Part shown: positions 1 to 63,234 of the stretch, one piece after another
Layout of the letters: each line of letters opens with the position of its first letter
Position numbering within the stretch: position 1 is the first letter of the stretch
Assembly: GCF_020387415.1 (NCBI RefSeq)
Contig: NZ_JAGWCB010000021.1
Location: 1 to 63,234, forward strand
DNA length: 63,234 bases
Direction: 5' to 3'
Source of the DNA: Ideonella benzenivorans
Lineage (GTDB): Bacteria > Pseudomonadota > Gammaproteobacteria > Burkholderiales > Burkholderiaceae_C
Program-made: the position numbers and the translations under genes
Notes under the pieces: generated by a model
What the model saw: only the letters and a program-made list of their open reading frames with translations
Databases searched by the model: none
What the model was told of the DNA's origin: nothing

Positions 1-127
1 TCCTGCCAACGGACCCGACAACGCGCGCTTCGACGCCTCGATCATGCAGGGCCCGCAGGACGTCAGTGGCGGTCTCTAGGCAGCGGCGCTTGCGCTCCTG
101 CGCGGGGTCCTCGAGGACAAGAGTTGC
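1..127. repeat. Terminal direct repeat (circle overlap), left copy
   Basis: These 127 bases are identical to 63108-63234. An exact end-to-end overlap of this size is what a de Bruijn assembler with k=127 leaves on a closed circular contig. The nucleotidyltransferase frame stays open through it and continues on the other end of the window, so it is an assembly overlap of a circle rather than a biological repeat. Confidence 0.93.
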
Positions 128-427
128 CTGGGGTGGGCCGCTGATGGAAGCGAGCCGGACTACATGAGCCTTATGCACGACATCGAACACCTCAATGAAC
201 AGCGTATACGGCGCCTTCAGCGTGAGCCAAGCTGCATTCTTAATGTTGTCGTCCCGGAAAGCCACGATGCCCTGGTCGGGTAGAACGCGGCAAACGAAGT
301 CGATGATGAGCGCCGAGTCCACTCGAGGTACGCGCAGCGTGACCTTTTTGCGCTCAGCGTCCACCAGCGCTTCGACAGGGAGGTCCGAAAGCTCTGACAT
401 CGTGTGCTTCATGAGCGAACGCGTCAT
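1..427 (-). CDS. Nucleotidyltransferase-fold protein, N-terminal part (continues at 63107)
   Basis: Translation starts at the ATG at 427-425, which overlaps the stop of the upstream exonuclease (ATGA). It runs off base 1 and continues in frame from 63107 down to a stop at 62842, giving 230 aa over the circle junction. The core motif GSVGRNGPW...GTDVDVMV (about residues 137-154) is the GS-x-D-x-D signature of minimal nucleotidyltransferases (DNA pol beta superfamily). The N-terminal 110 residues are a mixed alpha/beta region I do not recognise. It is gene 2 of an eight-gene minus-strand operon. The family transfers nucleotides to proteins, RNAs or small molecules; the substrate here is unknown. 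The fold call is good, the function is not. Confidence 0.75.
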   Translation of the reverse strand, partial: MTRSLMKHTMSELSDLPVEALVDAERKKVTLRVPRVDSALIIDFVCRVLPDQGIVAFRDDNIKNAAWLTLKAPYTLFIEVFDVVHKAHVVRLASISGPPQATLVLEDPAQERKRRCLETATDVLRALHDRGVEARVVGSVGR

Positions 428-1179
428 GAGTACACCCCGTGCGCGATGCGGCCTAGGAGGTCCTTCAGTGCCTCAAGCCCGCCGGGCTCCTCAAGCATGT
501 CCTTGGGCAGCCGACCACCGAGTTCGAAGGCCGGCGCTCTAAGCCACCTCTGCAGCCAGGCCTCGTCGAGTCCTAGCTGCAGGGCGTGTTGGGCGAGCTG
601 GCGGAAGATGTCGGAGTGCGTTGCGTGGGCCATTTGCACGGCGACTGCCTTGACTGCGATGTAGGCGGCACGCAGGGCGTTGGCGTCGGCCAGGGCATGG
701 TGGCGCGCGAGTCCGAGTCGTCGGAGTTCATGAAAGCACTCCTCGGCGGCAATCTCACCCTCCGGACTCCCTGTCAGTGCACCGACGTCGACGGGAGTCA
801 CCACCGCGCGGACTCTCTCCCAGAGTCCGAGACTCAAGTCATGAATGGCGCGCTCCATCAGTTCGAAGTCGGCCCAGTAGTCGAAGGCGACCTGGACCGG
901 AGTCCCGGACTGGGCTGCGAGTCCTAAGAGCCACTCGGCGGTCCGTCGGCCCATCTCGGGGTAGTCGCACGGAGCGCCAGGGACGAGTCCCCACAGGTCC
1001 AGAACTCCGTCGTAGCGCACGAAGTCGCTGGAGGCCCGTTTGCGGGCCTGGCCGACCTCTGTGGACAGGTCGAGCTCAACGTAGTGCTCGCAGCCATCGA
1101 GTGTGACCAGGCCGAGGCTCAGGAGCTCGGGGGTAACCAAGCTGGTGAATTCGGTGTCGAGGAAGGAAAGCGTGCCCAT
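424..1179 (-). CDS. DnaQ/RNase T-like DEDDh 3'-5' exonuclease
   Basis: A 251-aa protein. The N-terminus FLDTEF carries the ExoI acidic pair (D8, E10). A middle FDYWADFEL segment is consistent with ExoII, and HHALADANAL near residues 160-170 is the ExoIII H...D motif of DEDDh nucleases. The family removes nucleotides from 3' ends of DNA or RNA using two metal ions. It is the first gene of the eight-gene operon that reads through the circle junction, and its stop overlaps the next start (ATGA). It lacks BRCT or polymerase domains, so it is a stand-alone exonuclease. The specific substrate cannot be inferred. Confidence 0.8.
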   Translation of the reverse strand: MGTLSFLDTEFTSLVTPELLSLGLVTLDGCEHYVELDLSTEVGQARKRASSDFVRYDGVLDLWGLVPGAPCDYPEMGRRTAEWLLGLAAQSGTPVQVAFDYWADFELMERAIHDLSLGLWERVRAVVTPVDVGALTGSPEGEIAAEECFHELRRLGLARHHALADANALRAAYIAVKAVAVQMAHATHSDIFRQLAQHALQLGLDEAWLQRWLRAPAFELGGRLPKDMLEEPGGLEALKDLLGRIAHGVYS

Positions 1180-1675
1180 CCATTATGGATACCACGTCGA
1201 CCGCCGAGTGCCAAGGGAACACCAGGGTGAGGGAGGGTACGATGGTTTTTGAGATATTCGCTACGCGAGTGCTATGGTGAATTTGCAACGCAATTGCACC
1301 GTAGGCGTTCACTGAACGCAGTGGTGCGTTTTTGCTCCGTCGGCGGCAAATTGGAGCCACACCAGAGTTTTTGCCCCACTTTTCCCCTGCGACTCACAAA
1401 TCTCATCACGTTTCGCGCCAAGGCCCCCCCGTGTAGCTCACATTCGTGGGTGACGCATCGCCTACATATCAAGGATATATCTATTTAAAATCAATGAATT
1501 AGCGCTATACGTGATGACTTTTGTGAGTCCTCGCTTGGTGCCGCGCCTAGCGTCAAGGCGCCAACTCTTTGAAATCAAGGACTTAGCGCTCGTGAACTCA
1601 CAAATGTCATCACGTATTGCCGGGCTGTGGCTTCGGATTGGCAAGGCCCCCCGTTTTACTCACATTGGGAGGATG
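1180..1675. other. Intergenic regulatory/repeat region between two minus-strand operons
   Basis: A gene-free stretch of about 500 bp, with an AT-rich core at 1465-1505 unlike the surrounding GC-rich DNA. It must hold the promoter of the minus-strand exonuclease operon that begins at 1179. It also carries three copies of a 20-bp box (separate entry) and an imperfectly repeated block containing AAGGCCCCCC and CTCACATT at about 1420-1455 and 1643-1680. I find no convincing open reading frame; the short frames here overlap the repeats. Confidence 0.6.
1392..1615. repeat. Three 20-bp ACTCACAAATnTCATCACGT boxes
   Basis: Copies lie at 1392-1411 (ACTCACAAATCTCATCACGT), at 1509-1528 in inverted orientation (ACGTGATGACTTTTGTGAGT) and at 1596-1615 (ACTCACAAATGTCATCACGT). 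Each differs by one or two bases from the others. A shared AAATCAAnGAnTTAGCGCT block lies near the second and third copies. The layout suggests a binding site for a plasmid-encoded regulator or a secondary replication/partition locus. The binding protein is not identified. Confidence 0.7.
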
Positions 1676-1987
1676 TCACCGCTTGCTGGGCGCAGGGAAC
1701 CAGGCTCGTGCGGCCTCCGGATTCGCACGCTTCCATTCCTCAAGGTCGCGGCCTTTCAGCCACCAGTCGCCAGGCCTGGTGTCCTGCAGTCGCGGCCCGG
1801 CGCTGTCCGCCCGTGGCTGCGTCTCGAGAAAGGCTGCCCTCTTGCGTTCTGGCGTTTCCGGCCGGACGAACACTCCGCGCACCGGGTCCCACCTGACACC
1901 GGTACCAGGTGCAAGCTTGCCAAACGGCTTGGCGAGGCCAGCAGCCATCTCCGGAAACAGCAGCGATAGCAGCCGGTCACCAGGCAT
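1676..1987 (-). CDS. Small hypothetical protein following the CoiA-like gene
   Basis: The preferred start is the ATG at 1987, overlapping the end of the upstream CoiA-like gene (stop at 1977-1979), which gives 103 aa. The longer frame to 2095 is a shadow. The protein is basic and rich in W, P and R, with WDPVRGVFVRPETPERKRAA and a C-terminal WWLKGRDLEEWKRANPEAAR. No family recognised. Overlap coupling implies cotranscription with, and probably a role related to, the putative nuclease. Confidence 0.5.
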   Translation of the reverse strand: MPGDRLLSLLFPEMAAGLAKPFGKLAPGTGVRWDPVRGVFVRPETPERKRAAFLETQPRADSAGPRLQDTRPGDWWLKGRDLEEWKRANPEAARAWFPAPSKR

Positions 1988-3674
1988 CGAACCATGCGCG
2001 CTGCTCGGCACTGAGGGGCGGCGGGTACGCCTTGGCGGCGATGAAGTAGATGGAGAGCGTCGACAGCCGAGAGCCGCTCGTCTGCCGGATGGCATTCAGC
2101 ACACCCATGAGGTTGTCGAAGCGATAGCCCACTGGCCGCCCGAGCATGATGGACAGCACTCGGGACAAGATGGCGCCATGGCCGACAAGGTTCTCGTCGG
2201 CCGCCTCCGGGTAGCCGTGCATCCCCAACTTGTCCGCGGCATCAGCAACGCGCTCGCGGGCCGCTCGGACGGCGTCGGCGTCCCCGCCGGCTGCGCGGAT
2301 GTCGAGCATGCGCATCACCGCATCCAGATACTCGGCGCCGACCTCTGAGACTGGCGTCGCCAGGACTTGCGTCCGGCGCTCGGCGAGCCACCGCTCCCGC
2401 GACTCCCGCTCGGCCTGCTCATCGGCCACCTGCTTGGCCAGCCTGCCCAGCAGCGCGGAGCGCTGCCACTCCAGGTTCGGATGGAAGAGCCAGCGTTTCG
2501 TTGCCACCTCGTCCACCACCAGGTGCTTCAGCTCATCCCGGTTCACTCGGCCGCCGGCCAAGCTCAGGTCAATCTCCAGAGTCGCCTCGCCGGTTGCCCG
2601 AATCCGGCCGAGCCGCTCTTCGTCGACAGGGTTCGTCACCGTCACCTCAATGAGCAGCGGCAGGTGCCGAGCATGTCCGTCGTCGCCAAAGGCTTCGGCG
2701 GTGATGTCGGGGACCAGGCGGCCGTACCCTGTCTCCAGCTGCACATTGACCAGGCGCAGCTCTTCCTCTTCCTCGACCCACCGGCCGTGCAGAGTCTGTC
2801 CGTCCAAGCCTGGCACCTCGACTTCGACGGTTACCTCTGGGACGGTGAGCCGGCCCACCTCCGCCAGGATGCGCTTGACCTCATGGTGGAGCACCGTCTC
2901 ACGGCGAAGCGCTGGGTCCAAGCCTTCCGGAAGCTCCAGGCCATCTGGGATGTCGTCGAAATAGAAGTGCGCCCGGGCGCGGGCTGCCGCCTCGGCCTGG
3001 GCCAGCAGCTCGACGTCGTTCCAGTGGGCGTGCCAGCACAGCTCGTTCGGCTGCAGGCGCGCCCGTCGGCGTAGTTCCTCTGGCGCCAGGGCGGCGAGCT
3101 GCGGATCGTCGATGGCAAGGTAGATGGTTGGGACGGGCTGGCCAGAAGGACTGAGCTTGGCCGGGTCGCCGGGCGTGCCGGTCAGTTCCACCTGCACCTG
3201 GCGGCCGTCGTCGAGCGTGATGACCGCGGTCGCCCTGTCGCGGTAGTCGACCTGGCTGATGCGAATCCGGACGGGAGCTTCTTCGACCCAGGCCTCGTGA
3301 AACTGGCCGCTGAGGCCAGCGACCCGGGCGGACATTCGGCGTCGAGGCAGGTCGAGCCAGCCGTCTTCCTGCAGCTGCCGCAGCGCCGCGGCGCGCGCGG
3401 CCAGCACCAGGCACTCGTCGCGCTGCGCACCCTCAGGGTGCCTGAAGTGCGGCCGCCTCAGGAACTCGCTCTTGGCGGCGTTCACCGCCGTCAGCGGCTT
3501 GCCGCAGCTCGGGCACTCACAGCCGCACTTGGCCCCGCGGTGCGCGGCGTCGAGCTCGAGGATGTAGCGAGGTTCACCGGTCTCCGCGTCACGGGCCCAG
3601 GCCATGACCAAGTCGGCCAGCGCCTGGCGGGCGCCAGCGCCATCGGTGACGACGAGGTTGGGTGCGTCGCTCAT
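1977..3674 (-). CDS. CoiA-like putative nuclease with zinc ribbon (DUF6035-type)
   Basis: A 565-aa protein. Residues about 50-80 carry CGCECPSCGKPL followed by FLRRPHFRHPEG, the Cys-cluster and HFRH arrangement seen in competence protein CoiA-like proteins. The middle part has LVPDITAEAF followed by LLIEVTVTNPVDEERLGRI, which fits a PD-(D/E)xK nuclease core. The remainder is charged and helical (ERESRERWLAERR). CoiA acts on DNA taken up by competence; plasmid-borne relatives of this size are mostly uncharacterised. It overlaps a small downstream gene. I am fairly sure of CoiA/nuclease relatedness and unsure of the role. Confidence 0.65.
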   Translation of the reverse strand: MSDAPNLVVTDGAGARQALADLVMAWARDAETGEPRYILELDAAHRGAKCGCECPSCGKPLTAVNAAKSEFLRRPHFRHPEGAQRDECLVLAARAAALRQLQEDGWLDLPRRRMSARVAGLSGQFHEAWVEEAPVRIRISQVDYRDRATAVITLDDGRQVQVELTGTPGDPAKLSPSGQPVPTIYLAIDDPQLAALAPEELRRRARLQPNELCWHAHWNDVELLAQAEAAARARAHFYFDDIPDGLELPEGLDPALRRETVLHHEVKRILAEVGRLTVPEVTVEVEVPGLDGQTLHGRWVEEEEELRLVNVQLETGYGRLVPDITAEAFGDDGHARHLPLLIEVTVTNPVDEERLGRIRATGEATLEIDLSLAGGRVNRDELKHLVVDEVATKRWLFHPNLEWQRSALLGRLAKQVADEQAERESRERWLAERRTQVLATPVSEVGAEYLDAVMRMLDIRAAGGDADAVRAARERVADAADKLGMHGYPEAADENLVGHGAILSRVLSIMLGRPVGYRFDNLMGVLNAIRQTSGSRLSTLSIYFIAAKAYPPPLSAEQRAWFDAW

Positions 3675-3931
3675 GGGGCCCAGTTTCGCATGGGCTACGC
3701 GTGGCTGTACGAGGCCAAGGGCCCCGGAACGTGGTTACCTACCCAAGGTCGCATCAAGCTCATGGGTAAGCAGGTAGATGTCTGCCCAAACGTCCAGCTT
3801 GATTTGACTGAACGCCTCGGCTGCAATTGCCAGATGTGCTTGTGTGCCCCAGGCAATTTAGGACGCAGGCAGCAAGGCTATGCCTACAACGCATGCGATA
3901 TAGAAAAACCTGCCATGAAATTTCATCTTCA

Positions 3932-4102
3932 TTAAGGAACCTCTGCATAAATCGAGAGCGATCTGCTACGGACGATTCAGCATCAGTGTTGCGGGCGACC
4001 GATTGGATGTAAGTCGTTGATTCTTCGTGCCCGCGGCGACCGGCGGTTCGCATGGACGGTGGACTGCCACGGCGGATTTCGATTTATGCAGAGGTTCCTT
4101 AA
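3932..4102. mobile_element. MITE-like element with 24-bp perfect inverted repeats
   Basis: TTAAGGAACCTCTGCATAAA begins the 24-bp left end at 3932-3955. Its exact reverse complement forms the right end at 4079-4102. The 171-bp element has no ORF of its own. The GGAACCTCTGCATAA tip resembles IS5-group termini, and TTAA or TAA at both edges would be the target duplication. It sits in the 3675-4118 gene-free gap. The left flank (3675-3931) holds nothing recognisable. Confidence 0.8.
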
Positions 4103-4118
4103 GCGTTCTTGCATGTAT

Positions 4119-4892
4119 TCAGTTAAAACATATCGCAGGCACCTTATCGAACATTGACCTAACCTGAGCCAACCGTACATTCTCAGGCAGAGCTGACCTC
4201 CCAGCATTCCTGATGCTTAATGCTATTGGCTTGCAAGCGGGATACGCCCCTTTCTCAACTTGTCTTGCAAGGCCATCAGCATAGGCAGCAACACGATCAC
4301 GAGATGATATTTCAGGAGCCTGCTCGACTGGCGCCGGGGTCATCTCCGCCTTTTTCTGTTTCAGCCAGCTCGCTAGATAAGGAGGAGCGCTCTCGCCAGA
4401 CGCCCCAAATCCAAATGAGGACAACTTTGATTGATCCTCCATCATGACACCAAATACCTCTCCAGATTGAGTATTTATCGCGAAAGCCGCTTCGTCAACA
4501 CCTCCCGAATGGGGAGCAAGCCCAGCGCCGACGACCCACACGCCCCGTTGTTCAGCCTCACTTGCAACTGTCAATCTTTCAACGAATTTCGCATATTCTG
4601 ATTTGGTGATATTTTTAAACTTCTGCCTCCAATCCTTGGACCTGACTATGTCATAAGGGTGCATACCTACCAATCGACCCTCTACCACCTCACGAACAGG
4701 AGGTGAGCCGCACTGCTCTTTCACAGCAGCCTCGACAGCCCACATTCCATCCTTTAATTGATCAACTGAAGACATCGCCTTTTCCGCACAGGCATCATAT
4801 TCAGATGGCGAAATTTTTGTTTTGGCTGCCGAACTAGCTCCAGCAGCCATCATCAACGCCAATATAAATGAGGCTTGATAAAGCCTATACAT
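4119..4892 (-). CDS. Exported hypothetical protein, low-GC cargo
   Basis: I chose the ATG at 4892 because it gives a clean signal peptide (MYRLYQASFILALMMAAG ASSA). The mature protein is about 235 aa with no recognised domain. Two cysteines (in DACAEKAM and EQCGSPP) and one near the C-terminus could form disulfides in the periplasm. Base composition is clearly lower in GC than the neighbours, which together with the adjacent MITE and IS debris suggests recent acquisition. No neighbour points to a function. An in-frame upstream TTG (4919) is a less likely start. Confidence 0.6.
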   Translation of the reverse strand: MYRLYQASFILALMMAAGASSAAKTKISPSEYDACAEKAMSSVDQLKDGMWAVEAAVKEQCGSPPVREVVEGRLVGMHPYDIVRSKDWRQKFKNITKSEYAKFVERLTVASEAEQRGVWVVGAGLAPHSGGVDEAAFAINTQSGEVFGVMMEDQSKLSSFGFGASGESAPPYLASWLKQKKAEMTPAPVEQAPEISSRDRVAAYADGLARQVEKGAYPACKPIALSIRNAGRSALPENVRLAQVRSMFDKVPAICFN

Positions 4893-5338
4893 CCGAAGCA
4901 CCTTTGAACCCTCGCTCAAAATATTTTTACACTATCCTCGCCGGCCTGATATTTGCTTTTTTTAACTCTCTTGGCAGCGTGACCGAAGCCTATAGTTTTT
5001 TGCAACGCGGCGGCACCGTTTTTGCGCCGCACCGGATTTCGCAGGCTCTTGACGCACGAACGTCACGGCAAATTCTAGGTATGTAAATTACGCCAAAAAA
5101 AATTGATTCACCGCACCTCTGGTGCCGTCAGCCCACCTTTCTCCGTACCGCTGAAGCCCATACTGACGGCAGATCGTGACCCGAAGCGGTCCGAAGTAGA
5201 AGTCCCCGGCATCCACTCTTCGGCGGATGACCGGGCGTAAAGCCCCCCGCCCAGCACCGTCGGCGCCTCGGTATCGCCGCATAACCAGCCCAAGCTGTTG
5301 TCCGCATCCCCGTGGGTCAAATTTCGATCGGCGCCAAC
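4893..5338. other. Gap with IS debris before the IS3 element
   Basis: No intact gene. It holds the upstream region of the exported protein and, at 5238-5322, the last codons and right end of an IS3-family transposase (separate entry). GCAACGCGGCGGCACCGTTT at about 5001-5020 is unexplained. Confidence 0.5.
5238..5322 (+). pseudogene. IS3-family transposase C-terminal remnant and IS end
   Basis: The frame ending at the TAA at 5282-5284 reads AQHRRRLGIAA, matching the C-terminus (AEHRRSLGLAA) of the intact IS3 transposase at 12329-13858. The downstream sequence (TTGTCCGCATCCCCGTGGGT) matches the outer end of that element. Only about 15 codons and the terminus survive; the rest was lost before or when the neighbouring IS inserted. 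Confidence 0.65.
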
Positions 5339-5408
5339 ACGTAAGCTCACCCACCAAGTAGACAGCTGAAAACCAGAGAATGCGGCCCAAGTCGAAAGGA
5401 AGAGGCCG

Positions 5409-5675
5409 ATGAGGAAGAGCAAGTTCACGGAGAGCCAGATCGTGGCAATCCTCAAGGAGGGCGAGGCAGGCGTGCCGGTGGCGGAGGTCTGCCGCAAGCA
5501 CGGGATCAGCTCGCCGACGTACTACGCCTGGAAGAGCAAGTACGCAGGTGCGACGGTGTCCGACCTGACGCGCATGCGCGAGCTGGAGGCGGAGAACGCG
5601 CGGCTCAAGCGCATGTATGCCGACCTGGCGCTGGAGAACGCAGCGATCAAGGACGTGCTGACAAAAAAATTCTGA
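5409..5675 (+). CDS. IS3-family transposase OrfA
   Basis: An 88-aa protein with the N-terminal helix-turn-helix of IS3 OrfA ([16 protein letters not shown] and [20 protein letters not shown]), followed by a leucine-zipper-like [20 protein letters not shown]. It binds the terminal repeats and normally forms the N-terminus of an OrfAB fusion by programmed -1 frameshifting. An A-rich run (ACAAAAAAATTC) lies just before its stop, where frameshifting would be expected. Confidence 0.88.
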
Positions 5676-5698
5676 CGCCGTCCGCGAAGCGGCAGGCG

Positions 5699-6535
5699 GT
5701 GGCGGTCATGGTGACCGAGCACTGCCTGTCGATTCAGCGAGCCTGCAGAGCCACAGGCTTGTCGCGGGCGGCGTACTACAAGGTGCCGCCGCTACCGCAG
5801 GAGAAGGATGCCGAGGTCATCGACGCGCTCAACGGCGTCGTCGAGCGCAATGGCCGCTGGGGGTTCTGGAAGTGCTTTGACCGACTGCGCCTGGATGGCC
5901 GACCGTGGAACCACAAGCGGGTCTGGCGGGTGTACTGCGAGTTGGGCCTGAACATTCCTCGCCGAACGAAGCGGCGCATTCCCAAGCGCGAGCCGGTGCC
6001 GCTGGCAGCGGGATCGTTGATCAACCAGGGCTTGGCCTTGGACTTCATGCACGACGTTCTCTACGACGGCCGCCGGTTCCGAACGCTCAACGTCATCGAC
6101 GAAGCCAACCGAGAGGCCTTGGCCATCCAGGTGGCTCAGTCGCTGCCCGCCTCGATGCTGATCCGCACGATGGACCGCCTGGTGGACTGGTACGGCGCGC
6201 CGCTGTCGATCCGCATGGACAACGGCCCGGAGATGACCAGCCATGACTTCGTGGAGTGGGCCCAGCGCAAGGGCATCGCCTTGAACTACATCGAGCCCGG
6301 CGAGCCCAACTAGAACGCCTACATCGAGCGCTTCAATCGGACCTTCCGCACCGAGGTACTCGATGCCTACCTGTTCAACTCCATCGAGCAAGTTCAGGCC
6401 ATCGCCAACGACTGGCTGACCCAGTACAACGAGTACCGACCGCATGACGCACTGGGTGGCGTGCCGCCCAAGCAGTTCATGCCCAGATTGATCACCACAA
6501 CCGCCGCAGACTCTAGAAATCAACTGTCTGCTTGA
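5699..6535 (+). pseudogene. IS3-family transposase OrfB interrupted by an amber codon
   Basis: Two residues of the rve DDE triad are visible in [12 protein letters not shown] and [11 protein letters not shown]. The frame stops at TAG 6311-6313 and continues in the same frame with NAYIERFNRTFRTEVLDAYL, which contains the third catalytic residue (E), to a normal TGA at 6533-6535. Relatives read PxQNAYIERFN, so the TAG most simply comes from a CAG glutamine codon. Without readthrough the product lacks the catalytic glutamate, so the copy should be non-autonomous. Confidence 0.85.
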
Positions 6536-8033
6536 CAGGTGAGCTTACGTAACCTCCACCCATCGCCTGAAATAGTGCGGCACTATCGGCAAGCCGTTGC
6601 GCCTGCGCTGCGACCAAGGCAATGCTACTTTGTTGAGCCTGCTGCCTTGCAATCAGCAATTGCGTGTAGCTGGCTGCGCCAAGCGCATACTGACGCCCAG
6701 TGGATTCAAGGGAAGACTGTGCAGTTGAGTCTGCAAGCGCGAGTGAACTCAATGCCTGTGCATCGTGCTCCAGTGCGCTCAATGTGTCCGCCACGTTGCG
6801 CAGAGCGTCGAGCACAACGCCCTGATAATTTGCCGCTGCGGCATCCAATGCTGCCAGCGATGCCCGTTTTTCTGCGGGTAGTCCCGGATTGAATAGTGGC
6901 TGGGTCAACTGCCCCAACACACTCCAAACAGCAGAGTTGCTGCCAAAAAGAGCCCCGGTTGTGAGTGCTTGCGAGCCAAGGTTTGCACTGAGGTTGATTT
7001 GAGGATACAGCTTGGCGATCGCCACCCCATATTCGGCATTCGCCGCGTGGAGCAATGCTTCTGCCGCCTGAATATCAGGCCGTCTGCGCACCAGATCAGA
7101 AGGCATCACAAGAGGCAATTCGGTGGGCAGTTTGAACTCGGCCAAAGTGAAATCGGGCACCTTCGCGTCACCAGGGGCCTGGCCGGAAAGCGTGGCCAGA
7201 AGATGCTCACTTTGTTGCAGTTGCTTGAGCAAAAGGGGTAGTCCAGAACGAGTTTGTTCGGTCTGCGTTTGCTGTGCAAGCAGCTCGTCCGGTGCTGCTT
7301 GACCAAGACGCACCCGCTTGCGGATGACATTGATCTGCTCGTCCTGTGCTTCGACCATCGCTTTGGTGGCCGCAAGCTGACCCGCGAGTTTTGCTCGGAC
7401 AATGGCGGTGGTGGTGATATTTGCCGCAAGGGTCAGTTGCGCGCCCGCCAGTTCATGGCTCCGGTAGTCCACACGAGCGGCCAGCGCTTCCAACGCACGA
7501 CGATTCCCTCCAGCCAAGTCGAGGCGGTAATGCACGCCAACGCTGGCGTTGTGAAGACTGAACTCACGTGCATCGCCGGCCAGTCCGAGACCGCTGGGGC
7601 TCATCCGTTGGCGTTGCGCACCGATATTCGCATCGACTTGGGGGTAGCGCGTTGATCCCGCTTGCGCAGCATGAAGCTCCTGCGCCTGCAGCAGCGTCGA
7701 TTTTGCAGAGGCTAACGTTGGACTGTTTTGTAAAGCCAGTGCAATCAGTGCATCGAGTCTGGATGACCCCAGGCTGTGCCACCATTCCAAACTGACCTCC
7801 CGACCGACCCGGAGGGTTTGCACCTCCCCCAAAAGGATTGCGGCCGAGGCGGTTTGCGCTGGCATGGTGGCAACGGTGTAATTAGATGTAGTCGGCGCTT
7901 CGGGGCGTTTGAAGTCAGGCCCGACCGCACAACCAGCCAACAAACCAACAAGTGCGAGAGATGTAAGGGCTCTGGCCGGCCATTGACTGGGTTTCGTGCA
8001 TTGGCCTGTGCAAGTCAGGTCATCGGTTTTCAT
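6513..8033 (-). CDS. NodT-family outer-membrane efflux lipoprotein
   Basis: A 506-aa protein with a lipoprotein signal (LALVGLLAGC, acylated Cys about residue 35) and two OEP/TolC repeats (for example SRLDALIALALQNSPTL and RRPDIQAAEALLHAANAEYGVAIAKLYPQI). The family forms trimeric channels through the outer membrane that dock with periplasmic adaptors. It is the last gene of the TetR-MFP-permease-ATPase-cytochrome operon and overlaps the cytochrome stop by 14 nt. Its last residues (SSPVKQTVDF) and stop come from the inserted IS end, but homologues end soon after the GGGY motif, so function is probably kept. Confidence 0.88.
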   Translation of the reverse strand: MKTDDLTCTGQCTKPSQWPARALTSLALVGLLAGCAVGPDFKRPEAPTTSNYTVATMPAQTASAAILLGEVQTLRVGREVSLEWWHSLGSSRLDALIALALQNSPTLASAKSTLLQAQELHAAQAGSTRYPQVDANIGAQRQRMSPSGLGLAGDAREFSLHNASVGVHYRLDLAGGNRRALEALAARVDYRSHELAGAQLTLAANITTTAIVRAKLAGQLAATKAMVEAQDEQINVIRKRVRLGQAAPDELLAQQTQTEQTRSGLPLLLKQLQQSEHLLATLSGQAPGDAKVPDFTLAEFKLPTELPLVMPSDLVRRRPDIQAAEALLHAANAEYGVAIAKLYPQINLSANLGSQALTTGALFGSNSAVWSVLGQLTQPLFNPGLPAEKRASLAALDAAAANYQGVVLDALRNVADTLSALEHDAQALSSLALADSTAQSSLESTGRQYALGAASYTQLLIARQQAQQSSIALVAAQAQRLADSAALFQAMGGGYVSSPVKQTVDF

Positions 8034-8481
8034 AAAAATGCTCCATGAACGGCTTACGGAAGCTCTGATGACAACCGAGGCAGCTTTGTTGTACCTTCGA
8101 AAAAGCAGAGATAACGGCTAGACCATCACCACGCTTGGCTGCGTCGCCCATAGCAGTAGCAGATTCGTGCGTCTGCCCATCGTGGCTGCGAAACTTCCCA
8201 GCATCGGTTCCGAGCCAAGCAAGAATGCGCATTTTTTCCGCGACGGGAGGCTCTGCGTGGTTGGCAATCTTCGGAGCCAACTCGACAACCACCGCCCACT
8301 CTTCCTTGGAAATTGCGCCTGTAATGGCCTGCATGTCGCGGCCTAATTTGTCCATCACACCGCGTAGTGCCATCGGCTTTGCGGGTTTTTCCGTCTGCGC
8401 GCCGACAGGGGTGGCTGATATGGTCATCACCGTGAAAAGCACGGCGGAAATGACCAGGAACGGTTTTTTAGTGCTGTTCAT
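8020..8481 (-). CDS. Periplasmic cytochrome c (c'/c556-like)
   Basis: The ATG at 8481 follows an AAGGGG ribosome-binding site and starts a signal peptide (MNSTKKPFLVISAVLFTVMT, cleavage near VGAQ), giving 153 aa. A four-helix-type body ends with CLGCH, a CxxCH heme-attachment site close to the C-terminus as in cytochrome c'/c556. Its place between the ABC ATPase and the outer-membrane channel genes is unusual and suggests a redox or metal/oxidant-related substrate for the exporter. The electron partner is unknown. Confidence 0.75.
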   Translation of the reverse strand: MNSTKKPFLVISAVLFTVMTISATPVGAQTEKPAKPMALRGVMDKLGRDMQAITGAISKEEWAVVVELAPKIANHAEPPVAEKMRILAWLGTDAGKFRSHDGQTHESATAMGDAAKRGDGLAVISAFSKVQQSCLGCHQSFRKPFMEHFYENR

Positions 8482-8525
8482 GAGACCCCTTCTTTTTTCA
8501 GCGACATCGATAACGAGTGGCGCAG

Positions 8526-9236
8526 TCATTCAAAACTGCGCCCTTCACCCGCTTCCTCGTGAGTGACGCCATCGCGGATGTGGTAAATGCGCTTGAACGT
8601 CGGGATGATTTTTTCGTCGTGCGTGACGACGATGACGGCGGTTTCAAAACGCCGAGCCATGTCGTTGAGGATGCGGATGACAGACATCGCACGCACCGAA
8701 TCCAGCGGTGCCGTTGGTTCATCAGCCAGGATCACTGGTGGTCGATTGACCAAGCCGCGAGCAATAGCCACGCGTTGCTGTTCTCCGCCTGAGAGTTGTG
8801 ACGGCATGGCCTTGGCGCGGTGCTGCACATCCAGAGCGGTGAGCAGTTCGAGCGCGCGTTTTCGCGCATCGTCATTGCCGGCACCCGCGAGCATCGGCAA
8901 GAGCGCCACGTTATCGGTGACATCGAGAAACGGGATCAGGTACGGCGCTTGAAACACGAAACCGATCTTGTCGCGGCGCAAAGCCCGCAGGTCGCGCACT
9001 TTCCATTCATCGTCGAAAATCACCTCGTTTCCCAGCACCATGCGACCGGCGGTGGGGTCAATCACGGCTCCCAGGCACTTGAGCAACGTGCTCTTGCCGG
9101 AACCGGAAGGGCCGATCAGGCCAACCACCTCGCCCGGCGCAACCTGCATGTTCACGTTCTTCAAGGCGAGAACCGCAGTGTCTCCCTCTCCGTAACGCTT
9201 GCTCAAGCCTTCGATGTGAATGCCTTTTGCCGTCAT
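8526..9236 (-). CDS. ABC transporter ATP-binding protein (DevA/MacB/LolD type)
   Basis: A 236-aa protein starting MTAKGIHIEGLSKRYGEGDT. It has Walker A GPSGSGKST, Q-loop FVFQAPYLIPFLDV, signature LSGGEQQRVAIARGLVNRP and Walker B VILADEPTAPLD; the last has Pro-Leu where Gly-Asn-Leu is usual, a small deviation. It energises the FtsX-type permease encoded immediately upstream (stop at 9239-9241). The family does not import solutes; it drives MacB/Lol-type extrusion from the periplasm or inner membrane. Confidence 0.9.
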   Translation of the reverse strand: MTAKGIHIEGLSKRYGEGDTAVLALKNVNMQVAPGEVVGLIGPSGSGKSTLLKCLGAVIDPTAGRMVLGNEVIFDDEWKVRDLRALRRDKIGFVFQAPYLIPFLDVTDNVALLPMLAGAGNDDARKRALELLTALDVQHRAKAMPSQLSGGEQQRVAIARGLVNRPPVILADEPTAPLDSVRAMSVIRILNDMARRFETAVIVVTHDEKIIPTFKRIYHIRDGVTHEEAGEGRSFE

Positions 9237-9238
9237 GT

Positions 9239-10441
9239 TCAGCCTCCAATCGCTTCGGCCGGATCGACCTTCAGTGCCATACGGATGGCGACAACGCTGG
9301 CCAGCACACAAATAACCATCACCGCGAAGAAACCCAAGATTGAATCGATGGGCATCAGCAATACGTATTTGGGAAATAAGGGTGCAGCGAAGGTAGCCGT
9401 GATCTTGCCAACGACAAAACCGATGACCCCAAGTACCAACGCCTGATGCAAGATCATTCCCGCAATGGTGCGGTTGCGTGTGCCGATGAGCTTGAGCACC
9501 GCGATTTCGCGAATTTTGTCCATGGTCAGGGTGTAGATGATGAATGCCACGATGGCGGCGCTGACCACAGCCAGAATCACCAGAAACATGGCGATTTGCT
9601 TGGCGGATGTGGCAATGAGTTTGCCTACCAAAATCTCTTCCATCTGTGCGCGGTCATAAACCGTGAGCCGCTTCCAGCGTCGTATCGGTTCGGCCACCTC
9701 CTGTGGAGAGTATTCGGGTTGGATACGAACCAGCACGGCATTCACCGAGTTGTTGCTGGTTTGTGAGGCAATCACAGCATCGAGCAGACCGGGCACGCCG
9801 GGGCGGTTGAAAACCGGATTGGCTTCGGTGCGGCGACGCTGCATCAGGATGGCATCGTTGTCTTTGAGGAATTGCGCTTCTTGCGCATCCTTGAGTGGGA
9901 TAAACACCATCGGATCGCCACTGGAGGAAACCATGCGGCGGGTCAGGCCAACGACTGTGTAATGGTTGCGGCGAATCTTCACCTCATCGCCCAGCCGAAA
10001 CCCTGTGGCGATGTCCGCTACCGCCTCATAGTGGCCACGCGTAATCTGGCGTCCCGCGACCAATTGAGGTGGCCAGCCTGATGTTCCCGGTTCGCCTGCC
10101 GCGATGCCCACGACCATGGCACGAACATCTTTTTCACCTCTTCCGACCTGCATGGTCAGGTAGGTCACATTGGCGGCCTCTGCCACGCCCGGCAGAGTGC
10201 GGATGCTGCGCCACAGGTCATCAGGGATGCTGGAAGACTCGGCATAAGGGCCCAGGGTGTCTTTCTGTACCACCCACAAGTTGGCACCACTGTTGTCCAG
10301 CAACACCTTACCGTCATCGACCATGCCGCGATACACACCCGCCATGGTCAGCGTGACGCCAATCAACAGGCCCAAGCCAATGCCCGTAAAGATGAATTTA
10401 CCCCAGGCATGAAGGATGTCGCGTCCGGCCAGGCTGATCAC
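9239..10441 (-). CDS. ABC transporter permease, FtsX/DevC family
   Basis: A 400-aa protein with an N-terminal TM (FIFTGIGLGLLIGVTLTMAG), a large periplasmic domain (residues about 45-270) and three C-terminal TMs (MFLVILAVVSAAIVAFIIYT, an LGVIGFVVG segment, LGFFAVMVICVLASVVAIRM). This is the MacB/DevC topology. Its start overlaps the stop of the adaptor gene (ATGA at 10438-10441) and it is directly followed by its ATPase. The complex probably exports a lipophilic compound, glycolipid or toxic small molecule through NodT. Confidence 0.88.
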   Translation of the reverse strand: MISLAGRDILHAWGKFIFTGIGLGLLIGVTLTMAGVYRGMVDDGKVLLDNSGANLWVVQKDTLGPYAESSSIPDDLWRSIRTLPGVAEAANVTYLTMQVGRGEKDVRAMVVGIAAGEPGTSGWPPQLVAGRQITRGHYEAVADIATGFRLGDEVKIRRNHYTVVGLTRRMVSSSGDPMVFIPLKDAQEAQFLKDNDAILMQRRRTEANPVFNRPGVPGLLDAVIASQTSNNSVNAVLVRIQPEYSPQEVAEPIRRWKRLTVYDRAQMEEILVGKLIATSAKQIAMFLVILAVVSAAIVAFIIYTLTMDKIREIAVLKLIGTRNRTIAGMILHQALVLGVIGFVVGKITATFAAPLFPKYVLLMPIDSILGFFAVMVICVLASVVAIRMALKVDPAEAIGG

Positions 10442-11589
10442 GGTGAGACTCCTGGCAGACGATCGACGATGTTAATCCGACTCTTGGCGCTGAGTGTCTT
10501 TTCGCTGTAGAGCACGACCTGATCGCCAACGCTCAAGCCCTCAACTACCTGAACCAGGCCATCAAGACTGGAGCGGCCCAGCACGACCGGAGTGAAAGTC
10601 AAACCTCCTTCAACCAGCTTCCATACACCGCGTTTTCCATCGACTGTCCGAATTGCGGCATTGGAGATGGTCGGCGCGGCAGGCAATTCGCCCAGTTGCA
10701 CAGTCACCTCCGCCAACTCACCCAATGGTGGAAGTGGTACTGGAGGCGCGTTGAAAACGATTTTTGCCAGGGTTTCCTCAGTCACGGCATCGGCGCGAGG
10801 CTCGATGCGCAATACGTGTCCCGCCACAGCCTGAGATCGCCGTGATCTCAGAACAATCTTGGCTGGAAGCCCTGTAGCCAGTCCCTCGGCACTGATTTGA
10901 TCAAAGCGTGTATCAACCCACAGGCTTGCGGTGTCAATTACTTCGATTACCGCTTGCCCCGCCACCACCGTGGTGCCAGGGTCTGAATCGCGTGCTGCGA
11001 CCAGTCCGGCAACCGGTGCCACTAACCTCAAGTTTCCGCGTTGAGCGCGGAGCGCTTCCAACTCTGCGCGCAGACGCGCGATATCTTCTCGCGAGGCGAC
11101 CAATGCCGCGCTCGCCACAGCCAGTTCTTGCCGTTTGGTGACTACCGTTTCTTCGCTGGTGCCACGCACCGATAAAAGCTGCTCATAGCGTGTGGCCTGT
11201 GTCTGCGCGAAAGTTTCTTTGGCAGCAGCCTGTCGAAGTGCAGCTTCGGAACTCTTGATTGCAGCCTGCTGAGCGCTGATGCGATCGTCCAGGTCCACCG
11301 CATCCATTTCACCGAGCACTTGCCCTGCTTTAACGGTATCGCCGACATGCACATCCAAGCGTTTGACGCGCCCGGCAACGGTGGGGCCGATTTTGTAAGT
11401 AAAGCGCGCTTGCACTGTCCCTATACCAGCTAATGCTGGGGCAACGGAGCGGGACTCTACCGTGCTGACAGTAGCTGCAACAGGAGCCAATGGCCCTGAA
11501 CGCAAAGCAACATAGATGAAAAGCAGTAGAAGTGGAATGATGACGGCGACCAGGGCCAATGTGCGGCGTTGTAGACGTGGAAATTTCAT
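10438..11589 (-). CDS. Periplasmic adaptor (membrane fusion protein, HlyD/DevB type)
   Basis: A 383-aa protein with an N-terminal membrane anchor (LALVAVIIPLLLLFIYVAL). A split biotinyl-lipoyl domain flanks a coiled-coil hairpin (AAIKSSEAALRQAAAKETFAQTQ ... ASREDIARLRAELEALRAQR, shortened), and beta-barrel segments follow (TVVAGQAVIEVIDTASLWVD). It bridges the FtsX permease and the NodT channel. The start overlaps the TetR stop (11586-11589), so regulator and pump are one transcript. Confidence 0.88.
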   Translation of the reverse strand: MKFPRLQRRTLALVAVIIPLLLLFIYVALRSGPLAPVAATVSTVESRSVAPALAGIGTVQARFTYKIGPTVAGRVKRLDVHVGDTVKAGQVLGEMDAVDLDDRISAQQAAIKSSEAALRQAAAKETFAQTQATRYEQLLSVRGTSEETVVTKRQELAVASAALVASREDIARLRAELEALRAQRGNLRLVAPVAGLVAARDSDPGTTVVAGQAVIEVIDTASLWVDTRFDQISAEGLATGLPAKIVLRSRRSQAVAGHVLRIEPRADAVTEETLAKIVFNAPPVPLPPLGELAEVTVQLGELPAAPTISNAAIRTVDGKRGVWKLVEGGLTFTPVVLGRSSLDGLVQVVEGLSVGDQVVLYSEKTLSAKSRINIVDRLPGVSP

Positions 11590-12200
11590 GACGCACTCCC
11601 AATGCCACGACGATAGATTGCAAAAACACCAGAGGCATCGCGACGGATGCGAGCGGCGTCACCCGCGATGAGCGACTGCATCACCAAGCCCTGGATGGAG
11701 CCGATGAACGATACCGAGGCAGCCTCGATATCGAGGCTGGCATTAAGCTCGCCTATCGCCTTGCCCCTCTCCAGCAGATGGCGCAAGCGTTCTCCGTACC
11801 GCTGAATCAAGGTCTGAACCATCCTTTTAGGGAGTGTTTCTCCGGGCCGCTGCAACTCTCCGAAGAGCATCCGTGGCACGCCTGGATGCTCGGAAACGAA
11901 GTCGATATGAGCCATGAAGACCGCTTCCAGCGCGGCAAGAGGAGAAGTGATGTTCTGGGCCGCCTTGTCTACTCGGGAAAGAAGACGCTCAGCTACCCAC
12001 GTCATCACTGCTTCGAGAATGGCATCCTTGGTGGGGAAATGCCGGAACAGCGCGCCTTGGGTCAGGCCCATGCGCTGCGCGATCGCCGTGGTGGTGATGT
12101 CGCTGGGATTCTGCTCAGCCGCCAGGTTGATCACCGCCTCTACGGTGGCCGCTCGCCGTTCATCAGCCGGAAGGTGCTTAGGGTGTTCGCTCATCGCCAA
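11586..12200 (-). CDS. TetR-family transcriptional regulator of the efflux operon
   Basis: A 204-aa protein. The N-terminal HTH reads ITTTAIAQRMGLTQGALFRHFPTKDAILEAV, the canonical TetR helix pattern; the C-terminus is the ligand-binding helical bundle. It is the first gene of the operon and overlaps the adaptor start, which implies autoregulation together with the pump. The 100 bp upstream contain an AT-rich TAAGTTATTACTATCTTATC (12211-12230), the likely promoter/operator. The inducer is unknown. Confidence 0.88.
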   Translation of the reverse strand: MAMSEHPKHLPADERRAATVEAVINLAAEQNPSDITTTAIAQRMGLTQGALFRHFPTKDAILEAVMTWVAERLLSRVDKAAQNITSPLAALEAVFMAHIDFVSEHPGVPRMLFGELQRPGETLPKRMVQTLIQRYGERLRHLLERGKAIGELNASLDIEAASVSFIGSIQGLVMQSLIAGDAARIRRDASGVFAIYRRGIGSAS

Positions 12201-12301
12201 TCCAAAAGAAAGTAAGTTATTACTATCTTATCAGGTTGTGCGATGAGAGCAAGGCCCTATCTGACAGCACCTGTTGGCGCCGACTGAAACTTGACCCCAC
12301 C

Positions 12302-13900
12302 GGGGGTGCGGACAAAAACTTGGACTGGTTATGCAGCCAGACCGAGGCTCCTGCGGTGCTCGGCGGGGCTGCGGAAGCCAAGTGAGCTCTTGATGCGAAC
12401 CTCGTTGTACCAGCGAATGTACGCGTCCAGCGCAACAACGAAGTCATCGATGGTCGTTGTGAGCCAGTCTCGTGCGAAGAACATCTCGGTCTTCAGCCGG
12501 CCGAAGAATCCCTCGCAGGCAGCGTTGTCGGGCGAGCATCCCTTGCGCGACATCGAGCGGACCAGTTTCGCCTCCGAGATTCTCGTCAGCCAGCCTGGCC
12601 AGCGATAGTGCCCGCCGCGGTCGGAGTGGACCATCGGCCGTTCACCGCTGGCCGCGACCTTGTCGATGGCGGCATCCAGCATCGTGTTGACCAACTCAGC
12701 GTTCGGTCTCGTGCCGATGGACCAGCTGACGACCATGCCGTCGAAGCAGTCGATCATTGGCGACAGGTAGACCTTGCCCGCCGGAATCTGGAACTCCGTG
12801 ATGTCGGTCAGCCACTTCTCGTTCGGAGCATCGGCGCTGAAGTCGCGGTTCAGCAGATTCTCCGGCGCCGGACTGATCTCGCCCATGTACGAACCGTATC
12901 GGCGCCGTTTGCTCGTCGCAGCGACCAGGCCCTCCTGCTTCATCAGGCGGCGAACGATCTTCTCGGAGATGCTCACGGATCGATCGCTCAGCGAGGCGTG
13001 GAGCCGCCGGTAGCCGTAGCAGCGGTAGTTGCGCTCGAAGATGTCGGTCATGGCCTGGCGCACGTCGGCGTACTTGTCGGCCATCCCCAGCCGGGCCCGA
13101 TGGTAAAAGTAGGAACTGCGCGGCAGGTCCAGCTCGCAGAGCAGTTCGGTCAGCGTGTATGTCGATCTCAGGGCATCAACCAGCTGCGTCTTCTCTCGAT
13201 TCGTCAGCTCTTGCCGGTCGATGCCCAGTTCTTTTTTTAAGAGCTCATTCGCCTTCTTCAGCAGGTCCTTCTCCAATTGAAGGCGCCTGATGTCTTGTCG
13301 TAGCGCCTCGACCTGGTGTTCCAGTTCGGCTCGATCAGAGGTTGTCGGTGCGTCTTGTTGGCGCTTCATGGGTACGGGTGCATCTGGGCCAAGCAGCTGA
13401 TTCTTCCACTTGTACAGCGAGCCCCGGGACACGCCAACATCGTCGGCCACAGCCTGCGCGCTCGCCGGGCGCATGCAAAGGGCGATGACCGCGGACTGCT
13501 TGGCCTCGGGCGCAAGTTCCGGGATCTGACCAGAGACCTGAGTAAGTGCCTGCGGATAGACCTGCCCGAGCCACGCAGACAACAGATCCCGCGAGGGATA
13601 GCCCAGTGCCTTGATCGTCGAAGCGATACAGCGGCCGTGCTCCAGGTAGTGCTCGACGGCACGATCCTTTTGCGCCTGCGAGTACCTCGGCGGACGAGCG
13701 TAGCCGGCGGGCAAGTGGCCGCGCTCCTCGTACTCGCGGTACCAGCCCTTCAAGGCGTTCTCGGTCGGGTAGCCGAGCTGGCGAATCGTCGGACCGACGC
13801 GCTTGCCCAGCTTGATGTAGAGCTTGACGGCTCGAAGCCGATCTTCGTATGAGTACATGAACTACCCCTCCAGGTAGTCCAAGAAATCGTCCGCACCCCC
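12302..13900 (-). mobile_element. IS3-family element (IS150-like) between the efflux and SOS operons
   Basis: The terminal repeats read GGGGGTGCGGACAAAAACTT (from 12302) and, on the complement ending at 13900, GGGGGTGCGGACGATTTCTT, both continuing GGACT. A single 509-aa transposase lies inside. No clear target duplication is visible (ACC on one side, CTC on the other). Ends of related copies survive at 5238-5322 and 33310-33382. Confidence 0.85.
12329..13858 (-). CDS. IS3-family transposase, single-frame OrfAB
   Basis: A 509-aa protein. Two N-terminal helix-turn-helix units (residues 1-90), a third HTH (SAQAVADDVGVSRGSLYKWK), a coiled coil, then HTH_21 and an rve catalytic domain with D in WLTDITEF, D in VHSDRGGHY and E in NAACEGFFGRLKTE. 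A run of A residues (TTAAAAAAAG on the coding strand, encoding LLKKEL) sits where related elements frameshift, but here OrfA and OrfB are fused in one frame. All catalytic residues are present, so it looks active. Confidence 0.92.
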   Translation of the reverse strand: MYSYEDRLRAVKLYIKLGKRVGPTIRQLGYPTENALKGWYREYEERGHLPAGYARPPRYSQAQKDRAVEHYLEHGRCIASTIKALGYPSRDLLSAWLGQVYPQALTQVSGQIPELAPEAKQSAVIALCMRPASAQAVADDVGVSRGSLYKWKNQLLGPDAPVPMKRQQDAPTTSDRAELEHQVEALRQDIRRLQLEKDLLKKANELLKKELGIDRQELTNREKTQLVDALRSTYTLTELLCELDLPRSSYFYHRARLGMADKYADVRQAMTDIFERNYRCYGYRRLHASLSDRSVSISEKIVRRLMKQEGLVAATSKRRRYGSYMGEISPAPENLLNRDFSADAPNEKWLTDITEFQIPAGKVYLSPMIDCFDGMVVSWSIGTRPNAELVNTMLDAAIDKVAASGERPMVHSDRGGHYRWPGWLTRISEAKLVRSMSRKGCSPDNAACEGFFGRLKTEMFFARDWLTTTIDDFVVALDAYIRWYNEVRIKSSLGFRSPAEHRRSLGLAA

Positions 13901-13986
13901 CTCGCTCGGATTTCGGCGGAATAGCACATGGCTCCAGTTTCTCTCATCCTCTAGTCGCAGAGCCAGGCTCTTCCCTAGTCGACGAC

Positions 13987-14292
13987 CTAAGGAGTTCCAC
14001 CACCGGCCTGGCTGACGCGATTCATCCGACGGCACATCGCCCACTCGGTCTTGTCCTTGCGAACGCCGTCCTCGACGGTTTGCCACTGCATGTTTTTGGG
14101 GTCATCAGGTCCCCCCGCGCACAGTGGCGTTATGTGGTCCACGACCCAGCCCGGGCATGCCCCGCGGGCCTTACCCGTCGAAGGGCATGGGTGCTCGCGC
14201 ACGAACGCTGCCCGAGCGGCAGATGACCTTGGCGCCGCTGGAACCGACGCTGCTGCGAAGACCATCAGCAACAGGAGCGCGCTTCGAACCAT
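13987..14292 (-). CDS. Exported HNH endonuclease-like protein
   Basis: A 101-aa protein with a signal peptide (MVRSALLLLMVFAAASVPAA) and a small HNH fold: CPSTGKARGACPGWVVDHI, then PLCAGGPDDPKNMQWQ and KDKTEW. D-H-I with N in KNMQWQ fits the beta-beta-alpha-metal site. It begins 2 nt after the umuC stop and so is the last gene of the umuD operon. Periplasmic or secreted HNH proteins of this type are common in Burkholderiales but poorly studied; placement under an SOS promoter is notable. Confidence 0.72.
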   Translation of the reverse strand: MVRSALLLLMVFAAASVPAAPRSSAARAAFVREHPCPSTGKARGACPGWVVDHITPLCAGGPDDPKNMQWQTVEDGVRKDKTEWAMCRRMNRVSQAGGGTP

Positions 14293-14294
14293 CT

Positions 14295-15629
14295 TTACGC
14301 CCTCGCGATTGGCATCTCAGCCCACGACGTCGTGTACCTCGGCGTCCGCCGTTCCTGCTTCATTGCCCATGTCCGCTCAGCGGCTCGAGCTGCAGTGCCG
14401 GCGCTGGCTATGCTGATGGCGCCACGACCGTATCTCTCATTCACACGGTCCATCGCCGACATCAGGCGTGCGCGCTCGTCGCGCTCTTTGACAGGCCGGC
14501 CTTGTGGGTCGAGCCCGCCAACAAGGTCAAGCTCATGCTGCACAACGGTCGCAGCCTGCAGGTCGACCAGCATGACCCCGGCCTTTGCGAACTTGTAGCC
14601 GGCCTTGTAGAGTGCCTTTAGGCCAGATACCGCGGATGTGACGATGAGGCCGGTGTTGGCCGTCGGCCTCCGCAATGGCACGGTGACGGTGCGGCTGTAT
14701 TGCCGGTCGCGCTGGCGGAATGGACTGGTCATGACGAAGATCATCACGGCTCCGGCGACGCTCGACTAATTGCGTAGCTTCTCGGCGCCCCGGGCCGCGA
14801 ACGTGGAAATCGCTTCGGTCAAGTCTTCGAGCGTGCACACGGGGGCACCGAACGAGCGCGAGCACATGATTTGCCGCTTCGCCGACGGTGCGTCCTCGAG
14901 CTCGATGCACGGAGTACCTCGGAGCTCTAGCACCGTGCGTTCGAGCACAACGCTGAAACGCTGACGAAGCGTGGCCAGGTCGAACGCCCTCAGTGCCTGG
15001 ACCGTCGTCACGCCGGCATCCGCGAGCTGCCTACCGATGCGCGGACCTATGCCCCACACCTCCCCCACATCGGTTGCCGCCAGCAGCTCGTCCAACCCCT
15101 CCTCTGCCAGCTCGCCCAAATTGCAGACCTGCGCCAGTCGCGCAGGGTAGGAGCCTGGCTTGCGCTTTGCAGACTTTGCGATGTGGTTGGCGAGTTTCGC
15201 CAACGTTTTGGTTGGCCCAATGCCGACGCAGCATGGGATGCCCGTGACCTGCAGAACCTCATCCCGCACGCGCCGGCCGATGTCGCTGAGGTCACCTCGG
15301 ATTCCAGCAAAGTCCAGGAAGCACTCGTCGATTGAGTAGATCTCCTGGCGTGGCGCGTAGCGACCGATGACCTGCATCATGCGGTCAGACATGTCGCCAT
15401 AGAGTTCGAAGTTTGCAGACAGCGCGACCAGGCCGGCCTCCTGTTCGAGGTGTCGGATTTCAAACCACGGTTGTGCCATCTTCACCCCGAGGGCTTTGGC
15501 CTCGTTGGACCTGGCGATGGCGCAGCCGTCGTTGTTGCTCAGGACGACGACTGGCCTGCCCACGAGGGCGGGCCGGAAGACCCGCTCGCACGAGACGTAG
15601 AAGTTGTTGCCATCGACCAGGGCCAGCAT
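14295..15629 (-). pseudogene. umuC: UmuC (DNA polymerase V catalytic subunit) with in-frame amber codon
   Basis: The frame starts MLALVDGNNFYVSCERVFRP and carries the Y-family active-site residues (D6; SIDECFLDF). After KLRN it meets TAG at 14768-14766, then continues in the same frame (SSVAGAVMIFVMTSPFRQRD) through the polymerase-associated domain and the C-terminal KQERRTPRYTTSWAEMP. Total 445 codons, the normal UmuC length. Homologues have Q at this place, so a CAG to TAG change is likely. Without suppression the product is a 287-aa fragment lacking most of the little finger and the C-terminus. It is fourth in the SOS operon, 2 nt from both neighbours. Confidence 0.88.
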
Positions 15630-15631
15630 GC

Positions 15632-16267
15632 TCAGCTGCCGTTGTGTCGAGCTGGCATGCAGTCTTGGTAGCCCGCGCAGACGACATTGATGTCGCCTTG
15701 TCGCTTCGACCGCTGGCCAACGATAACCATCAGAGCGCTGGAGATGGCAGCCAGGCCATTCGACATCTTGAGCGCTGTGACGAGTTCGTGCACCGCGTTG
15801 CCATCGACTCTCCGCAGCGGGTGGATGCCGGCATGGATGTACGAATTGAGGACGTCCCAGGAGCTTGTACGGAACTCGCGCAATGACCGTTTCAGGTCAT
15901 CGGGTGCCTGAGATTTCTCAATGGCGGTGAGCAGCTCCGCGGCCAGGCCGAGGCTCTTTGCAGCCTTCAGAGTGCCCGGCGTCAGCGGCGCAGCCAGGGC
16001 AGCAATGTCGGAAGCATCGGCCGCGAAGAGCGCCCACACCGCACGCAGTACCGCCTCGTACTGCATTCGCAGCAAGCCGATGGCAGAGGCGCCGAGGTCG
16101 GCTTCAAGGGTCAGGCGAAGTGCGGTTGAGTGTTGGTGGGAGAGCAGCAAGGCATCCATCGTGACGGTCGCGCGCTCCGCCGCGGGCACGGCGTCCAGGT
16201 CTCCGACGGCCTCAGCCAGCGCCTCGTGTAGCGCGTCGCTGCGCTCTAGCAAGATGTCCAGCTCCAT
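15632..16267 (-). CDS. Hypothetical helical protein within the umu operon (DUF6988/DUF5677-like)
   Basis: A 211-aa, mostly alpha-helical, Ala/Leu-rich protein (LLLSHQHSTALRLTLEADLG, LLRMQYEAVLRAVWALFAA, SSWDVLNSYIHAGIHPLRR). The pattern 'LLRxQYEAxxRAxW ... YIHxGxHPLRR' recurs in uncharacterised bacterial proteins of the DUF5677/DUF6988 kind, often near defence loci. It is wedged between the HD hydrolase (10 nt) and umuC (2 nt), so it should be SOS-induced. No catalytic motif is evident; the paired His residues could bind metal. Confidence 0.6.
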   Translation of the reverse strand: MELDILLERSDALHEALAEAVGDLDAVPAAERATVTMDALLLSHQHSTALRLTLEADLGASAIGLLRMQYEAVLRAVWALFAADASDIAALAAPLTPGTLKAAKSLGLAAELLTAIEKSQAPDDLKRSLREFRTSSWDVLNSYIHAGIHPLRRVDGNAVHELVTALKMSNGLAAISSALMVIVGQRSKRQGDINVVCAGYQDCMPARHNGS

Positions 16268-16277
16268 TTCAGCCTAA

Positions 16278-16820
16278 TCAGCTTTCCGGTCGAGCCGCGT
16301 AGGCCTCAGCGAACGCCTTGAGCATGGCATCGTTCACCTGCGGCAGACCGTCGACGACCCGCTTCGCCCAGTCGAAATAATCCTGGCGTCGAGTTAACGA
16401 CCAGTCGGCCGGTGGCGTGGCAGCAATGTCTCGGAGGTTGCAGGTCTTGTCCGCGAGCTTCACAAGCGCAGCGCCTGTGCTCTTGTGCGGTGCGTGCTCG
16501 ACCTGCAGTTCTTTGCGCCGCTGTTTCGGTAGCGCTTTGTCGTCTGTGACCTCGATGACGATATCGGTCACCGCCTCTCCGAAGCGGGCGCGGAGTTCAG
16601 CCTCAGTGGTGTCTGTGTCCTCGATGGTGTCGTGCAGGATGGCCGCCTGGAGCACCACGACGTCGTCGACGCCACCTGTCGTTGCCAGCAAGTGGGCCAG
16701 AGCGATGGGGTGGTTGATGTACGGCGAGGCCTCGGCGTCCTTGCGGCGCTGATTTCGATGGCGCTCGGCCGCGAACATCACGGCGTCGAGCAATGCTGGT
16801 GCGATGCGTTGTTGATTCAT
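16278..16820 (-). CDS. MESH1-like (p)ppGpp hydrolase (small alarmone hydrolase)
   Basis: A 180-aa HD-domain protein, the length of metazoan MESH1. It shows the family hallmarks: RRKDAEASPYINHPIALAHLL, LQAAILHDTIEDTDTT (HD..ED), EVTDDKALPKQRRK, and ALVKLADKTCNLRDI. MESH1/SAH enzymes remove the 3' pyrophosphate of ppGpp (MESH1 also dephosphorylates NADPH), using Mn2+. No synthetase domain is present. It lies 26 nt after umuD in an SOS-controlled operon, which would link DNA damage to alarmone turnover. Family assignment is strong; physiological role is inferred. Confidence 0.85.
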   Translation of the reverse strand: MNQQRIAPALLDAVMFAAERHRNQRRKDAEASPYINHPIALAHLLATTGGVDDVVVLQAAILHDTIEDTDTTEAELRARFGEAVTDIVIEVTDDKALPKQRRKELQVEHAPHKSTGAALVKLADKTCNLRDIAATPPADWSLTRRQDYFDWAKRVVDGLPQVNDAMLKAFAEAYAARPES

Positions 16821-16846
16821 TCGACTCTCCCTCAGGTTGCCCCGCG

Positions 16847-17299
16847 CTACACGCGCATCTGCTTGATGGCGTTGGTCACCACGCCCCAGATTTCGACGGT
16901 TTGACCCTCTCGGGGCACGATATCAGGGTAGGTCGGGTTGGCCGCCTGGAGCTTGATGTTTGAGCCCCGGCGCCAGAGGCGTTTGACGGTGAAGTCGTTG
17001 TCGACCACGGCGACAACGATGTGGCCATGGACTGGCTTGATAGCACGGTCAACGAGGACGACGTCGCCATCGTCGATGCCTGCCTCTCGCATCGACGCCC
17101 CCCGCACCCGCATCAGATAGGTGCTGAGCGGGTGTTTGATGAGGACCTCATTGAGGTCGACGGGTTTCGCCGCGTGGTCCTCCGCCGGCGATGGAAATCC
17201 GGCAGCGATGGTCGCAGCGATGGCCAGCACCGGAGTGCAGCCTAGCTTGAGCTGGGCTGGCTGGCCGGGGGAGAGGTTCGCTGACTCACAACTGTACAT
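16847..17299 (-). CDS. umuD: UmuD-like LexA/S24 self-cleaving mutagenesis protein
   Basis: The ATG at 17299 gives 150 aa. AAGFPSPAEDH holds the predicted A33-G34 autocleavage site; RGASMREAGIDDGD carries the nucleophile Ser69; VDNDFTVKRL carries the general-base Lys106. There is no LexA DNA-binding domain. After RecA-stimulated cleavage UmuD' partners UmuC as Pol V. The start lies within the LexA box (17292-17307), so either the transcript is nearly leaderless or translation begins further in, for example at the in-frame GTG in TPVLAIAA. First gene of the five-gene SOS operon. Confidence 0.87.
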   Translation of the reverse strand: MYSCESANLSPGQPAQLKLGCTPVLAIAATIAAGFPSPAEDHAAKPVDLNEVLIKHPLSTYLMRVRGASMREAGIDDGDVVLVDRAIKPVHGHIVVAVVDNDFTVKRLWRRGSNIKLQAANPTYPDIVPREGQTVEIWGVVTNAIKQMRV

Positions 17300-17307
17300 A
17301 AACACAG
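17292..17307. promoter_or_regulatory. LexA (SOS) box of the umuD operon
   Basis: CTGTACATAAACACAG matches the CTGT-N8-ACAG LexA operator exactly. It lies at the 5' edge of umuD and predicts DNA-damage induction of umuD, the ppGpp hydrolase, the DUF gene, umuC and the HNH gene. Confidence 0.85.
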
Positions 17308-17440
17308 TATATGCCTGCGCTCTTTGGCGCCGGCAGCTCTCGCTGGTGTCGCGCCATCACAGCTAGGCCAATGATTCCCAGCCAAGCCTCGAGTTGCAGT
17401 GTCTGGACACCACCTATGTGGCCACAGATACCATTGATTC

Positions 17441-18541
17441 ATGCTGCATGCCCCCTACTTCCCATACCGCGCCATCAAGAATCGGCCCTACTTTGACGCC
17501 TTCATGGCGCTTCCGAAGGAGGACCGTGGCTGGGATGCGCTGGTGCAGATGGCGCTGTTTCGCACGCTCGACTCGTTCGGCAGAGAGCACAAGAAGGAGC
17601 AGCGGCCAACCACGTGCGCCATGAACGAGGCATGGCTCAGCGACACCGTCGCACGCTTCTTTGACGGTGGCCAGGTGGTGTTCCATATCGAGCCCAGATT
17701 GAAGGAGGCCTTCCAGGCCTCCGACCTCGGCGATGCAACCGCCGAGGACCTCAAATTCCCCTTCGATGTGTTCTATGTGCACCTGGGGGCCGACCTAGGC
17801 ATGACCTTCAACGCCGGGGCCGCGCGACTCGAAGGTGTCTTTATCAACCGGAGCCAAGAGGGCCAGGTGGTGATGACTCTCGCTGGAGAACTCGTCGACG
17901 AGCCGTCCCATTGGGGGGAGCGCGGCCTCGAGTCGTTTACGTTCCACTTCGCCAAGGAGGACCTCGACAAGCCACTACTCTTGGCGGCTCGGGCTCACCT
18001 GGAGAAGAAGTCGCAGGACCCGAACGACATCCCTGAACTGGCCGACCTCACTGGGTTTGCAGAAGCCGAGCGCAACGACATCTTGGAGACCTGGAAGTCG
18101 CACGACGAAGAGCGAAGGATGCATGCCGCCAACGTTGACGTCGTGCTTGAGTGCGTACGGATCGCCGCCAACGCACTCCTGTACGTGTCGCAGTACCCGG
18201 AGGATATGGCCAGCGACTATCAGGACGGCTTTCCGGCCGGCTTCAGGGAGAAGATTGAGCGCAGCGACGGCAAGACGCGCGAGCGCACCCTCTCCAAGGC
18301 GCGTAGCGCTGGCTACACGCTTATCAAGCGTGTTGGTCAGGTGTTCGAGCGCGCGGAATCTGCCGAAGGCGGCGAAACCCCGTCACCTCATCTGCGGCGC
18401 GCTCATTGGAGGCGTCAGGCCCACGGACCACGCGGGTCACTCCGCAAGCTAATCTGGATTCGGGCTGTGCGGGTGCTCGGCGGCACTCACCGCGAGCGAC
18501 CCTATCTCATTGTCGACGGTGCTGTTTCCACCGCAGCCTGA
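17441..18541 (+). CDS. Hypothetical protein, possibly related to AcrVA2-type anti-CRISPR
   Basis: A 366-aa protein starting MLHAPYFPYRAIKNRPYFDA. A central FPFDVFYVHLGADLGMTF and a C-terminal HWRRQAHGPRGSLRKLIWIR are the most conserved-looking parts. The 'HWRRQ.YGP...R.LIWI' ending and the 'Y(D)xFYVHFG' centre recall plasmid and phage proteins annotated as AcrVA2 homologues, which lower Cas12a mRNA translation; I recall this from memory only. The gene stands alone, divergent from umuD and convergent with the recombinase. Function remains unproven. Confidence 0.45.
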   Translation: MLHAPYFPYRAIKNRPYFDAFMALPKEDRGWDALVQMALFRTLDSFGREHKKEQRPTTCAMNEAWLSDTVARFFDGGQVVFHIEPRLKEAFQASDLGDATAEDLKFPFDVFYVHLGADLGMTFNAGAARLEGVFINRSQEGQVVMTLAGELVDEPSHWGERGLESFTFHFAKEDLDKPLLLAARAHLEKKSQDPNDIPELADLTGFAEAERNDILETWKSHDEERRMHAANVDVVLECVRIAANALLYVSQYPEDMASDYQDGFPAGFREKIERSDGKTRERTLSKARSAGYTLIKRVGQVFERAESAEGGETPSPHLRRAHWRRQAHGPRGSLRKLIWIRAVRVLGGTHRERPYLIVDGAVSTAA

Positions 18542-18580
18542 TGCCGCCGGCTCATCAGGTACTCGAGAACCGCAATGGAC

Positions 18581-19582
18581 TCAGACGACGTCGACCGGCG
18601 CCGGAAGCACGCGCTGGTACCGCGCCATCACTGCCGGGTCCGTGACACCCAGCCACCGGGCGACTTCACCTGGCGCCTTCCCCCGCCGCAGCTGCCGCAG
18701 CGCGAAGGTGTGACGCAGCCGGAAACTTCCGCCATCGACGTCGTCAACACCGGCGGCCTGCAGGACCTCCTTGGTGGCGTTGTACTGGGAGACCCGACTC
18801 CAGGGCTTGCCGGTGCGCGTAGACGGGAAGAGCGCCTGGCCATTGATACCCTGCTCCGAGCGCAGCTGCAGCCAATAGGCGAGGAGCTGGCCAGCCCAGG
18901 GCGCCAACGGAGTCTCGCGAGCCGGAGCCGCGGCATGACCGCGGACGCGCAACTTCCACGGCATAGATTTTGTTCGGCCACCATCGACGACTACATCCTC
19001 GAGTTCTAGTGTCCGGACTTCACCGGGCGTGACGCCGGCACCGAGAATGAGGGCGACTGCCGCACGGTTTCGGACGTCTTGCCAGGCCTGACCACCCGCG
19101 CTGCGGCCGGGGCGCACAGCTGAAAGGAAGGTCACCAGGCGCTTGGCCTCTCCGGCGGGCAGGAAGGCCGGCAGAGGGTCCTTCTCCGCGGCGTTGGCGT
19201 AGCGGTACTCCGGACGCTGCTCGAGCAGTTGCGTGGCCGCGTGGTTCGGATGCGTTCCGAGGCTACGCGACCGGTTGGCCAGCACGCGGTCGACCAGGCG
19301 CAGGAACCTCCAGGCGTGCCTGGCTGAGATGTTGTCGCGGCCGCCGCGAGAGCTCAGGAAGCGCTCCAGGTCCATCGGTTCCAGTGCATCAAGGGCAACT
19401 CCCTCGCCAATGCACCAGGCGCTCCATGCCGACCACATCGCTTCATAGACCGTGACTGACGAGGCCTGCCGCAGGCGCCCTGCCCTTTGCTCGCCCTTGA
19501 GCCAGCTGGTCCACGACTCCGCAAACACCGAGGGACTCGACGCAGGAGTTGAGAGTTCGGCGAAAAGGTCGAGGGTGGCCAT
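18581..19582 (-). CDS. Divergent tyrosine recombinase
   Basis: A 333-aa protein. The N-terminal SAM-like core-binding domain (residues about 15-120) and the C-terminal catalytic fold are recognisable. Box I reads LGAGVTPGEVRTLELEDV (shortened), where the usual catalytic Arg position (G-L-R) holds Thr. Box II reads SFRLRHTFALRQL, with Phe where the usual H of HxLRHT stands. Box III reads WLGVTDPAVMARYQR, where the His/Trp position is Val but Tyr is kept. Plasmid resolvase/dif-like functions fit the location. A perfect inverted repeat lies directly upstream and could be its binding site. Confidence 0.75.
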   Translation of the reverse strand: MATLDLFAELSTPASSPSVFAESWTSWLKGEQRAGRLRQASSVTVYEAMWSAWSAWCIGEGVALDALEPMDLERFLSSRGGRDNISARHAWRFLRLVDRVLANRSRSLGTHPNHAATQLLEQRPEYRYANAAEKDPLPAFLPAGEAKRLVTFLSAVRPGRSAGGQAWQDVRNRAAVALILGAGVTPGEVRTLELEDVVVDGGRTKSMPWKLRVRGHAAAPARETPLAPWAGQLLAYWLQLRSEQGINGQALFPSTRTGKPWSRVSQYNATKEVLQAAGVDDVDGGSFRLRHTFALRQLRRGKAPGEVARWLGVTDPAVMARYQRVLPAPVDVV

Positions 19583-19584
19583 TC

Positions 19585-19706
19585 GAAAATGAATTAACGC
19601 CGTTGCCGTTTCATTCTAGAGCCCTGCCGCCCACAGTTGCATCGGCATCCAACAAAGCTATGCAACCACGCATTGAAAAAACCGGCTTTGCCGTTAATTC
19701 ATTTTC
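19585..19706. repeat. 15-bp perfect inverted repeat pair upstream of the recombinase
   Basis: GAAAATGAATTAACG at 19585-19599 and its exact complement CGTTAATTCATTTTC at 19692-19706 lie about 92 bp apart in the otherwise gene-free 19583-19781 gap. The left arm is 2 bp from the recombinase start codon. They may be recombination core sites, operators, or ends of a small element. Confidence 0.75.
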
Positions 19707-19781
19707 AAGAAGTCGATGAACGCATGGGCCTCATCAAGCCCGCCGGCGAGCCCGGCGCCATGGCACCGCACCTAGGCTCGT

Positions 19782-20606
19782 TCAGTCGCGATGGCTCAAA
19801 TTTGCGAAGTCCCAAAGGTCTGTGAGCTTGGCCTCTTGCCAAGAGAACTCGTTGCCCGGGACGACGGCGCTCTCGTCTTGGTCCACTTCAACACCTTCGC
19901 ACGCATCAAGCTCAGCCAAAAATTTGGCGAATGCGTTGTTGATGTCCTTGCGGCCTTCAATGTCGCCATTCCAGACGTCCTCGTCGACGACAAAGAACAC
20001 GACGACGTGGTAGGCCTGCTCTGCACCGAGCTCTTCTTCTTTCTCGACGATGCCAACGCGCACCTCGGCGATTTCATCAACCAGGTCGTCAAGTGCATCC
20101 TCGAGGGCATCGCGTACCGTCCGGACACGGTCGCAAAACTCGTTTGGCCACGAGGGCCGTCCTGCTCTCAAGGAATACCATGCGAGCACCTTCTGAGATG
20201 CGTTGGCAGAGAGCTGACGCCCCTCGTCTGGGCCTTGTGCTACCAGCAGCTCGCGCGGTACGACGTAACGGTCGGCGATGGCATGTGCAGACAGCACAAG
20301 GTCCTGGTGTGTCTCTCGATTTGGCCTGAAATCCAGGTATCGAGTTGACTGAAGGTCCCGTCGACCTCTGCGAGGCTTCCCAGCATGAGGTCTGCAATGG
20401 AGCACCTCCACGAGAGGCTCAGCCTCTTGCTTGGCAGCGACAACATCGCAGGTCTGTGAGACCACCACCAGCCAGTCGGCTTCGGCGACCTGTGTCGGCT
20501 GCTGTCCAGGCCGCGTCAGGTGAGGAGCGAGCGCGGGCAGCATGTCAGCCGGCACCACGGAGCCGGTCTTCCACCCACGCTGAGCAACCTCGTCACCAAA
20601 CGCCAA
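19782..20606 (-). CDS. Third gene of the TIGR04255-type operon, unknown function
   Basis: A 274-aa acidic protein. DWLVVVSQTCDVVAAKQEAE is the most distinctive stretch; 'SQTCD' proteins recur as uncharacterised partners in plasmid and phage-defence-like loci. A His follows in VEVLHCRPHAG, so a Cys/His metal site is possible. The middle (VRDALEDALDDLVDEIAEVRV) is helical. It starts 9 nt after the HTH gene. No catalytic assignment can be made. Confidence 0.6.
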   Translation of the reverse strand: MAFGDEVAQRGWKTGSVVPADMLPALAPHLTRPGQQPTQVAEADWLVVVSQTCDVVAAKQEAEPLVEVLHCRPHAGKPRRGRRDLQSTRYLDFRPNRETHQDLVLSAHAIADRYVVPRELLVAQGPDEGRQLSANASQKVLAWYSLRAGRPSWPNEFCDRVRTVRDALEDALDDLVDEIAEVRVGIVEKEEELGAEQAYHVVVFFVVDEDVWNGDIEGRKDINNAFAKFLAELDACEGVEVDQDESAVVPGNEFSWQEAKLTDLWDFANLSHRD

Positions 20607-20615
20607 GGCCTGACC

Positions 20616-21437
20616 TCACTCATCCGACGGAAGCGAGCGCACCGATAGGCGCCGTGTGAAGCCGGCCTCACGAAGACGCTGGCTGCGCGATTTCGGGCGC
20701 TCTTGCAGCTTGCCGACGAGCTCGTCGAATGCAGCAATCACACCGACGTCATCGATAACGTCGGCAGACAGCAAAGCGAATACAGAGGCACCAGCTGCCA
20801 GCGGTTCCTTGGCGACAGAACTGAGCGGCGCGGACGAGCGGGCCGCCCACTCCTTCGCGATGCGCTCGACAGTCGCCAGGCGCGCGCGACTGGCTTCCTG
20901 AAGCTTGATGTCGTTGGCCGCATCGAGCCATTTGTAGAGCTGAGGACGCGTGATACCGAGCACCGCGGCCAAATCTTGGATGGTGAAGCCGAATGCTGCC
21001 TGAAGCGACGAGAGCCGTTCGACTCTCCAGCGGGCCGCCGCTGTTGTTTGCCGAGGTGCTACCGACGCTGCCTTCTTGAGGGCCTCCTTCGCTTGGCTGG
21101 TCCAGCGGCTCCAGCTGTTGTCGGCCTGGTGTTCATCGAGGTCGACAATCAACTCCGGTGCCGTCGTCGGCCACGACGCGTTCAACACGACAACCTTAGT
21201 GCCAGCTGTAAGAGGAGCCTTGAGCACTCGCCCCGGCACTCCGGCACCTACGAGGTTGGAATGAGTGCCAGACAAGGTTGTGGAGGAGTAGTTGAACTGC
21301 ACCATGAACGGCTCATGGTTCTCCACCACATCCTCAATGCTGTCTGCCGCTTTGATGATGTCGCAAGGCCGACGCTGCAGCAGTGCGGCGTGCCTCGCCG
21401 TGTAGTGGCGACCTTGGATTGTGTTGCTCACATCCAT
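20616..21437 (-). CDS. HTH-containing protein, second gene of the TIGR04255-type operon
   Basis: A 273-aa protein. Residues about 145-175 form a helix-turn-helix (AAFGFTIQDLAAVLGITRPQ then LYKWLDAAN), a DNA-binding unit. The N-terminal 90 residues are a beta-rich region (FMVQFNYSSTTLSGTHSNLV). It overlaps the upstream gene by 10 nt. It may bind the 27-bp palindrome in front of the operon and autoregulate; that link is inferred. Confidence 0.65.
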   Translation of the reverse strand: MDVSNTIQGRHYTARHAALLQRRPCDIIKAADSIEDVVENHEPFMVQFNYSSTTLSGTHSNLVGAGVPGRVLKAPLTAGTKVVVLNASWPTTAPELIVDLDEHQADNSWSRWTSQAKEALKKAASVAPRQTTAAARWRVERLSSLQAAFGFTIQDLAAVLGITRPQLYKWLDAANDIKLQEASRARLATVERIAKEWAARSSAPLSSVAKEPLAAGASVFALLSADVIDDVGVIAAFDELVGKLQERPKSRSQRLREAGFTRRLSVRSLPSDE

Positions 21438-22210
21438 TCCCGTTTTGCTAGGTCGGACAGTGCTGACTTGAACGTTTTCGACGTGAGCTTCTGCATCTCT
21501 GTGTACGCACCAAGCAGCTCACCAGCGTCAAATACCTTGCCGATGTCCTTGAGGCAGTCAGTATCCACGAATCCAATCGTCGCCTCATCCCTGAGGCGCT
21601 TCTCCGCGTCCAGCATGACCACTGGCTTGTTGAGCGGCAGCGCATTGAAGTCCGGCGGCAACAGGAGCCCTCGCGGTGTCGGCGCAGCAGCACGCAGATT
21701 GACTAGGCTACCGTCGAACTGAAAAGCCGACGCCCACATCGAGCCATTCGCGCGCCCGCCTTCTGGGGTGATGCCCTGCAGGGCCGGCGCTAGGTAGTCT
21801 GCCGGCGAGCGTCCTTCAGCAGGCACAATGAGGTCGACATACCGCAGGCCGGCACGCTCGACGAACGCCCCGAGATTCGCGCCCTGGATTGCATCGAGGA
21901 CCTCAGCCCAGCGGCCGAGGAAGTCGCTCGACTGGACGTAGCTCGTGGCGTGCAAGGAGATGGAGCGCGTCCCCAGCTGTACTCCATGTTTCTGGTCGAC
22001 CGACATCAGTTGCCAGAGGGGCTGGGCCGATGTCTTTGCACCGTCGATGACGAGCTCATTGGCCTCGATGGTGCGCGGGAAGGCACTCCGCAGCCTGTCC
22101 TGCAGACCGGGAACCTTTGCCGCCATCGAGTAGTAGGGAGAGATGACCAGCTCTGCAACGACATATGCAAGCGGTGGCCTCCGCCACGTGCCGAGCGCGG
22201 TGTTGGTCAT
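21428..22210 (-). CDS. TIGR04255-family protein
   Basis: The ATG at 22210 (MTNTALGTWRRPPLAYVVAE) follows a GGAAAG ribosome-binding site, giving 260 aa; the longer frame to 22429 is rejected. The N-terminal 'RPPLxxVVxELxxxPxxxM' and the internal FVERAGLRYVDLIVP match the sporadically distributed TIGR04255 family, which has no known activity. It is first in a tightly coupled three-gene operon. Patchy distribution plus an HTH partner is typical of defence or toxin-antitoxin-like modules, which is inference. Confidence 0.7.
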   Translation of the reverse strand: MTNTALGTWRRPPLAYVVAELVISPYYSMAAKVPGLQDRLRSAFPRTIEANELVIDGAKTSAQPLWQLMSVDQKHGVQLGTRSISLHATSYVQSSDFLGRWAEVLDAIQGANLGAFVERAGLRYVDLIVPAEGRSPADYLAPALQGITPEGGRANGSMWASAFQFDGSLVNLRAAAPTPRGLLLPPDFNALPLNKPVVMLDAEKRLRDEATIGFVDTDCLKDIGKVFDAGELLGAYTEMQKLTSKTFKSALSDLAKREWM

Positions 22211-22352
22211 GATCTTTCCTTCCGGGTAGCAGTTGCCAGGGAGCGCTCTTCTGCGGAGCGACTGCAAGTAGTTTACAGAGTAGTTGACAGGCTCGGGCGC
22301 GGATTTGTTCCCTAATTCGTTAAGAAAACACCTCTGTGCCAGCCCGCCCACT

Positions 22353-22379
22353 CCGCATGTCCATAGTATGGACATGCGG
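22353..22379. promoter_or_regulatory. 27-bp perfect palindrome (operator)
   Basis: Arms CCGCATGTCCATA and TATGGACATGCGG flank a single G at 22366. It lies about 145 bp upstream of the TIGR04255 gene and 57 bp beyond the rep stop, so it probably controls the TIGR04255 operon. A homodimeric regulator with 13-bp half-sites is expected. Confidence 0.75.
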
Positions 22380-22435
22380 TGGGGATCTGCCTGAAACGGA
22401 GCACGCCGTGCAGGATGTCCCTGGGGCAACTCGCC

Positions 22436-23806
22436 TCAGCGCTCTCGAGACATCGCGAACTCAAGCAGCTCGGTGTCTGTCACCTCACCTGGCCACAGCA
22501 CCGTCGCCAGCCATCGGAAGAACGCACTGCTGGCTACCCGGCTCGAGACGCCATCGCGGCGCCAGGCCTTGGCTATCGGAGACGCAAGGTCGCCGAAGGC
22601 TTCAGCTTCGAAGCGCACAATGTGCTCAGCCTTTGCGGCCTGGTCGAATTCAGCAAACCGCTCCCTGGCTTGGGCAAGGCGGGCTGCATGCCACTCATCG
22701 CGTAGCTGCTGCAGTTTCTCCGACACGCTCGGGATTTGCGGGGCAGCGTCTGGCTCATCCTCGCCCTGGCCACCAGCGTATTGCTTCTTCAGGGCGTCCC
22801 GCATGTAGGCAATGGGCGACTGCAGCGGCGGAAGCGTAGTGCTCTTCTGGCGCTGCTCGACGTGCTCGACGGCGGCTCGCAGCACGCCCTCATCGGTCAC
22901 AGCGTAGAGGTCCTGCGCGTCCGGCCGCTTCATCCCAAGCGCAACAACGCGCTCGACCAGTTCAAGGTCGAAGACATTTTTCGCGCCCTCCTTCATCCCC
23001 TGGAGGGTCGCTTGCACCTTCGGAACCACGCGGAACTGCAGCTCTTCGACCTTGCGGCCGCGCCGGTGTTCGACGACCTCCATGCGGAAATCCTCGCTCA
23101 GTGCATCGAGTTCGGCCAGCGCCTTCTTGATGGTGTCCCGATGCAGGATACGGTAGTCGACAGTCGTGATGTCACTCCGGCCAGTCAGCACCGAGGCCCA
23201 CCAAATGATGTCTTCGCGCATCGTCAGGCGACCAGGGGACGTCAGGTAACGAGCACCGAGTTCATAGAGCACGGCCGCAGCGTAACTGCGCATCTGAGAG
23301 CTGATCTCAAGGAGCACGCGAGTGTATTGAGAGGGCTTGACGAGCTTTTCGCGGATGTCATCGTCGTACGACCAGGTGATGGTGCAGGGTTGACCCCGCC
23401 CAGGCTCGTCTATGTCGACTTTGCCGAGCAGCGAGCGAGAGGACCAGCGCTGCCCTTTGCCGACACTCGCGAACCACTCAATGGTCGTCGCCTGCATGTC
23501 GCGCAAATGCGACTTGAGGAGTGACGTGTTGTTCGAATTAAAGCGCGCGTCGTCGATGAGCTCGGAGAGCAGGATTGTGTACGTGGGTCGATCTACGCCC
23601 TGCTGCTGAGCGTGATACAGAAGCGCATTGAAGATGCGACGGGATAGCAACGTGAGCTTCCCTCGCTTGGGACGAATAGCGATGGCCTCGTTGGCCTTTG
23701 CGATGGACTGGTCGTCGCGTTCGCGACCCGATGGCTGCGCCGCCTTCGCTGCGTGAGGTCTCGTTTGATCCGAATGAGTGACTTGTGTTGCATCGCTGTC
23801 AGTCAT
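22436..23806 (-). CDS. Plasmid replication initiator (Rep_3/RepB-like)
   Basis: A 456-aa protein. Core segment TLLSRRIFNALLYHAQQQG ... YTILLSELIDDARFNSNN ... LLKSHLRDMQATTIEWFAS ... LLGKVDID matches the winged-helix Rep_3 initiators of Burkholderiales plasmids. A second winged helix follows (SSQMRSYAAAVLYELGARYL ... TMREDIIWWASVL). It would bind iterons and load the replication machinery. Upstream (23848-24346) are a palindrome, four TTGAAGA repeats and nine TTGGGGA-type repeats, consistent with oriV and autoregulation. It is divergent from parAB. Confidence 0.82.
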   Translation of the reverse strand: MTDSDATQVTHSDQTRPHAAKAAQPSGRERDDQSIAKANEAIAIRPKRGKLTLLSRRIFNALLYHAQQQGVDRPTYTILLSELIDDARFNSNNTSLLKSHLRDMQATTIEWFASVGKGQRWSSRSLLGKVDIDEPGRGQPCTITWSYDDDIREKLVKPSQYTRVLLEISSQMRSYAAAVLYELGARYLTSPGRLTMREDIIWWASVLTGRSDITTVDYRILHRDTIKKALAELDALSEDFRMEVVEHRRGRKVEELQFRVVPKVQATLQGMKEGAKNVFDLELVERVVALGMKRPDAQDLYAVTDEGVLRAAVEHVEQRQKSTTLPPLQSPIAYMRDALKKQYAGGQGEDEPDAAPQIPSVSEKLQQLRDEWHAARLAQARERFAEFDQAAKAEHIVRFEAEAFGDLASPIAKAWRRDGVSSRVASSAFFRWLATVLWPGEVTDTELLEFAMSRER

Positions 23807-23847
23807 GGCACCCTTTGCACAACGAGCGCTTCACCCGTGTTGCTCGT

Positions 23848-23871
23848 ATTGTGAATTGTTCATTTCACAAT
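23848..23871. promoter_or_regulatory. Palindrome upstream of rep
   Basis: ATTGTGAA and TTCACAAT are separated by 8 bp. The site lies 42 bp upstream of the rep start and is a likely rep operator. Confidence 0.6.
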
Positions 23872-23898
23872 GACCAGTGCGCTGGACAAGAACGCGCC

Positions 23899-23936
23899 TT
23901 GAAGATTTGAAGATTTAACACTTGAAGAATTGAAGA
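23899..23936. repeat. Four TTGAAGA direct repeats
   Basis: Copies start at 23899, 23907, 23922 and 23930 (spacing 8, 15, 8) in an AT-rich stretch between rep and parA. They may be iterons or part of an AT-rich unwinding element. Confidence 0.6.
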
Positions 23937-23994
23937 GTTGGTATCCGAAAAATCGTATTCGAATCAACGAGTTAGCATCACTTTTCCTTGTGGA

Positions 23995-24346
23995 TATGGG
24001 GATGTCGCGGAGAGTCTTTGGGGACCCTGGGTTGTGGATTTGGGGAACGCGCGCCGGGAAACGGAGAGTTTTTGGGGTTCTTTGTGAGTGGACTTGGGGA
24101 TGTGGTCAGCACAGTGCTCGATTCCTGCATCTGACAGTGCGCAGCACGCGAGATATCTTCAAAACTTGCGCACTGATGGGGTGGTCTGATGGCCCATTCC
24201 CCAAAAGCTCTCACATTGACGGGCAAGCATCGGTCACTGAGCGCGCCTGAATCCCCAATGGTTCTCCACTTCGACGCCCCCAAGGTCTCCGAATTTCGGC
24301 GATTAGACGTTTCCCAGTACACTCGTCGAAATTCATCGAATGGGGA
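23995..24346. repeat. Nine TTGGGGA-type repeats in the rep-parA gap (putative oriV iterons)
   Basis: Copies of (T/A)TGGGG(A/T) start at 23995, 24017, 24039, 24071, 24093, 24175 and 24339 on the plus strand, and at 24198 and 24252 inverted. The first six show 22-, 22-, 32-, 22- and 82-bp spacing; several sit about two helical turns apart. This is the most origin-like region of the plasmid. Confidence 0.65.
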
Positions 24347-24391
24347 TTTTGCTGTGAATGCGCCTGAGACCGCTGAAGAAGAGCGAGACGC

Positions 24392-24408
24392 TGGCAACCA
24401 GGTTGCCA
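24392..24408. repeat. parS-like palindrome, site 1
   Basis: TGGCAACCAGGTTGCCA, a perfect 17-bp palindrome just upstream of the preferred parA start. It is one of six near-identical sites around parAB. Confidence 0.75.
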
Positions 24409-24452
24409 CCACGCCCTCCGCGACGACCGAGCCTCGAGCCGGGGCCATTGAC

Positions 24453-25607
24453 ATGAGCCGGATTCAGGCTCTCGCGGTTCGTGCCGAGAGCATGGTTGGG
24501 CAAATCCGACAACGACTGCTGGCACCGGAGTCACGAAAGGTGGCGCCGATGCTATCAACAGCACAGCTCGCGACACTTTGCGGTGTCGATAAAGCTCACG
24601 TCAACTATCGCGTCGGCAAGGGCGACTTGCCTGCCGGGCGCTTGACGCCAACCGGGGGGAAGCGCGAGTTCACGCTCGGTGAAGCTAGGGCATGGACGAG
24701 AACGTACCGCGCCGAGAAGATGCGCCCTGAGGGGCAACGTGCGGTGTGCGTCGCGGTCGCCAACTTCAAAGGAGGCGTTTCGAAGACAACGAGCTCGATG
24801 GTTCTAGCTCAGGGTCTCAGCCTCCGCGGTCACCGCGTGCTGGCTATCGATATAGACCCGCAGGGCTCGCTCACTACCCTGCACGGCGTCCTCCCGGAAA
24901 CTGACGTGACTGAGGACATGACGATTTCTCCGTTGTGTCACGGGCAAACGAACGACCTCACCTCTGCAGTCCGTTCGACTTACTGGGATGGCATTGACCT
25001 CGTTGCCGCGGCACCGTTCCTGTTTTCCGCGGAGTTCGCCCTGCCCTCGATGCAGATGAGCAACCCGTCAGCGCGATTCTGGAATGTGCTCTCTTCGGGC
25101 CTCGAGCCGCTTCGGAGCATGTACGACGTCATCATCATCGACACGCCCCCTTCGCTTTCGTATGTGACGATCAACGGTCTGTGGGCGGCCGACGGAATCG
25201 TCGTCCCGATTCCGCCGAGCGGACTTGACTTCGCGAGCTCGGCGCAGTTCTGGTCCCTGCTCGGTGACCTTGGGACGAACCTGGATCAGCAGGAGCCAGG
25301 CGGGAGCGGTAAGGCTTTCGATTTTCTCCATGTGTTGCTCAGCCGTGTCGATCAAGCTGACGCAGCGTCGCCAGCGGTCCGGCAGTGGATTCAGGCGACA
25401 TATGGTGAGTACGTCCTACCGGTCGAGATTCCTAAAACCACTGTGACGAGCAACAAGGCGGCTGAGTTCGCGACCATTTACGACGTCCAGAAGTACGACG
25501 GTTCTGCAAAAACCTACAAGCGCGCTGTCGATGCGTACGACCGTTTCGTTGACCTCATCGAGGAGTCGGTGGTCGAAGCGTGGCGGGCGCGTGGAGAGGT
25601 CAAGTGA
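24453..25607 (+). CDS. parA: ParA-family partition ATPase (type Ia, with N-terminal HTH)
   Basis: A 384-aa protein from the ATG at 24453. The frame is open back to 24189 and an in-frame GTG lies at 24354, but that upstream DNA is full of origin repeats and parS site 1. Residues about 30-80 form a MerR-like HTH (TAQLATLCGVDKAHVNYRVG). The deviant Walker A is FKGGVSKTTS; Walker A' is IDIDPQGS; Walker B is IIIDTPPSL. ATP-bound ParA coats the nucleoid and moves ParB-parS complexes; type Ia ParA also represses its own operon. Followed by parB. Confidence 0.9.
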   Translation: MSRIQALAVRAESMVGQIRQRLLAPESRKVAPMLSTAQLATLCGVDKAHVNYRVGKGDLPAGRLTPTGGKREFTLGEARAWTRTYRAEKMRPEGQRAVCVAVANFKGGVSKTTSSMVLAQGLSLRGHRVLAIDIDPQGSLTTLHGVLPETDVTEDMTISPLCHGQTNDLTSAVRSTYWDGIDLVAAAPFLFSAEFALPSMQMSNPSARFWNVLSSGLEPLRSMYDVIIIDTPPSLSYVTINGLWAADGIVVPIPPSGLDFASSAQFWSLLGDLGTNLDQQEPGGSGKAFDFLHVLLSRVDQADAASPAVRQWIQATYGEYVLPVEIPKTTVTSNKAAEFATIYDVQKYDGSAKTYKRAVDAYDRFVDLIEESVVEAWRARGEVK

Positions 25608-25622
25608 TGGCGCTGATTCAAG

Positions 25623-25821
25623 TGGCAACCAGGTTTCCACGGGTGTGGGAATCGCTCGATCTCGATGCCTGCGGCAACCTAGTTGCCAGGCGGTTTCACC
25701 CGCGCACCCGGGGTGGAAATAGAGGCCTTGCAAGCCCCTGGCAACCGGGTTGCCATCCGTTCACGACAGTGCCCTCCCCGTCTATTCGACCCACAACGAA
25801 CATCTGGCAACCTGGTTGCCA
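25623..25821. repeat. Cluster of four parS-like palindromes between parA and parB
   Basis: Sites lie at 25623-25639 (TGGCAACCAGGTTTCCA, one mismatch), 25672-25688 (CGGCAACCTAGTTGCCA), 25739-25755 (TGGCAACCGGGTTGCCA) and 25805-25821 (TGGCAACCTGGTTGCCA). The half-site GGCAACC is nearly invariant while the central base varies, as for a dimeric binding site. Likely ParB centromere. Confidence 0.82.
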
Positions 25822-25842
25822 AATCTCCCAGGAGACCCAGCG

Positions 25843-26922
25843 ATGAGCACGAAAAATAAGCTGCTGGCGATGACTATGGGCTTGGACCCGATGGCGCAAG
25901 CGCCGGCTGAGCCTGCAGTCTCGCGCGCCCCGGGGGCGCCTGCGATACTCCCGCCGCCTGCTGAAGGTAGCTTGCCTGCGCAGAAGTTTCCGCAACTTGG
26001 CCCCGGGTCCGCCCCTCGAACCGGGCCTGGGCAGATGCTGCAGTTCCGCGGGCAAATGTTGGCAATTGAAGGCGAGCTGGCAAAGGCGCGGAGCGAGCTT
26101 CAGTTGCACGAAGGTTCGACGCCCACTCGGCTCATTGATCCGGCCCTCATCGACGGCAGCCGCTGGGCGAATCGCCATCCGGATGCGTTCAATCGCCCCG
26201 AGTTCGAAAGTCTGAAGCAGGACATCGCCCACGCCGGAGGCAACGTGCAGCCGATTCTTGTTCGGCAGGCCGCGGGGCAGGAAGGGCGCTACGAGGTAGT
26301 CTTCGGACACCGCCGTCACCGAGCCTGTCTCGAGCTCGGGGTGCCTGTGTTGGCAATGGTCACGACGTCGCCCCTTTCCGACGCGGAACTCTTCGCGGCG
26401 ATGGACCGGGAGAACCGCGAGCGCGCGGACTTGTCGCCGTACGAGCAGGGGACGATGTACCGGCGAGCGCTTGACGCAGGGCTGTATCCCTCGAATCGGC
26501 GCATGGCCGAAGCGCTCGGTGTTTCGCACACCTGGGTCGCCAACGTTCTGTCAGTCGCAGACCTGCCTGCGCCGGTCCTTGAGTGTTTTCGGTCACCCCT
26601 GGAAGTTCAGCATCGGCACGCCAAGGCCATCTCTGAAGCCCTTGAGCGCGACCGTAAAGCGGTTCTGAGGCGTGCGGAGAAGCTGCGGCAGGCACCCGCA
26701 AAGCTTGCGCCGACTGCTGTCGTCGCTGCGCTCATTAAGAGCGACGCTGGCCAGGCAGATGGTGGTCGTCAGTCACTGAAGCTGGGGCAGCGCGACGTCG
26801 GAACCTGGCAGCGTGATAGGGCAGGGCGATTGACGATTCAGCTCGATGCTGCGGCTGTTCCGGCGGACAAGGTGGAGGCTGTATTGGCTGCCTTTACGAA
26901 GGCCCTCGAGTCTGTCAACTGA
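25843..26922 (+). CDS. parB: ParB-family centromere-binding protein
   Basis: The ATG at 25843 follows GGAGA, giving 359 aa; the longer frame to 25750 is rejected because it runs through two parS sites. The ParB/Sulfiredoxin domain carries HRRHRACLELGVPV (GxRRxRA box, CTP-binding region) after IAHAGGNVQPILVR. The central HTH is RMAEALGVSHTWVANVLSVA. Family members clamp DNA using CTP and recruit ParA. Six palindromes around the gene pair are its probable sites. Confidence 0.9.
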   Translation: MSTKNKLLAMTMGLDPMAQAPAEPAVSRAPGAPAILPPPAEGSLPAQKFPQLGPGSAPRTGPGQMLQFRGQMLAIEGELAKARSELQLHEGSTPTRLIDPALIDGSRWANRHPDAFNRPEFESLKQDIAHAGGNVQPILVRQAAGQEGRYEVVFGHRRHRACLELGVPVLAMVTTSPLSDAELFAAMDRENRERADLSPYEQGTMYRRALDAGLYPSNRRMAEALGVSHTWVANVLSVADLPAPVLECFRSPLEVQHRHAKAISEALERDRKAVLRRAEKLRQAPAKLAPTAVVAALIKSDAGQADGGRQSLKLGQRDVGTWQRDRAGRLTIQLDAAAVPADKVEAVLAAFTKALESVN

Positions 26923-26928
26923 GCGGAG

Positions 26929-26945
26929 TGGCAACCGGGTTGCCG
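26929..26945. repeat. parS-like palindrome, site 6
   Basis: TGGCAACCGGGTTGCCG starts 6 bp after the parB stop. Confidence 0.75.
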
Positions 26946-27002
26946 CTCCGTAGCTCTTGGGTTGAGACCTTTGGCTTGGGTAATCAAGGTCGCTGAAATC
27001 GA

Positions 27003-27030
27003 GGGGGCAGGTTTGACCTGCCCCCTTTTT
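27003..27030 (+). terminator. Rho-independent terminator of parAB
   Basis: Perfect 10-bp stem GGGGGCAGGT / ACCTGCCCCC with a TTG loop, followed by five T (then CTTTCT). Confidence 0.92.
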
Positions 27031-27097
27031 CTTTCTAGAAGATAAAAGGGTCCCTATACGTGATGCCTACGTCTAGCCCAGCACTCAAATTTCGCCC

Positions 27098-27952
27098 ATG
27101 CGCAAACCCATCGACCTCATCCATCAAGCCACCGTGGATGGTGCACACCCCAAGCTCAATGAGCGCGTCATCTTCGCGAGTCCGGAGCTGCAGCACCTGC
27201 TGACCTCAGTCACGATGCCCGGCGACTGGAGGTACATGGATGTGCCCTGTACCGCAGTCGTCGGAGTCCAGAATCCTCAACGGGGGGCCCCGCCGGAGCC
27301 GTTCAATTGGCGCCAAGCGGCCCTGTGTCTGCACGGGGACGGCTGGGGGCTGGGGGCAATTCGATACCTCGAAGGGCCACTACGCTGCCTGGCCATGCCC
27401 GAGGCTCCAGGCGCAAAGCGGGCTCTAAAACTGACCAGCTACGCTGGCGCCGTGATTTGTTCAAACGGTGCACACAGACTTGCTGCGGCGATTCCTTGGC
27501 AGTTGCGGCCTGGCGCCAGTGGCCTGCTCCAAATGGCGGCTACCCATGAGCGTCCAGAGCTCGCTGGACGCGTAGCCGCAATCCTGGCCTACGCTGGAGA
27601 CGGCGCTCTCGAATTTGTGCAGCTGCACGCCCCAGCGCAACTCGACCAACTCGCCACGCTGGCTGATGCTCAATGCGACCTGGCCGTCCGGCTCTGTGGT
27701 GGGAGCCAGGAATCGCTCCTGGCGCTTCCCACGGATGGTGGGCCCGCCATAGAGGTCCGGCCTCGGTCTGGATGGCAACGGCTGCTGGCCAACAAAAAGG
27801 CCGATGAGGCCAGAGACACCGGATGGTTTGACTGGAGGCTACTGCCGCATGAGCTGCTCGTCGCTTGGCGTGGCAGGGGGTGGCTGCAGAGCAGCCGAGC
27901 CGGCAGCGAGCTACTTGGCGACACAGAGCCTCACGGGCCCTTGATGGCCTAG
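27098..27952 (+). CDS. Hypothetical plasmid protein
   Basis: A 284-aa protein starting MRKPIDLIHQATVDGAHPKL. No motif recognised. It contains aromatic-rich patches (WRYMDVPCTAVVGVQ; GWFDWRLLPHELLVAWRGRG) and a C-terminal AWRGRGWLQSSRAGSELLG. It follows the parAB terminator and is convergent with the HTH gene at 27957, 4 bp between stops. Probably a cytoplasmic plasmid maintenance or accessory protein. Confidence 0.55.
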   Translation: MRKPIDLIHQATVDGAHPKLNERVIFASPELQHLLTSVTMPGDWRYMDVPCTAVVGVQNPQRGAPPEPFNWRQAALCLHGDGWGLGAIRYLEGPLRCLAMPEAPGAKRALKLTSYAGAVICSNGAHRLAAAIPWQLRPGASGLLQMAATHERPELAGRVAAILAYAGDGALEFVQLHAPAQLDQLATLADAQCDLAVRLCGGSQESLLALPTDGGPAIEVRPRSGWQRLLANKKADEARDTGWFDWRLLPHELLVAWRGRGWLQSSRAGSELLGDTEPHGPLMA

Positions 27953-27956
27953 CGGC

Positions 27957-28619
27957 TCAACTGCCTTTCGATCTGTCGACCTCGTGAATCAGCGCGAAGA
28001 CGGCTCGGTCGAGTTCATCCAACTTCTCGCGTCGAACATCGTCAGGCTCATCGAAGGCAAGGTCGACTTCGCGACTGGCGGCCGCGATTTGGTCCTTGAG
28101 TTCGCGAAGCTTCGGGTTCGCCTGCTCGGCTTCGAGAACCCGCCGAGAGAGCCAGCGATGCATGGTGAGCATCTCGCTGTCACCGCTCGCTGCGCCTGCG
28201 CGAAGAGCTGCACGCCAGTTCCGCGCTGCACGTCGGACATGCTGATTTTCGGCCAATGGGAATCGCTGCAGGTGGATGTAGGGCTGACCAGTCGAGCGGT
28301 CGATGGCGAAGCTCGACAAGACGCCGATCCCATTGGCTTCGTCCTCCTCGAGGGAATGGAAGTTGGCGTCGGTGACGACATCGAGCGGCGTGACGCCGTC
28401 GGCCGCCAGCACCACAACGTAGTCTCGCCGGCGTTGAAGTTCTTCCTTCAGTTCGTACACGAACAGCCTCCACCGACCGTCCGGCATAGGCTGTGTCCCG
28501 GTCTCCCATAGCCCCACCATTCGGGGGGTGACATCCAGTCGTCGCGCAACGGCGGCTGGACTCCAGCCGAGCGCAGTTCGCATTCTATGAAGGGCAGTCG
28601 CCCTGTTGATCGCATCCAT
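27957..28619 (-). CDS. HTH (XRE/Cro-like) DNA-binding protein
   Basis: A 220-aa protein. The N-terminal HTH is ALHRMRTALGWSPAAVARRL then DVTPRMVGLWETG. The C-terminal two thirds are helical and charged with AASREVDLAFDEPDDVRREK. A perfect palindrome lies 15 bp upstream of the start codon, pointing to autoregulation. It may be a copy-number or partition-related regulator. Confidence 0.68.
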   Translation of the reverse strand: MDAINRATALHRMRTALGWSPAAVARRLDVTPRMVGLWETGTQPMPDGRWRLFVYELKEELQRRRDYVVVLAADGVTPLDVVTDANFHSLEEDEANGIGVLSSFAIDRSTGQPYIHLQRFPLAENQHVRRAARNWRAALRAGAASGDSEMLTMHRWLSRRVLEAEQANPKLRELKDQIAAASREVDLAFDEPDDVRREKLDELDRAVFALIHEVDRSKGS

Positions 28620-28633
28620 TTCTCACCTCACAA

Positions 28634-28654
28634 CTATTTCCGATGCGGAAATAG
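28634..28654. promoter_or_regulatory. Palindromic operator upstream of the HTH gene
   Basis: CTATTTCCG and CGGAAATAG (perfect 9-bp arms) flank ATG at 28643-28645. Likely autoregulatory operator of the 27957-28619 HTH protein. Confidence 0.75.
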
Positions 28655-28826
28655 TGGCCGTGAACGAAATTTGGCGCAATAGTCGGCGACTTCACTTGAC
28701 CGGCGGAAAAAAGGGCGAGTGGCATGCAGTCCCTCCTGGGCATCAAAGTGCCGAATGACGGCGGCGGAGCGGGTCGTGATGACACGATGTTGAGGCGGGG
28801 GATGGTCCCTCGGGTACTCAAATGAG

Positions 28827-29036
28827 GTGAACGTGACGACGACATTCAAGATGGCTGGCGCCCAGCTGGTTGCTTTCGACAAGACGGACAGGCCCTGCGC
28901 GGCCTGGGACGGCCCCGAAGAGCTGCTCCGCGGCCTCGAGGTTGTTCTCGCACAGGCGCCGGCCCTGGCGGACGCCATTGCCACCGCCTGCGGTCTGGTG
29001 ATGCCAGTAGGCGCAGCAGCAACAGAAGCTGAATAA
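28827..29036 (+). CDS. Small hypothetical protein with GTG start
   Basis: A 69-aa protein with a GTG start preceded by AAATGAGG. The sequence (FDKTDRPCAAWDGPEELLRG, LADAIATACGLVMPVG) has protein-like composition and ends next to a palindrome. It is divergent from the HTH gene. No family recognised; it could be a short accessory regulator. Confidence 0.45.
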   Translation: MNVTTTFKMAGAQLVAFDKTDRPCAAWDGPEELLRGLEVVLAQAPALADAIATACGLVMPVGAAATEAE

Positions 29037-29038
29037 AT

Positions 29039-29064
29039 ACCGTGATAACTACTATTATCACGGT
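29039..29064. promoter_or_regulatory. Perfect palindrome (terminator or operator) upstream of the DUF1173-like gene
   Basis: ACCGTGATAA and TTATCACGGT flank CTACTA, followed by GTCAGCTTTTTAG. The trailing T5 fits a terminator for the small upstream gene; the symmetry and the position before 29182 also fit an operator. Confidence 0.6.
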
Positions 29065-29181
29065 GTCAGCTTTTTAGTTGCAAAACTGCCAGTTCTGGCT
29101 GACACTTCCCTACATCATTGATTCGGCAGAAGTTTTCGTCTCCCGGCTGAAAGCGATGGCCACAACCGAGAGGAGGGCGCG

Positions 29182-30456
29182 ATGAGCTTCTACCCAGTCG
29201 CCGTCGACGGCGAGCTGCTTGACCTCTCGCTGTTCGAAGACGGCCCGCTCAACGAGCGACTGCAGGTCGCGCAGAACAGGCGCCAGGTCATTCACTGCCA
29301 CTGCCATGAAGGGCGTGGCGAGCCGGCGCCGGCAAGTCCGCTGCGCCTGACGCCGGTGCGCCGCGGCGTGGACTACCACCTGCGCCGCGACCCGGACGAT
29401 GCTGATGCACACCACGCGGACTGTCGGCACTTCACTCTCTCTTCCTGCCAGCTTGCCCAAATCGGACTTTCGACCGACGCGCTGCGCGTAAGCGACGAGG
29501 GCGAGCTGCGCATCAACCTGGACTTCGGCCTGGGCGAGTCGGGCGACCGCGACATTGCAGCGGCCATCGTCCAGTACCACCACCCGGACGGAAAGACGAC
29601 TCAGACTCGCTCTCGTGCCAGCCTGCTCGGTCTTCTGCATCTGCTGTGGGCGCGCGCGGAGCTCAACCGGCACGACCCGCGCCGAAGACTTTCCGGGCCT
29701 GGGCCGTGGGAGCGGCTGCGCCAGGTGGCGCGACACACCGTTCCCAACTCGATGCGCAGCCTGTCCGAACATGGGCTGTCCAGCATCCTGCTGCTACCCA
29801 CCAATGCGACCGCCGAGGCCAGCGAACAGGCCAGGCGCAACCGCGCCAAGCTCTTCGAGGCCCACAAGAAGCGCCGCGTGATGTTCGCCTGCCAGCTCGA
29901 CCCGCATCTGCTTGAGGCGCGCAACGCCGGCGGCTTCGCTGACCTCTACCCGGCCTTCGGCGTCGGCCTGACGGTGCACGGAGACCTCATCACCCAGATG
30001 CTCGAGCAACACCCGTCTGAACGTGCGGCACTGGCCACCGGCCAGGCCGTCATCGCCATCGGCGTAGCCAAAGTGTGGGAGCGCAGCCGCGGTCGCCTCG
30101 CTGCGACCGTGGAGCGCATGGCGTTGATGGGCGTAACCGACCGGTACATCCCGGTCGAGTCTTCTTACTGGCGCGCCCTGGCTGAGTACCTGGAGGCCAC
30201 CGGCCGCAGCTACATGAAGCCACTCAAGCACGACGCTGCCGACCTAGTTCACCCCGACTTCGTGCTTACCGACACGCCAGCACAGGTTGCGCTCGAGGTC
30301 TACGGCATGGACACGCCGGACTACTTGGCCAGGAAGGCGGAAAAGCAAGAGTTGTACGCCCAACGTCTGCCTGGGCGGCACTGGCAGTGGGAAGCCCTCC
30401 ATGAGCGACTGGAGGTGGCCGTTCGGCATCTCCCGGCACCAATGAATCGAGCATGA
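29182..30456 (+). CDS. DUF1173-like plasmid protein
   Basis: A 424-aa protein; ATG follows GAGAGGAGGG. CHCHEGRGEPAPASPLRLTP near residue 40 and a later C in HHADCRHFTLSSC suggest a metal-binding N-terminus. The C-terminus HPDFVLTDTPAQVALEVYGM then YLARKAEKQ resembles a PD-(D/E)xK-type core. DUF1173 proteins occur on plasmids and integrative elements with no known function. It overlaps the 670-aa integrase (ATGA), so the two are cotranscribed. Confidence 0.65.
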   Translation: MSFYPVAVDGELLDLSLFEDGPLNERLQVAQNRRQVIHCHCHEGRGEPAPASPLRLTPVRRGVDYHLRRDPDDADAHHADCRHFTLSSCQLAQIGLSTDALRVSDEGELRINLDFGLGESGDRDIAAAIVQYHHPDGKTTQTRSRASLLGLLHLLWARAELNRHDPRRRLSGPGPWERLRQVARHTVPNSMRSLSEHGLSSILLLPTNATAEASEQARRNRAKLFEAHKKRRVMFACQLDPHLLEARNAGGFADLYPAFGVGLTVHGDLITQMLEQHPSERAALATGQAVIAIGVAKVWERSRGRLAATVERMALMGVTDRYIPVESSYWRALAEYLEATGRSYMKPLKHDAADLVHPDFVLTDTPAQVALEVYGMDTPDYLARKAEKQELYAQRLPGRHWQWEALHERLEVAVRHLPAPMNRA

Positions 30457-32465
30457 CGAAACCAGCCAACGCGACGACACCAAAGCTGTCGAACGTCGAC
30501 TTCCGCTTCATCAGCGCCTGGGTGCAGGGCATTGACGTGCGGGGGGCATGGGAGATGTACCAGCTGCACCGCGGCCCCGGCGACATGCGTCGAATCCGGA
30601 ACACCACCCGGCTGCTGATGGACCTGCTGGCCGGCATCGGCAAGCGTCACGGGCTGCCAGAAGCTGCGGTGCTGCGTCGAGACGCCACACGTATCGCGTC
30701 CATGAATTCAGGTGCAACGTCGCTGACTTCATCGACGGTGGCCATGAACTCATCGTCGGCGGCGGTGAAATCAGCGCATGCACCGACGCTGGACCAGTTC
30801 CGGGAGGAGCTCGAGGACCCGGATTACTACTCCGAGGCCGAGCTCATCGAGCTCTGGCAGGAGCGCTATGGAAGCGCGAAGGCAGGGCCTTCGTCAAACG
30901 ACACTGGCAGCGGCCTGGCCTCGCGGCCGCAGCCAACGTCCGAGGAGCGAGCGTTCCAGCGCCGCGCCCGTCTGGTCAAGCGTCAGCTGGAGGCCTTGCG
31001 CAAGCTTGAGGCCTTGGCCGCCGCGGCACCGATGCCGGAAGACCTGGTCGAGGCCTGGCTGTTCAACAGCGAGACCGCCAAGCGCTTGCGCACCGTGGGC
31101 ATCCTGCGCCTTGGCGAGCTGATGTTCTTCATCCGCCAGCATGGCTACCGCTGGTATCGCAAGGTGCCGCGCATCGGCGAGGAGGGCGCCAAGCGCCTGG
31201 TCACGTGGCTCCAGCAGCACGAGGCGACCCTGGGCCCGGTGTCGCAGACCGCGCTGGCACCGTTGACGAAGCTCGATGTCACCGCGGTACAGCCGGCACC
31301 GACAACTGGCGTGGTGCCGTTCGAGCGGCTCGTGGTGCCGTCGACATTGTCCGGTGCAACTGGCCGAAATCGTGCTGTGGTCGAGGACTGCAGCATCAAG
31401 GTCTCGGACGACTACGGGGCAATCAAGGCATGGCTGTCGATGTACGCGCCCGGTATCGACCCGGTGACGCGAGAGCAGGTCGGCAACGCGAACACCTGGC
31501 GAGCCTACCGAAAGGAGGCCGAGCGGCTTCTGCTGTGGTCAATCTTCGAACGCCACAAGGCACTGAGCGACCTCGATCCTCTGGATATCGCCGACTACCG
31601 TCGCTTCCTGGTGACTCCCGGGCCGCTTTTCGTGGGCTCCAAGAGCGCGCAGCGTTGGAGCGAGCACTGGAGGCCATTCGAGGGCCCGCTCAAGCCGCGC
31701 TCGCGCATCGCCGCCGAGACCATCTGCAAGACCATGTTCTCCTGGCTCGTTGAGGTTGGATACCTGAGACACAACCCCTGGGCTCAGACTCGTGGGGGAA
31801 CCAAGGTGCGACAACTGCAGGAGCTGCGCTCGCTCTCCGACCACCAGTGGGCTCTGGTCGATGCCTGGCTGAAGGCATTGCCGGCGACGCCGGCGAACAC
31901 ACGACTCCGCTTCATGTTTCGCTTTGCCTTCGTCTCTGGCATGCGGGAGACGGAGCTCGCCAATGCCAGGGTCTCGTGGCTGTACCAGGACGCGGGGGAG
32001 GGCGGCGAGCTCGTCTGGAACCTTCGAGTCATTGGCAAGGGCGAGAAGCCCCGAGACCTCCCGCTGCCGGAGCGATTTGTCGACGAGCTGCGCGAGCACC
32101 TGGTCGACAAGGGGCACGACGGGGTCTTCTACGATGTCAGCGAAGAGATGGACTTCCCCATCCTCTCGGCCCTAGTCGACCCTCGGAATCCGATGGACGG
32201 AAAGCGAGTCTACGAGCTTATGAAGGCTGCCCTGGTGGCTTGCGCTAACGACGTGGAGCGCACGGACCCCGCTGCCGCTGCGCGTATTAGGAAGGCATCG
32301 CCGCACTGGGTGCGCCACACGCATGGCCGGATGTGGGTCGAAGGCGGCGGTGACCGCGGCATTCTGCGAGACCGCCTGGGCCACGCCTCCATCGTGACCA
32401 CCGGCATCTACGACAGGTCGGACATCAGGCGTCAGCGTGGGGTGGTTGAGCGTCTGTTCGGGTAG
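30453..32465 (+). CDS. Large tyrosine recombinase/integrase
   Basis: A 670-aa protein. The N-terminal half (1-290) is a plasmid-type extension; from about 305 the core-binding domain begins. The C-terminal catalytic domain has Arg in SGMRETELANA, H-x-x-R in HWVRHTHGRMW, LGHASIVTTGIYDR with the Tyr nucleophile. All catalytic positions are intact. Such large integrases move or resolve plasmids and islands. Directly downstream, after a gene-poor 0.5 kb, lies the phased 11-bp box array, which may be a binding target. Confidence 0.82.
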   Translation: MTKPANATTPKLSNVDFRFISAWVQGIDVRGAWEMYQLHRGPGDMRRIRNTTRLLMDLLAGIGKRHGLPEAAVLRRDATRIASMNSGATSLTSSTVAMNSSSAAVKSAHAPTLDQFREELEDPDYYSEAELIELWQERYGSAKAGPSSNDTGSGLASRPQPTSEERAFQRRARLVKRQLEALRKLEALAAAAPMPEDLVEAWLFNSETAKRLRTVGILRLGELMFFIRQHGYRWYRKVPRIGEEGAKRLVTWLQQHEATLGPVSQTALAPLTKLDVTAVQPAPTTGVVPFERLVVPSTLSGATGRNRAVVEDCSIKVSDDYGAIKAWLSMYAPGIDPVTREQVGNANTWRAYRKEAERLLLWSIFERHKALSDLDPLDIADYRRFLVTPGPLFVGSKSAQRWSEHWRPFEGPLKPRSRIAAETICKTMFSWLVEVGYLRHNPWAQTRGGTKVRQLQELRSLSDHQWALVDAWLKALPATPANTRLRFMFRFAFVSGMRETELANARVSWLYQDAGEGGELVWNLRVIGKGEKPRDLPLPERFVDELREHLVDKGHDGVFYDVSEEMDFPILSALVDPRNPMDGKRVYELMKAALVACANDVERTDPAAAARIRKASPHWVRHTHGRMWVEGGGDRGILRDRLGHASIVTTGIYDRSDIRRQRGVVERLFG

Positions 32466-32957
32466 TAGGACATCTGAATCAAAAGGGGCAAGCCCCTTGC
32501 TGCTCGACCAGTGCCCTGATTTAGCCAGTGCTTGATCGCCGCGACGATGACCTCGGTCTCAGTCACGCGGCGTCCGGCGAGCATCTCTTGCGCCACGTAG
32601 GCCTAAAGCTGAACAGCAACGTGACGAGCTGGGCTATCTGCCCTTCAGCCAGGCTGGCGGTGCCTTGCTCAGCTGACTTCGGATTCGGATAAAGGACACG
32701 GTTCTGCACCTATCCATCTCCTCTCTTTTTCAGCTGTGTGCACGTTACTAGGACACGTCTCTGTCAAGTCGGGGGCGTTACCTGAACGCCTTCGGCTACA
32801 TCGCTAGGCTGCCCAAATCCAACCGCGGGCGCCCCGGTCGACGCCCTCCTTGGATCCCTCATGAACCCTCTTGCAGCCCAATTCCAAGGCTGAACGACTC
32901 CTTGAACGGAAAGTTTGGGTGCCCCGAATCGGCCCCGCAACGAATCCGGCGCCAAGT
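32466..32957. other. Gene-free stretch with a degenerate IstB fragment
   Basis: No intact gene. At 32622-32671 the plus strand reads [16 protein letters not shown], matching IstB (ATPase helper of IS21 elements), with stops on both sides. The rest is unassigned. Confidence 0.6.
32622..32671 (+). pseudogene. IstB (IS21) fragment
   Basis: Encodes [16 protein letters not shown], identical to residues of the longer IstB remnant on the opposite strand at 33701-34290. Only about 16 codons remain. Confidence 0.65.
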
Positions 32958-33115
32958 TGATACTCAAATGAACACCACGCGATGTTCGATTGATGTTCGA
33001 TTGATGTTCAACTGGACATCAACTCGCCGACTTTGGTCGCGAACCCAGAGTTGAACACCACATGAACATCATCTGGTGTTCAGTTGAGCATCAATTGATG
33101 TTCACGTAGACACCA
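32958..33115. repeat. Phased array of twelve 9-bp boxes at 11-bp spacing, two sets of six
   Basis: Boxes of consensus TGATGTTCA or its complement TGAACATCA start at 32958, 32969, 32980, 32991, 33002 and 33013, then at 33052, 33063, 33074, 33085, 33096 and 33107. Spacers are always 2 bp; a 30-bp unit (33022-33051) separates the sets. The period is about one helical turn, so a protein would polymerise along one face. The geometry matches known centromere-like arrays (R388 stb 9-bp repeats with 2-bp spacers; R1 parC 11-bp repeats in two clusters). No ribbon-helix-helix partner gene is obvious nearby. Confidence 0.88.
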
Positions 33116-33174
33116 ACTCGCTCTCGACTTGTCATTTCGCCACGAATGCGTTTAAGGACGCCCGTTTTACGGTT

Positions 33175-33232
33175 CAAATCGCTAAAAAAGTCGACGACCC
33201 CCCTGGGGGTCGTCGTAAAAATTTGCGATTTG
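33175..33232 (-). terminator. Large hairpin: nested inverted repeats with T-run on the minus strand
   Basis: Inner stem CGACGACCCCC / GGGGGTCGTCG (33192-33215) with a 2-base loop, framed by CAAATCGC (33175-33182) and GCGATTTG (33225-33232). On the minus strand the inner stem is followed by ACTTTTTT, so it can act as a terminator for leftward transcription from the IS debris; it also closes the right side of the phased array. Confidence 0.7.
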
Positions 33233-33309
33233 CCTTGGAAAAAGGCAACGTCATTACTCGCTTGTTGTCAATGTTCCAGGAACGTGTTCTGTGTGTTGAG
33301 GGCCCAGAA

Positions 33310-33382
33310 TGGACCCGGTGGGGATGCGGACAAGAGCTTGGACTGGTTATGCGGCGATGCCCAGGCGCTGACGGTGCTGGGC
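33310..33382 (-). pseudogene. IS3-family transposase C-terminal remnant and IS end
   Basis: The minus-strand frame ending at TAA (33349-33347) reads AQHRQRLGIAA, as in the remnant at 5238-5322 and the intact IS at 12302-13900. The terminus GGGGATGCGGACAAGAGCTT is conserved. Confidence 0.65.
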
Positions 33383-33545
33383 AGGTCAGCTTGAACTTGC
33401 TGTTCAGGTGGGTCTGGGCCTTCCAGGCGATGTCGGTGATGGCGGAGGGCAGGCGCCTCATGGCGCTGGGCGATGATGGGACACACGCGCGGGCCGGCTT
33501 GGTAGTGCCAGGCCACCTCCACCAGCATGTAGCGCACCGCGTTTC
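33383..33545 (-). pseudogene. IS110-family transposase C-terminal remnant (frameshifted)
   Basis: Two minus-strand frames give VRYMLVEVAWHYQAGPRV and then RLPSAITDIAWKAQTHLNSK, the typical end of IS110-type transposases (transposase_20 domain). A frameshift separates them and the N-terminus is gone. Confidence 0.65.
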
Positions 33546-33700
33546 TCCCGGCCGATGCAAATCTGAGCCACCGTACCGACCCAATAGTGAGCCAGGGATG
33601 GAAGCCGCAGGCGCAGGCCTGCGGGCTGTGGATGAGTTTAGTTTAAGGGCCTGAGCGTGCCCTTGGCACTCTCCTGCTTCTGAGCGGCAGCCCGTTGCTG

Positions 33701-34290
33701 TTACCGAGCCCTCACGCGCGACTTGGCCTGTGCTGTTGAGCGCAGGTAGCGGATCGAGTCGTTGCCGGTCTCCACGATGTGGCTGTTGTGCGTGAGCCGG
33801 TCCAGCAGCACCGTGGTCATCTTGGCGTCGCCGAACACCGCGCTCCACTCGGCGAAGGCGAGGTTGGTCGTGATCATCACGCTGGTGTGCTCGTAAAGCT
33901 TGGACAGCAGGTGGAAGAGCAAGGCCCCGCCGGCTTGGCTGAACGGCAGGTAGCCCAGTTCGTCCAGGATCAGCAGGTCCAGCCGCAGCAGGCCGGCCGC
34001 GATGCGCCCCGCCTTGTCCTCGACCTTCTCCCGCTCCAGTGCGTTGACCAAGTCCACCGTGCTGTAGAACCTTACCTGGCGCCCGTGCTGCGTGATCCCC
34101 GCCACGCCGATGGCTGTGTCCAGGTGGGTCTTGCCCGTACCCGGCCCGCCCACCAGCACCACGTTGTGCGCGGCCTCGGTGAAATTGCAGCGCACCAGCT
34201 GCGTCACCAGTTGCCGGTCCACGGCGGAGACCTCGAAGTCGAAGCCCGCCAGGTCTCGGTGGATGGGGAAGCGCGCCGCGTGCATCTGAT
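33701..34290 (-). pseudogene. istB: IstB-like ATPase of an IS21-family element, 5'-truncated
   Basis: Reads from [20 protein letters not shown] through Walker [17 protein letters not shown], Walker [14 protein letters not shown] and [20 protein letters not shown] to a stop at 33701. The first residues before RYQM are missing and no istA is present. A Thr/Ala position after the Walker A motif is altered (HLDTA for HLATA). Sequence at 33570-33600 (TGAGCCACCGTACCGACCCA) looks like an IS21 terminus. Dead element. Confidence 0.75.
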
Positions 34291-34537
34291 AGCTCGGACA
34301 GCACCACCGGCAGGAAGCAGGGTTGATTGGCAACGGGGCGGTAGCAGGCCAAAGGCATCCCCAGCACAAGGCGACACATTCACCTTGCAGGCCCCATGCC
34401 GCAACGATAGGCTGGGATCATTCACCCCACATCCGAACCAAGTGCCAACACGGACGTCCCATGCCTGAGATCAGCATGCTGCTCGACCGCGCCGGGACCG
34501 CGATGGGCGGGGTTTTGCTACAGCTTCGTTAGGCCGC

Positions 34538-35422
34538 ATGAAGACCCACCGCGTTCCTCCCGGCACACTCTCCGGCGACAGGCTGTTGGCCCCATCAGCC
34601 GTCAGCTTACGCTCCGCTCCGTCCACATCGGAACTTGAGGCTCTGTTCCAAGAGGCGGCGAAGGGCGACTATTCCACTGAGGTCGTCAAGCAAACCGCTG
34701 TCATCCCGAGTAGACCCCGATCGACGTCAGGGACGACGCTGCATCAGCGGGTGGAGAACACAGCGAGGTGGAGTTGCATATTTGCCAGCAGCCAAGGCCG
34801 TTCGCAGATCAGATCGTCGTGCATTCCGTATGGAGCATCAACGAAGACTCTGCCGGCGTTTCGTGGATATACAGTTTCGGGGTTCACCGACTGGGTCTTG
34901 GAATTGCATGGCATCCGCTCCCCAATAGCCTCTCTCCAGATGGGCAGCGATGCCGAAGCGCGAGTTCGATTGTTGCGAGTGCCAGTGCCGACCAGCACTC
35001 GCTGGGACCTCATTCACGACGGAATGACACTCGCTGACTTGCAACGTAGGACCTTTCAAATATCGGATCTCGCAATCGATGGCTACCCATTGCGCGCCAA
35101 TCCGGACTTGGTGTTTAGGCCGGCACAAGATCTTGGTTGTGAGGAAGAAAGTAGGCGTGACGTCGTCATCATTGAGGTCAAGTGCACTGATGCTCCAATT
35201 CCTGACGATCTTTGGCCAAATGCCCGGTGTCAACTGTGGGCATACTCGAAGATCGACAACTTCGCATCCGCCACCGAAGTCTATTTGGTAGGCGAGGTCT
35301 GGAACTCCCGAGGAACTGAACGCCGACACACGCGAACTTGGCGTCGGAGCGCCGGCGTCCTTGAAGACGAGTGTGCAGCGCTATTTCAACTCTATCGGTC
35401 TGCAGCACCGCGCAGCAAGTAA
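34538..35422 (+). CDS. Putative PD-(D/E)xK nuclease, possibly frameshifted near its middle
   Basis: A 294-aa frame. The C-terminal half has GYPLRANPDLVFRPAQ followed by DVVIIEVKCTDAPIPDDLWP and CQLWAYSKI, a good PD-(D/E)xK pattern (D, then E-x-K). Between about 34745 and 34860 a different frame (VELHICQQPRPFADQIVVHS) also looks coding, so the 5' half may carry frameshifts or the true start may be internal. It stands alone between IS debris and a transporter fragment. Possible orphan restriction-like or repair nuclease. Confidence 0.45.
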   Translation: MKTHRVPPGTLSGDRLLAPSAVSLRSAPSTSELEALFQEAAKGDYSTEVVKQTAVIPSRPRSTSGTTLHQRVENTARWSCIFASSQGRSQIRSSCIPYGASTKTLPAFRGYTVSGFTDWVLELHGIRSPIASLQMGSDAEARVRLLRVPVPTSTRWDLIHDGMTLADLQRRTFQISDLAIDGYPLRANPDLVFRPAQDLGCEEESRRDVVIIEVKCTDAPIPDDLWPNARCQLWAYSKIDNFASATEVYLVGEVWNSRGTERRHTRTWRRSAGVLEDECAALFQLYRSAAPRSK

Positions 35423-35567
35423 CCCCGCAGCATGCGGCCTAACCCTTCTACCGGGACTTCCCCCTCGGTCAAGCAGACCCCGGCTGTTTTCTCCTTCCCA
35501 CCTGATTCGTCACGAACCTCAGCCAGGCGCATAGCCTGAGCCTGTCCTTGCCACGATTCCCGTCTTC

Positions 35568-35801
35568 ATGGTGCTCTTTGCTGCGCTCCGGCTCAAGCAG
35601 TCTGTGACGGCGGCGCAGAAGGCCGGTATCGCGGCGGCCTTCGCCGGCATTGCCGTGGTGGCTTTGGGCCGAGGCGGTGGCGTCGAAGCGACGCCAGCGG
35701 GCGTCGGCTTCATGTTGTTTTCGGCGGTAGCCATCGCGTTCTACTACGTCTGGAGCATCAAGCTGATTGAACGTCAAATGTCGGCGATCGCCGTAACCTG
35801 A
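35568..35801 (+). pseudogene. EamA/DMT transporter fragment
   Basis: Reads AALRLKQSVTAAQKAGIAAA, AFAGIAVVALGRGGG and GFMLFSAVAIAFYYVWSIKL, two to three TM helices of a drug/metabolite transporter, then stops. About a quarter of the usual 300 residues; both ends are missing. Confidence 0.6.
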
Positions 35802-35899
35802 CGCTCGATCCTGCAGGCGTGACTGCTACGATTGATCTCAAATCTTCAGTTACCTTGTCGTAGCCAATCTCAGGCATTCCGACAAGGGAATCAGGTGTT

Positions 35900-37516
35900 A
35901 TGGGCCTTCTCGATCTGTTCAAGTCCTTCTTTTCTGATGAGAGCAGGTCCATGGCGCCGGCTGCGGAAGTGTCTTCAACAGGTCGAGAAGACGACTTCCG
36001 AATCGGCGACCTTGTTACCGGCTCGGTCAGCTATGCAGGTCCAAGGTTCTACAAAGTCGATTTGTCGGACGGTCGAATCGGTCTCGTCGGTGGCCACCAT
36101 GTCCCCCGTGAGAGAGCTGATGTCTCCTCGCATTACCAACGCGGGGACCTCGTGCAGGTTGTCGTGCTTTGCCCGTCCGAACGGAAGTACGGTGAATACA
36201 TCTGCAGTGAGACGCTGGTCGAAGAGATGATTCGACGTGCGGACCTGTCCACATTGTCCGTGGGCGACGAGGTGGAAGTTCAGGTACGCCGGCTGACGCA
36301 GGACGGGATCAACGTAGCGTATGGCCGCGCGGAAGGGGTCATTCCTCGCGAACGCGCCGCTGGAGGTCAGGCTCGTAAGCACGCCCTCATTCCGGGGCAG
36401 GTCGCCAAGGTGCGGGTCGACTGGATCGAAGTGCCGGAGCTGGGGGATTCCTTGCCGCCTTGGAAGCTGCGCAGCAGCTTTGGCGCGAGTCTCCGCCCCG
36501 AGCCGGTGCAGCCGGTGCGTTGCGTACTTTGGGAGGTGGGAGCCGTTGTCTGTCGCATGAACGTGAGTGTGCGGCTACCGCGCGAGGTAGACGTGATTTG
36601 CCAATGGTGTTTGGAGAGAATGGCTGACGGCGCCGATTGCGCGACTTTGACCACCGAGACGGGCTTGCCACCGGGCTCCGTTCAGGCCATTGCTGAGCTC
36701 CTCATCGAGTACGGCCTAGTGCAGTCCGAATCTTGGATCCCGACGCCACGCGGCCGATCGTTGCTAGTTGCTCTGGCGAAGGTTGCGGATGCGCAAAGGC
36801 ATCCTGTCCAGTTCCTGTTTGCGAGCGCCATGCCCTCGAACTTGTCCTTCCTCCCGCCTGAAACGGAAGGTGTCGAGCAGGCGCCGGGGTCGCCACAAGC
36901 TGTGCGGGACACGAGGCAGGAGCGACGGTTGCGGGCGGATGCGGCCAGTGCCTTGCGCAAGTTGCGCGCGGCGCTACCCGACGCGTGCCCCGAAGAGATG
37001 CTCGAAGCCCTGCAGGACAAATGGTTGCGTGTATCACTGCAGGTCGAGCGCCATGAGATTCCACTGACTCGGCCCGTGCCGCGGTCCTTCCTCACCGAGG
37101 CGTTGCACCGACATTTCGCCTGTGCCGAACGGGAACCGCCTGAGCGTGTCCCCGAACAGGAGATGCATGCACGCGTGGTGCTGCTCGTGCGGCTACGGAC
37201 CACGCTGGAAACACGTCAAGGTGCGGACCAAGACGATTTGCCGGAGCGGTGGGAAGAGGACATCTTCCTCGAACCAGCGTCCGGCACCCTCTGGCGCAAG
37301 GATCCGGCCAAGGACATCCGGTTGCAGGACGTGTCCAGCGACAACCTGCCCGCACTGCCTCTCGATTTCTCATGGCGATTCGTGTCTACCGGGACGCTCG
37401 TCGAAGTGCAACCCCAGGACTGGAAAAAGGCGATCTTTAATGGCACGCGAAGCACTTCGATTCCTGTCGAGAACGGCCGAGATCATGGCGAGGAAGGTGG
37501 GCGGAATCGCGTCTAA
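35900..37516 (+). CDS. S1-domain/winged-helix protein, gene 1 of a four-gene operon
   Basis: A 538-aa protein. Residues 33-90 (FRIGDLVTGSVSYAGPRFYK...) and 119-173 (LSVGDEVEVQVRRLTQDGIN...) look like two S1/OB RNA-binding folds. Residues about 215-295 look like a winged helix (CQWCLERMADGADCATLTTE...ELLIEYGLV). The remainder is helical then beta-rich with WEEDIFLEPASGTLWRKD. Its 3' end overlaps the next gene. RNA binding is inferred from the S1 folds; as part of a helicase operon it may be the substrate sensor. No exact family recognised. Confidence 0.65.
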   Translation: MGLLDLFKSFFSDESRSMAPAAEVSSTGREDDFRIGDLVTGSVSYAGPRFYKVDLSDGRIGLVGGHHVPRERADVSSHYQRGDLVQVVVLCPSERKYGEYICSETLVEEMIRRADLSTLSVGDEVEVQVRRLTQDGINVAYGRAEGVIPRERAAGGQARKHALIPGQVAKVRVDWIEVPELGDSLPPWKLRSSFGASLRPEPVQPVRCVLWEVGAVVCRMNVSVRLPREVDVICQWCLERMADGADCATLTTETGLPPGSVQAIAELLIEYGLVQSESWIPTPRGRSLLVALAKVADAQRHPVQFLFASAMPSNLSFLPPETEGVEQAPGSPQAVRDTRQERRLRADAASALRKLRAALPDACPEEMLEALQDKWLRVSLQVERHEIPLTRPVPRSFLTEALHRHFACAEREPPERVPEQEMHARVVLLVRLRTTLETRQGADQDDLPERWEEDIFLEPASGTLWRKDPAKDIRLQDVSSDNLPALPLDFSWRFVSTGTLVEVQPQDWKKAIFNGTRSTSIPVENGRDHGEEGGRNRV

Positions 37517-37934
37517 GACGGCCACCCGCGCGATTCCGACAGACGTGCTGGGGGCAGTGTCGGCCTTGCTAGGCGCGGTCCAGGCAGGGCTGGACTACAG
37601 CGCTACGAAGGTGAGGACCCGCGCAGCGCGTGAGGAGATTGTTCTGTTGGAGCGGCAGTTGGTCCAGCAGCGTGATGCTCTCAAGGAAGAGGCGAAGCTT
37701 GCAAATCGCGAATTCGAGTTGCACCGGGGCAGTCTTGAGCCGGCCCGGCGACTGGTCGACCTCGCGGCCAATCTGGTGCAGGACGCGTCGATGTGGCTGA
37801 GCCTTCTGTTGGAGGAGGACATTCCGGATCGCGAGGAGCTCGAAAACGTCCAGGAGATGCTGGAAGATGCCTGGGAGCAACTCGGCATCGCCTTGACGGG
37901 ATGGAAGGATTTAGGAGGGGTACCCCATGGCTAG
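37440..37934 (+). CDS. Small coiled-coil protein, gene 2 of the helicase operon
   Basis: The ATG at 37440 (MAREALRFLSRTAEIMARKV) follows GGAAAAAGG; a later ATG at 37485 is possible. It gives 164 aa and overlaps gene 1 by 77 nt. Residues about 35-60 could be a hydrophobic helix (VLGAVSALLGAVQAGL), and 65-105 a coiled coil (REEIVLLERQLVQQRDALKE). The acidic C-terminus contains EELENVQEMLEDAWEQLG. Its stop overlaps the start of gene 3. Function unknown. Confidence 0.6.
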   Translation: MAREALRFLSRTAEIMARKVGGIASKTATRAIPTDVLGAVSALLGAVQAGLDYSATKVRTRAAREEIVLLERQLVQQRDALKEEAKLANREFELHRGSLEPARRLVDLAANLVQDASMWLSLLLEEDIPDREELENVQEMLEDAWEQLGIALTGWKDLGGVPHG

Positions 37935-38352
37935 CAAACTCAAATTACCCAAGTCGTCCACGCCCACGCCTGAAACCGGGCCAAAGAACCTGGAGTTCGC
38001 CAAACTGGACAACAACTTGGCGGTGGCTCGCGTCAAGGTGCTGAATGACGTGTTCAATACCATCGGCAAAGGCTTCGACTATCTGCGCGCGAAGCAAGAC
38101 AGTGAAGCCATCATCGTGAAGGCGCATGCTGATGTCGAGAAGGCGCGGGCCGACCTCGAGAAGACCCGATTGGAGGTCGGTCTCGGACACCACGCGCTGG
38201 ACAAGCTGGATGAGGCCCAGACCACCGCGATTCAAATGCTCAACTTTCTGATCGACGAAGCTGGTCGATCTTCGGATTTCGAACAGCGCAGACGCATCAT
38301 CGCCGACGCCAATGAGTCCCTGCGGGCGCTCGCTACTATCCGGCAGAAATGA
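37927..38352 (+). CDS. Small coiled-coil protein, gene 3 of the helicase operon
   Basis: A 141-aa protein; ATG follows GGAGGGG. After a Pro/Thr-rich leader (PKSSTPTPETGPK), residues 30-105 are amphipathic helix (DSEAIIVKAHADVEKARADL...) and the C-terminus is helical (FEQRRRIIADANESLRALAT). It overlaps gene 2 (8 nt) and gene 4 (ATGA). Size and coiled coils resemble gene 2, so the two may form a hetero-oligomer bridging S1 protein and helicase. No homologue recognised. Confidence 0.6.
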   Translation: MASKLKLPKSSTPTPETGPKNLEFAKLDNNLAVARVKVLNDVFNTIGKGFDYLRAKQDSEAIIVKAHADVEKARADLEKTRLEVGLGHHALDKLDEAQTTAIQMLNFLIDEAGRSSDFEQRRRIIADANESLRALATIRQK

Positions 38353-41300
38353 TCAATTTGGTCCTGGCCGGGGTCAGCTTGGGCGCCATGGCCGTTCAGT
38401 GGTGGTTCGGCGGCAAGACGGAGGAACTGCAACGCCAGCTGCAGGATCTCGAGCACAAGAGGAACGCAATTCTTGCGGCTGACGCGCAGCGGCGGCGCAC
38501 ATTGCTAGGGCCTTGGCTGGAACAAGTCCTGCTCGTTGTCGAAGGCGAGATCAGCATGCGGCGGCAGGTGGAACCGGAGCTCCTTGCCGCGCTGGAACAG
38601 GCGACCGCGCTTGCGACACATCCGCTGCGGCCAGTGAGCGAGAACGCGCTGCGACGCACGGTAGCGGAGCTAGAGCGTGCGGTCGACTTGGTCGAGGCCG
38701 AGCGCGCGCATCTGGAGTGGTTTCGCGATTCCTTGCCAGCCCACGGCGTGGGGGAGCTCTTTCCGCTTGAGCGCCTGCAGATGCCTGCCGATTACCCCGC
38801 GCGCGGCGCGTTGCTGCAGCTCGAAGCCGGGACGAAGAAGCATCATGGTTATGTGCTGCAGGGCTTGCACCGCGGCGAGCTGGTCGCAGTTTACAAAGTG
38901 GACCACTACAACCGAACCGCGAGCGTTTGCGCGCTGCGCGGGGAGCTGTTACGGCTGTCAAGGAATGGCGGTAGCCATTTCGAGGCGATCGTCGAAGGGC
39001 GCAGCCGGGACGAATTGCGGGTCAGCATCGCTTCCGGTTCGGAGCCGGGGGCCGAAGACGGCCCCCTGGCGCGCATTGAGTTTCGCTTGCCTTTGGAGCG
39101 GGGCGATTCGCGGGGGAATGTCCCCCCCGGCGCCCGTCTAAAAGTCTTCAGTCGCCCATGGACCTGGGCCGAGATCAATGGTGCTGTCCGCCCTGGGGCG
39201 AAGCCGCTTGAAGTGGGCTTCGCCCCCACGATCCGCCGAGATGCGAAAGATTGGAGCCCCATTCCGCTAGCCTGCAGGACCGAGCAGCTAGTCGAGCTGC
39301 GAGAAGCCTGGGAGCGCATCGAGAAGGCAGGCGCCCTATCGCACCCGTGGCGCGTATCTATGCAGGACCAGGGCGTCTTTGTCTTCCAGCTGGGGGACGT
39401 GGCTTTACGCATGCGCTGCAAGGAGGATGCGCATTGCTTTGAGTTGCTGGCCGTGGGGACGGCTGGCCAACGGCCGGCGACCTCTGTGCGTATCCATGCC
39501 GAAGTGGGTGTCTTCGTTCCTAACATCGGTGACGAGCAGGAGCTCGCTCCGGGCTTGTTCCGGGAATTCGTGGACATGCTGGCTGAGGAGCTTGGCAACC
39601 AACGCATGAGCTTGTTGGACCGCCAGTCGGCACTGCACCTGCGCAAGATGCAGATCGTCTTTGAAGACCTGCGGGATTCGGCCGAGCGCGATTCGCGCGT
39701 TGAGGTGTTCGCAATGGGCGGACGACGAGCGGGGAGAGCGATGCGATGTATCGTCCTTCATCGCCCACTGCCTGCCTGGCTGCTTGAAGCTGACGCGGAG
39801 TCCCCGCGTGTGGAAGGCGTGGATGCCGCCGGCCAGAAGATTCCTGTCCAGGCGCTAAAGGTGGTCGACGAGCGACTGGGCTTGGTTGAACTTTCGTTCC
39901 GCCACGCCAGCACCGATGCCCATGCCTTACGCTACTTAGCGGCGATCGGCGAAGGCTACACGCAGGAGATCATGGCGCGCTCGGCCGCATCGGCGCTGGC
40001 GAATCGCTTCGTCTCGCCCACGGTGCGCGCCGACCTGTTCCACTTGGAGGAGAGCCCCTCAGGCAAAGCGGGCAGCCAGGCCAGCAACCCCGACGCCATC
40101 ATCGATGCCGCTCTGGACGATGAAGGCGTGTTCGCCGTCTGGGGACCGCCGGGAACGGGCAAGACAACGCTGGTTGTCGCTTTGCTGAGGCGATTCCTCG
40201 GGGAGTGGGCGGCATTGGGCAAGCCTCGGCCAGCGCGAGTGCTCGTTGTGGCGCCGACGCACGTTGCGGTCAACGAAGTGATGCAGCGGCTTCTGAAGGA
40301 GGATGCGGCGCTGGCAGAAGGCGTGGTGCGCTATGTGGCACAGACCTCGCGGATCGAAGGAACGAGCCTCATGGACTGTTCCCAGGACCGGCTGCTCGAA
40401 AGCTGGCGTTCGTCGGTGCTGGGTAGCACGAGTGGCGTGAGCCCCGCGTGGCGCGCACTGGTGGAGGACGAGGACGGCAACGTTCCCAGGGGGGTGCGGG
40501 AGGCGCTCAGCCGGTGGGTGCTTGCAGGCCGGCAGGTGCATGCGGTGACCTCGATGGGCATGCCGCGTGCTGACTTCGCATTGCTCGACAAGTCGTTCGA
40601 TCTGGTAGTGTTCGACGAGGCTGGTAAGGCTTTCGCGCCTGAGATCCTGCTGCCGGCGATGCGCGCTCGCCGCCTGGTGCTAGTCGGTGATCACAAGCAG
40701 TTGCCGCCCACGGTGACGGAAGAGATGCTGGCCGACGACGGCGCCAACCGCCTCGATCCTCAGGAGGTGGAGTCGTTGCTGCGTAACAGCTATTTCCACC
40801 ACCTGTTTCAGTCGTTGCCGGACACCCGCAAAGCCATGCTGGCCGTGCAGCACCGGATGCACCCGGAGATTGGTGCAGCCGTGAGTGAACTGTTCTACGA
40901 GGGCCGCCTCAAGTCGTCCCGGCAGGCCGGGAAGTGGGGAGTGACTCGCAAGCGCCTCACTGTGGTCGACTGCAGCGACGTGCCGGATTACCGCCATCGA
41001 CGCGTCATGGGCAAAAGCCTCGAGAACCCTTTTGAGCGTCGGCTGGCGCTCGAGCTTGTTGCCGCGCTTGCGACTCATGGAACGTGCTTGGTAATCTGCC
41101 CGTATCAGGCGCAACGCATCGCTGTCGAGCGCGAGATTCGCATGCGGCGCCTGGATCAGCGCGTCCAGACTACAACGGTGGACGCGGTCCAAGGCGGCGA
41201 GGCCGACATCATCTTGCTTTTGATGACGCGAAGCGGAGGCAATACGAATTTCCTGCTTGATGAGAACCGCATGAACGTCGCACTGTCTCGCGCGCGCGAG

Positions 41301-41495
41301 TGCGCCATCGTCGTAGGCCATGTGCGAGCCTTGACTAGACGAGAGGGAAACCCGATTTCAAGGTTTCTGGCGCACGGAAGTCGAGCGCGGTCGCTTCTCC
41401 ACTTTCGGGCGCCGCCCGCGGGCGACATTCAGGAAGACATTGTTCAGCGCGTGATCGGCGAACAAACTGGGCGTCCGCGCGCCGTGCACCGCTAA
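38349..41495 (+). CDS. Membrane-anchored SF1 helicase (Upf1/DNA2-like), gene 4
   Basis: A 1048-aa protein. Residues 4-20 (LVLAGVSLGAMAVQWWF) form one TM helix, then a coiled coil (EELQRQLQDLEHKRN). The middle 540 residues are a large unassigned beta-rich region. The helicase core has motif I GPPGTGKT (599-606), motif II DEAG (756-759), motif III GDHKQLPP (780 on), motif IV QHRMHP, motif V/VI ending NVALSRAREC. This is the SF1B Upf1-like arrangement, which unwinds RNA or DNA 5'-3'. No PLD nuclease is attached, unlike Mokosh II. Probably the effector/motor of the operon. Confidence 0.85.
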   Translation: MINLVLAGVSLGAMAVQWWFGGKTEELQRQLQDLEHKRNAILAADAQRRRTLLGPWLEQVLLVVEGEISMRRQVEPELLAALEQATALATHPLRPVSENALRRTVAELERAVDLVEAERAHLEWFRDSLPAHGVGELFPLERLQMPADYPARGALLQLEAGTKKHHGYVLQGLHRGELVAVYKVDHYNRTASVCALRGELLRLSRNGGSHFEAIVEGRSRDELRVSIASGSEPGAEDGPLARIEFRLPLERGDSRGNVPPGARLKVFSRPWTWAEINGAVRPGAKPLEVGFAPTIRRDAKDWSPIPLACRTEQLVELREAWERIEKAGALSHPWRVSMQDQGVFVFQLGDVALRMRCKEDAHCFELLAVGTAGQRPATSVRIHAEVGVFVPNIGDEQELAPGLFREFVDMLAEELGNQRMSLLDRQSALHLRKMQIVFEDLRDSAERDSRVEVFAMGGRRAGRAMRCIVLHRPLPAWLLEADAESPRVEGVDAAGQKIPVQALKVVDERLGLVELSFRHASTDAHALRYLAAIGEGYTQEIMARSAASALANRFVSPTVRADLFHLEESPSGKAGSQASNPDAIIDAALDDEGVFAVWGPPGTGKTTLVVALLRRFLGEWAALGKPRPARVLVVAPTHVAVNEVMQRLLKEDAALAEGVVRYVAQTSRIEGTSLMDCSQDRLLESWRSSVLGSTSGVSPAWRALVEDEDGNVPRGVREALSRWVLAGRQVHAVTSMGMPRADFALLDKSFDLVVFDEAGKAFAPEILLPAMRARRLVLVGDHKQLPPTVTEEMLADDGANRLDPQEVESLLRNSYFHHLFQSLPDTRKAMLAVQHRMHPEIGAAVSELFYEGRLKSSRQAGKWGVTRKRLTVVDCSDVPDYRHRRVMGKSLENPFERRLALELVAALATHGTCLVICPYQAQRIAVEREIRMRRLDQRVQTTTVDAVQGGEADIILLLMTRSGGNTNFLLDENRMNVALSRARECAIVVGHVRALTRREGNPISRFLAHGSRARSLLHFRAPPAGDIQEDIVQRVIGEQTGRPRAVHR

Positions 41496-41886
41496 TCCTG
41501 CCGCGGGGCCACTGGGCCCCTCAAGCGTCAACGGTGCTGGCCAGCACCTCCGCTTGCCGCCCAAGGCCGCAGACCAACGCAAAGCCGATGCCATTCATGC
41601 GCCTGCCGAAAGTCTGGCCGCGTGACCGTTTGGGGGGAGTCAGCGTGAGTTCGTGCCCTCGAAGCCAAAGTCAGCAACCGCTGCATAGCGGGCAGTCCTA
41701 CACCCGCTGGCCGCTTCAGACTGGGTGCGGCCGTTCGACGAGTGGCGACCGATAGCCCGCTTTCGACCCTGAGCAGCCTCAGCCGGCGCGAACCCGAAGG
41801 GCTGCTGGGCAGCGAGATCAGACATTCAATGACACCCAACGAATGACCGAACTAGACCGCTTCGGGGTCACTCGAAGCGAAGCCGG
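41496..41886. other. Gap between convergent helicase operon and response-regulator gene
   Basis: About 390 bp with no credible gene. A GGGGCC...GGCCCC hairpin at about 41505-41520 just after the helicase stop may act as a weak terminator. The 41640-41860 part (GAATGACCGAACTAGACCGC) looks like a degenerate dispersed sequence common in Burkholderiales; I cannot assign it. Confidence 0.4.
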
Positions 41887-43647
41887 TCAGATGTGGGCTT
41901 CGGTGGTGAGCGATGGCTTCAGCAGGTTGAAGCTCAGGGTTTGACTCTCGGTGCCTACCCGCTCATCGCCGAAACTGGCGATGGCCCCACCTGCTCCCAT
42001 CTGCATCAAGGCCAGGCGAACCAGCGGGGAGTCGAGGTGGCTTGACTCAAGCCTGAGCCCGCCGAAGGTCAGTGACAGACTGATGGCTTCTTCTGCTTTG
42101 ACACTGATCTCCAGCGTCAGGCCGCTGGTGCTGGACGCCGCCAGGGCGAGCAGGAGTTTTTGCACTCCTGCGTGGAACTGCTCCGCATTGCCCATCACCG
42201 CCAGGGTCCGGCTGGGCAGGGCCAAGCCCAGGTCGATGGCCTTGCTTTGGGTTCGACACCAAGCGTCGAGCTCCGTCAGCGCCCGCGCCAGGTCAAAGCC
42301 TTTCAGCTGCGGGGGCGCAATCGGTAGCGCCGCGCGCCCCTGAACGGCGGCGACCAGCTCCTCGGCCGAACGGGCGCCGTCGCTCAAGGCCTGGAGCAAG
42401 GCCAGCTGCACGCCGGAGGCGACGACCGCATCGCGCAGCGCCTCGCGCCGCTGCTCGGCGGCGATTCGATCGGTCGCATCACGCAGCACGACGGTGGTGA
42501 TGCGGTGCGCACCGCCCCCCTGCTGAAAGACCACCGGCTCCACCGATCGGACCGCGCCATCGCCGCGATAAAGGCGCAGCACCCGCGCTGGGCGGCCGCT
42601 GCGCCGCCGCTCGTTGGCTTGGTCCATGGCTTCGTTGGCAAAGTCCAAGGCCATCCAGCCCGGTAGCACCGCCTCCGCAGGCTGGCCGAGCGCACGCTCC
42701 ACCGAGACGCCGAACAAGGCTGCGGCCGCCTTGTTCATCAGCCGCACCACGCCGGCCGAGTCCACGGAAACGATGGCATCCGAGGCCACCGACACCAGCT
42801 CGGCCACGCGGCGATCGCCCAGCTCCTGCCAGTGCGCGGCGATGGCGTTGACCGTCTCCTCGCGCTCGCTGCGCAGTTGCAAAAGCTTGCGCACCCGAGC
42901 CAGCAGCACGTCGGGCTTGAAGGGTTTGGCCAGGAAGTCGGAGGCGCCGACCGCAAAACCCAGGGTCTCGCACTTGGCCTCGGCGTGAACGCTGACGAAG
43001 GCCACCGGCACCTGGCTCAGCACGGGGTCGGTTTGCATGGCCTGGCACACCGCGTAACCATCCAGCCGCGGCATCTGGGCATCCAGCAGCACCAGGTCGG
43101 GAACCTCGTTGCGCATCTGGGCGAGCGCTTCCTCGCCATCGGCCGCCGCCAGCAAGGTGGCGCCCAGCGGCGCCAGCGTCGAGCGCAGCGATTCGATTGC
43201 CAGCGGGTCGTCGTCCACCAGCAGGATGCGCGCGCTGCGCAGGTTCAGGGCGGCTGGCTGGCGGGCGCGCAGCGCCGACAGCCGCAGCAAGGCGCGCATG
43301 CGATCGACCAGCAGCTCAGGCTGGAACGGTTTGCGGACGAAGTCCTGCGCGCCGATCTGCAGCGCCGTGGCCTCCAGCGCTTCATCGCTGGCGCTGGTCA
43401 CCAGGATCACCGGCAGCTGCGCACTGGCGGGGCGGGCCCGGAGCTGCGCGAGCACCTCCATGCCCCCGAGGCCCGGCATGTTGACGTCGAGGATGAGCAG
43501 ATCGGGCAGTTCCGCCTCCACCGCCTTGAGCGCTTCGGCGCCGCTGCGCGCAAAGCGCATGCGGGCGTAGGGCGCCAGGGTCTTGCTCAGGGCCTGCAGC
43601 GTGACCGTGTCGTCATCCACCAGCAACAGTCTGGGCTTGTCGGCCAT
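41887..43647 (-). CDS. Dual-receiver response regulator with PAS and degenerate kinase-like C-terminus
   Basis: A 586-aa protein. REC1 (residues 5-120) has LLVDDD, phospho-Asp in LLILDVNMPG and Lys in FVRKPF; REC2 (140-260) has LLVDDD, LVLLDAQMPRLDG and FLAKPF. A PAS domain follows (VASDAIVSVDSAGVVRLMNK). The C-terminal 180 residues resemble a HATPase_c fold in outline (LTFGGLRLESSHLDSPLVRL) but lack N, G1 and G2 boxes, so ATP binding is unlikely. Divergently transcribed from the hybrid kinase, its probable partner. Confidence 0.82.
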   Translation of the reverse strand: MADKPRLLLVDDDTVTLQALSKTLAPYARMRFARSGAEALKAVEAELPDLLILDVNMPGLGGMEVLAQLRARPASAQLPVILVTSASDEALEATALQIGAQDFVRKPFQPELLVDRMRALLRLSALRARQPAALNLRSARILLVDDDPLAIESLRSTLAPLGATLLAAADGEEALAQMRNEVPDLVLLDAQMPRLDGYAVCQAMQTDPVLSQVPVAFVSVHAEAKCETLGFAVGASDFLAKPFKPDVLLARVRKLLQLRSEREETVNAIAAHWQELGDRRVAELVSVASDAIVSVDSAGVVRLMNKAAAALFGVSVERALGQPAEAVLPGWMALDFANEAMDQANERRRSGRPARVLRLYRGDGAVRSVEPVVFQQGGGAHRITTVVLRDATDRIAAEQRREALRDAVVASGVQLALLQALSDGARSAEELVAAVQGRAALPIAPPQLKGFDLARALTELDAWCRTQSKAIDLGLALPSRTLAVMGNAEQFHAGVQKLLLALAASSTSGLTLEISVKAEEAISLSLTFGGLRLESSHLDSPLVRLALMQMGAGGAIASFGDERVGTESQTLSFNLLKPSLTTEAHI

Positions 43648-43746
43648 CGAGTCACCTCCTCATGACTATCCCGACGCTCCGGCTGGCGCCGTCTCGGTAT
43701 TCTCTGGGCACCAACCATAGCAAGGATCGGCTCGCGCGACCGTCAT

Positions 43747-46700
43747 ATGCTGCGCCACACCAGGATTCCCAACACGATGCAAGCTCACTTCAGCAGGGCA
43801 TGGACATGGGTCGGACTGCTGGGTCTGATCGCGACGGGTCTCGTCGGCGGCGGCTTGAGCCTGGAGAACGAGCGCCGACTCGCGCAGGAGATGGAGCGCC
43901 AGGCGCAGCAGGTGGCGCAGCAGGTGGAGGCACGCTTCGGCCTGTATGAGTACGGCTTGCGGGGCGCCAGCGGCGCCATCCTCGCCGGCGGCGGCGCAGA
44001 GATCCGGCGCCCGACCTTTGCCGCCTACTCGCAAAGCCGCGAGCTGTCGCGAGAGTTCCCGGGGGCCCGGGGCTTTGGCTTCATCCGGCGCTGGCCCCTT
44101 GGCCAGGATGAGGCCGAGCTGCGCCGCGCGCGCGCGGACGGCATGCCGGATTTCCGGCTGCGCGAACTGACTTCGCACCCTGGCGAGCGGTTCGTCATCG
44201 AGTACATCTATCCCCAGGCCAGCAACCAGGGCGCGACCGGCCTGGACATCGCCTCGGAACGCCATCGGCGCGAGGCAGCGGTGGCCGCGGCCCAGTCAGC
44301 CGCGCCGCGGCTGACGGCGCCGATCACCCTGGTGCAGGCCAACCAGAAGCCGCGGCAGGGCTTTCTGATGCTGCTGCCGGTCTACGCGTCGGGCGTGCTG
44401 CCACCCGACCCTGATGCAAGACTGGCCCGGACCCTGGGCTGGTCCTACGCGCCGCTGTTGGCCGACGAAGTGCTCAGACCCTTGCTCGAGGCGTTCCCGC
44501 TGGTGAGCATCCGCCTGACGGAACGCGACGAGTCTCGACCGTTCTTCGAGTCACACCCGGACCAGGCCGCTGAGACCGCCCCTATCACTGCGCGCGCCCA
44601 AAGGGCCTTGTCGGTCTTCGGTCGGGCGTGGAGCCTGGAGTTGCAGTCCAGCCCCGCCTTGCGCGCCCAGTCGCGTCTCGCACCCGTCTGGCTGGTGCTG
44701 GTGCTCGGCGCCGTGCTCAGCGGGCTGATCGCCCTGGTCACCCGCCTGGCGACGGCCCGGCCGGATGCCGAGGTCCTGGCTCAGCAAGGCGGCACCCGGC
44801 TGGCGGACTTCGTTCGCAGCCCGCTGGCGCGATGGTCCTTGCTGGTCCTGCTGGCCCTGGGCGGGGCCTATGCGGCCTTCGCGGGATGGCAGGTCAGGCA
44901 GTCGGTCGCCGCCAACCTTGAGCGCGAGTTGCAGCTGCTGGTCGACCAGCGCGCCAGCAACGGTGAGACCGCCATGAAAGGCCGCAAGGGCGCGCTGGTC
45001 TACCTGCGCGGAACACCACCGGTCGATGGGCTGGTGCGCAGCGACGCCAGCGGTCGCGACCCGCTGGATGGCAGCGCTGCCGCGCTGTGGCGCCAGCGCA
45101 TGGGGCAAATCTTCGCGGCCTATGCGCAGGCCAATCCGGATGCCCAGGAGATCCGCTTGATCCGCCTGGAAGGCACTGCCCGGCAACTGGTCACGTGGCG
45201 TCGGGAAGCCGCCGGCGCCACCCAGGCGGGTGCCGTATCGATGGACGAGGCGCTAGCCCCGGCAGCGCTCGGCACGCTGAACGATCTGCGTGCCCGCCTG
45301 CTGCGCGGTGAGGCCTGGACGCATCCCCTCACCGCCGCAGCGCGCCCGGACGCGCAAGGCGAGCCGCTGCGGCAGCTCATTCGCTACACCCAACCGGTGC
45401 TGGTCGACGGCAGGCTGTTCGGCGTGCTGGAAATGGACGTCGATGTCTCCGCGCGCTTCAGCGCCGAGAGCCTGCGCCTGCCCTGGGGCGGCAGCTTGCA
45501 TGTGCTGAGCAGCGACGAGCGCTGGCTGACCCGCCAGGGCCCGCTGGAGGGGAACGCCGCCGACAGCTGGCGAGACCGCTACCGCCCCGGCGCGATGGCG
45601 ATCGCCACCCCGCTCGGCCGCTTGCGCGCCTGGCAGGGCGCGCAAGCCGAGGTGCTGAGCGTGGAAAGCGTCATCGATCCCAACCCTGGTGACCGAAGCG
45701 CACGGGTCATCTACCGCGCGGTGGTGCCCAAGCTGGCCATGGACGCCGAGGCGATGACGCAATGGCGCTCGCGGATGCTGCCGCCGGCGTTGCTGGCGGG
45801 CCTGTTCTATGCGCTGATCTACCTGTACTGGCGCCTTCAACAGCGCCATCAGAGGCGACTCACGACGCTCAACGCCGACCTCGAGCGCCGCGTCGCCGAG
45901 CAGACCCGGGATTTGCAGAGCGAACGGAGCCGACTGAGCAACATCCTGGAGGGCACCGGGGCCGCCACCTGGGAGTGGAACGCGCAGACCGGGGAGACCC
46001 GCTTCAACGCCCGCTGGGCAGAGATACTGGGCTACCGCCCCGAGGCCCTGCTGCCGATGACCCGCGACGGCTGGATCGCGCTGATCCACCCCGAGGACCT
46101 GGCACGTACCCGGCAGCTGCTGGGTGCGCACCTGAAGGGTGAGAGCGCGCAATACGTTTGCGAAAGCCGGCTGCGCCACCAGGACCAGCACTGGGTCTGG
46201 ACCCTGTCGACCGGCCGGGTGATGAGCCGCACCCCCGATGGCCGGGCCGAGTGGGTCAGCGGCACCCTGCTGGACATCTCCGAGATGCGCGCCGCGCAGC
46301 AGGAGCGCGAGCGCTTTGCCAGCCTGCTGCGCGGCGTGCTGCAGGCAGCGACCGACTTCTCCATCATCGCCACCGAGCCCGATGGCCTGATCACCGTGTT
46401 CAACGCCGGTGCCGAGCGCCTGCTGGGGTACCGCGCCGAGGAGATGGTCGGGCGGCAGACGCCGGCCCTCATTCACTTGCCCGAAGAGGTCATGCAGCGC
46501 GGCGTCGAGCTCAGCGCGGCCGAAGGCGTAGAGGTACAGGGCTTCCGAGTCTTCCTGCATGTGCCCGAGCGTGATGGCAGCGAGCAGCGCGAGTGGACCT
46601 ATGTGCGCCAGGACGGCAGCCGGGTGCCGGTGTCGCTGACGGTGAGCGTGGTGCGCAGCGAGCGCGGCGAGATCGTTGGCTACCTGGGCGTTGCGCAGGA

Positions 46701-48978
46701 CATCTCGGCCCGCCTGGCCGCCGAGCGGGCGTTGCGCCATGCCAAGGCCGCCGCCGAGCAGGCCAGCGCCGCCAAGGGCATGTTCCTGGCCAATATGAGC
46801 CACGAGATCCGCACGCCCCTGAACGCGGTGATCGGCATCGCCCACCTGCTGGCCGACACCCCGCTCAACGAGGACCAGCGCCAGCTGCTGCGCAAGCTGC
46901 AGGTGGCCGGGCGCTCGCTGCTGGGCGTCATCAACGATGTGCTGGACCTGAGCAAGATCGAGGCCGGCGAGCTGGCCGTCGAGCAGGCACCTTTCCAGCT
47001 GAGCGAGCTGCTGCGAGAACTGGACGCGGTGTTTGCCCACCCGGCGCGGGCCAAGGGCCTGGGGTGGGAACTGAGCAGTGCGCCGGACCTGCCTGACACC
47101 CTGATCGGCGACGCGCAGCGCTTGCAGCAAGTCCTCAGCAATTTGCTCAGCAACGCCATCAAGTTCACCGCCCAGGGCCAGGTCAGCTTGCGCGTCGACC
47201 GCGTCGAGCTCGATACGCAGCGGCCAAGCCTGCGCTTCCAGGTGCGGGACAGCGGCATCGGCATCCCCCCGGAGGCGCAGGCTCAGCTGTTCCAGCCCTT
47301 TGTGCAGGCCGAGGCGTCAACCACCCGGCGCTTCGGCGGCACCGGCCTGGGCCTGTCCATCGTCAAGCACCTGGCAGGTCTGATGGGCGGCACCGTGGCC
47401 CTGGAAAGCCAACCGGGACAGGGCAGCGTGTTCACCGTGGAGTTGCCACTGCTGGAGGCGGCCGAGACCAGCCGGCACAGGCCGCAACGGCTGGAGGCGG
47501 TCATCGTTGAGGACGAGGAGCTGCAACGCGATCGCCTCAGCGCGCTGTGCGTCGGCTTTGGCTGGCAGGCGCGCAGCTTCGCCGAGGCCGCCGGCCTGCT
47601 GGCGCTACTGCAGCAGCGCCAGCAAGCCGGTCAGGCCCTGCCAGATGTGTTGCTGGTTGACTGGCATCTCGGTGACAGCCTGGACGGCATCAGCGCGATG
47701 CGCCGCCTGCGCGCATCGCTGCCGGCCAGCCAGGTGCCGGCGGCCTTGCTGATCACCCAGGACCAGCGCCGCGCGCTGCAGACCGAGGACATCGAGGCGG
47801 TGGTCGACGCGGTGCTGGCCAAGCCGGCCAACCCGTCCACGCTGTTCAACGCCGTCAACGAGGCGATCGCCAAGCGCAAGGGCGGCAGCGATCACCTGCT
47901 GGACCCGGCGGTGATCCGGCGCCTGGGCGGCGGCCTGCTGCCCGGGGTGCGCCTGCTGGTGGTGGACGACAGCGAGATCAACCTGGAAGTGGCAAGGCGC
48001 ATGCTGGAACGCCAAGGCGCGCAGGTGCACTGCGACAACCATGCCGAGGCGGCGCTGGCGCGCCTGGCCGGTGGCGAGCCGTTCGACGCCGTGCTGATGG
48101 ACATCCAGATGCCCGGCATGGACGGGCTGGAAGCCACGCGGCAGCTCCGCGAGCGCCTGCAGCTGCGCGAGCTGCCGGTGATCGCACTGACCGCCGGCGC
48201 CTTGGTCGAGGAGCGCCGCCGCGCGCTGGACGCCGGCATGGACGATTTCCTGACCAAGCCCCTGGACCCCGAGGCCCTGGTGCGCACGCTGCGCCGGCAC
48301 ATCGAAGCCCGGCGCGGCGCCCCGCTGCCGGTGCGCGGCAGCGACGCCCAGGTCGCGCTGCCCGCGGACTGGCCCTTGATCGACGGCATCGAGGCGGCGG
48401 CCACCGCGCACCGGCTGGGCAACGACGCCGCGCTGTTCCGCCGCCTGCTGGGCAAGCTCTTGGAGACGCACGAGGCGAGCTGGGTCGACGGCCTGGCGGC
48501 AATGAGCGCCGACCAGGCCGCCGCCGCCTTGCACCGGCTGCGCGGCTCGGCGGGATTGTTGGGGGCCGAGCGGGTGCAGGCGCTGGCGGCGGACGGCGAG
48601 CTGCGCATCGGCGCCGGCGCCAGCACCCAGGATCTGAGCGGTCTGTTCAAGGACCTGGCGCAGGCCCTGGGCCAGCTGAAGGAGGCGGCGCGCGCCAGCC
48701 TGGCGGCCAGCGAGTCCGCGCCCGCGCCGGAGCCGGAGCCGGGCAGCGCCCTGCTGCCGGATGCTGCCGCGCAGCTCGCCCGGCTGGAGACCTTGCTGAC
48801 CCAGCAGGACATGGAAGCGGCCGAATCGTTCACGCTGCTGCGACCCTGGCTGTTGCAGCACGGCATGCCGGCCGCTGACGGCGAGCAGTTGCAACGCATG
48901 ATCGATGACCTGGACTTTGCGCCCGCGCTGGCCTTGTTGCAGGCGTGGAAGGCGAGCTCCGCTCCGACGGCCCACTGA
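43747..48978 (+). CDS. Giant hybrid sensor histidine kinase (CHASE-PAS-PAS-HK-REC-REC-Hpt)
   Basis: A 1743-aa protein; ATG at 43777 is an alternative. Signal-anchor TM (residues 17-40), CHASE domain (about 60-290), TM (310-335), second extracytoplasmic region flanked by TMs (365-700), two PAS domains (735-870, 880-990), HisKA with His1019 in [12 protein letters not shown], HATPase with [10 protein letters not shown] and GTGLGLSIV, a weak REC, a full REC with Asp1452 in [12 protein letters not shown], and an Hpt with His1596 in [13 protein letters not shown] complete phosphorelay in one chain. A C-terminal 70-residue tail recurs in the remnant at 49378-49732. Ligand unknown. Confidence 0.88.
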
Positions 48979-48990
48979 CTGGAGTTCCGC

Positions 48991-49732
48991 ATGACGAACC
49001 CCCGCACCGCGCGATCCGTGTCGCCCCAGCGCTCATGGGCCGGCCTGGCCCTGGCGCTGGTCTTGGGGCTGGGCATCGGCGGCGCGGTGCAGGCCGCACC
49101 TGCCAGCGATCCGCCCCGCGCCGTGCGCTTTGCGCCCGAGGCCGATTACCCCCCCTTTGTCTACGCCGACCGCGACGGGCAGATCCGCGGCCTGTCGGTG
49201 GACCTGCTGCGGGCCATCGCACCCCGGGCCGGGCTGGACATTCAAACCCTCCCGCCGCGCGACCTCGCCGACATCCTGCAGGGCGTCAAGACCGGCGAGG
49301 TGGACCTGGTCTCGTCGCTCAGGCCCACCCCCGAGCGCAGCAGCTTCCTCAGCCCAGCTTCGACAGGGACTCCCACCGGCCGAACTCAGCCCTCAGCTGG
49401 AGGCCTTGAGGGATGCGTTCTGCCAGCTGCGCCAACTGGCGGAGCCGATGCTGGCGCAGGCTCGTTCCCCAGCTGGACCGACGATCGCGGCGGACCTGCC
49501 GGCGCCAGAGCAGGCGGCGACGCGCCTTGCCGAACTGCTGCTGCTGTTGAGCCAGCAAGACCTCGGCGCTGCCGATGCGTTCGACGCCTTGCGCCCCTGG
49601 CTCTGCGCGCAAGGCCTGCCGTCGGCGGAGCTGGGGCGCCTTCAGCACCGTATCGCCAATCTTGACTTTGCGCCCGCGCATCAATTCCTGACTGAATGGC
49701 AGGCATCCGATGCCTCGTCGCGTCAAGCATGA
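48991..49732 (+). pseudogene. Deleted hybrid-kinase gene: SBP_bac_3 N-terminus joined to kinase C-terminal tail
   Basis: Starts MTNPRTARSVSPQRS with a signal peptide and a solute-binding domain (FAPEADYPPFVYADRDGQIR, GVKTGEVDLVSSLRPTPERS). At about 49355-49378 the homology breaks off and resumes in another frame with ELSPQLEALRDAFCQL and AADAFDALRPWLCAQGLP, which parallels the tail of the preceding kinase ([18 protein letters not shown]). An internal deletion has removed TM, kinase, REC and most Hpt. A truncated periplasmic protein could still be made. Confidence 0.8.
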
Positions 49733-49772
49733 TGCGCTTCGATAACGCTAGCAAACCCGGTCGACAACTGAC

Positions 49773-50723
49773 ATGAACGAATCCAGACCCACGCCAGCCA
49801 CGCTGCTCCTGGTCGACGACGACCCATCGATCATCCAGGCGGCCAGCCGCCTGCTGAGCGATTTCGGTCGCTGCCGCTTCGCGCGCAGCGCAGCAGACGC
49901 CTTGCGTCTGCTGCGTCAAGAGCCGGCCGATCTGGTGCTGCTGGACGCGGAGATGCCGGAGATGGGGGGGCTGGAGATGTTGTCGCTGATGCAAAAGGCC
50001 AGCGAATTGGCAGAGATTCCGGTGGTGCTGCTGACCAGTCACCGCGACGAGGCCACCGAGGAGGCCGCCTTCGCCGCGGGCGCCGTCGACTATTTGTCCA
50101 AGCCGATCCGCCCCGGCGTGCTGAGAGCCCGGGTGAACACCCAGCTGCGACTGAGCCGGGCTTTGGCCGAAGTCCGACGGCTGTCACGCACCGACCCGCT
50201 GACCGGGCTGTCCAACCGCCGCGCGATGCAGGAATGGCTGGAGAGGGAACTGCTGCGCGCCGACCGCCAGAACGCGCCACTGAGCGTGCTGATGGTCGAC
50301 GTCGACCACTTCAAGGCCTTCAACGACTTGTACGGTCATGCAGGCGGCGATCACGCGTTGATCAAGATGGCCGACTGTCTTCGACAGGCAGCCAGCCGTG
50401 CCAATGACGACTGCGCGCGCTGGGGTGGCGAGGAGTTCTTGGTCCTGCTGCCCGACACCGACGGCCCAGGCGCGATGGCGGTTGCTCAGCACCTGCATCG
50501 GGCCCTGGCCGAACTTGCCCACCCGCATGAAGCCAGTCCGCTGGGGCAGTTGACCGCGTCGGTCGGCATTGCGACCTTGGAGCCGCTCAGTGAGGAGCGC
50601 GCCGCTGCACTGCGAGCGGCGCCGGTTCAGGATCGGATCGAGGAGTTGCTGGGGCGAGCCGATGCGGCGCTGTACCGCGCCAAGGCAGCGGGCAGAAGCC
50701 GGAGCGAAATCGCAGAGAGCTGA
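49773..50723 (+). CDS. Response regulator-diguanylate cyclase (REC-GGDEF)
   Basis: A 316-aa protein. REC domain (residues 7-125) with LLVDDDPS, phospho-Asp in LVLLDAEMPEMGG and Lys in YLSKPI. GGDEF domain with active-site GGEEF at 218-222 in ARWGGEEFLVLLPDTD, and VDVDHFKAFND. An I-site RxxD is not clear just upstream. It makes c-di-GMP from GTP when phosphorylated. It follows the kinase genes and probably receives their phosphate. Confidence 0.9.
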   Translation: MNESRPTPATLLLVDDDPSIIQAASRLLSDFGRCRFARSAADALRLLRQEPADLVLLDAEMPEMGGLEMLSLMQKASELAEIPVVLLTSHRDEATEEAAFAAGAVDYLSKPIRPGVLRARVNTQLRLSRALAEVRRLSRTDPLTGLSNRRAMQEWLERELLRADRQNAPLSVLMVDVDHFKAFNDLYGHAGGDHALIKMADCLRQAASRANDDCARWGGEEFLVLLPDTDGPGAMAVAQHLHRALAELAHPHEASPLGQLTASVGIATLEPLSEERAAALRAAPVQDRIEELLGRADAALYRAKAAGRSRSEIAES

Positions 50724-50993
50724 GGAAGCTCGAACCACGCCGCGTACGGCGACGGCCGCACAAGGCGAGCACGAAGCCGGTGATGGCGTAGAGCAAGACC
50801 GCACCAAGCTGAGGGCGACGCCGAATCCAATCGAGCGGCCTGAACGCAAGAAATGCAGACGGCCACGCTGAAACATGGGGCGGGTGCTGGCAGCCCGGTA
50901 GCGTCAGAGAGCAATTCGCACTCCAAATGGCAGCTTGAATCATTCGCCCATCGGCGCATGCTCTGATGCCCATCAACTCGATGGGAGACCATC
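50724..50993. other. Intergenic region
   Basis: 270 bp, GC-rich, without recognisable gene or strong terminator. Confidence 0.4.
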
Positions 50994-51617
50994 ATGAGCA
51001 TGTCGAATGGCAACGCGTCTCGCGAGCCGTGGAATAAGGGCAAGATCGTCGGACAAAAGGCGCCCTTCAAGCTGAAAGATATCTGGGCGCTTCGCGTTCG
51101 CCTGCAGATGCAAGGACGAGTTCGCGAGCTCGCCCTGTTCAACCTGGGCATCGACAGCAAGCTTCGCGGGTGCGATCTGGTGGCGCTTCGAGTGAGGGAT
51201 GTGTGCCATGGCGACCAGATGGCCTCCCGCGCCATCGTCATGCAGCACAAGACCCAGCGCCCCGTGCAGTTCGAGATCACTGCGAGCACGCGTGATGCCC
51301 TGCAAACCTGGATCAAGCAGGCCGGCCTGAGAAGCGAGGATTTCCTCTTTCCCAGCCGGTTGCACGAGTCGCCGCACCTGGGCACGCGTCAGTACGCTCG
51401 CATCGTCGGGCACTGGGTGAAGGAACTGGGACTCGATCCAGCGGACTACGGCACGCACTCCATGCGCAGGACGAAGGCGACCCTGATCTACCGACGCACC
51501 AAAAACCTCCGCGCAGTGCAGCTGCTGCTTGGCCACTCCAAGCTGGAGTCGACTGTCCGATACCTTGGGATCGAAGTCGATGACGCCCTCGAGATCTCGG
51601 AACAGACGGAGATCTGA
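50994..51617 (+). CDS. Small tyrosine recombinase
   Basis: A 207-aa protein with the catalytic domain only: Arg58 in KLRGCDLVALRV, HSMRRTKATLIY (H-x-x-R), LLGHSKLESTVRYLG with the Tyr nucleophile. Small integrases of this kind are frequent in proteobacterial plasmids and chromosomes; the N-terminal core-binding region is very short. All catalytic residues are present. Possibly a multimer-resolution or cassette-exchange enzyme. Confidence 0.82.
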   Translation: MSMSNGNASREPWNKGKIVGQKAPFKLKDIWALRVRLQMQGRVRELALFNLGIDSKLRGCDLVALRVRDVCHGDQMASRAIVMQHKTQRPVQFEITASTRDALQTWIKQAGLRSEDFLFPSRLHESPHLGTRQYARIVGHWVKELGLDPADYGTHSMRRTKATLIYRRTKNLRAVQLLLGHSKLESTVRYLGIEVDDALEISEQTEI

Positions 51618-51932
51618 AAAGGCTGCGGCGATCACGGCGACGCAGTTAGTGATGTGACCGCCGCAAGCGCGGCGCCCTCCTTCTGGAACGCCGCGTCCTG
51701 CTCCGTCCGACTTCTAACATCACCGGTTCCACCGGCTGGGGTAAAGGACCGATCCTGGGTGAAAGCGGCCATTGGGCAAAGAAGGGTTGACCGACGGCTC
51801 TCAGCCTTAACCGGGTACCCGCGGAAGCAGCCTGAGCACCCGCTCTTGGCCGATTGCCGTCCGCTGACGGTCGGAGGCCAAATGACCGCAACCGCTGCAG
51901 TGCGGACATGCAACCCGTCCATGTTGCTGTCG
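51618..51932. other. Gap between recombinase and dnaE2 3' end
   Basis: 315 bp with no credible gene; both flanking genes end here (convergent). No strong terminator seen. Confidence 0.4.
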
Positions 51933-54900
51933 CTATCTAAAGTCCCTGCTCTCCGTTTCCAAACTGCCCAGCAATGGCGTCAGATCCTCCAGGTAGTCCG
52001 CCACGATGCTGGTCGCATCCCCCTGCCGCTGCCAGGTTCCGCGGACCTCCAGCAGCCGGGCCCGCAACACCTCGGACCGCTGCTTCTCCTTCAGTGACCG
52101 CCACACGACCACCTGGACGTTCCCGGTCTCGTCCTCCAATCCGATGAACACGGTTCCGTTGGCAGTCTCCGGCTGCTGCCGGATGGTGACAATGCCTGCA
52201 TAGCGCACGGGCACCCCATCTGGCAGCAGCATCAACTGCGCAGCAGTGCGCAGCCGCCGCTTGTCGAGGTGCCTGCGCAGCAGCGCAAGCGGATGACTGC
52301 GCAAGGTCAGCCCCACGGTGGCGTAGTCGTGGATGACCTCCTCGCCCTCCAGGGCGGGTGCCAGCTCCAGGAACGCCTCCTCCACCGGCGCCTCGCGCAT
52401 CAGCTCTGGCGGCCGGCGCAGCGCTGAAGCCTCCCACACCTGCTGCCGTCGATGCCCCGACAGGCTGGCCAGCGCATCAGCCCCGGCCAACAGCCGCATC
52501 TCATGCTGCTCCAGCCCGGCTCGCATAGCCAAGTTCTCGGCCGTGTCGAACGGCGCCCGTGCCCGGGTCGCCACGATGCGTGCCGCAGAGTTCTCCTTCA
52601 GCTCAGAGACCAACCTCAGCCCCAGCCGCACGGCTGGTGGGTCGTTCACGCCCTCCAGCGTGCAATCCCAGTGGCTGTGCATCACATCCACTGGCCGCAC
52701 TTCGATCCCGTGCCGCCGTGCGTCCTGCACGAGTTGCGACGGCGAGTAGAAGCCCAGCGGCTGCGCGTTCAACATCGCGGCCAGGAACTCGGCCGGGTGG
52801 TGGCACTTCAGCCAGCAGCTGGCATAGACCAGGAGCGCGAATGATGCTGCATGGCTCTCCGGGAAGCCGTACTCGCTGAAGCCCTTGATCTGCTCGAAAA
52901 TTTGCTTGGCGAAGGCCTCCTCGTAGCCACGCTCGGTCATGCCGTTGACGATCTTGTCGTGGTACTTCTGCAGTCCGCCCTTGCGCTTCCAAGCCGCCAT
53001 GGAGCGTCTCAGTTGGTCAGCCTCACCCGGCGTGAACCCGGCCGCCAGGATCGCCACCTGCATCACCTGTTCCTGAAAAATTGGCACGCCCAGCGTGCGC
53101 CCCAACGCCTCCTTCAGCGCCTCACTGGGGTAGCTGACGGCTTCCCTGCCCTGCCGCCGCTGCAGGTAGGGGTGCACCATCTGCCCCTGAATCGGTCCCG
53201 GCCGCACGATGGCGACTTCAACCACCAGATCGTAGAAGCAGCGCGGCTTCAGCCTCGGCAGCATGCTCATCTGCGCCCGGCTTTCGATCTGGAACACCCC
53301 CACGGTGTCGGCCTTGCAGATCATGTCGTAGGTGGCCGTGTCCTCGGCCGGGATGTCCTGCAGTTCGAAGACGTGACCCTTGCGCTCGCTGACAAAGGCC
53401 AGGCAGCGCCGGATGGCGGAGAGCATGCCCAAGGCCAACACATCGACCTTCAGCAGTCCCATGGCGTCCAGATCGTCCTTGTCCCACTGCACGACGGTGC
53501 GGGCCTCCATCGCCGCGTTCTCGATCGGCACCATGCGCTTGAGTGGCCCCTTGGTCAGCACAAAGCCGCCTGGGTGCTGGGAAAGGTGCCGTGGAAAGCC
53601 CAGCAGATCCCCCACCAGCGTGAGCAACTGCCGCACCGCCAGATCATTCAGGTCCAGTCCGGCTTCGGCCACCCGCTCGGGGATGACTTCACGGCCATCC
53701 CACCAGGTCAGGTTGTTGGCCAGGGCCTCCAGCTGCTCTTCCTGGAATCCCAGGGCCTTGCCCACGTCCTTGAACGCGCTCTTGGGCCGGTAGCTGATGA
53801 CCACCGCTGTCAGCGCGGCCCGGTCCCGTCCGTACTTGTTGTACAGGTACTGAATGACCTCCTCGCGCCGCTGGTGCTCAAAGTCCACGTCGATGTCCGG
53901 CGGCTCGTTGCGCTCCCTGGAGATGAACCGCTCGAACAGCACCGACATGCGGGCTGGGTCCACCTCAGTGATGCCCAGGCAGAAGCAGACCACCGAATTG
54001 GCGGCACTGCCGCGCCCCTGGCAGAGGATGTGCTGGCTGCGGGCGAACTGGACGATGTCGGCGACGGTGAGGAAGTAGTGCTCATACCGGAGGTCCCCGA
54101 TCAGCGTCAGTTCGTGTTCGATCTGGGCCTGCACCTTGGCCGGCATGCCCGCAGGCCATCGTCGCCCGGCGCCCTCGTAGGTCAGGCGCCGCAGGTAGGA
54201 CATCGGCGTCTCGCCGTGCGGCACCACCTCGGCCGGGTACTGGTACTTCAGCTCGTCCAGGCTGAAAGAACAGCGCTCGGCCACACGCAGTGTCTCGGCC
54301 AGCAACTCGGCCGGGTAGCGCTGCGACAACCGCAGCCGGGTGCGCAGGTGCTGTTCTGCGTTGGCCTGCAGATCCGCCCCGCACTCGGTCAGCGGTCGGC
54401 CCACCCGTGTGGCCGTCAACACGTCTTGCAGCGGTTTGCGAGACCGCACATGCATCAGCACGTCCCCCGATGCCACCAGTGGAATCGCGGTCAGCTCGCT
54501 GACCTCCCGCAGCCGATGCAGCCAGATCTCGTCGTCGATGACGCGGTACAGCTCCACCATCAACCAACAGCGTCCGATGAAGTTGGTCAGCAGCCAGCGC
54601 GCCACCGTGGTCAGCTGCGCCGGCGTGGCATCCCGGTCCGGCGAGATCAGTACCAGGCAGTCGGCCAGGGCCTGCGGGTCGACCTGGTCGATGGTGAGGC
54701 GGTAGGTCCCCTTGGCCGAGTTGCGGCGCAGGCTGGTGATGAACTCGCACAGGTTGCCGTAGCCGTTGAGGTTGCAGGCCAGGAGCACCATCGTGAACGG
54801 AGAGTCGCACTCGACCCTGAACTGGCTGCCGATCAGCAGCTTCAGCTGGTGCTCCTTGGCCGCCACGTGGGCCCGGACCACGCCGGCCACCGAGCACTCG

Positions 54901-55046
54901 TCGGTGATGGCCAGCGCGGCGTAGCCCAGATTCTTGGCCCGCTCGACCAGTTCCTCAGGCCAGCTGGCACCGCGGAGGAAGCTGAAGTTGCTGCTGCAGC
55001 GCAACTCCGCGTAGCGCGGGATGACTGTGGCCAGGCGCAGGCTCAT
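51933..55046 (-). CDS. dnaE2: Error-prone DNA polymerase DnaE2 (ImuC)
   Basis: A 1037-aa C-family polymerase, the usual DnaE2 length. PHP domain at the N-terminus (YAELRCSSNFSFLRGASWPE, LAITDECSVAGVVRAHVA), catalytic aspartates in PPDIDVDFEHQRREEV and KVDVLALGMLS, a GEADQLRRSMAAWK region, and a C-terminal OB fold (YAGIVTIRQQPETANGTVFI). Final gene of imuA-imuB-dnaE2, overlapping imuB by ATGA. It performs translesion synthesis and damage-induced mutagenesis with ImuA/ImuB. Confidence 0.95.
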   Translation of the reverse strand: MSLRLATVIPRYAELRCSSNFSFLRGASWPEELVERAKNLGYAALAITDECSVAGVVRAHVAAKEHQLKLLIGSQFRVECDSPFTMVLLACNLNGYGNLCEFITSLRRNSAKGTYRLTIDQVDPQALADCLVLISPDRDATPAQLTTVARWLLTNFIGRCWLMVELYRVIDDEIWLHRLREVSELTAIPLVASGDVLMHVRSRKPLQDVLTATRVGRPLTECGADLQANAEQHLRTRLRLSQRYPAELLAETLRVAERCSFSLDELKYQYPAEVVPHGETPMSYLRRLTYEGAGRRWPAGMPAKVQAQIEHELTLIGDLRYEHYFLTVADIVQFARSQHILCQGRGSAANSVVCFCLGITEVDPARMSVLFERFISRERNEPPDIDVDFEHQRREEVIQYLYNKYGRDRAALTAVVISYRPKSAFKDVGKALGFQEEQLEALANNLTWWDGREVIPERVAEAGLDLNDLAVRQLLTLVGDLLGFPRHLSQHPGGFVLTKGPLKRMVPIENAAMEARTVVQWDKDDLDAMGLLKVDVLALGMLSAIRRCLAFVSERKGHVFELQDIPAEDTATYDMICKADTVGVFQIESRAQMSMLPRLKPRCFYDLVVEVAIVRPGPIQGQMVHPYLQRRQGREAVSYPSEALKEALGRTLGVPIFQEQVMQVAILAAGFTPGEADQLRRSMAAWKRKGGLQKYHDKIVNGMTERGYEEAFAKQIFEQIKGFSEYGFPESHAASFALLVYASCWLKCHHPAEFLAAMLNAQPLGFYSPSQLVQDARRHGIEVRPVDVMHSHWDCTLEGVNDPPAVRLGLRLVSELKENSAARIVATRARAPFDTAENLAMRAGLEQHEMRLLAGADALASLSGHRRQQVWEASALRRPPELMREAPVEEAFLELAPALEGEEVIHDYATVGLTLRSHPLALLRRHLDKRRLRTAAQLMLLPDGVPVRYAGIVTIRQQPETANGTVFIGLEDETGNVQVVVWRSLKEKQRSEVLRARLLEVRGTWQRQGDATSIVADYLEDLTPLLGSLETESRDFR

Positions 55047-56398
55047 GAGTACGACCCCTGCAGGTACCAGGCGGTCTTATCTTCACCGGACAGCCGCTCA
55101 TGGAAGACCAGAAGCGGTCCGCTGTGCTGGCTGAGCGCGACCCAGTAGTCCCGCACCACATTGCGCATGAATTGGCGGGGTTGCTCGACACCGCCAGCTT
55201 CGTTCTGGGTGGCCACGCGGTCCCACCAGCCGCCCTCGACCCGGTGCGGGCCGATCAGCATGTGCAACGGTCCCTGGTACAGCGGCCGGTCGCCGCTCAT
55301 GGCCAGGCGCAGTGGCTCAGGCAGCAGGTTCGTCGGTTGCGGAAAGCGCATGCGCCGTGGGCGCTTCCTCGGCAGTGCCGCCGGAGCCGGCTGCCAGTGC
55401 TGCATCCATTCGAGGCGATGATCTTCGCGCACCACAGGCCGCAGCACCTTGTCCGGGCCCAGTCGGGCGGCAATGCGCTCGAGCACCAAGGTCAGCGACT
55501 CACCGGACTTGGCGGTGTCAGGCAGAAGCGAAGCACTCTGTTCTTCCAGCGCCTGCACGTCCAGGGCTTCGAGCTGCAGCTCGCCGGCCGGGGCCAGCAA
55601 CCGGATCTTGGCCAGGTTCTCGGCCAGCAGGCGGCAAAGGTGCTCCAGGTCGCGCATGGGAACAGCAGTGCGAACAGTCAGCTCGCCGCTGTCGGCCACG
55701 TCTCGCGGTTTGAAGCTGTCGTGCTTCCAGCGCAGTGTGAACGCGGTGATGCCGGCATGCCGAGCGGCAAGCCAACCGCACAGCTGCATCAGCAGGCGCC
55801 GAGCGCCGAACAGCAGCGCAGGGGCCACTTCCACCCGGGCCTGCAGTTCCAAGCGGACCGAGAAAGTCTCAGGCACGGTGATCCATGTGTGGGCCTCGGG
55901 CCGCAGGCCATAGGCCTGGTCCAGGGCATGCAGCAAGGCTGCATCGAAGCGCCTGCTGATGCCGCCCCGGGGCAAGGCACGCAGATCGGCCAGCCTGCGG
56001 CACCCGAGCTGGGTCAGCGTGGTGCGGTGCGGCCGGACCGCGGTGACGGTCTCCATCGGCAAGGGGTCCAGCAGCTCGCCAATGGGCCGACGCACGCCGT
56101 TCTCCTTACCGGCCCTGGCCAGCGCCAATGCGGCGACGCTGTTGGGCGCCCAGGCCACCTGAGCTACGCCGAGTTCCGCACCCTCGAGGACGACCCGGTC
56201 ACGCAGCGTCCTCCTGCCACCGAACAGGCGGGCGCTGGCCTCGACCTCCATGACCACGGCCTCGTCGACGGTTGCAACGCGGGGCGTGAAGCACAGAGCC
56301 CAGGTTGCAAGAGCCGGAAGGCGGGGGTCATCGGACGGCGGCGAGGGGTCGGGCAGCGGGGACAGCAACAGGGCGGCCCACAGCATGGCCAGCCTCAC
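55043..56398 (-). CDS. imuB: ImuB, catalytically inactive Y-family polymerase-like adaptor
   Basis: A 451-aa protein; ATG at 56386 (MLWAALLL) is an equally likely start. It has the DinB/UmuC-type fold (VATVDEAVVMEVEASARLFG, HALDQAYGLRPEAH) but, as in the family, not the acidic active-site set. The C-terminus ends RQFMRNVVRDYWVALSQHSG. ImuB bridges the beta clamp, ImuA and DnaE2. It overlaps imuA by about 60-70 nt and dnaE2 by 4 nt. Confidence 0.92.
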   Translation of the reverse strand: MRLAMLWAALLLSPLPDPSPPSDDPRLPALATWALCFTPRVATVDEAVVMEVEASARLFGGRRTLRDRVVLEGAELGVAQVAWAPNSVAALALARAGKENGVRRPIGELLDPLPMETVTAVRPHRTTLTQLGCRRLADLRALPRGGISRRFDAALLHALDQAYGLRPEAHTWITVPETFSVRLELQARVEVAPALLFGARRLLMQLCGWLAARHAGITAFTLRWKHDSFKPRDVADSGELTVRTAVPMRDLEHLCRLLAENLAKIRLLAPAGELQLEALDVQALEEQSASLLPDTAKSGESLTLVLERIAARLGPDKVLRPVVREDHRLEWMQHWQPAPAALPRKRPRRMRFPQPTNLLPEPLRLAMSGDRPLYQGPLHMLIGPHRVEGGWWDRVATQNEAGGVEQPRQFMRNVVRDYWVALSQHSGPLLVFHERLSGEDKTAWYLQGSYS

Positions 56399-57167
56399 GG
56401 GTAGGTGCCAGTCGCTCCTCCAGGAGCAGGCTGGGTTGGCGCAGGCGCGGCGTCAGCACTGAGGCCAGGCCAGCAGGAACCGAGGGCAGAACCAATTGCC
56501 CTTCATGCGCCGGGCCACGGCGCTTCACGATCTGCAGGTGCAGCTCCCAGTCCAGCCCCACCGAGGCGACCACACGCAGCGGCGCGGCCGATGCCTCATG
56601 GCGGGCAGCCTCGGGCCGACACAGGAAGACCAGGCCTTCACAGCCGGCCGCGTTGACCTGCAGACGGCGCAGCTGCTCCTGCCGCGCATGGGGCAGCCAG
56701 GCCACGATGGCGCCTGCAGCGTTGGAGCGGATGAGTTGTTCGGTGACCCACAGCCGCTCTGCTGGCTTCTCGGCCTGAATCCAGACCAACTGGCGGTCGT
56801 CCAGGCCCTCCAGGGCCAGCCCAGGGGCGTGCGGATGGCGCGGGGGCCCCACGACCACCACCTGGCCGCCAGAGGCCACCACGGGCCGCAATGCAGGCGC
56901 CAACAACCGCCACTCCAACACGCCCGGCTGCGCGGTCAGGACCTCGGTGACTGCGTGCAGCGGCCAGCCGCCCCCAGGCAATTCGGAGTCCAGCGTCGCC
57001 CAACCGGAGGGGCTGACGGCCGACGAGGCCGTCCGGCCCAACTCTGAGCCGCGCCAGACCGAAGTCTGAAGGTCGTCGGGCAGCGCACGGTCCTGCGCCG
57101 GGCCGGGTGGCTCGGGGCTGGGATGGTGGCCCGCAGGGGCGAGCGCAGGGGCGAGGGCGAGCTGCAT
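56328..57167 (-). CDS. imuA: ImuA, RecA/SulA-like mutasome protein
   Basis: A 279-aa protein. A typical ATLDSELPGGGWPLHAVTEV motif (residues about 58-78) begins the RecA-like fold; LVWIQAEKPAERLWVTEQLI and LLLEERLAPTREAGHA are ImuA hallmarks. The start lies 9 nt from the LexA box, so the operon is SOS-controlled. ImuA recruits and restrains ImuB/RecA in the mutasome. The C-terminus is proline/alanine-rich. Confidence 0.9.
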   Translation of the reverse strand: MQLALAPALAPAGHHPSPEPPGPAQDRALPDDLQTSVWRGSELGRTASSAVSPSGWATLDSELPGGGWPLHAVTEVLTAQPGVLEWRLLAPALRPVVASGGQVVVVGPPRHPHAPGLALEGLDDRQLVWIQAEKPAERLWVTEQLIRSNAAGAIVAWLPHARQEQLRRLQVNAAGCEGLVFLCRPEAARHEASAAPLRVVASVGLDWELHLQIVKRRGPAHEGQLVLPSVPAGLASVLTPRLRQPSLLLEERLAPTREAGHAVGRPVAVPAARPLAAVR

Positions 57168-57176
57168 GACAAACGA

Positions 57177-57192
57177 CTGTATGTATATACAG
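57177..57192. promoter_or_regulatory. LexA (SOS) box between imuA and the SRAP gene
   Basis: CTGTATGTATATACAG is a perfect CTGT-N8-ACAG operator. It sits in the divergent promoter region and may control both imuA-imuB-dnaE2 and the SRAP gene. Confidence 0.92.
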
Positions 57193-57321
57193 TATCATTC
57201 AGCTTCCGCCCCTGTCCAGTCGAACAGATCACACTGCACCGGTCCTGTTGAGATTGCTGGCCGCGGCAGGCAGGCTGTGCGATAACGACCGCTTCCGAGC
57301 TGACCCGGGAGGTTCGCTGCC

Positions 57322-58281
57322 ATGTGCTATTCCGCCCAGATCCGTGCCAACTACCGGGACTATGTGCGCCTGTTTGGCGCGACCTTGAGCATCAAGGAAT
57401 TCGTGGACCTGTTCTTCCGGCGGGAGCAGGCCAAGCTGAAGGTGCCCAAGGCGATGGAGTTGGCCTTCGAGCAGGCTCCGGCCTCTCCTGATGAAGAGGC
57501 CATCCAGGCTGCCATTGCGACCTACAAGGCCCAGCGAACCCTGGCCCTGGAGCAGGAATTGTTTGCGCAGCGCAAGCGCCTGGCGGATGCCGAGCGCACG
57601 CTGCAGACCAAGACGACCAAGGCCGCGCTCGACAGCCAGCGCATCGCCACCGCCAAGATCTCCAAGGCCCGGCTGGACCTGGAGGATCTGCGCCGCACCG
57701 AGCCCAAGGATCGGGACTCGCGCATCTTCCCGGGCGTGTATGCGCCGGTGATGGTGGTGCGCGATGGACAGAAGGTGGTGCTGCCGATGCGCTATCAGTG
57801 CCGCCCGCAGGGCAAGCCCGCCAGCTACGACGTTCAGTTCCCAGGCACCTACAACGCCCGCCGGGACAACCTGGAGAAGTTCTGGCGTGGGCAGTTCGGA
57901 CGCAACCACGGCATCCTGCTGGCCTCCGCCTTCTACGAGAACGTGGCCCGGCATGCGATGGAGCACCGGGACCTCGGCCCCGACGAGAAGCCGGAGAACG
58001 TGGTGCTGGAGTTCAAGCCCAACACCGGGCAGGACATGCTGGTGGCGTGCCTGTGGTCGCACTGGACCCACGATGGAGAACCGGACCTGTTGTCATTCGC
58101 CGCCATCACCGATGAGCCGCCGGCAGAGGTGGCGGCAGCGGGCCATGACCGCTGCATCATCCCGATCCGGCCCGATCATGTGGACGCCTGGCTGAACCCG
58201 GACCCGAAGAACCTGCAAGCGCTCTACGACATCCTCGACGACCGCGAGCCCATGTACTACGAGCACCGGCTGGCGGCATAA
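57322..58281 (+). CDS. SRAP-domain protein (YedK/HMCES-like)
   Basis: A 319-aa protein; ATG follows GGGAGG. Catalytic Cys2 (MCYSAQIRANY), conserved NARRDNLEKFW with the active-site Arg/Glu pattern, and DRCIIPIRPDHVDAW. A charged helical insert (residues 60-125, EQELFAQRKRLADAERTL) enlarges the domain. SRAP proteins cross-link to abasic sites in single-stranded DNA and shield them. Linked to a LexA box and the mutasome, it fits the SOS set. Confidence 0.9.
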   Translation: MCYSAQIRANYRDYVRLFGATLSIKEFVDLFFRREQAKLKVPKAMELAFEQAPASPDEEAIQAAIATYKAQRTLALEQELFAQRKRLADAERTLQTKTTKAALDSQRIATAKISKARLDLEDLRRTEPKDRDSRIFPGVYAPVMVVRDGQKVVLPMRYQCRPQGKPASYDVQFPGTYNARRDNLEKFWRGQFGRNHGILLASAFYENVARHAMEHRDLGPDEKPENVVLEFKPNTGQDMLVACLWSHWTHDGEPDLLSFAAITDEPPAEVAAAGHDRCIIPIRPDHVDAWLNPDPKNLQALYDILDDREPMYYEHRLAA

Positions 58282-58307
58282 CCGGCGGCATCGCCTAGGA
58301 GACTCAC

Positions 58308-58946
58308 ATGAGCGCACTCAAACAGGCGTTCGGTGGCCAGATCGGCCTGGGCGGCTTCGGCGAGGGCAATGTGGTCAAGCTCGATGGCGGACAGCGCATG
58401 CGGCTGGACGACAAGGTCGACTTCTGGCCACGCACGCAGGCGTGGTGCACCGTCGGCATCGAGCCGCCGGTGGAGGGTCTGGGCATGAGCAGCATGCTGG
58501 CCTTCCTCAAGCAGGCCCGTGCCAATGCAGGCCGGCCTGTGGCCGAACCGGTGGCCAGGGAATCCGCACGCAAAGTCACCTGCAACTACTGCGGGAAGCC
58601 AGCACAACTGCATGGTGGCCTGGACGTGTACCCGGACCGCAAGGATCTGGAAGACAGGCAGTTCTGGGTGTGCTGGGATTGCGACGCGTGGGTGGGCTGT
58701 CACCGAGACAGCGATCTGCCGTTTGGAGAACTGGCGAACGAAGAGCTACGCCATGCCCGGCGAGCGGCGCATGCGGCCTTCGATCCGGTCTGGCAGCAGG
58801 GGCGAATGGAGCGGCCAGAGGCATATGCCTGGCTGGCGAGTGAACTGGGCATCCCAAGGGAGGCGTGCCAGATCGGGTTGATGGGTCTGGCCAGTTGCAG
58901 ACGGGTGCCGGACATCGTGTGGGAGAAGTTCGGGCACCTCGCGTAG
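58308..58946 (+). CDS. Zinc-finger protein (DUF3268-type)
   Basis: A 212-aa protein. CNYCGKPAQLHGGLDVYPDR ... FWVCWDCDAWVGCH carries two CxxC pairs (residues about 92-128), matching the DUF3268 zinc-finger domain. A helical C-terminal half (ARRAAHAAFDPVWQQGRMER) follows. It starts 26 nt after the SRAP gene and is likely cotranscribed. DNA or RNA binding is plausible. Confidence 0.75.
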   Translation: MSALKQAFGGQIGLGGFGEGNVVKLDGGQRMRLDDKVDFWPRTQAWCTVGIEPPVEGLGMSSMLAFLKQARANAGRPVAEPVARESARKVTCNYCGKPAQLHGGLDVYPDRKDLEDRQFWVCWDCDAWVGCHRDSDLPFGELANEELRHARRAAHAAFDPVWQQGRMERPEAYAWLASELGIPREACQIGLMGLASCRRVPDIVWEKFGHLA

Positions 58947-59100
58947 TGACGGCGTGCCGAGGCGGGCAAAGCGCTTTATCTGCAAGGAGTGCAACTCAGG
59001 ACACGATCCAGGCCGTTCGTCGCAACCCGGTGGCCCTTGCCAAAGAGGCTTCCTACAGTGCATTCATCGACACACCGATTGCACCTCACAGGAGCCCGAC

Positions 59101-59334
59101 ATGAACACCGCCGCCAACCGCTTCCCTGCCGTCTCCCGCACCGCTCGTGCAGGCTTCGCTGGCATAGCCGCCTTGGTCACCTTGGCGGTGTTGACCAGCG
59201 TGACCGGCATCGCGGGCGCGCAAGTCAAGGATGTTGAACTGGCCCAGGCCCGTGCTTCGGCCGTTGTGGCCATGGCTTCCCAGGCCGACCAGGTACCGCT
59301 GCAGACCATCATCGTGACCGGCAAGCGCATCTGA
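59101..59334 (+). CDS. Small membrane/exported peptide
   Basis: A 77-aa protein; ATG follows AGGAG. A hydrophobic helix (FAGIAALVTLAVLTSVTGIA) ends in a signal-peptidase-like AGAQ; the short tail ends QTIIVTGKRI. Similar short proteins ending in 'VVVxGKR' are scattered in Burkholderiales. Convergent with the phosphoesterase operon. Function unknown. Confidence 0.6.
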   Translation: MNTAANRFPAVSRTARAGFAGIAALVTLAVLTSVTGIAGAQVKDVELAQARASAVVAMASQADQVPLQTIIVTGKRI

Positions 59335-59339
59335 AATGA

Positions 59340-60224
59340 CTACACCTCCACGACCAGGCCCGGGTTGAACTTCACGTTCTCCCACGAGCCGTCAGACATG
59401 CGGTATCCGCGCGGGTTGCTCACGACACGGCACTCCCCGGCCTGGTAGTCAAAGGAGGTGTGCGTGTGTCCATGAATCCAGAGTGCCGGGCCGCCAACGC
59501 TCTGCTTGCGGCCCCCGACCCACATCGTCTCACCCTCGAAGAGCGACTCCGGGAGGTCTGAGACAAAGGCCGGTGTCACCCAGTCCGAGCGGTACCGTTT
59601 GGCCACGGACCTCCGATGCGGCGCGTGGTGGGTCACTACGACGGTCGGGCCCGCGTGCCCAGCCTCAAGCTCTCGCCGCAGCCAGTCGCGGTCGACGTGA
59701 TGCATCGCCAGCGTGTCCTCAGCTGTAAGCTGGCGTCGCTTCACATCTTCATCCCGATGCCGTGGAATGGACGGGGCGGCGAGCTTGATGCTGCGGAAGT
59801 CCATGACGCAGCGATTCGCAGCCGCCAGCGCGCGGGCGACGTCGGTCTCCTCATGGTAATCAGTCGGTTCACCTTCGTTGCCGACCGGAAGCGCGAAGTC
59901 GGTCCACAGCGTTGTGCCGAGAAAGCGGACTCCCTGCAGCACGACGGAGTCTCTGCTCAGCACGTGCACCTGAGTGCCCTCGGCGGCCTGGCGCATCCCC
60001 TCTAGCTCGGTGCCCATCTCTGTTCCATAGAACTCGTGGTTTCCGGGGACGTAGACCACCGGCCGGCCTCCGAAGGTCGATTCACGCGCAGCCCAGTGCA
60101 CAGCCTGCATGCCCGGCGAGTTGATGTCGCCGGCGAGGATGACCACGTCATAGTCGAGGTCGGATGGCACCGTCAGCGAGGCGGCGTGCTCAAGGTGCAG
60201 GTCGGATAGGACGAGAACTCTCAT
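59340..60224 (-). CDS. Calcineurin-like metallophosphoesterase (MPE2), last gene of the junction operon
   Basis: The ATG at 60224 (MRVLVLSDLHLEHAASLTVP) overlaps the upstream stop (ATGA), giving 294 aa. Metal-site motifs: DLHLEH, GDIN, GNHEF, VTHHAP and HGHTH, all intact. Family members hydrolyse phosphodiesters or phosphomonoesters in nucleotides, nucleic acids or proteins. It is the last of eight genes in a row with an exonuclease, nucleotidyltransferase and HAD phosphatase. Confidence 0.88.
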   Translation of the reverse strand: MRVLVLSDLHLEHAASLTVPSDLDYDVVILAGDINSPGMQAVHWAARESTFGGRPVVYVPGNHEFYGTEMGTELEGMRQAAEGTQVHVLSRDSVVLQGVRFLGTTLWTDFALPVGNEGEPTDYHEETDVARALAAANRCVMDFRSIKLAAPSIPRHRDEDVKRRQLTAEDTLAMHHVDRDWLRRELEAGHAGPTVVVTHHAPHRRSVAKRYRSDWVTPAFVSDLPESLFEGETMWVGGRKQSVGGPALWIHGHTHTSFDYQAGECRVVSNPRGYRMSDGSWENVKFNPGLVVEV

Positions 60225-60715
60225 CGGCCGTCTTCCCCTGGGCCGCCTTTCAAAGCAACCTTCTCGGCATGGTGCTCGTCGCACAAGGCGGTCAATCTTC
60301 CACCGATGACGCGCTGCGAGCCGAGCGCTCCACACATTTGACAGGTTGCGCGCGAGCCTTCACAGGCGAGCTCGACGAGCTGACGAATGGACGCCATCTT
60401 TGCTGGTGCGGACGCCGCTCGCTTGATGATGGTCTCGAAGCCATCCTCAGAGTGGACGTCGATGTAGAAGTCTTCTGAGCCGGACAGAGCGAAGTAGAAG
60501 CGAAGGCCTCCGAGTTTCTCCTTGATTTGCTTGACCTGGAACTTCGGGCAATCCTCGCCGAGGATTTCTTCGATGCCGAGGCACAAAACGTGGACGAGGT
60601 CGTACCACCCCGCAGGCAGGTCACTGGGAACAGCAGGTGACTCGCCACGGAAGAGCCGAGGGTGCTCCGCGATGAGGTGAACAATGGGAGAGGCGGTTTC
60701 AGTTTTCACAGTCAT
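60221..60715 (-). CDS. Small zinc-finger-tailed hypothetical protein
   Basis: A 164-aa protein. N-terminal body with VKQIKEKLGGLRFYFALSGS, a conserved block in many uncharacterised phage/plasmid proteins, and a C-terminal metal motif (CQMCGALGSQRVIGGRLTAL CDEHH). It overlaps the upstream gene by 17 nt and the next by 4 nt. Possibly an immunity- or sensor-type protein; unknown. Confidence 0.68.
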   Translation of the reverse strand: MTVKTETASPIVHLIAEHPRLFRGESPAVPSDLPAGWYDLVHVLCLGIEEILGEDCPKFQVKQIKEKLGGLRFYFALSGSEDFYIDVHSEDGFETIIKRAASAPAKMASIRQLVELACEGSRATCQMCGALGSQRVIGGRLTALCDEHHAEKVALKGGPGEDGR

Positions 60716-61001
60716 CGGGCTTGTTCTTGACGAGCAAACGGCGGCGAGGCCGATAGGGGAGTAGCTTCCTCAGTTCGATGAGCCTTGCTAGCGATAGTCG
60801 CTGCTGAGCCGGCTCCCACCACCGCTCGGCCCCAACGGCTGGCATCGAGTCCCAGGTGCGGTCCTCGTCTGTCAAATCGATGTCGGTCGTGCACTGGGCC
60901 AACATCTCATAGAGAGTTGGCGCAGGCTTGCGCGAGCGTCGGATGCGGCGCTCCTTCAATTTCGTGACGTGTGACGGTTTATGACCTCCTGAGAGAACCA
61001 T
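60699..61001 (-). CDS. Small basic hypothetical protein
   Basis: The ATG at 61001 (MVLSGGHKPSHVTKLKERRI), 2 nt after the preceding stop, gives 100 aa; the longer frame is a shadow. The N-terminal 35 residues are strongly basic (KLKERRIRRSRKPA), the rest contains DIDLTDEDRTWDSMP and ends RPRRRLLVKNKPDD. It could bind nucleic acid or act as a small partner of the operon enzymes. No family recognised. Confidence 0.55.
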   Translation of the reverse strand: MVLSGGHKPSHVTKLKERRIRRSRKPAPTLYEMLAQCTTDIDLTDEDRTWDSMPAVGAERWWEPAQQRLSLARLIELRKLLPYRPRRRLLVKNKPDDCEN

Positions 61002-61003
61002 GG

Positions 61004-61399
61004 TCAGGCCTCCGGCTCGATGGCGCAGAAATCTTTCGGGGAGTGCACCTCGTGGATTGCCGTGTAGGAGTCCTCCCCGTGCTCGAAGCGGATGGCGCGG
61101 TAATTCCAAGTGCGCTCTACGGGCGCAGACACCGTTGATGAGCTGTTGGCCTGCGGGTTTGTCTCGGCCGCCGCTGCTGCGACCCGAAGGGTGAAGTCGA
61201 GGCCAAGGTGCTCCAACAACGCGGCGACCACGCGTACCCGCTCAGCGTCGTCCCAAAAGAGCTGGCCATGGATGACTTCGAGCTTCATTGGCAGCGCTTC
61301 CAGCTTGGGCAGCATTTCCGCCTTTGTCCATTTCCGCCCTTCGCGGCCGATGGACCAAGGCAGGTCGCCCAGGGCAGCGCGGATTTCGTCGTCGGTCAT
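61004..61399 (-). CDS. Small two-part hypothetical protein
   Basis: A 131-aa protein starting MTDDEIRAALGDLPWSIGRE and overlapping the phosphoesterase stop by ATGA. The N-terminal part has MLPKLEALPMKLEVIHGQLF, a block found in short uncharacterised proteins that precede phosphoesterases; the C-terminal part has WNYRAIRFEHGEDSYTAIHE, resembling a second small beta domain. No activity can be assigned. Confidence 0.6.
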   Translation of the reverse strand: MTDDEIRAALGDLPWSIGREGRKWTKAEMLPKLEALPMKLEVIHGQLFWDDAERVRVVAALLEHLGLDFTLRVAAAAAETNPQANSSSTVSAPVERTWNYRAIRFEHGEDSYTAIHEVHSPKDFCAIEPEA

Positions 61400-62181
61400 G
61401 AGTCCCCTCCGAATGCGTCGAATTGCCGTTGGCGGAAGTCACGCACGGCATCGAGCTCACCCGGGACGATGACCTCCGAATTGCCGTCAGCGTCGATTGC
61501 CGTGATTCCGCGCAGCCCTACTCCGAAGCTCTTGAAGCCCTGCTGCGCCCAGTGGTCGGAGCTGTCGAGCCGGTCGTGTTGGTGACCGTGGACCGCCACT
61601 TTCGCGCTCATGATTTGAGCCAGGGTGTCGAGAAGCTCGAAGCCGTTTGGGTGGTACCCCGGCGCCTCGTGTGTGATGAGAATGTCGGCGCGCATCTCGG
61701 CCAGGCCGTCCACATCTTCGGGATAGATGGTTCCCCAGTGCTTGCGATGCGTGCCAGTGCCGCCCCAGCGGTCTTGCCGCGGCGTCGATCTCGCGTGCTC
61801 TCGCCGGGTTCGGAAGGCCGGTGCTCCACCGCGTGCGGCGCACGCGCTCGGATACCAAACGGCCTCTCGGAACACACCGCCCAGACCCGCCAGCCGCCTT
61901 CCATCCGGCAGCTCTACTACGCGTCCGTGCACATTGCGGTTGGCCAGGTCGCTGCCCCAGACGCGCATCCAGAGCTCGTCGCTGTCGGCGTCGTGGTTGC
62001 CGTGAATGAACCAGACCGGCACCTTACTGTCGAGCAGTGGGGCCAGCTCGAGGTGTAGGGGGCGCCGTGGTTCCATGTCGCCGAGCAGGATGACCGCCGA
62101 GGCCTTGGTGCGGTCGGCGGCGTCGATGATGTGCCGGAAGGCGCCGTGCGGGTCGCCGCAGAAGAGGACGGGCCCGGTCAT
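61396..62181 (-). CDS. Calcineurin-like metallophosphoesterase (MPE1)
   Basis: A 261-aa protein. Motifs GDPHG, ILLGDME, GNHDAD, ITHEAPGY and HGHQH give a complete dimetal site. An insert (residues 115-150) is rich in R and G. Overlaps the HAD gene (ATGA) upstream and the small gene downstream. A second, different phosphoesterase in the same operon (59340-60224) shares about the same fold but little sequence, so they probably act on different substrates. Confidence 0.87.
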   Translation of the reverse strand: MTGPVLFCGDPHGAFRHIIDAADRTKASAVILLGDMEPRRPLHLELAPLLDSKVPVWFIHGNHDADSDELWMRVWGSDLANRNVHGRVVELPDGRRLAGLGGVFREAVWYPSACAARGGAPAFRTRREHARSTPRQDRWGGTGTHRKHWGTIYPEDVDGLAEMRADILITHEAPGYHPNGFELLDTLAQIMSAKVAVHGHQHDRLDSSDHWAQQGFKSFGVGLRGITAIDADGNSEVIVPGELDAVRDFRQRQFDAFGGDS

Positions 62182-62882
62182 GACTGGTCTCCTGCGAGGG
62201 CCTGGCGCACCTGCGGCAGGTGGTCTTCGTGCAGTCCGACACCGGCTTCACACCAGACCACTCGGCCTAGTTTGTCCAGCTTGGACCCGCGCAGGCCGGT
62301 ACCAGAGATTTCGTCGTCGAGGACGATGACGGGTTCACTGGCGTGGTGGGCGAAGAGCCAGCGCTCGATAGCGTCGTGCCTGGTCTTGCCAGCGTTGGTC
62401 GGTGCGTCCCAGTGCTCGTGCAGCGCTGCCGCGACGCTGTCGAGGCCAGTTCTGGAAAACAAGTCCACGAACCCACCTCGCTCCATCAACCGCAGCCAGC
62501 TGGTGGTGATGACGACGCGAGGAGAGTGTTCTTCCATGATGCTGAGCAGCACAGCCTTCGAGGGTGGATGCCAGAGCTTCTCGAAGAGGTCAATTGGCTG
62601 GCTCTCGGCGTCAAAAAGCTCGTAGGCGCCGTAGGGCCTGGACAGACAAATGATTTCGTCGAAATCCAGGAACAGCAGGCCGGGCCCAGCCTCGACCTGG
62701 CCCCGATAGAGGCGGTCCAGCGCCGCCTTGCCGAAGTGCTTGGCGTCCCTCATCAGTTCGGCCTCATTTCGCTCTGCTGACTGCGACCGTAGCAGTTGGC
62801 GCTCCAGAGCACCCAGTCGCCGTGCGAGTCTGCTGGGCGGCTCATGCTTGGCCCTCTGGTCCGACGTACTTCTGCTCGCCAT
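62178..62882 (-). CDS. HAD-fold protein of the 'Swiss army knife' RNA-repair type
   Basis: The preferred ATG is 62882 (MASRSTSDQRAKHEPPSRLA), overlapping the nucleotidyltransferase by about 41 nt; the frame is open to 62948. HAD motif I is LLFLDFDEIICLSRPYG (nucleophile D), motif II VVITTSWL, motif IV VIVLDDEIS. This motif layout matches HAD domains described in polynucleotide-processing 'Swiss army knife' RNA-repair proteins. It would remove phosphate from a nucleic-acid end. A central Asp pattern is intact. 234 aa. Confidence 0.72.
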   Translation of the reverse strand: MASRSTSDQRAKHEPPSRLARRLGALERQLLRSQSAERNEAELMRDAKHFGKAALDRLYRGQVEAGPGLLFLDFDEIICLSRPYGAYELFDAESQPIDLFEKLWHPPSKAVLLSIMEEHSPRVVITTSWLRLMERGGFVDLFSRTGLDSVAAALHEHWDAPTNAGKTRHDAIERWLFAHHASEPVIVLDDEISGTGLRGSKLDKLGRVVWCEAGVGLHEDHLPQVRQALAGDQS

Positions 62883-63234
62883 CCGACCACTTGGCGCCGA
62901 CGCAGCGCCCCAGCGAAGGCGACCACACCAGGAACGGGTCGTACTCATTTAGTTGAGACCACCAGCAGGAGTAGCAAACGTCGACCGGTGCTCGCCACTG
63001 TCCGCCTTCGATGACATCACGAACGTCGGGGTCCTGGGACATCAAGGTCGGCACCGGCCGATTCATGACCATGACGTCGACGTCGGTCCCTCGGTGCCAT
63101 GGGCCATTCCTGCCAACGGACCCGACAACGCGCGCTTCGACGCCTCGATCATGCAGGGCCCGCAGGACGTCAGTGGCGGTCTCTAGGCAGCGGCGCTTGC
63201 GCTCCTGCGCGGGGTCCTCGAGGACAAGAGTTGC
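62842..63234 (-). CDS. Nucleotidyltransferase-fold protein, C-terminal part (circle junction)
   Basis: The in-frame continuation of the gene starting at 427: after base 1 the frame goes on at 63107. It holds the nucleotidyltransferase motif GTDVDVMVMNRPVPT and ends at TGA 62844-62842 with DVCYSCWWSQLNEYDPF and YVGPEGQA. The DVCYSCWW segment may be substrate- or metal-binding. Bases 63108-63234 duplicate 1-127. Confidence 0.75.
   Translation of the reverse strand, partial: ATLVLEDPAQERKRRCLETATDVLRALHDRGVEARVVGSVGRNGPWHRGTDVDVMVMNRPVPTLMSQDPDVRDVIEGGQWRAPVDVCYSCWWSQLNEYDPFLVWSPSLGRCVGAKWSDGEQKYVGPEGQA
63108..63234. repeat. Terminal direct repeat (circle overlap), right copy
   Basis: Identical to 1-127; see the left copy. 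Confidence 0.93.

Follow-up and report, generated by a model that had tools for sequence, protein, structure and literature searches.

The window, by which is meant the whole stretch of 63,234 bp that was analysed, is a contig whose first and last 127 bases are identical, which makes it a complete circular plasmid of about 63,107 bp. A Pfam scan of 46 window proteins, which took in part of the smaller open reading frames, places a Rep3 gene at 22436-23806, parA at 24189-25607 and parB at 25750-26922, which confirms the statement of the sequence-only reading that the plasmid already has a ParA-ParB pair. A DUF1173 gene (29182-30456) and the gene of a 670-aa DUF3701 tyrosine recombinase (30453-32465), one of three tyrosine-recombinase genes on the plasmid, lie further along, and among the 46 proteins the scan detected neither a relaxase nor a type IV secretion protein. 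Repeats of 22 bp adjoin the Rep gene at 23988-24107, and a palindrome at 27023-27050 directly follows parB. The genes that flank the replication and partition genes (18581-22429, 27098-28619 and 30453-32465) are 70-85% identical to those of a contig from another genome (G012:C70), whereas Rep (29%), ParA (56%) and ParB (45%) have diverged much further, which looks like an exchange of the replication/partition core within a conserved surrounding. A gene at 43747-48978 encodes a hybrid histidine kinase of 1743 aa with CHASE, PAS, receiver and Hpt domains, and genes for GGDEF and receiver proteins are close to it.

The feature of interest is an array of twelve 9-bp boxes with constant 2-bp spacers, and hence an 11-bp phase, which is divided into two sets of six obeying the same phase rule, at 32958-33021 (box starts at 32958, 32969, 32980, 32991, 33002 and 33013) and at 33052-33115 (starts at 33052, 33063, 33074, 33085, 33096 and 33107), neither assigned to a strand, with a 30-bp separator at 33022-33051. 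The number of boxes, their positions between 32958 and 33115, the spacers and the separator are all as the sequence-only reading had given them, and its judgement that the array is too regular for chance holds as well: the best six-box and five-box scores at period 11 are 51/54 and 44/45, compared to maxima of 37 and 32 in 100 first-order Markov sequences of the same length and to at most 36 and 31 in the window itself at periods 9, 10, 12 and 13, in a test which is partly circular because the array itself supplied the consensus. The reality of the array is backed independently by homologous arrays elsewhere and by a lag-11 autocorrelation that uses no box consensus, in which the array reaches 30/44 at 32981 and is the sole lag-11 cluster of at least 26 in the 63 kb, the eight control lags giving a single cluster at lag 8 and another at lag 20. 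Ten pairs of boxes scoring at least 16/18 at a distance of 11 bp occur in the window, all of them inside the array, where 0.02 would be expected, and a box scan of the whole window found no second such array.

The boxes follow the pattern TGA-N3-TCA, with column counts over the twelve of T11 G11 A9 on the left, mixed letters in the middle and T9 C12 A10 on the right. They are not direct repeats throughout, since six boxes score better in the forward direction and six in the reverse. The middle three letters alternate between TGT-like and ACA-like forms while the outer TGA...TCA is nearly fixed, a pattern that would be expected of arms read by a symmetric dimer. The second set is a 94-bp duplication of the first (73% identity over 73 nt), and the two differ at 14/54 box positions and 6/10 spacer positions, both of which are small numbers.

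The array sits in a gene-free module that also comprises a hairpin on one side and, beyond 176 bp on the other, a conserved block of 41 bp. The block, GTAACGC-GACTTGACA-N6-TGTCNNNGTAACGTG, occupies 32741-32781 on the minus strand and might be likened to a nic site, an operator or a crossover site. It has a short GACA/TGTC dyad, it folds no better than shuffled sequences, and it matches none of the nic sites that could be tested. An inverted copy of its left arm (GACTTGTCA) is found across the array on the plus strand, at 33126-33134. The hairpin (33176-33232, minus strand), which contains the core TTTTTACGACG common to the module copies described below, has a folding z of -6.9 as single-stranded DNA and resembles an intrinsic terminator. 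A transcriptional switch, which had been among the earlier suggestions, is not seen in its simple sigma-70 form, a simple scan giving 0 promoter-like sites at 32500-33350. The module is bordered on the hairpin side by an IS21 istB gene (33701-34369, minus strand) and on the block side by an istB fragment (32623-32670, plus strand) that has 16 residues identical to that gene; the fragment cuts off whatever had lain beyond the block, and since the block runs into it the module may be decaying. A plain IS21 end was considered as the nature of the locus and rejected, because the strong plasmid matches of the neighbourhood are to a 47-48-bp piece of istB and not to the module. With matches at E 0.2 to 10 set aside, the plasmid search returned no convincing match to the module itself except that of strain PM1 discussed below (E 0.06 and 0.1).

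A look at related plasmids for the array and for a conserved neighbour gene had been suggested, and this check, when run, gave five copies in four genomes with neighbours that differ. All belong to one family: besides the copy in the window (genome G000) there is one in G013 (contig C2), two in G184 (contigs C10 and C16) and one in G075, on the 599-kb plasmid RPME01 of Methylibium petroleiphilum PM1. The first match, in G013:C2, was obtained when 149 relatives were searched with a 20-mer. With the reverse strand of 32701-33270 as query, 399 family genomes gave DNA matches at E below 1e-4 in no others than G000, G013 and G184, weaker matches (E of at least 0.003) being treated as noise; G075 and a further genome, G151, emerged when 149 relatives of G184 were searched. 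When up to three mismatches were allowed, 7 of the 399 family genomes matched, only G000 and G013 with at most one mismatch and the other five with three each; a strict pattern matched only G000 among 399 genomes of the order, a sample that does not contain G013, G184 or G075. The module had no match in IMG/VR, and a literature search at title level found no paper on it, which is not proof of absence.

In all five copies the same order is kept, namely a hairpin element, an array in 11-bp phase, a poorly conserved stretch of 142-198 bp and the block, GTAACGC...GACTTGACA-N6/7-TGTCNNNGTAACGTG, which measures 40-41 bp (50 in PM1) and has conserved arms around centres that read GAGACG, GCGGTT, GTGGTT, AAGAAT and CCCGTTG. 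TTGACA is present in four of the five blocks, that of the window included, and TTGTCA in the fifth. The hairpin is strong in G184:C16 (z -5.7) and G013 (-4.4) as well as in the window; in the PM1 element the core runs the other way, and the fold does not surpass that of shuffled sequences (z -0.7). The box sets vary from 6+6 in the window to 3+5 in G184:C16, 4+3 in G184:C10, about five degenerate boxes in G013 and, in PM1, 4+6+6 boxes of another, TGNTGCC-like type, to which two small arrays are added at 19.1 and 33.0 kb. The block core TGTCNNNGTAACGTG has five matches in six whole genomes, all five of which lie beside an 11-bp array, compared to two matches for the reversed control pattern in the same six. 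Between the two G184 copies identity is 90% in an alignment of 565 positions, and their arrays differ by whole 11-bp units, so the array evolves by such units. The DNA past the block differs between the copies, and the homology of the G184 pair ends close to it. At the thresholds used, the only protein common to the window and G013:C2 is a 40%-identical IstB, for which no match was found on the G184 contigs or the compared PM1 stretches, and G184:C16 shares other genes with the window plasmid, all at least 26 kb from the window module. The module is thus a gene-free, portable and bounded unit of a hairpin, at least one set of phased boxes and a block of about 41 bp.

Several other observations were made in and around these replicons. 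A metallophosphoesterase and HAD_SAK_2 cluster, found at 59340-62948 of the window and at 947-5983 of L106, is shared with G184:C16; there it comes immediately after the module, on its downstream side. The G013 module is adjoined by 121-bp repeats with long GACCACATTCCG palindromes (L050, 8577-9234), and three near-identical palindromic stretches of 51-58 bp between small genes of NC_008826 (35127-36230) share TTTTTACGACG with the module hairpins. At 14295-17305 the window encodes a UmuD-like S24 peptidase and a UmuC-like polymerase, the latter split over two reading frames; in PM1, umuD and a Y-family polymerase gene are located no more than about 5 kb from the module. At 51933-57167 of the window a gene for a DnaE2-type polymerase and, behind it, two genes placed like imuB and imuA make up what is perhaps a plasmid-borne mutasome cassette, in which the gene at the imuB position has no Pfam match; the PM1 plasmid annotation places imuA, a Y-family polymerase and an error-prone polymerase together.

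The array can be separated from the genes beside which it happens to lie in the window. The suggestion that it provides arm sites for the 670-aa integrase is not supported, because close relatives of the recombinase lack both array and block: neither is present in the 97.6-kb contig of G012, whose recombinase is 81% identical, or within 832 bp downstream of the 68%-identical recombinase on an 8.7-kb contig of G082 (a genome left out of the block-core search of six whole genomes), and only one of the five modules has such a recombinase gene close by. Arm sites were accordingly rejected, as the array does not travel with the DUF3701 recombinase. A centromere for ParB was rejected as well, the array lying 6 kb from parB, unlike a parS close to parAB, and the palindrome after parB being the better candidate; for iterons of Rep the better candidate is the repeats adjacent to that gene. 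The array is therefore separable from both the neighbouring recombinase and ParAB.

The sequence-only reading had noted that no StbA- or ParR-like gene is adjacent, and none was found among the 46 window proteins by Pfam, which likewise revealed no parM or parR near the array, or by searches for StbA, where sequence, PDB and family scans gave nothing usable in the window. StbA_2 had no real match in any of 6 genomes (best E 0.7), a result that a highly diverged StbA could escape, and an StbA-like open reading frame on contig C4 of G000 shows a weak resemblance (hhalign probability 1.1%, E 0.047). The PDB search returned the solved 72-residue chain of R388 StbA (7pc1), its other weak matches being designed repeat proteins and the like.

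The likeness to the stb repeats of R388, to which attention had been drawn, holds in geometry and, by several relatives, in the kind of place. The R388 stbDRs lie near oriT and consist of 9-bp repeats in two sets of five, separated by 2-bp spacers; they are bound in trans by StbA, which affects both the stability and the transfer of the plasmid (PMC3098194) and for which R388 has additional sites, much as PM1 has small arrays besides its main one. R388, R46 and NAH7 were chosen for the lag-11 scan because they are named as stb plasmids in the same paper. In all three the scan, which uses no box consensus, finds an array directly upstream of stbA, towards the mobilization genes. That of R388 is at 16280-16369, and a second cluster is at 23531-23600. 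In R46 two arrays lie just upstream of stbA, at 20301-20391 (36/44) and 20399-20511 (39/44), and a third cluster, at 31457, is not at stbA; in this A+T-rich plasmid other lags cluster too (4 at lag 10 and 3 at lag 20). The array of NAH7, of which 50 of 82 kb were scanned, is at 19815-19872 (26/44), between stbA and the next gene, and PM1 has a lag-11 cluster elsewhere, at 17323.

Relaxase loci were reached by a search of six genomes which involved no selection for stb, and it led to a 15.5-kb contig of the window's own genome (G000:C4) with an 11-bp array at 3452-3527 (28/44). On one side of this array, at 3279-3300, is a sequence like the nic site of RP4, and on the other is a NikA-like RHH gene, which is followed by a PF03432 relaxase. 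Another contig, G151:C40, which was found by its array, has the end of a MobP1-like relaxase about 200 bp away and no block. No clear array was seen at G000:C9, which carries a relaxase and VirB4 (best 24/44 in 35 kb), or at the relaxase locus of G151:C27 (best 26/44, a G+C-rich run, in the 8 kb read), so that one of the three relaxase places chosen by neither array nor stb has an array. Within G000 the PF03432 matches are only those on C4 and C9, with the VirB4 match on C9; none occurs in G013, G184 or G075, all carriers of the module, and the PM1 plasmid annotation shows no relaxase in about 198 of 599 kb. Unit similarity was tested with the G184:C16 unit consensus as reference and 500 column permutations, the mixed-orientation window array being left out. 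The G184:C16 units resemble those of G151 (1 of 500 permutations as good) and C4 (20 of 500), and the similarity is not significant for PM1 (97), R46 (84 and 103), R388 (168) or NAH7 (462). The TGATG core can be aligned with the stb box (TTGCATCAT/TGATGC), but with this reference 168 (R388) and 84-103 (R46) of the 500 permutations do equally well.

The reading that we favour, with a confidence that falls somewhat short of even, is that the module is an orphan docking site of the stb/oriT type which is served in trans. A small dimeric DNA-binding protein, with either a helix-turn-helix like that of StbA or TraK or a ribbon-helix-helix fold, would sit on each TGA-N3-TCA box, and up to twelve dimers along one face of the helix would form a cooperative nucleoprotein rod which, as in R388, would control transfer of the plasmid and also its place in the cell, and hence its stability. 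For the block, the likely role would be that of recognition and nick region of a relaxase, or site of another enzyme. Because the plasmid encodes neither protein detectably, both would come in trans from a co-resident element, or from an undetected gene; candidates are the relaxase-bearing G000:C4 and the relaxase and VirB4 of G000:C9. What the sequences show is the module, its phase, its evolution by units and its unlinked neighbours, whereas the protein, the cooperativity, the role of the block and the service in trans we infer. In favour of this reading count the like geometry beside stbA in R388, R46 and NAH7, the arrays near the relaxases of G000:C4 and G151:C40, the small additional arrays of PM1, the portability of the gene-free module, the unit-wise changes of the array and the finding of no relaxase or secretion gene among the 46 window proteins. 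Against it count the missing StbA_2 match, the non-significant unit similarity to R388, R46, NAH7 and PM1, the relaxase loci of G000:C9 and G151:C27, the three carrier genomes in which PF03432 has no match, the weak fold of the block, the clusters at other lags or places in R46 and PM1, and the possible decay of the window copy. Like the R388 stbDRs the window array is intergenic and has 9-bp boxes in two sets, but it differs from R388 and R46 stb in having no adjacent stbABC or relaxase, boxes in both orientations, and an additional hairpin and block. Stand-alone oriT mimics of relaxase-less plasmids are described for the pWBG749 family (PMC8136818), and the module resembles these in being a gene-free cis unit on plasmids without mobility genes (an oriT would ordinarily have its relaxase gene in cis, and the 46 window proteins include none), although neither a known nic site nor a matching helper relaxase was identified for it.

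The same geometry would suit a second centromere or host-location site, bound by an StbA- or ParR-like protein and with no role in transfer, the block being the remnant of an autoregulated promoter. The parC site of R1, from which the near-palindromic boxes of mixed orientation set the window array apart, has a similar geometry of two blocks of 11-bp repeats, and the plasmid contains only one such array; stabilization of R388 by StbA and the stbDRs (PMC3098194) also points this way. We consider this reading rather unlikely, however, since ParA, ParB and the palindrome after parB are present, no partner gene was recognized beside the modules, and G012 shares backbone genes yet has no array in its 97.6-kb contig. 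Unlikely too, though deserving of weight, is a portable, insulated promoter/operator for varied establishment genes, comparable to the IncN CUP elements, in which the array would be the operator for ArdK/KorA-type repression. Its precedents lie in the binding of TTGACA repeats by ArdK in direct or inverted order (PMC9723621) and in the repeated conserved upstream regions of the CUP operons on IncN plasmids (PMC5371602), and the TTGACA of four blocks, a hairpin that could insulate the module and two 90%-identical copies in G184 with different DNA downstream suggest a conserved non-coding module repeated upstream of different genes. Against it stand the lack of a sigma-70-like promoter in the window module and of a conserved downstream gene or -10 element, and the R46 leading region (22-31 kb) has no 11-bp array at the threshold used; nor is an ArdK homologue evident for the window module.

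The conserved arms of the block (GACTTGACA/TGTCNNNGTAACG) around a variable centre of 6-7 bp, the end of the G184 homology close to it and the three tyrosine-recombinase genes would be consistent with a site-specific recombination site, with the block as a dif-like core and the array as an accessory region making resolution directional; but the closest recombinase relative, in G012, lacks block and array, the arms share only TGTC/GACA and no known recombinase site was matched, which makes this improbable. It is decidedly improbable that the module is a relic, functional elsewhere and now decaying between IS21 fragments, as the istB pieces on both sides and the short degenerate version in G013:C2 might suggest, since the boxes differ less than the spacers between the sets, on the small numbers given above, and hairpin and block have been kept. 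Very improbable is an iteron array of a replication origin, of the sort seen inside phage initiator genes. The exact 20-mer, two boxes in phase, occurs in 21 IMG/VR stretches, all 21 of which pass a four-box threshold of 28/36 at 11 bp, and in 3/3 stretches read the array is within a long gene, one with a replication-initiation Pfam match (PF07261), but this likeness in 9-mer and period is selected and serves as a lead only, because the 20-mer was the query and several stretches are near-identical. The phage boxes differ in context, being in genes where the window array is intergenic, and the plasmid has Rep3 with its own adjacent repeats and no initiator gene recognized near the module. The phage boxes themselves (L118 7683-7748, L126 3649-3736 and L134 597-673), whose 9-mer is nearly that of the window, encode a repeated peptide, such as SEHQVNIKRT, and are probably in-gene origin iterons.

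A broader version of the docking-site reading is possible but doubtful. The module might be a docking cartridge, a gene-free unit exchanged among the plasmids and islands of one bacterial family, which would give a replicon without a system of its own an address for a positioning or transfer apparatus encoded in trans, would adapt by the gain and loss of whole 11-bp units, and would keep the arms of its block constant while the box sequence follows the partner protein (two genera have TGATGTTCA, the Methylibium megaplasmid a TGNTGCC-like box). Many plasmids without transfer genes nevertheless spread. If the module is indeed a stand-alone site of the stb/oriT type, the array together with the fixed block would be a sequence that can be searched for in supposedly “non-mobilizable” replicons of the Burkholderiales, and would offer a test case for the co-evolution of a phased array and its protein.
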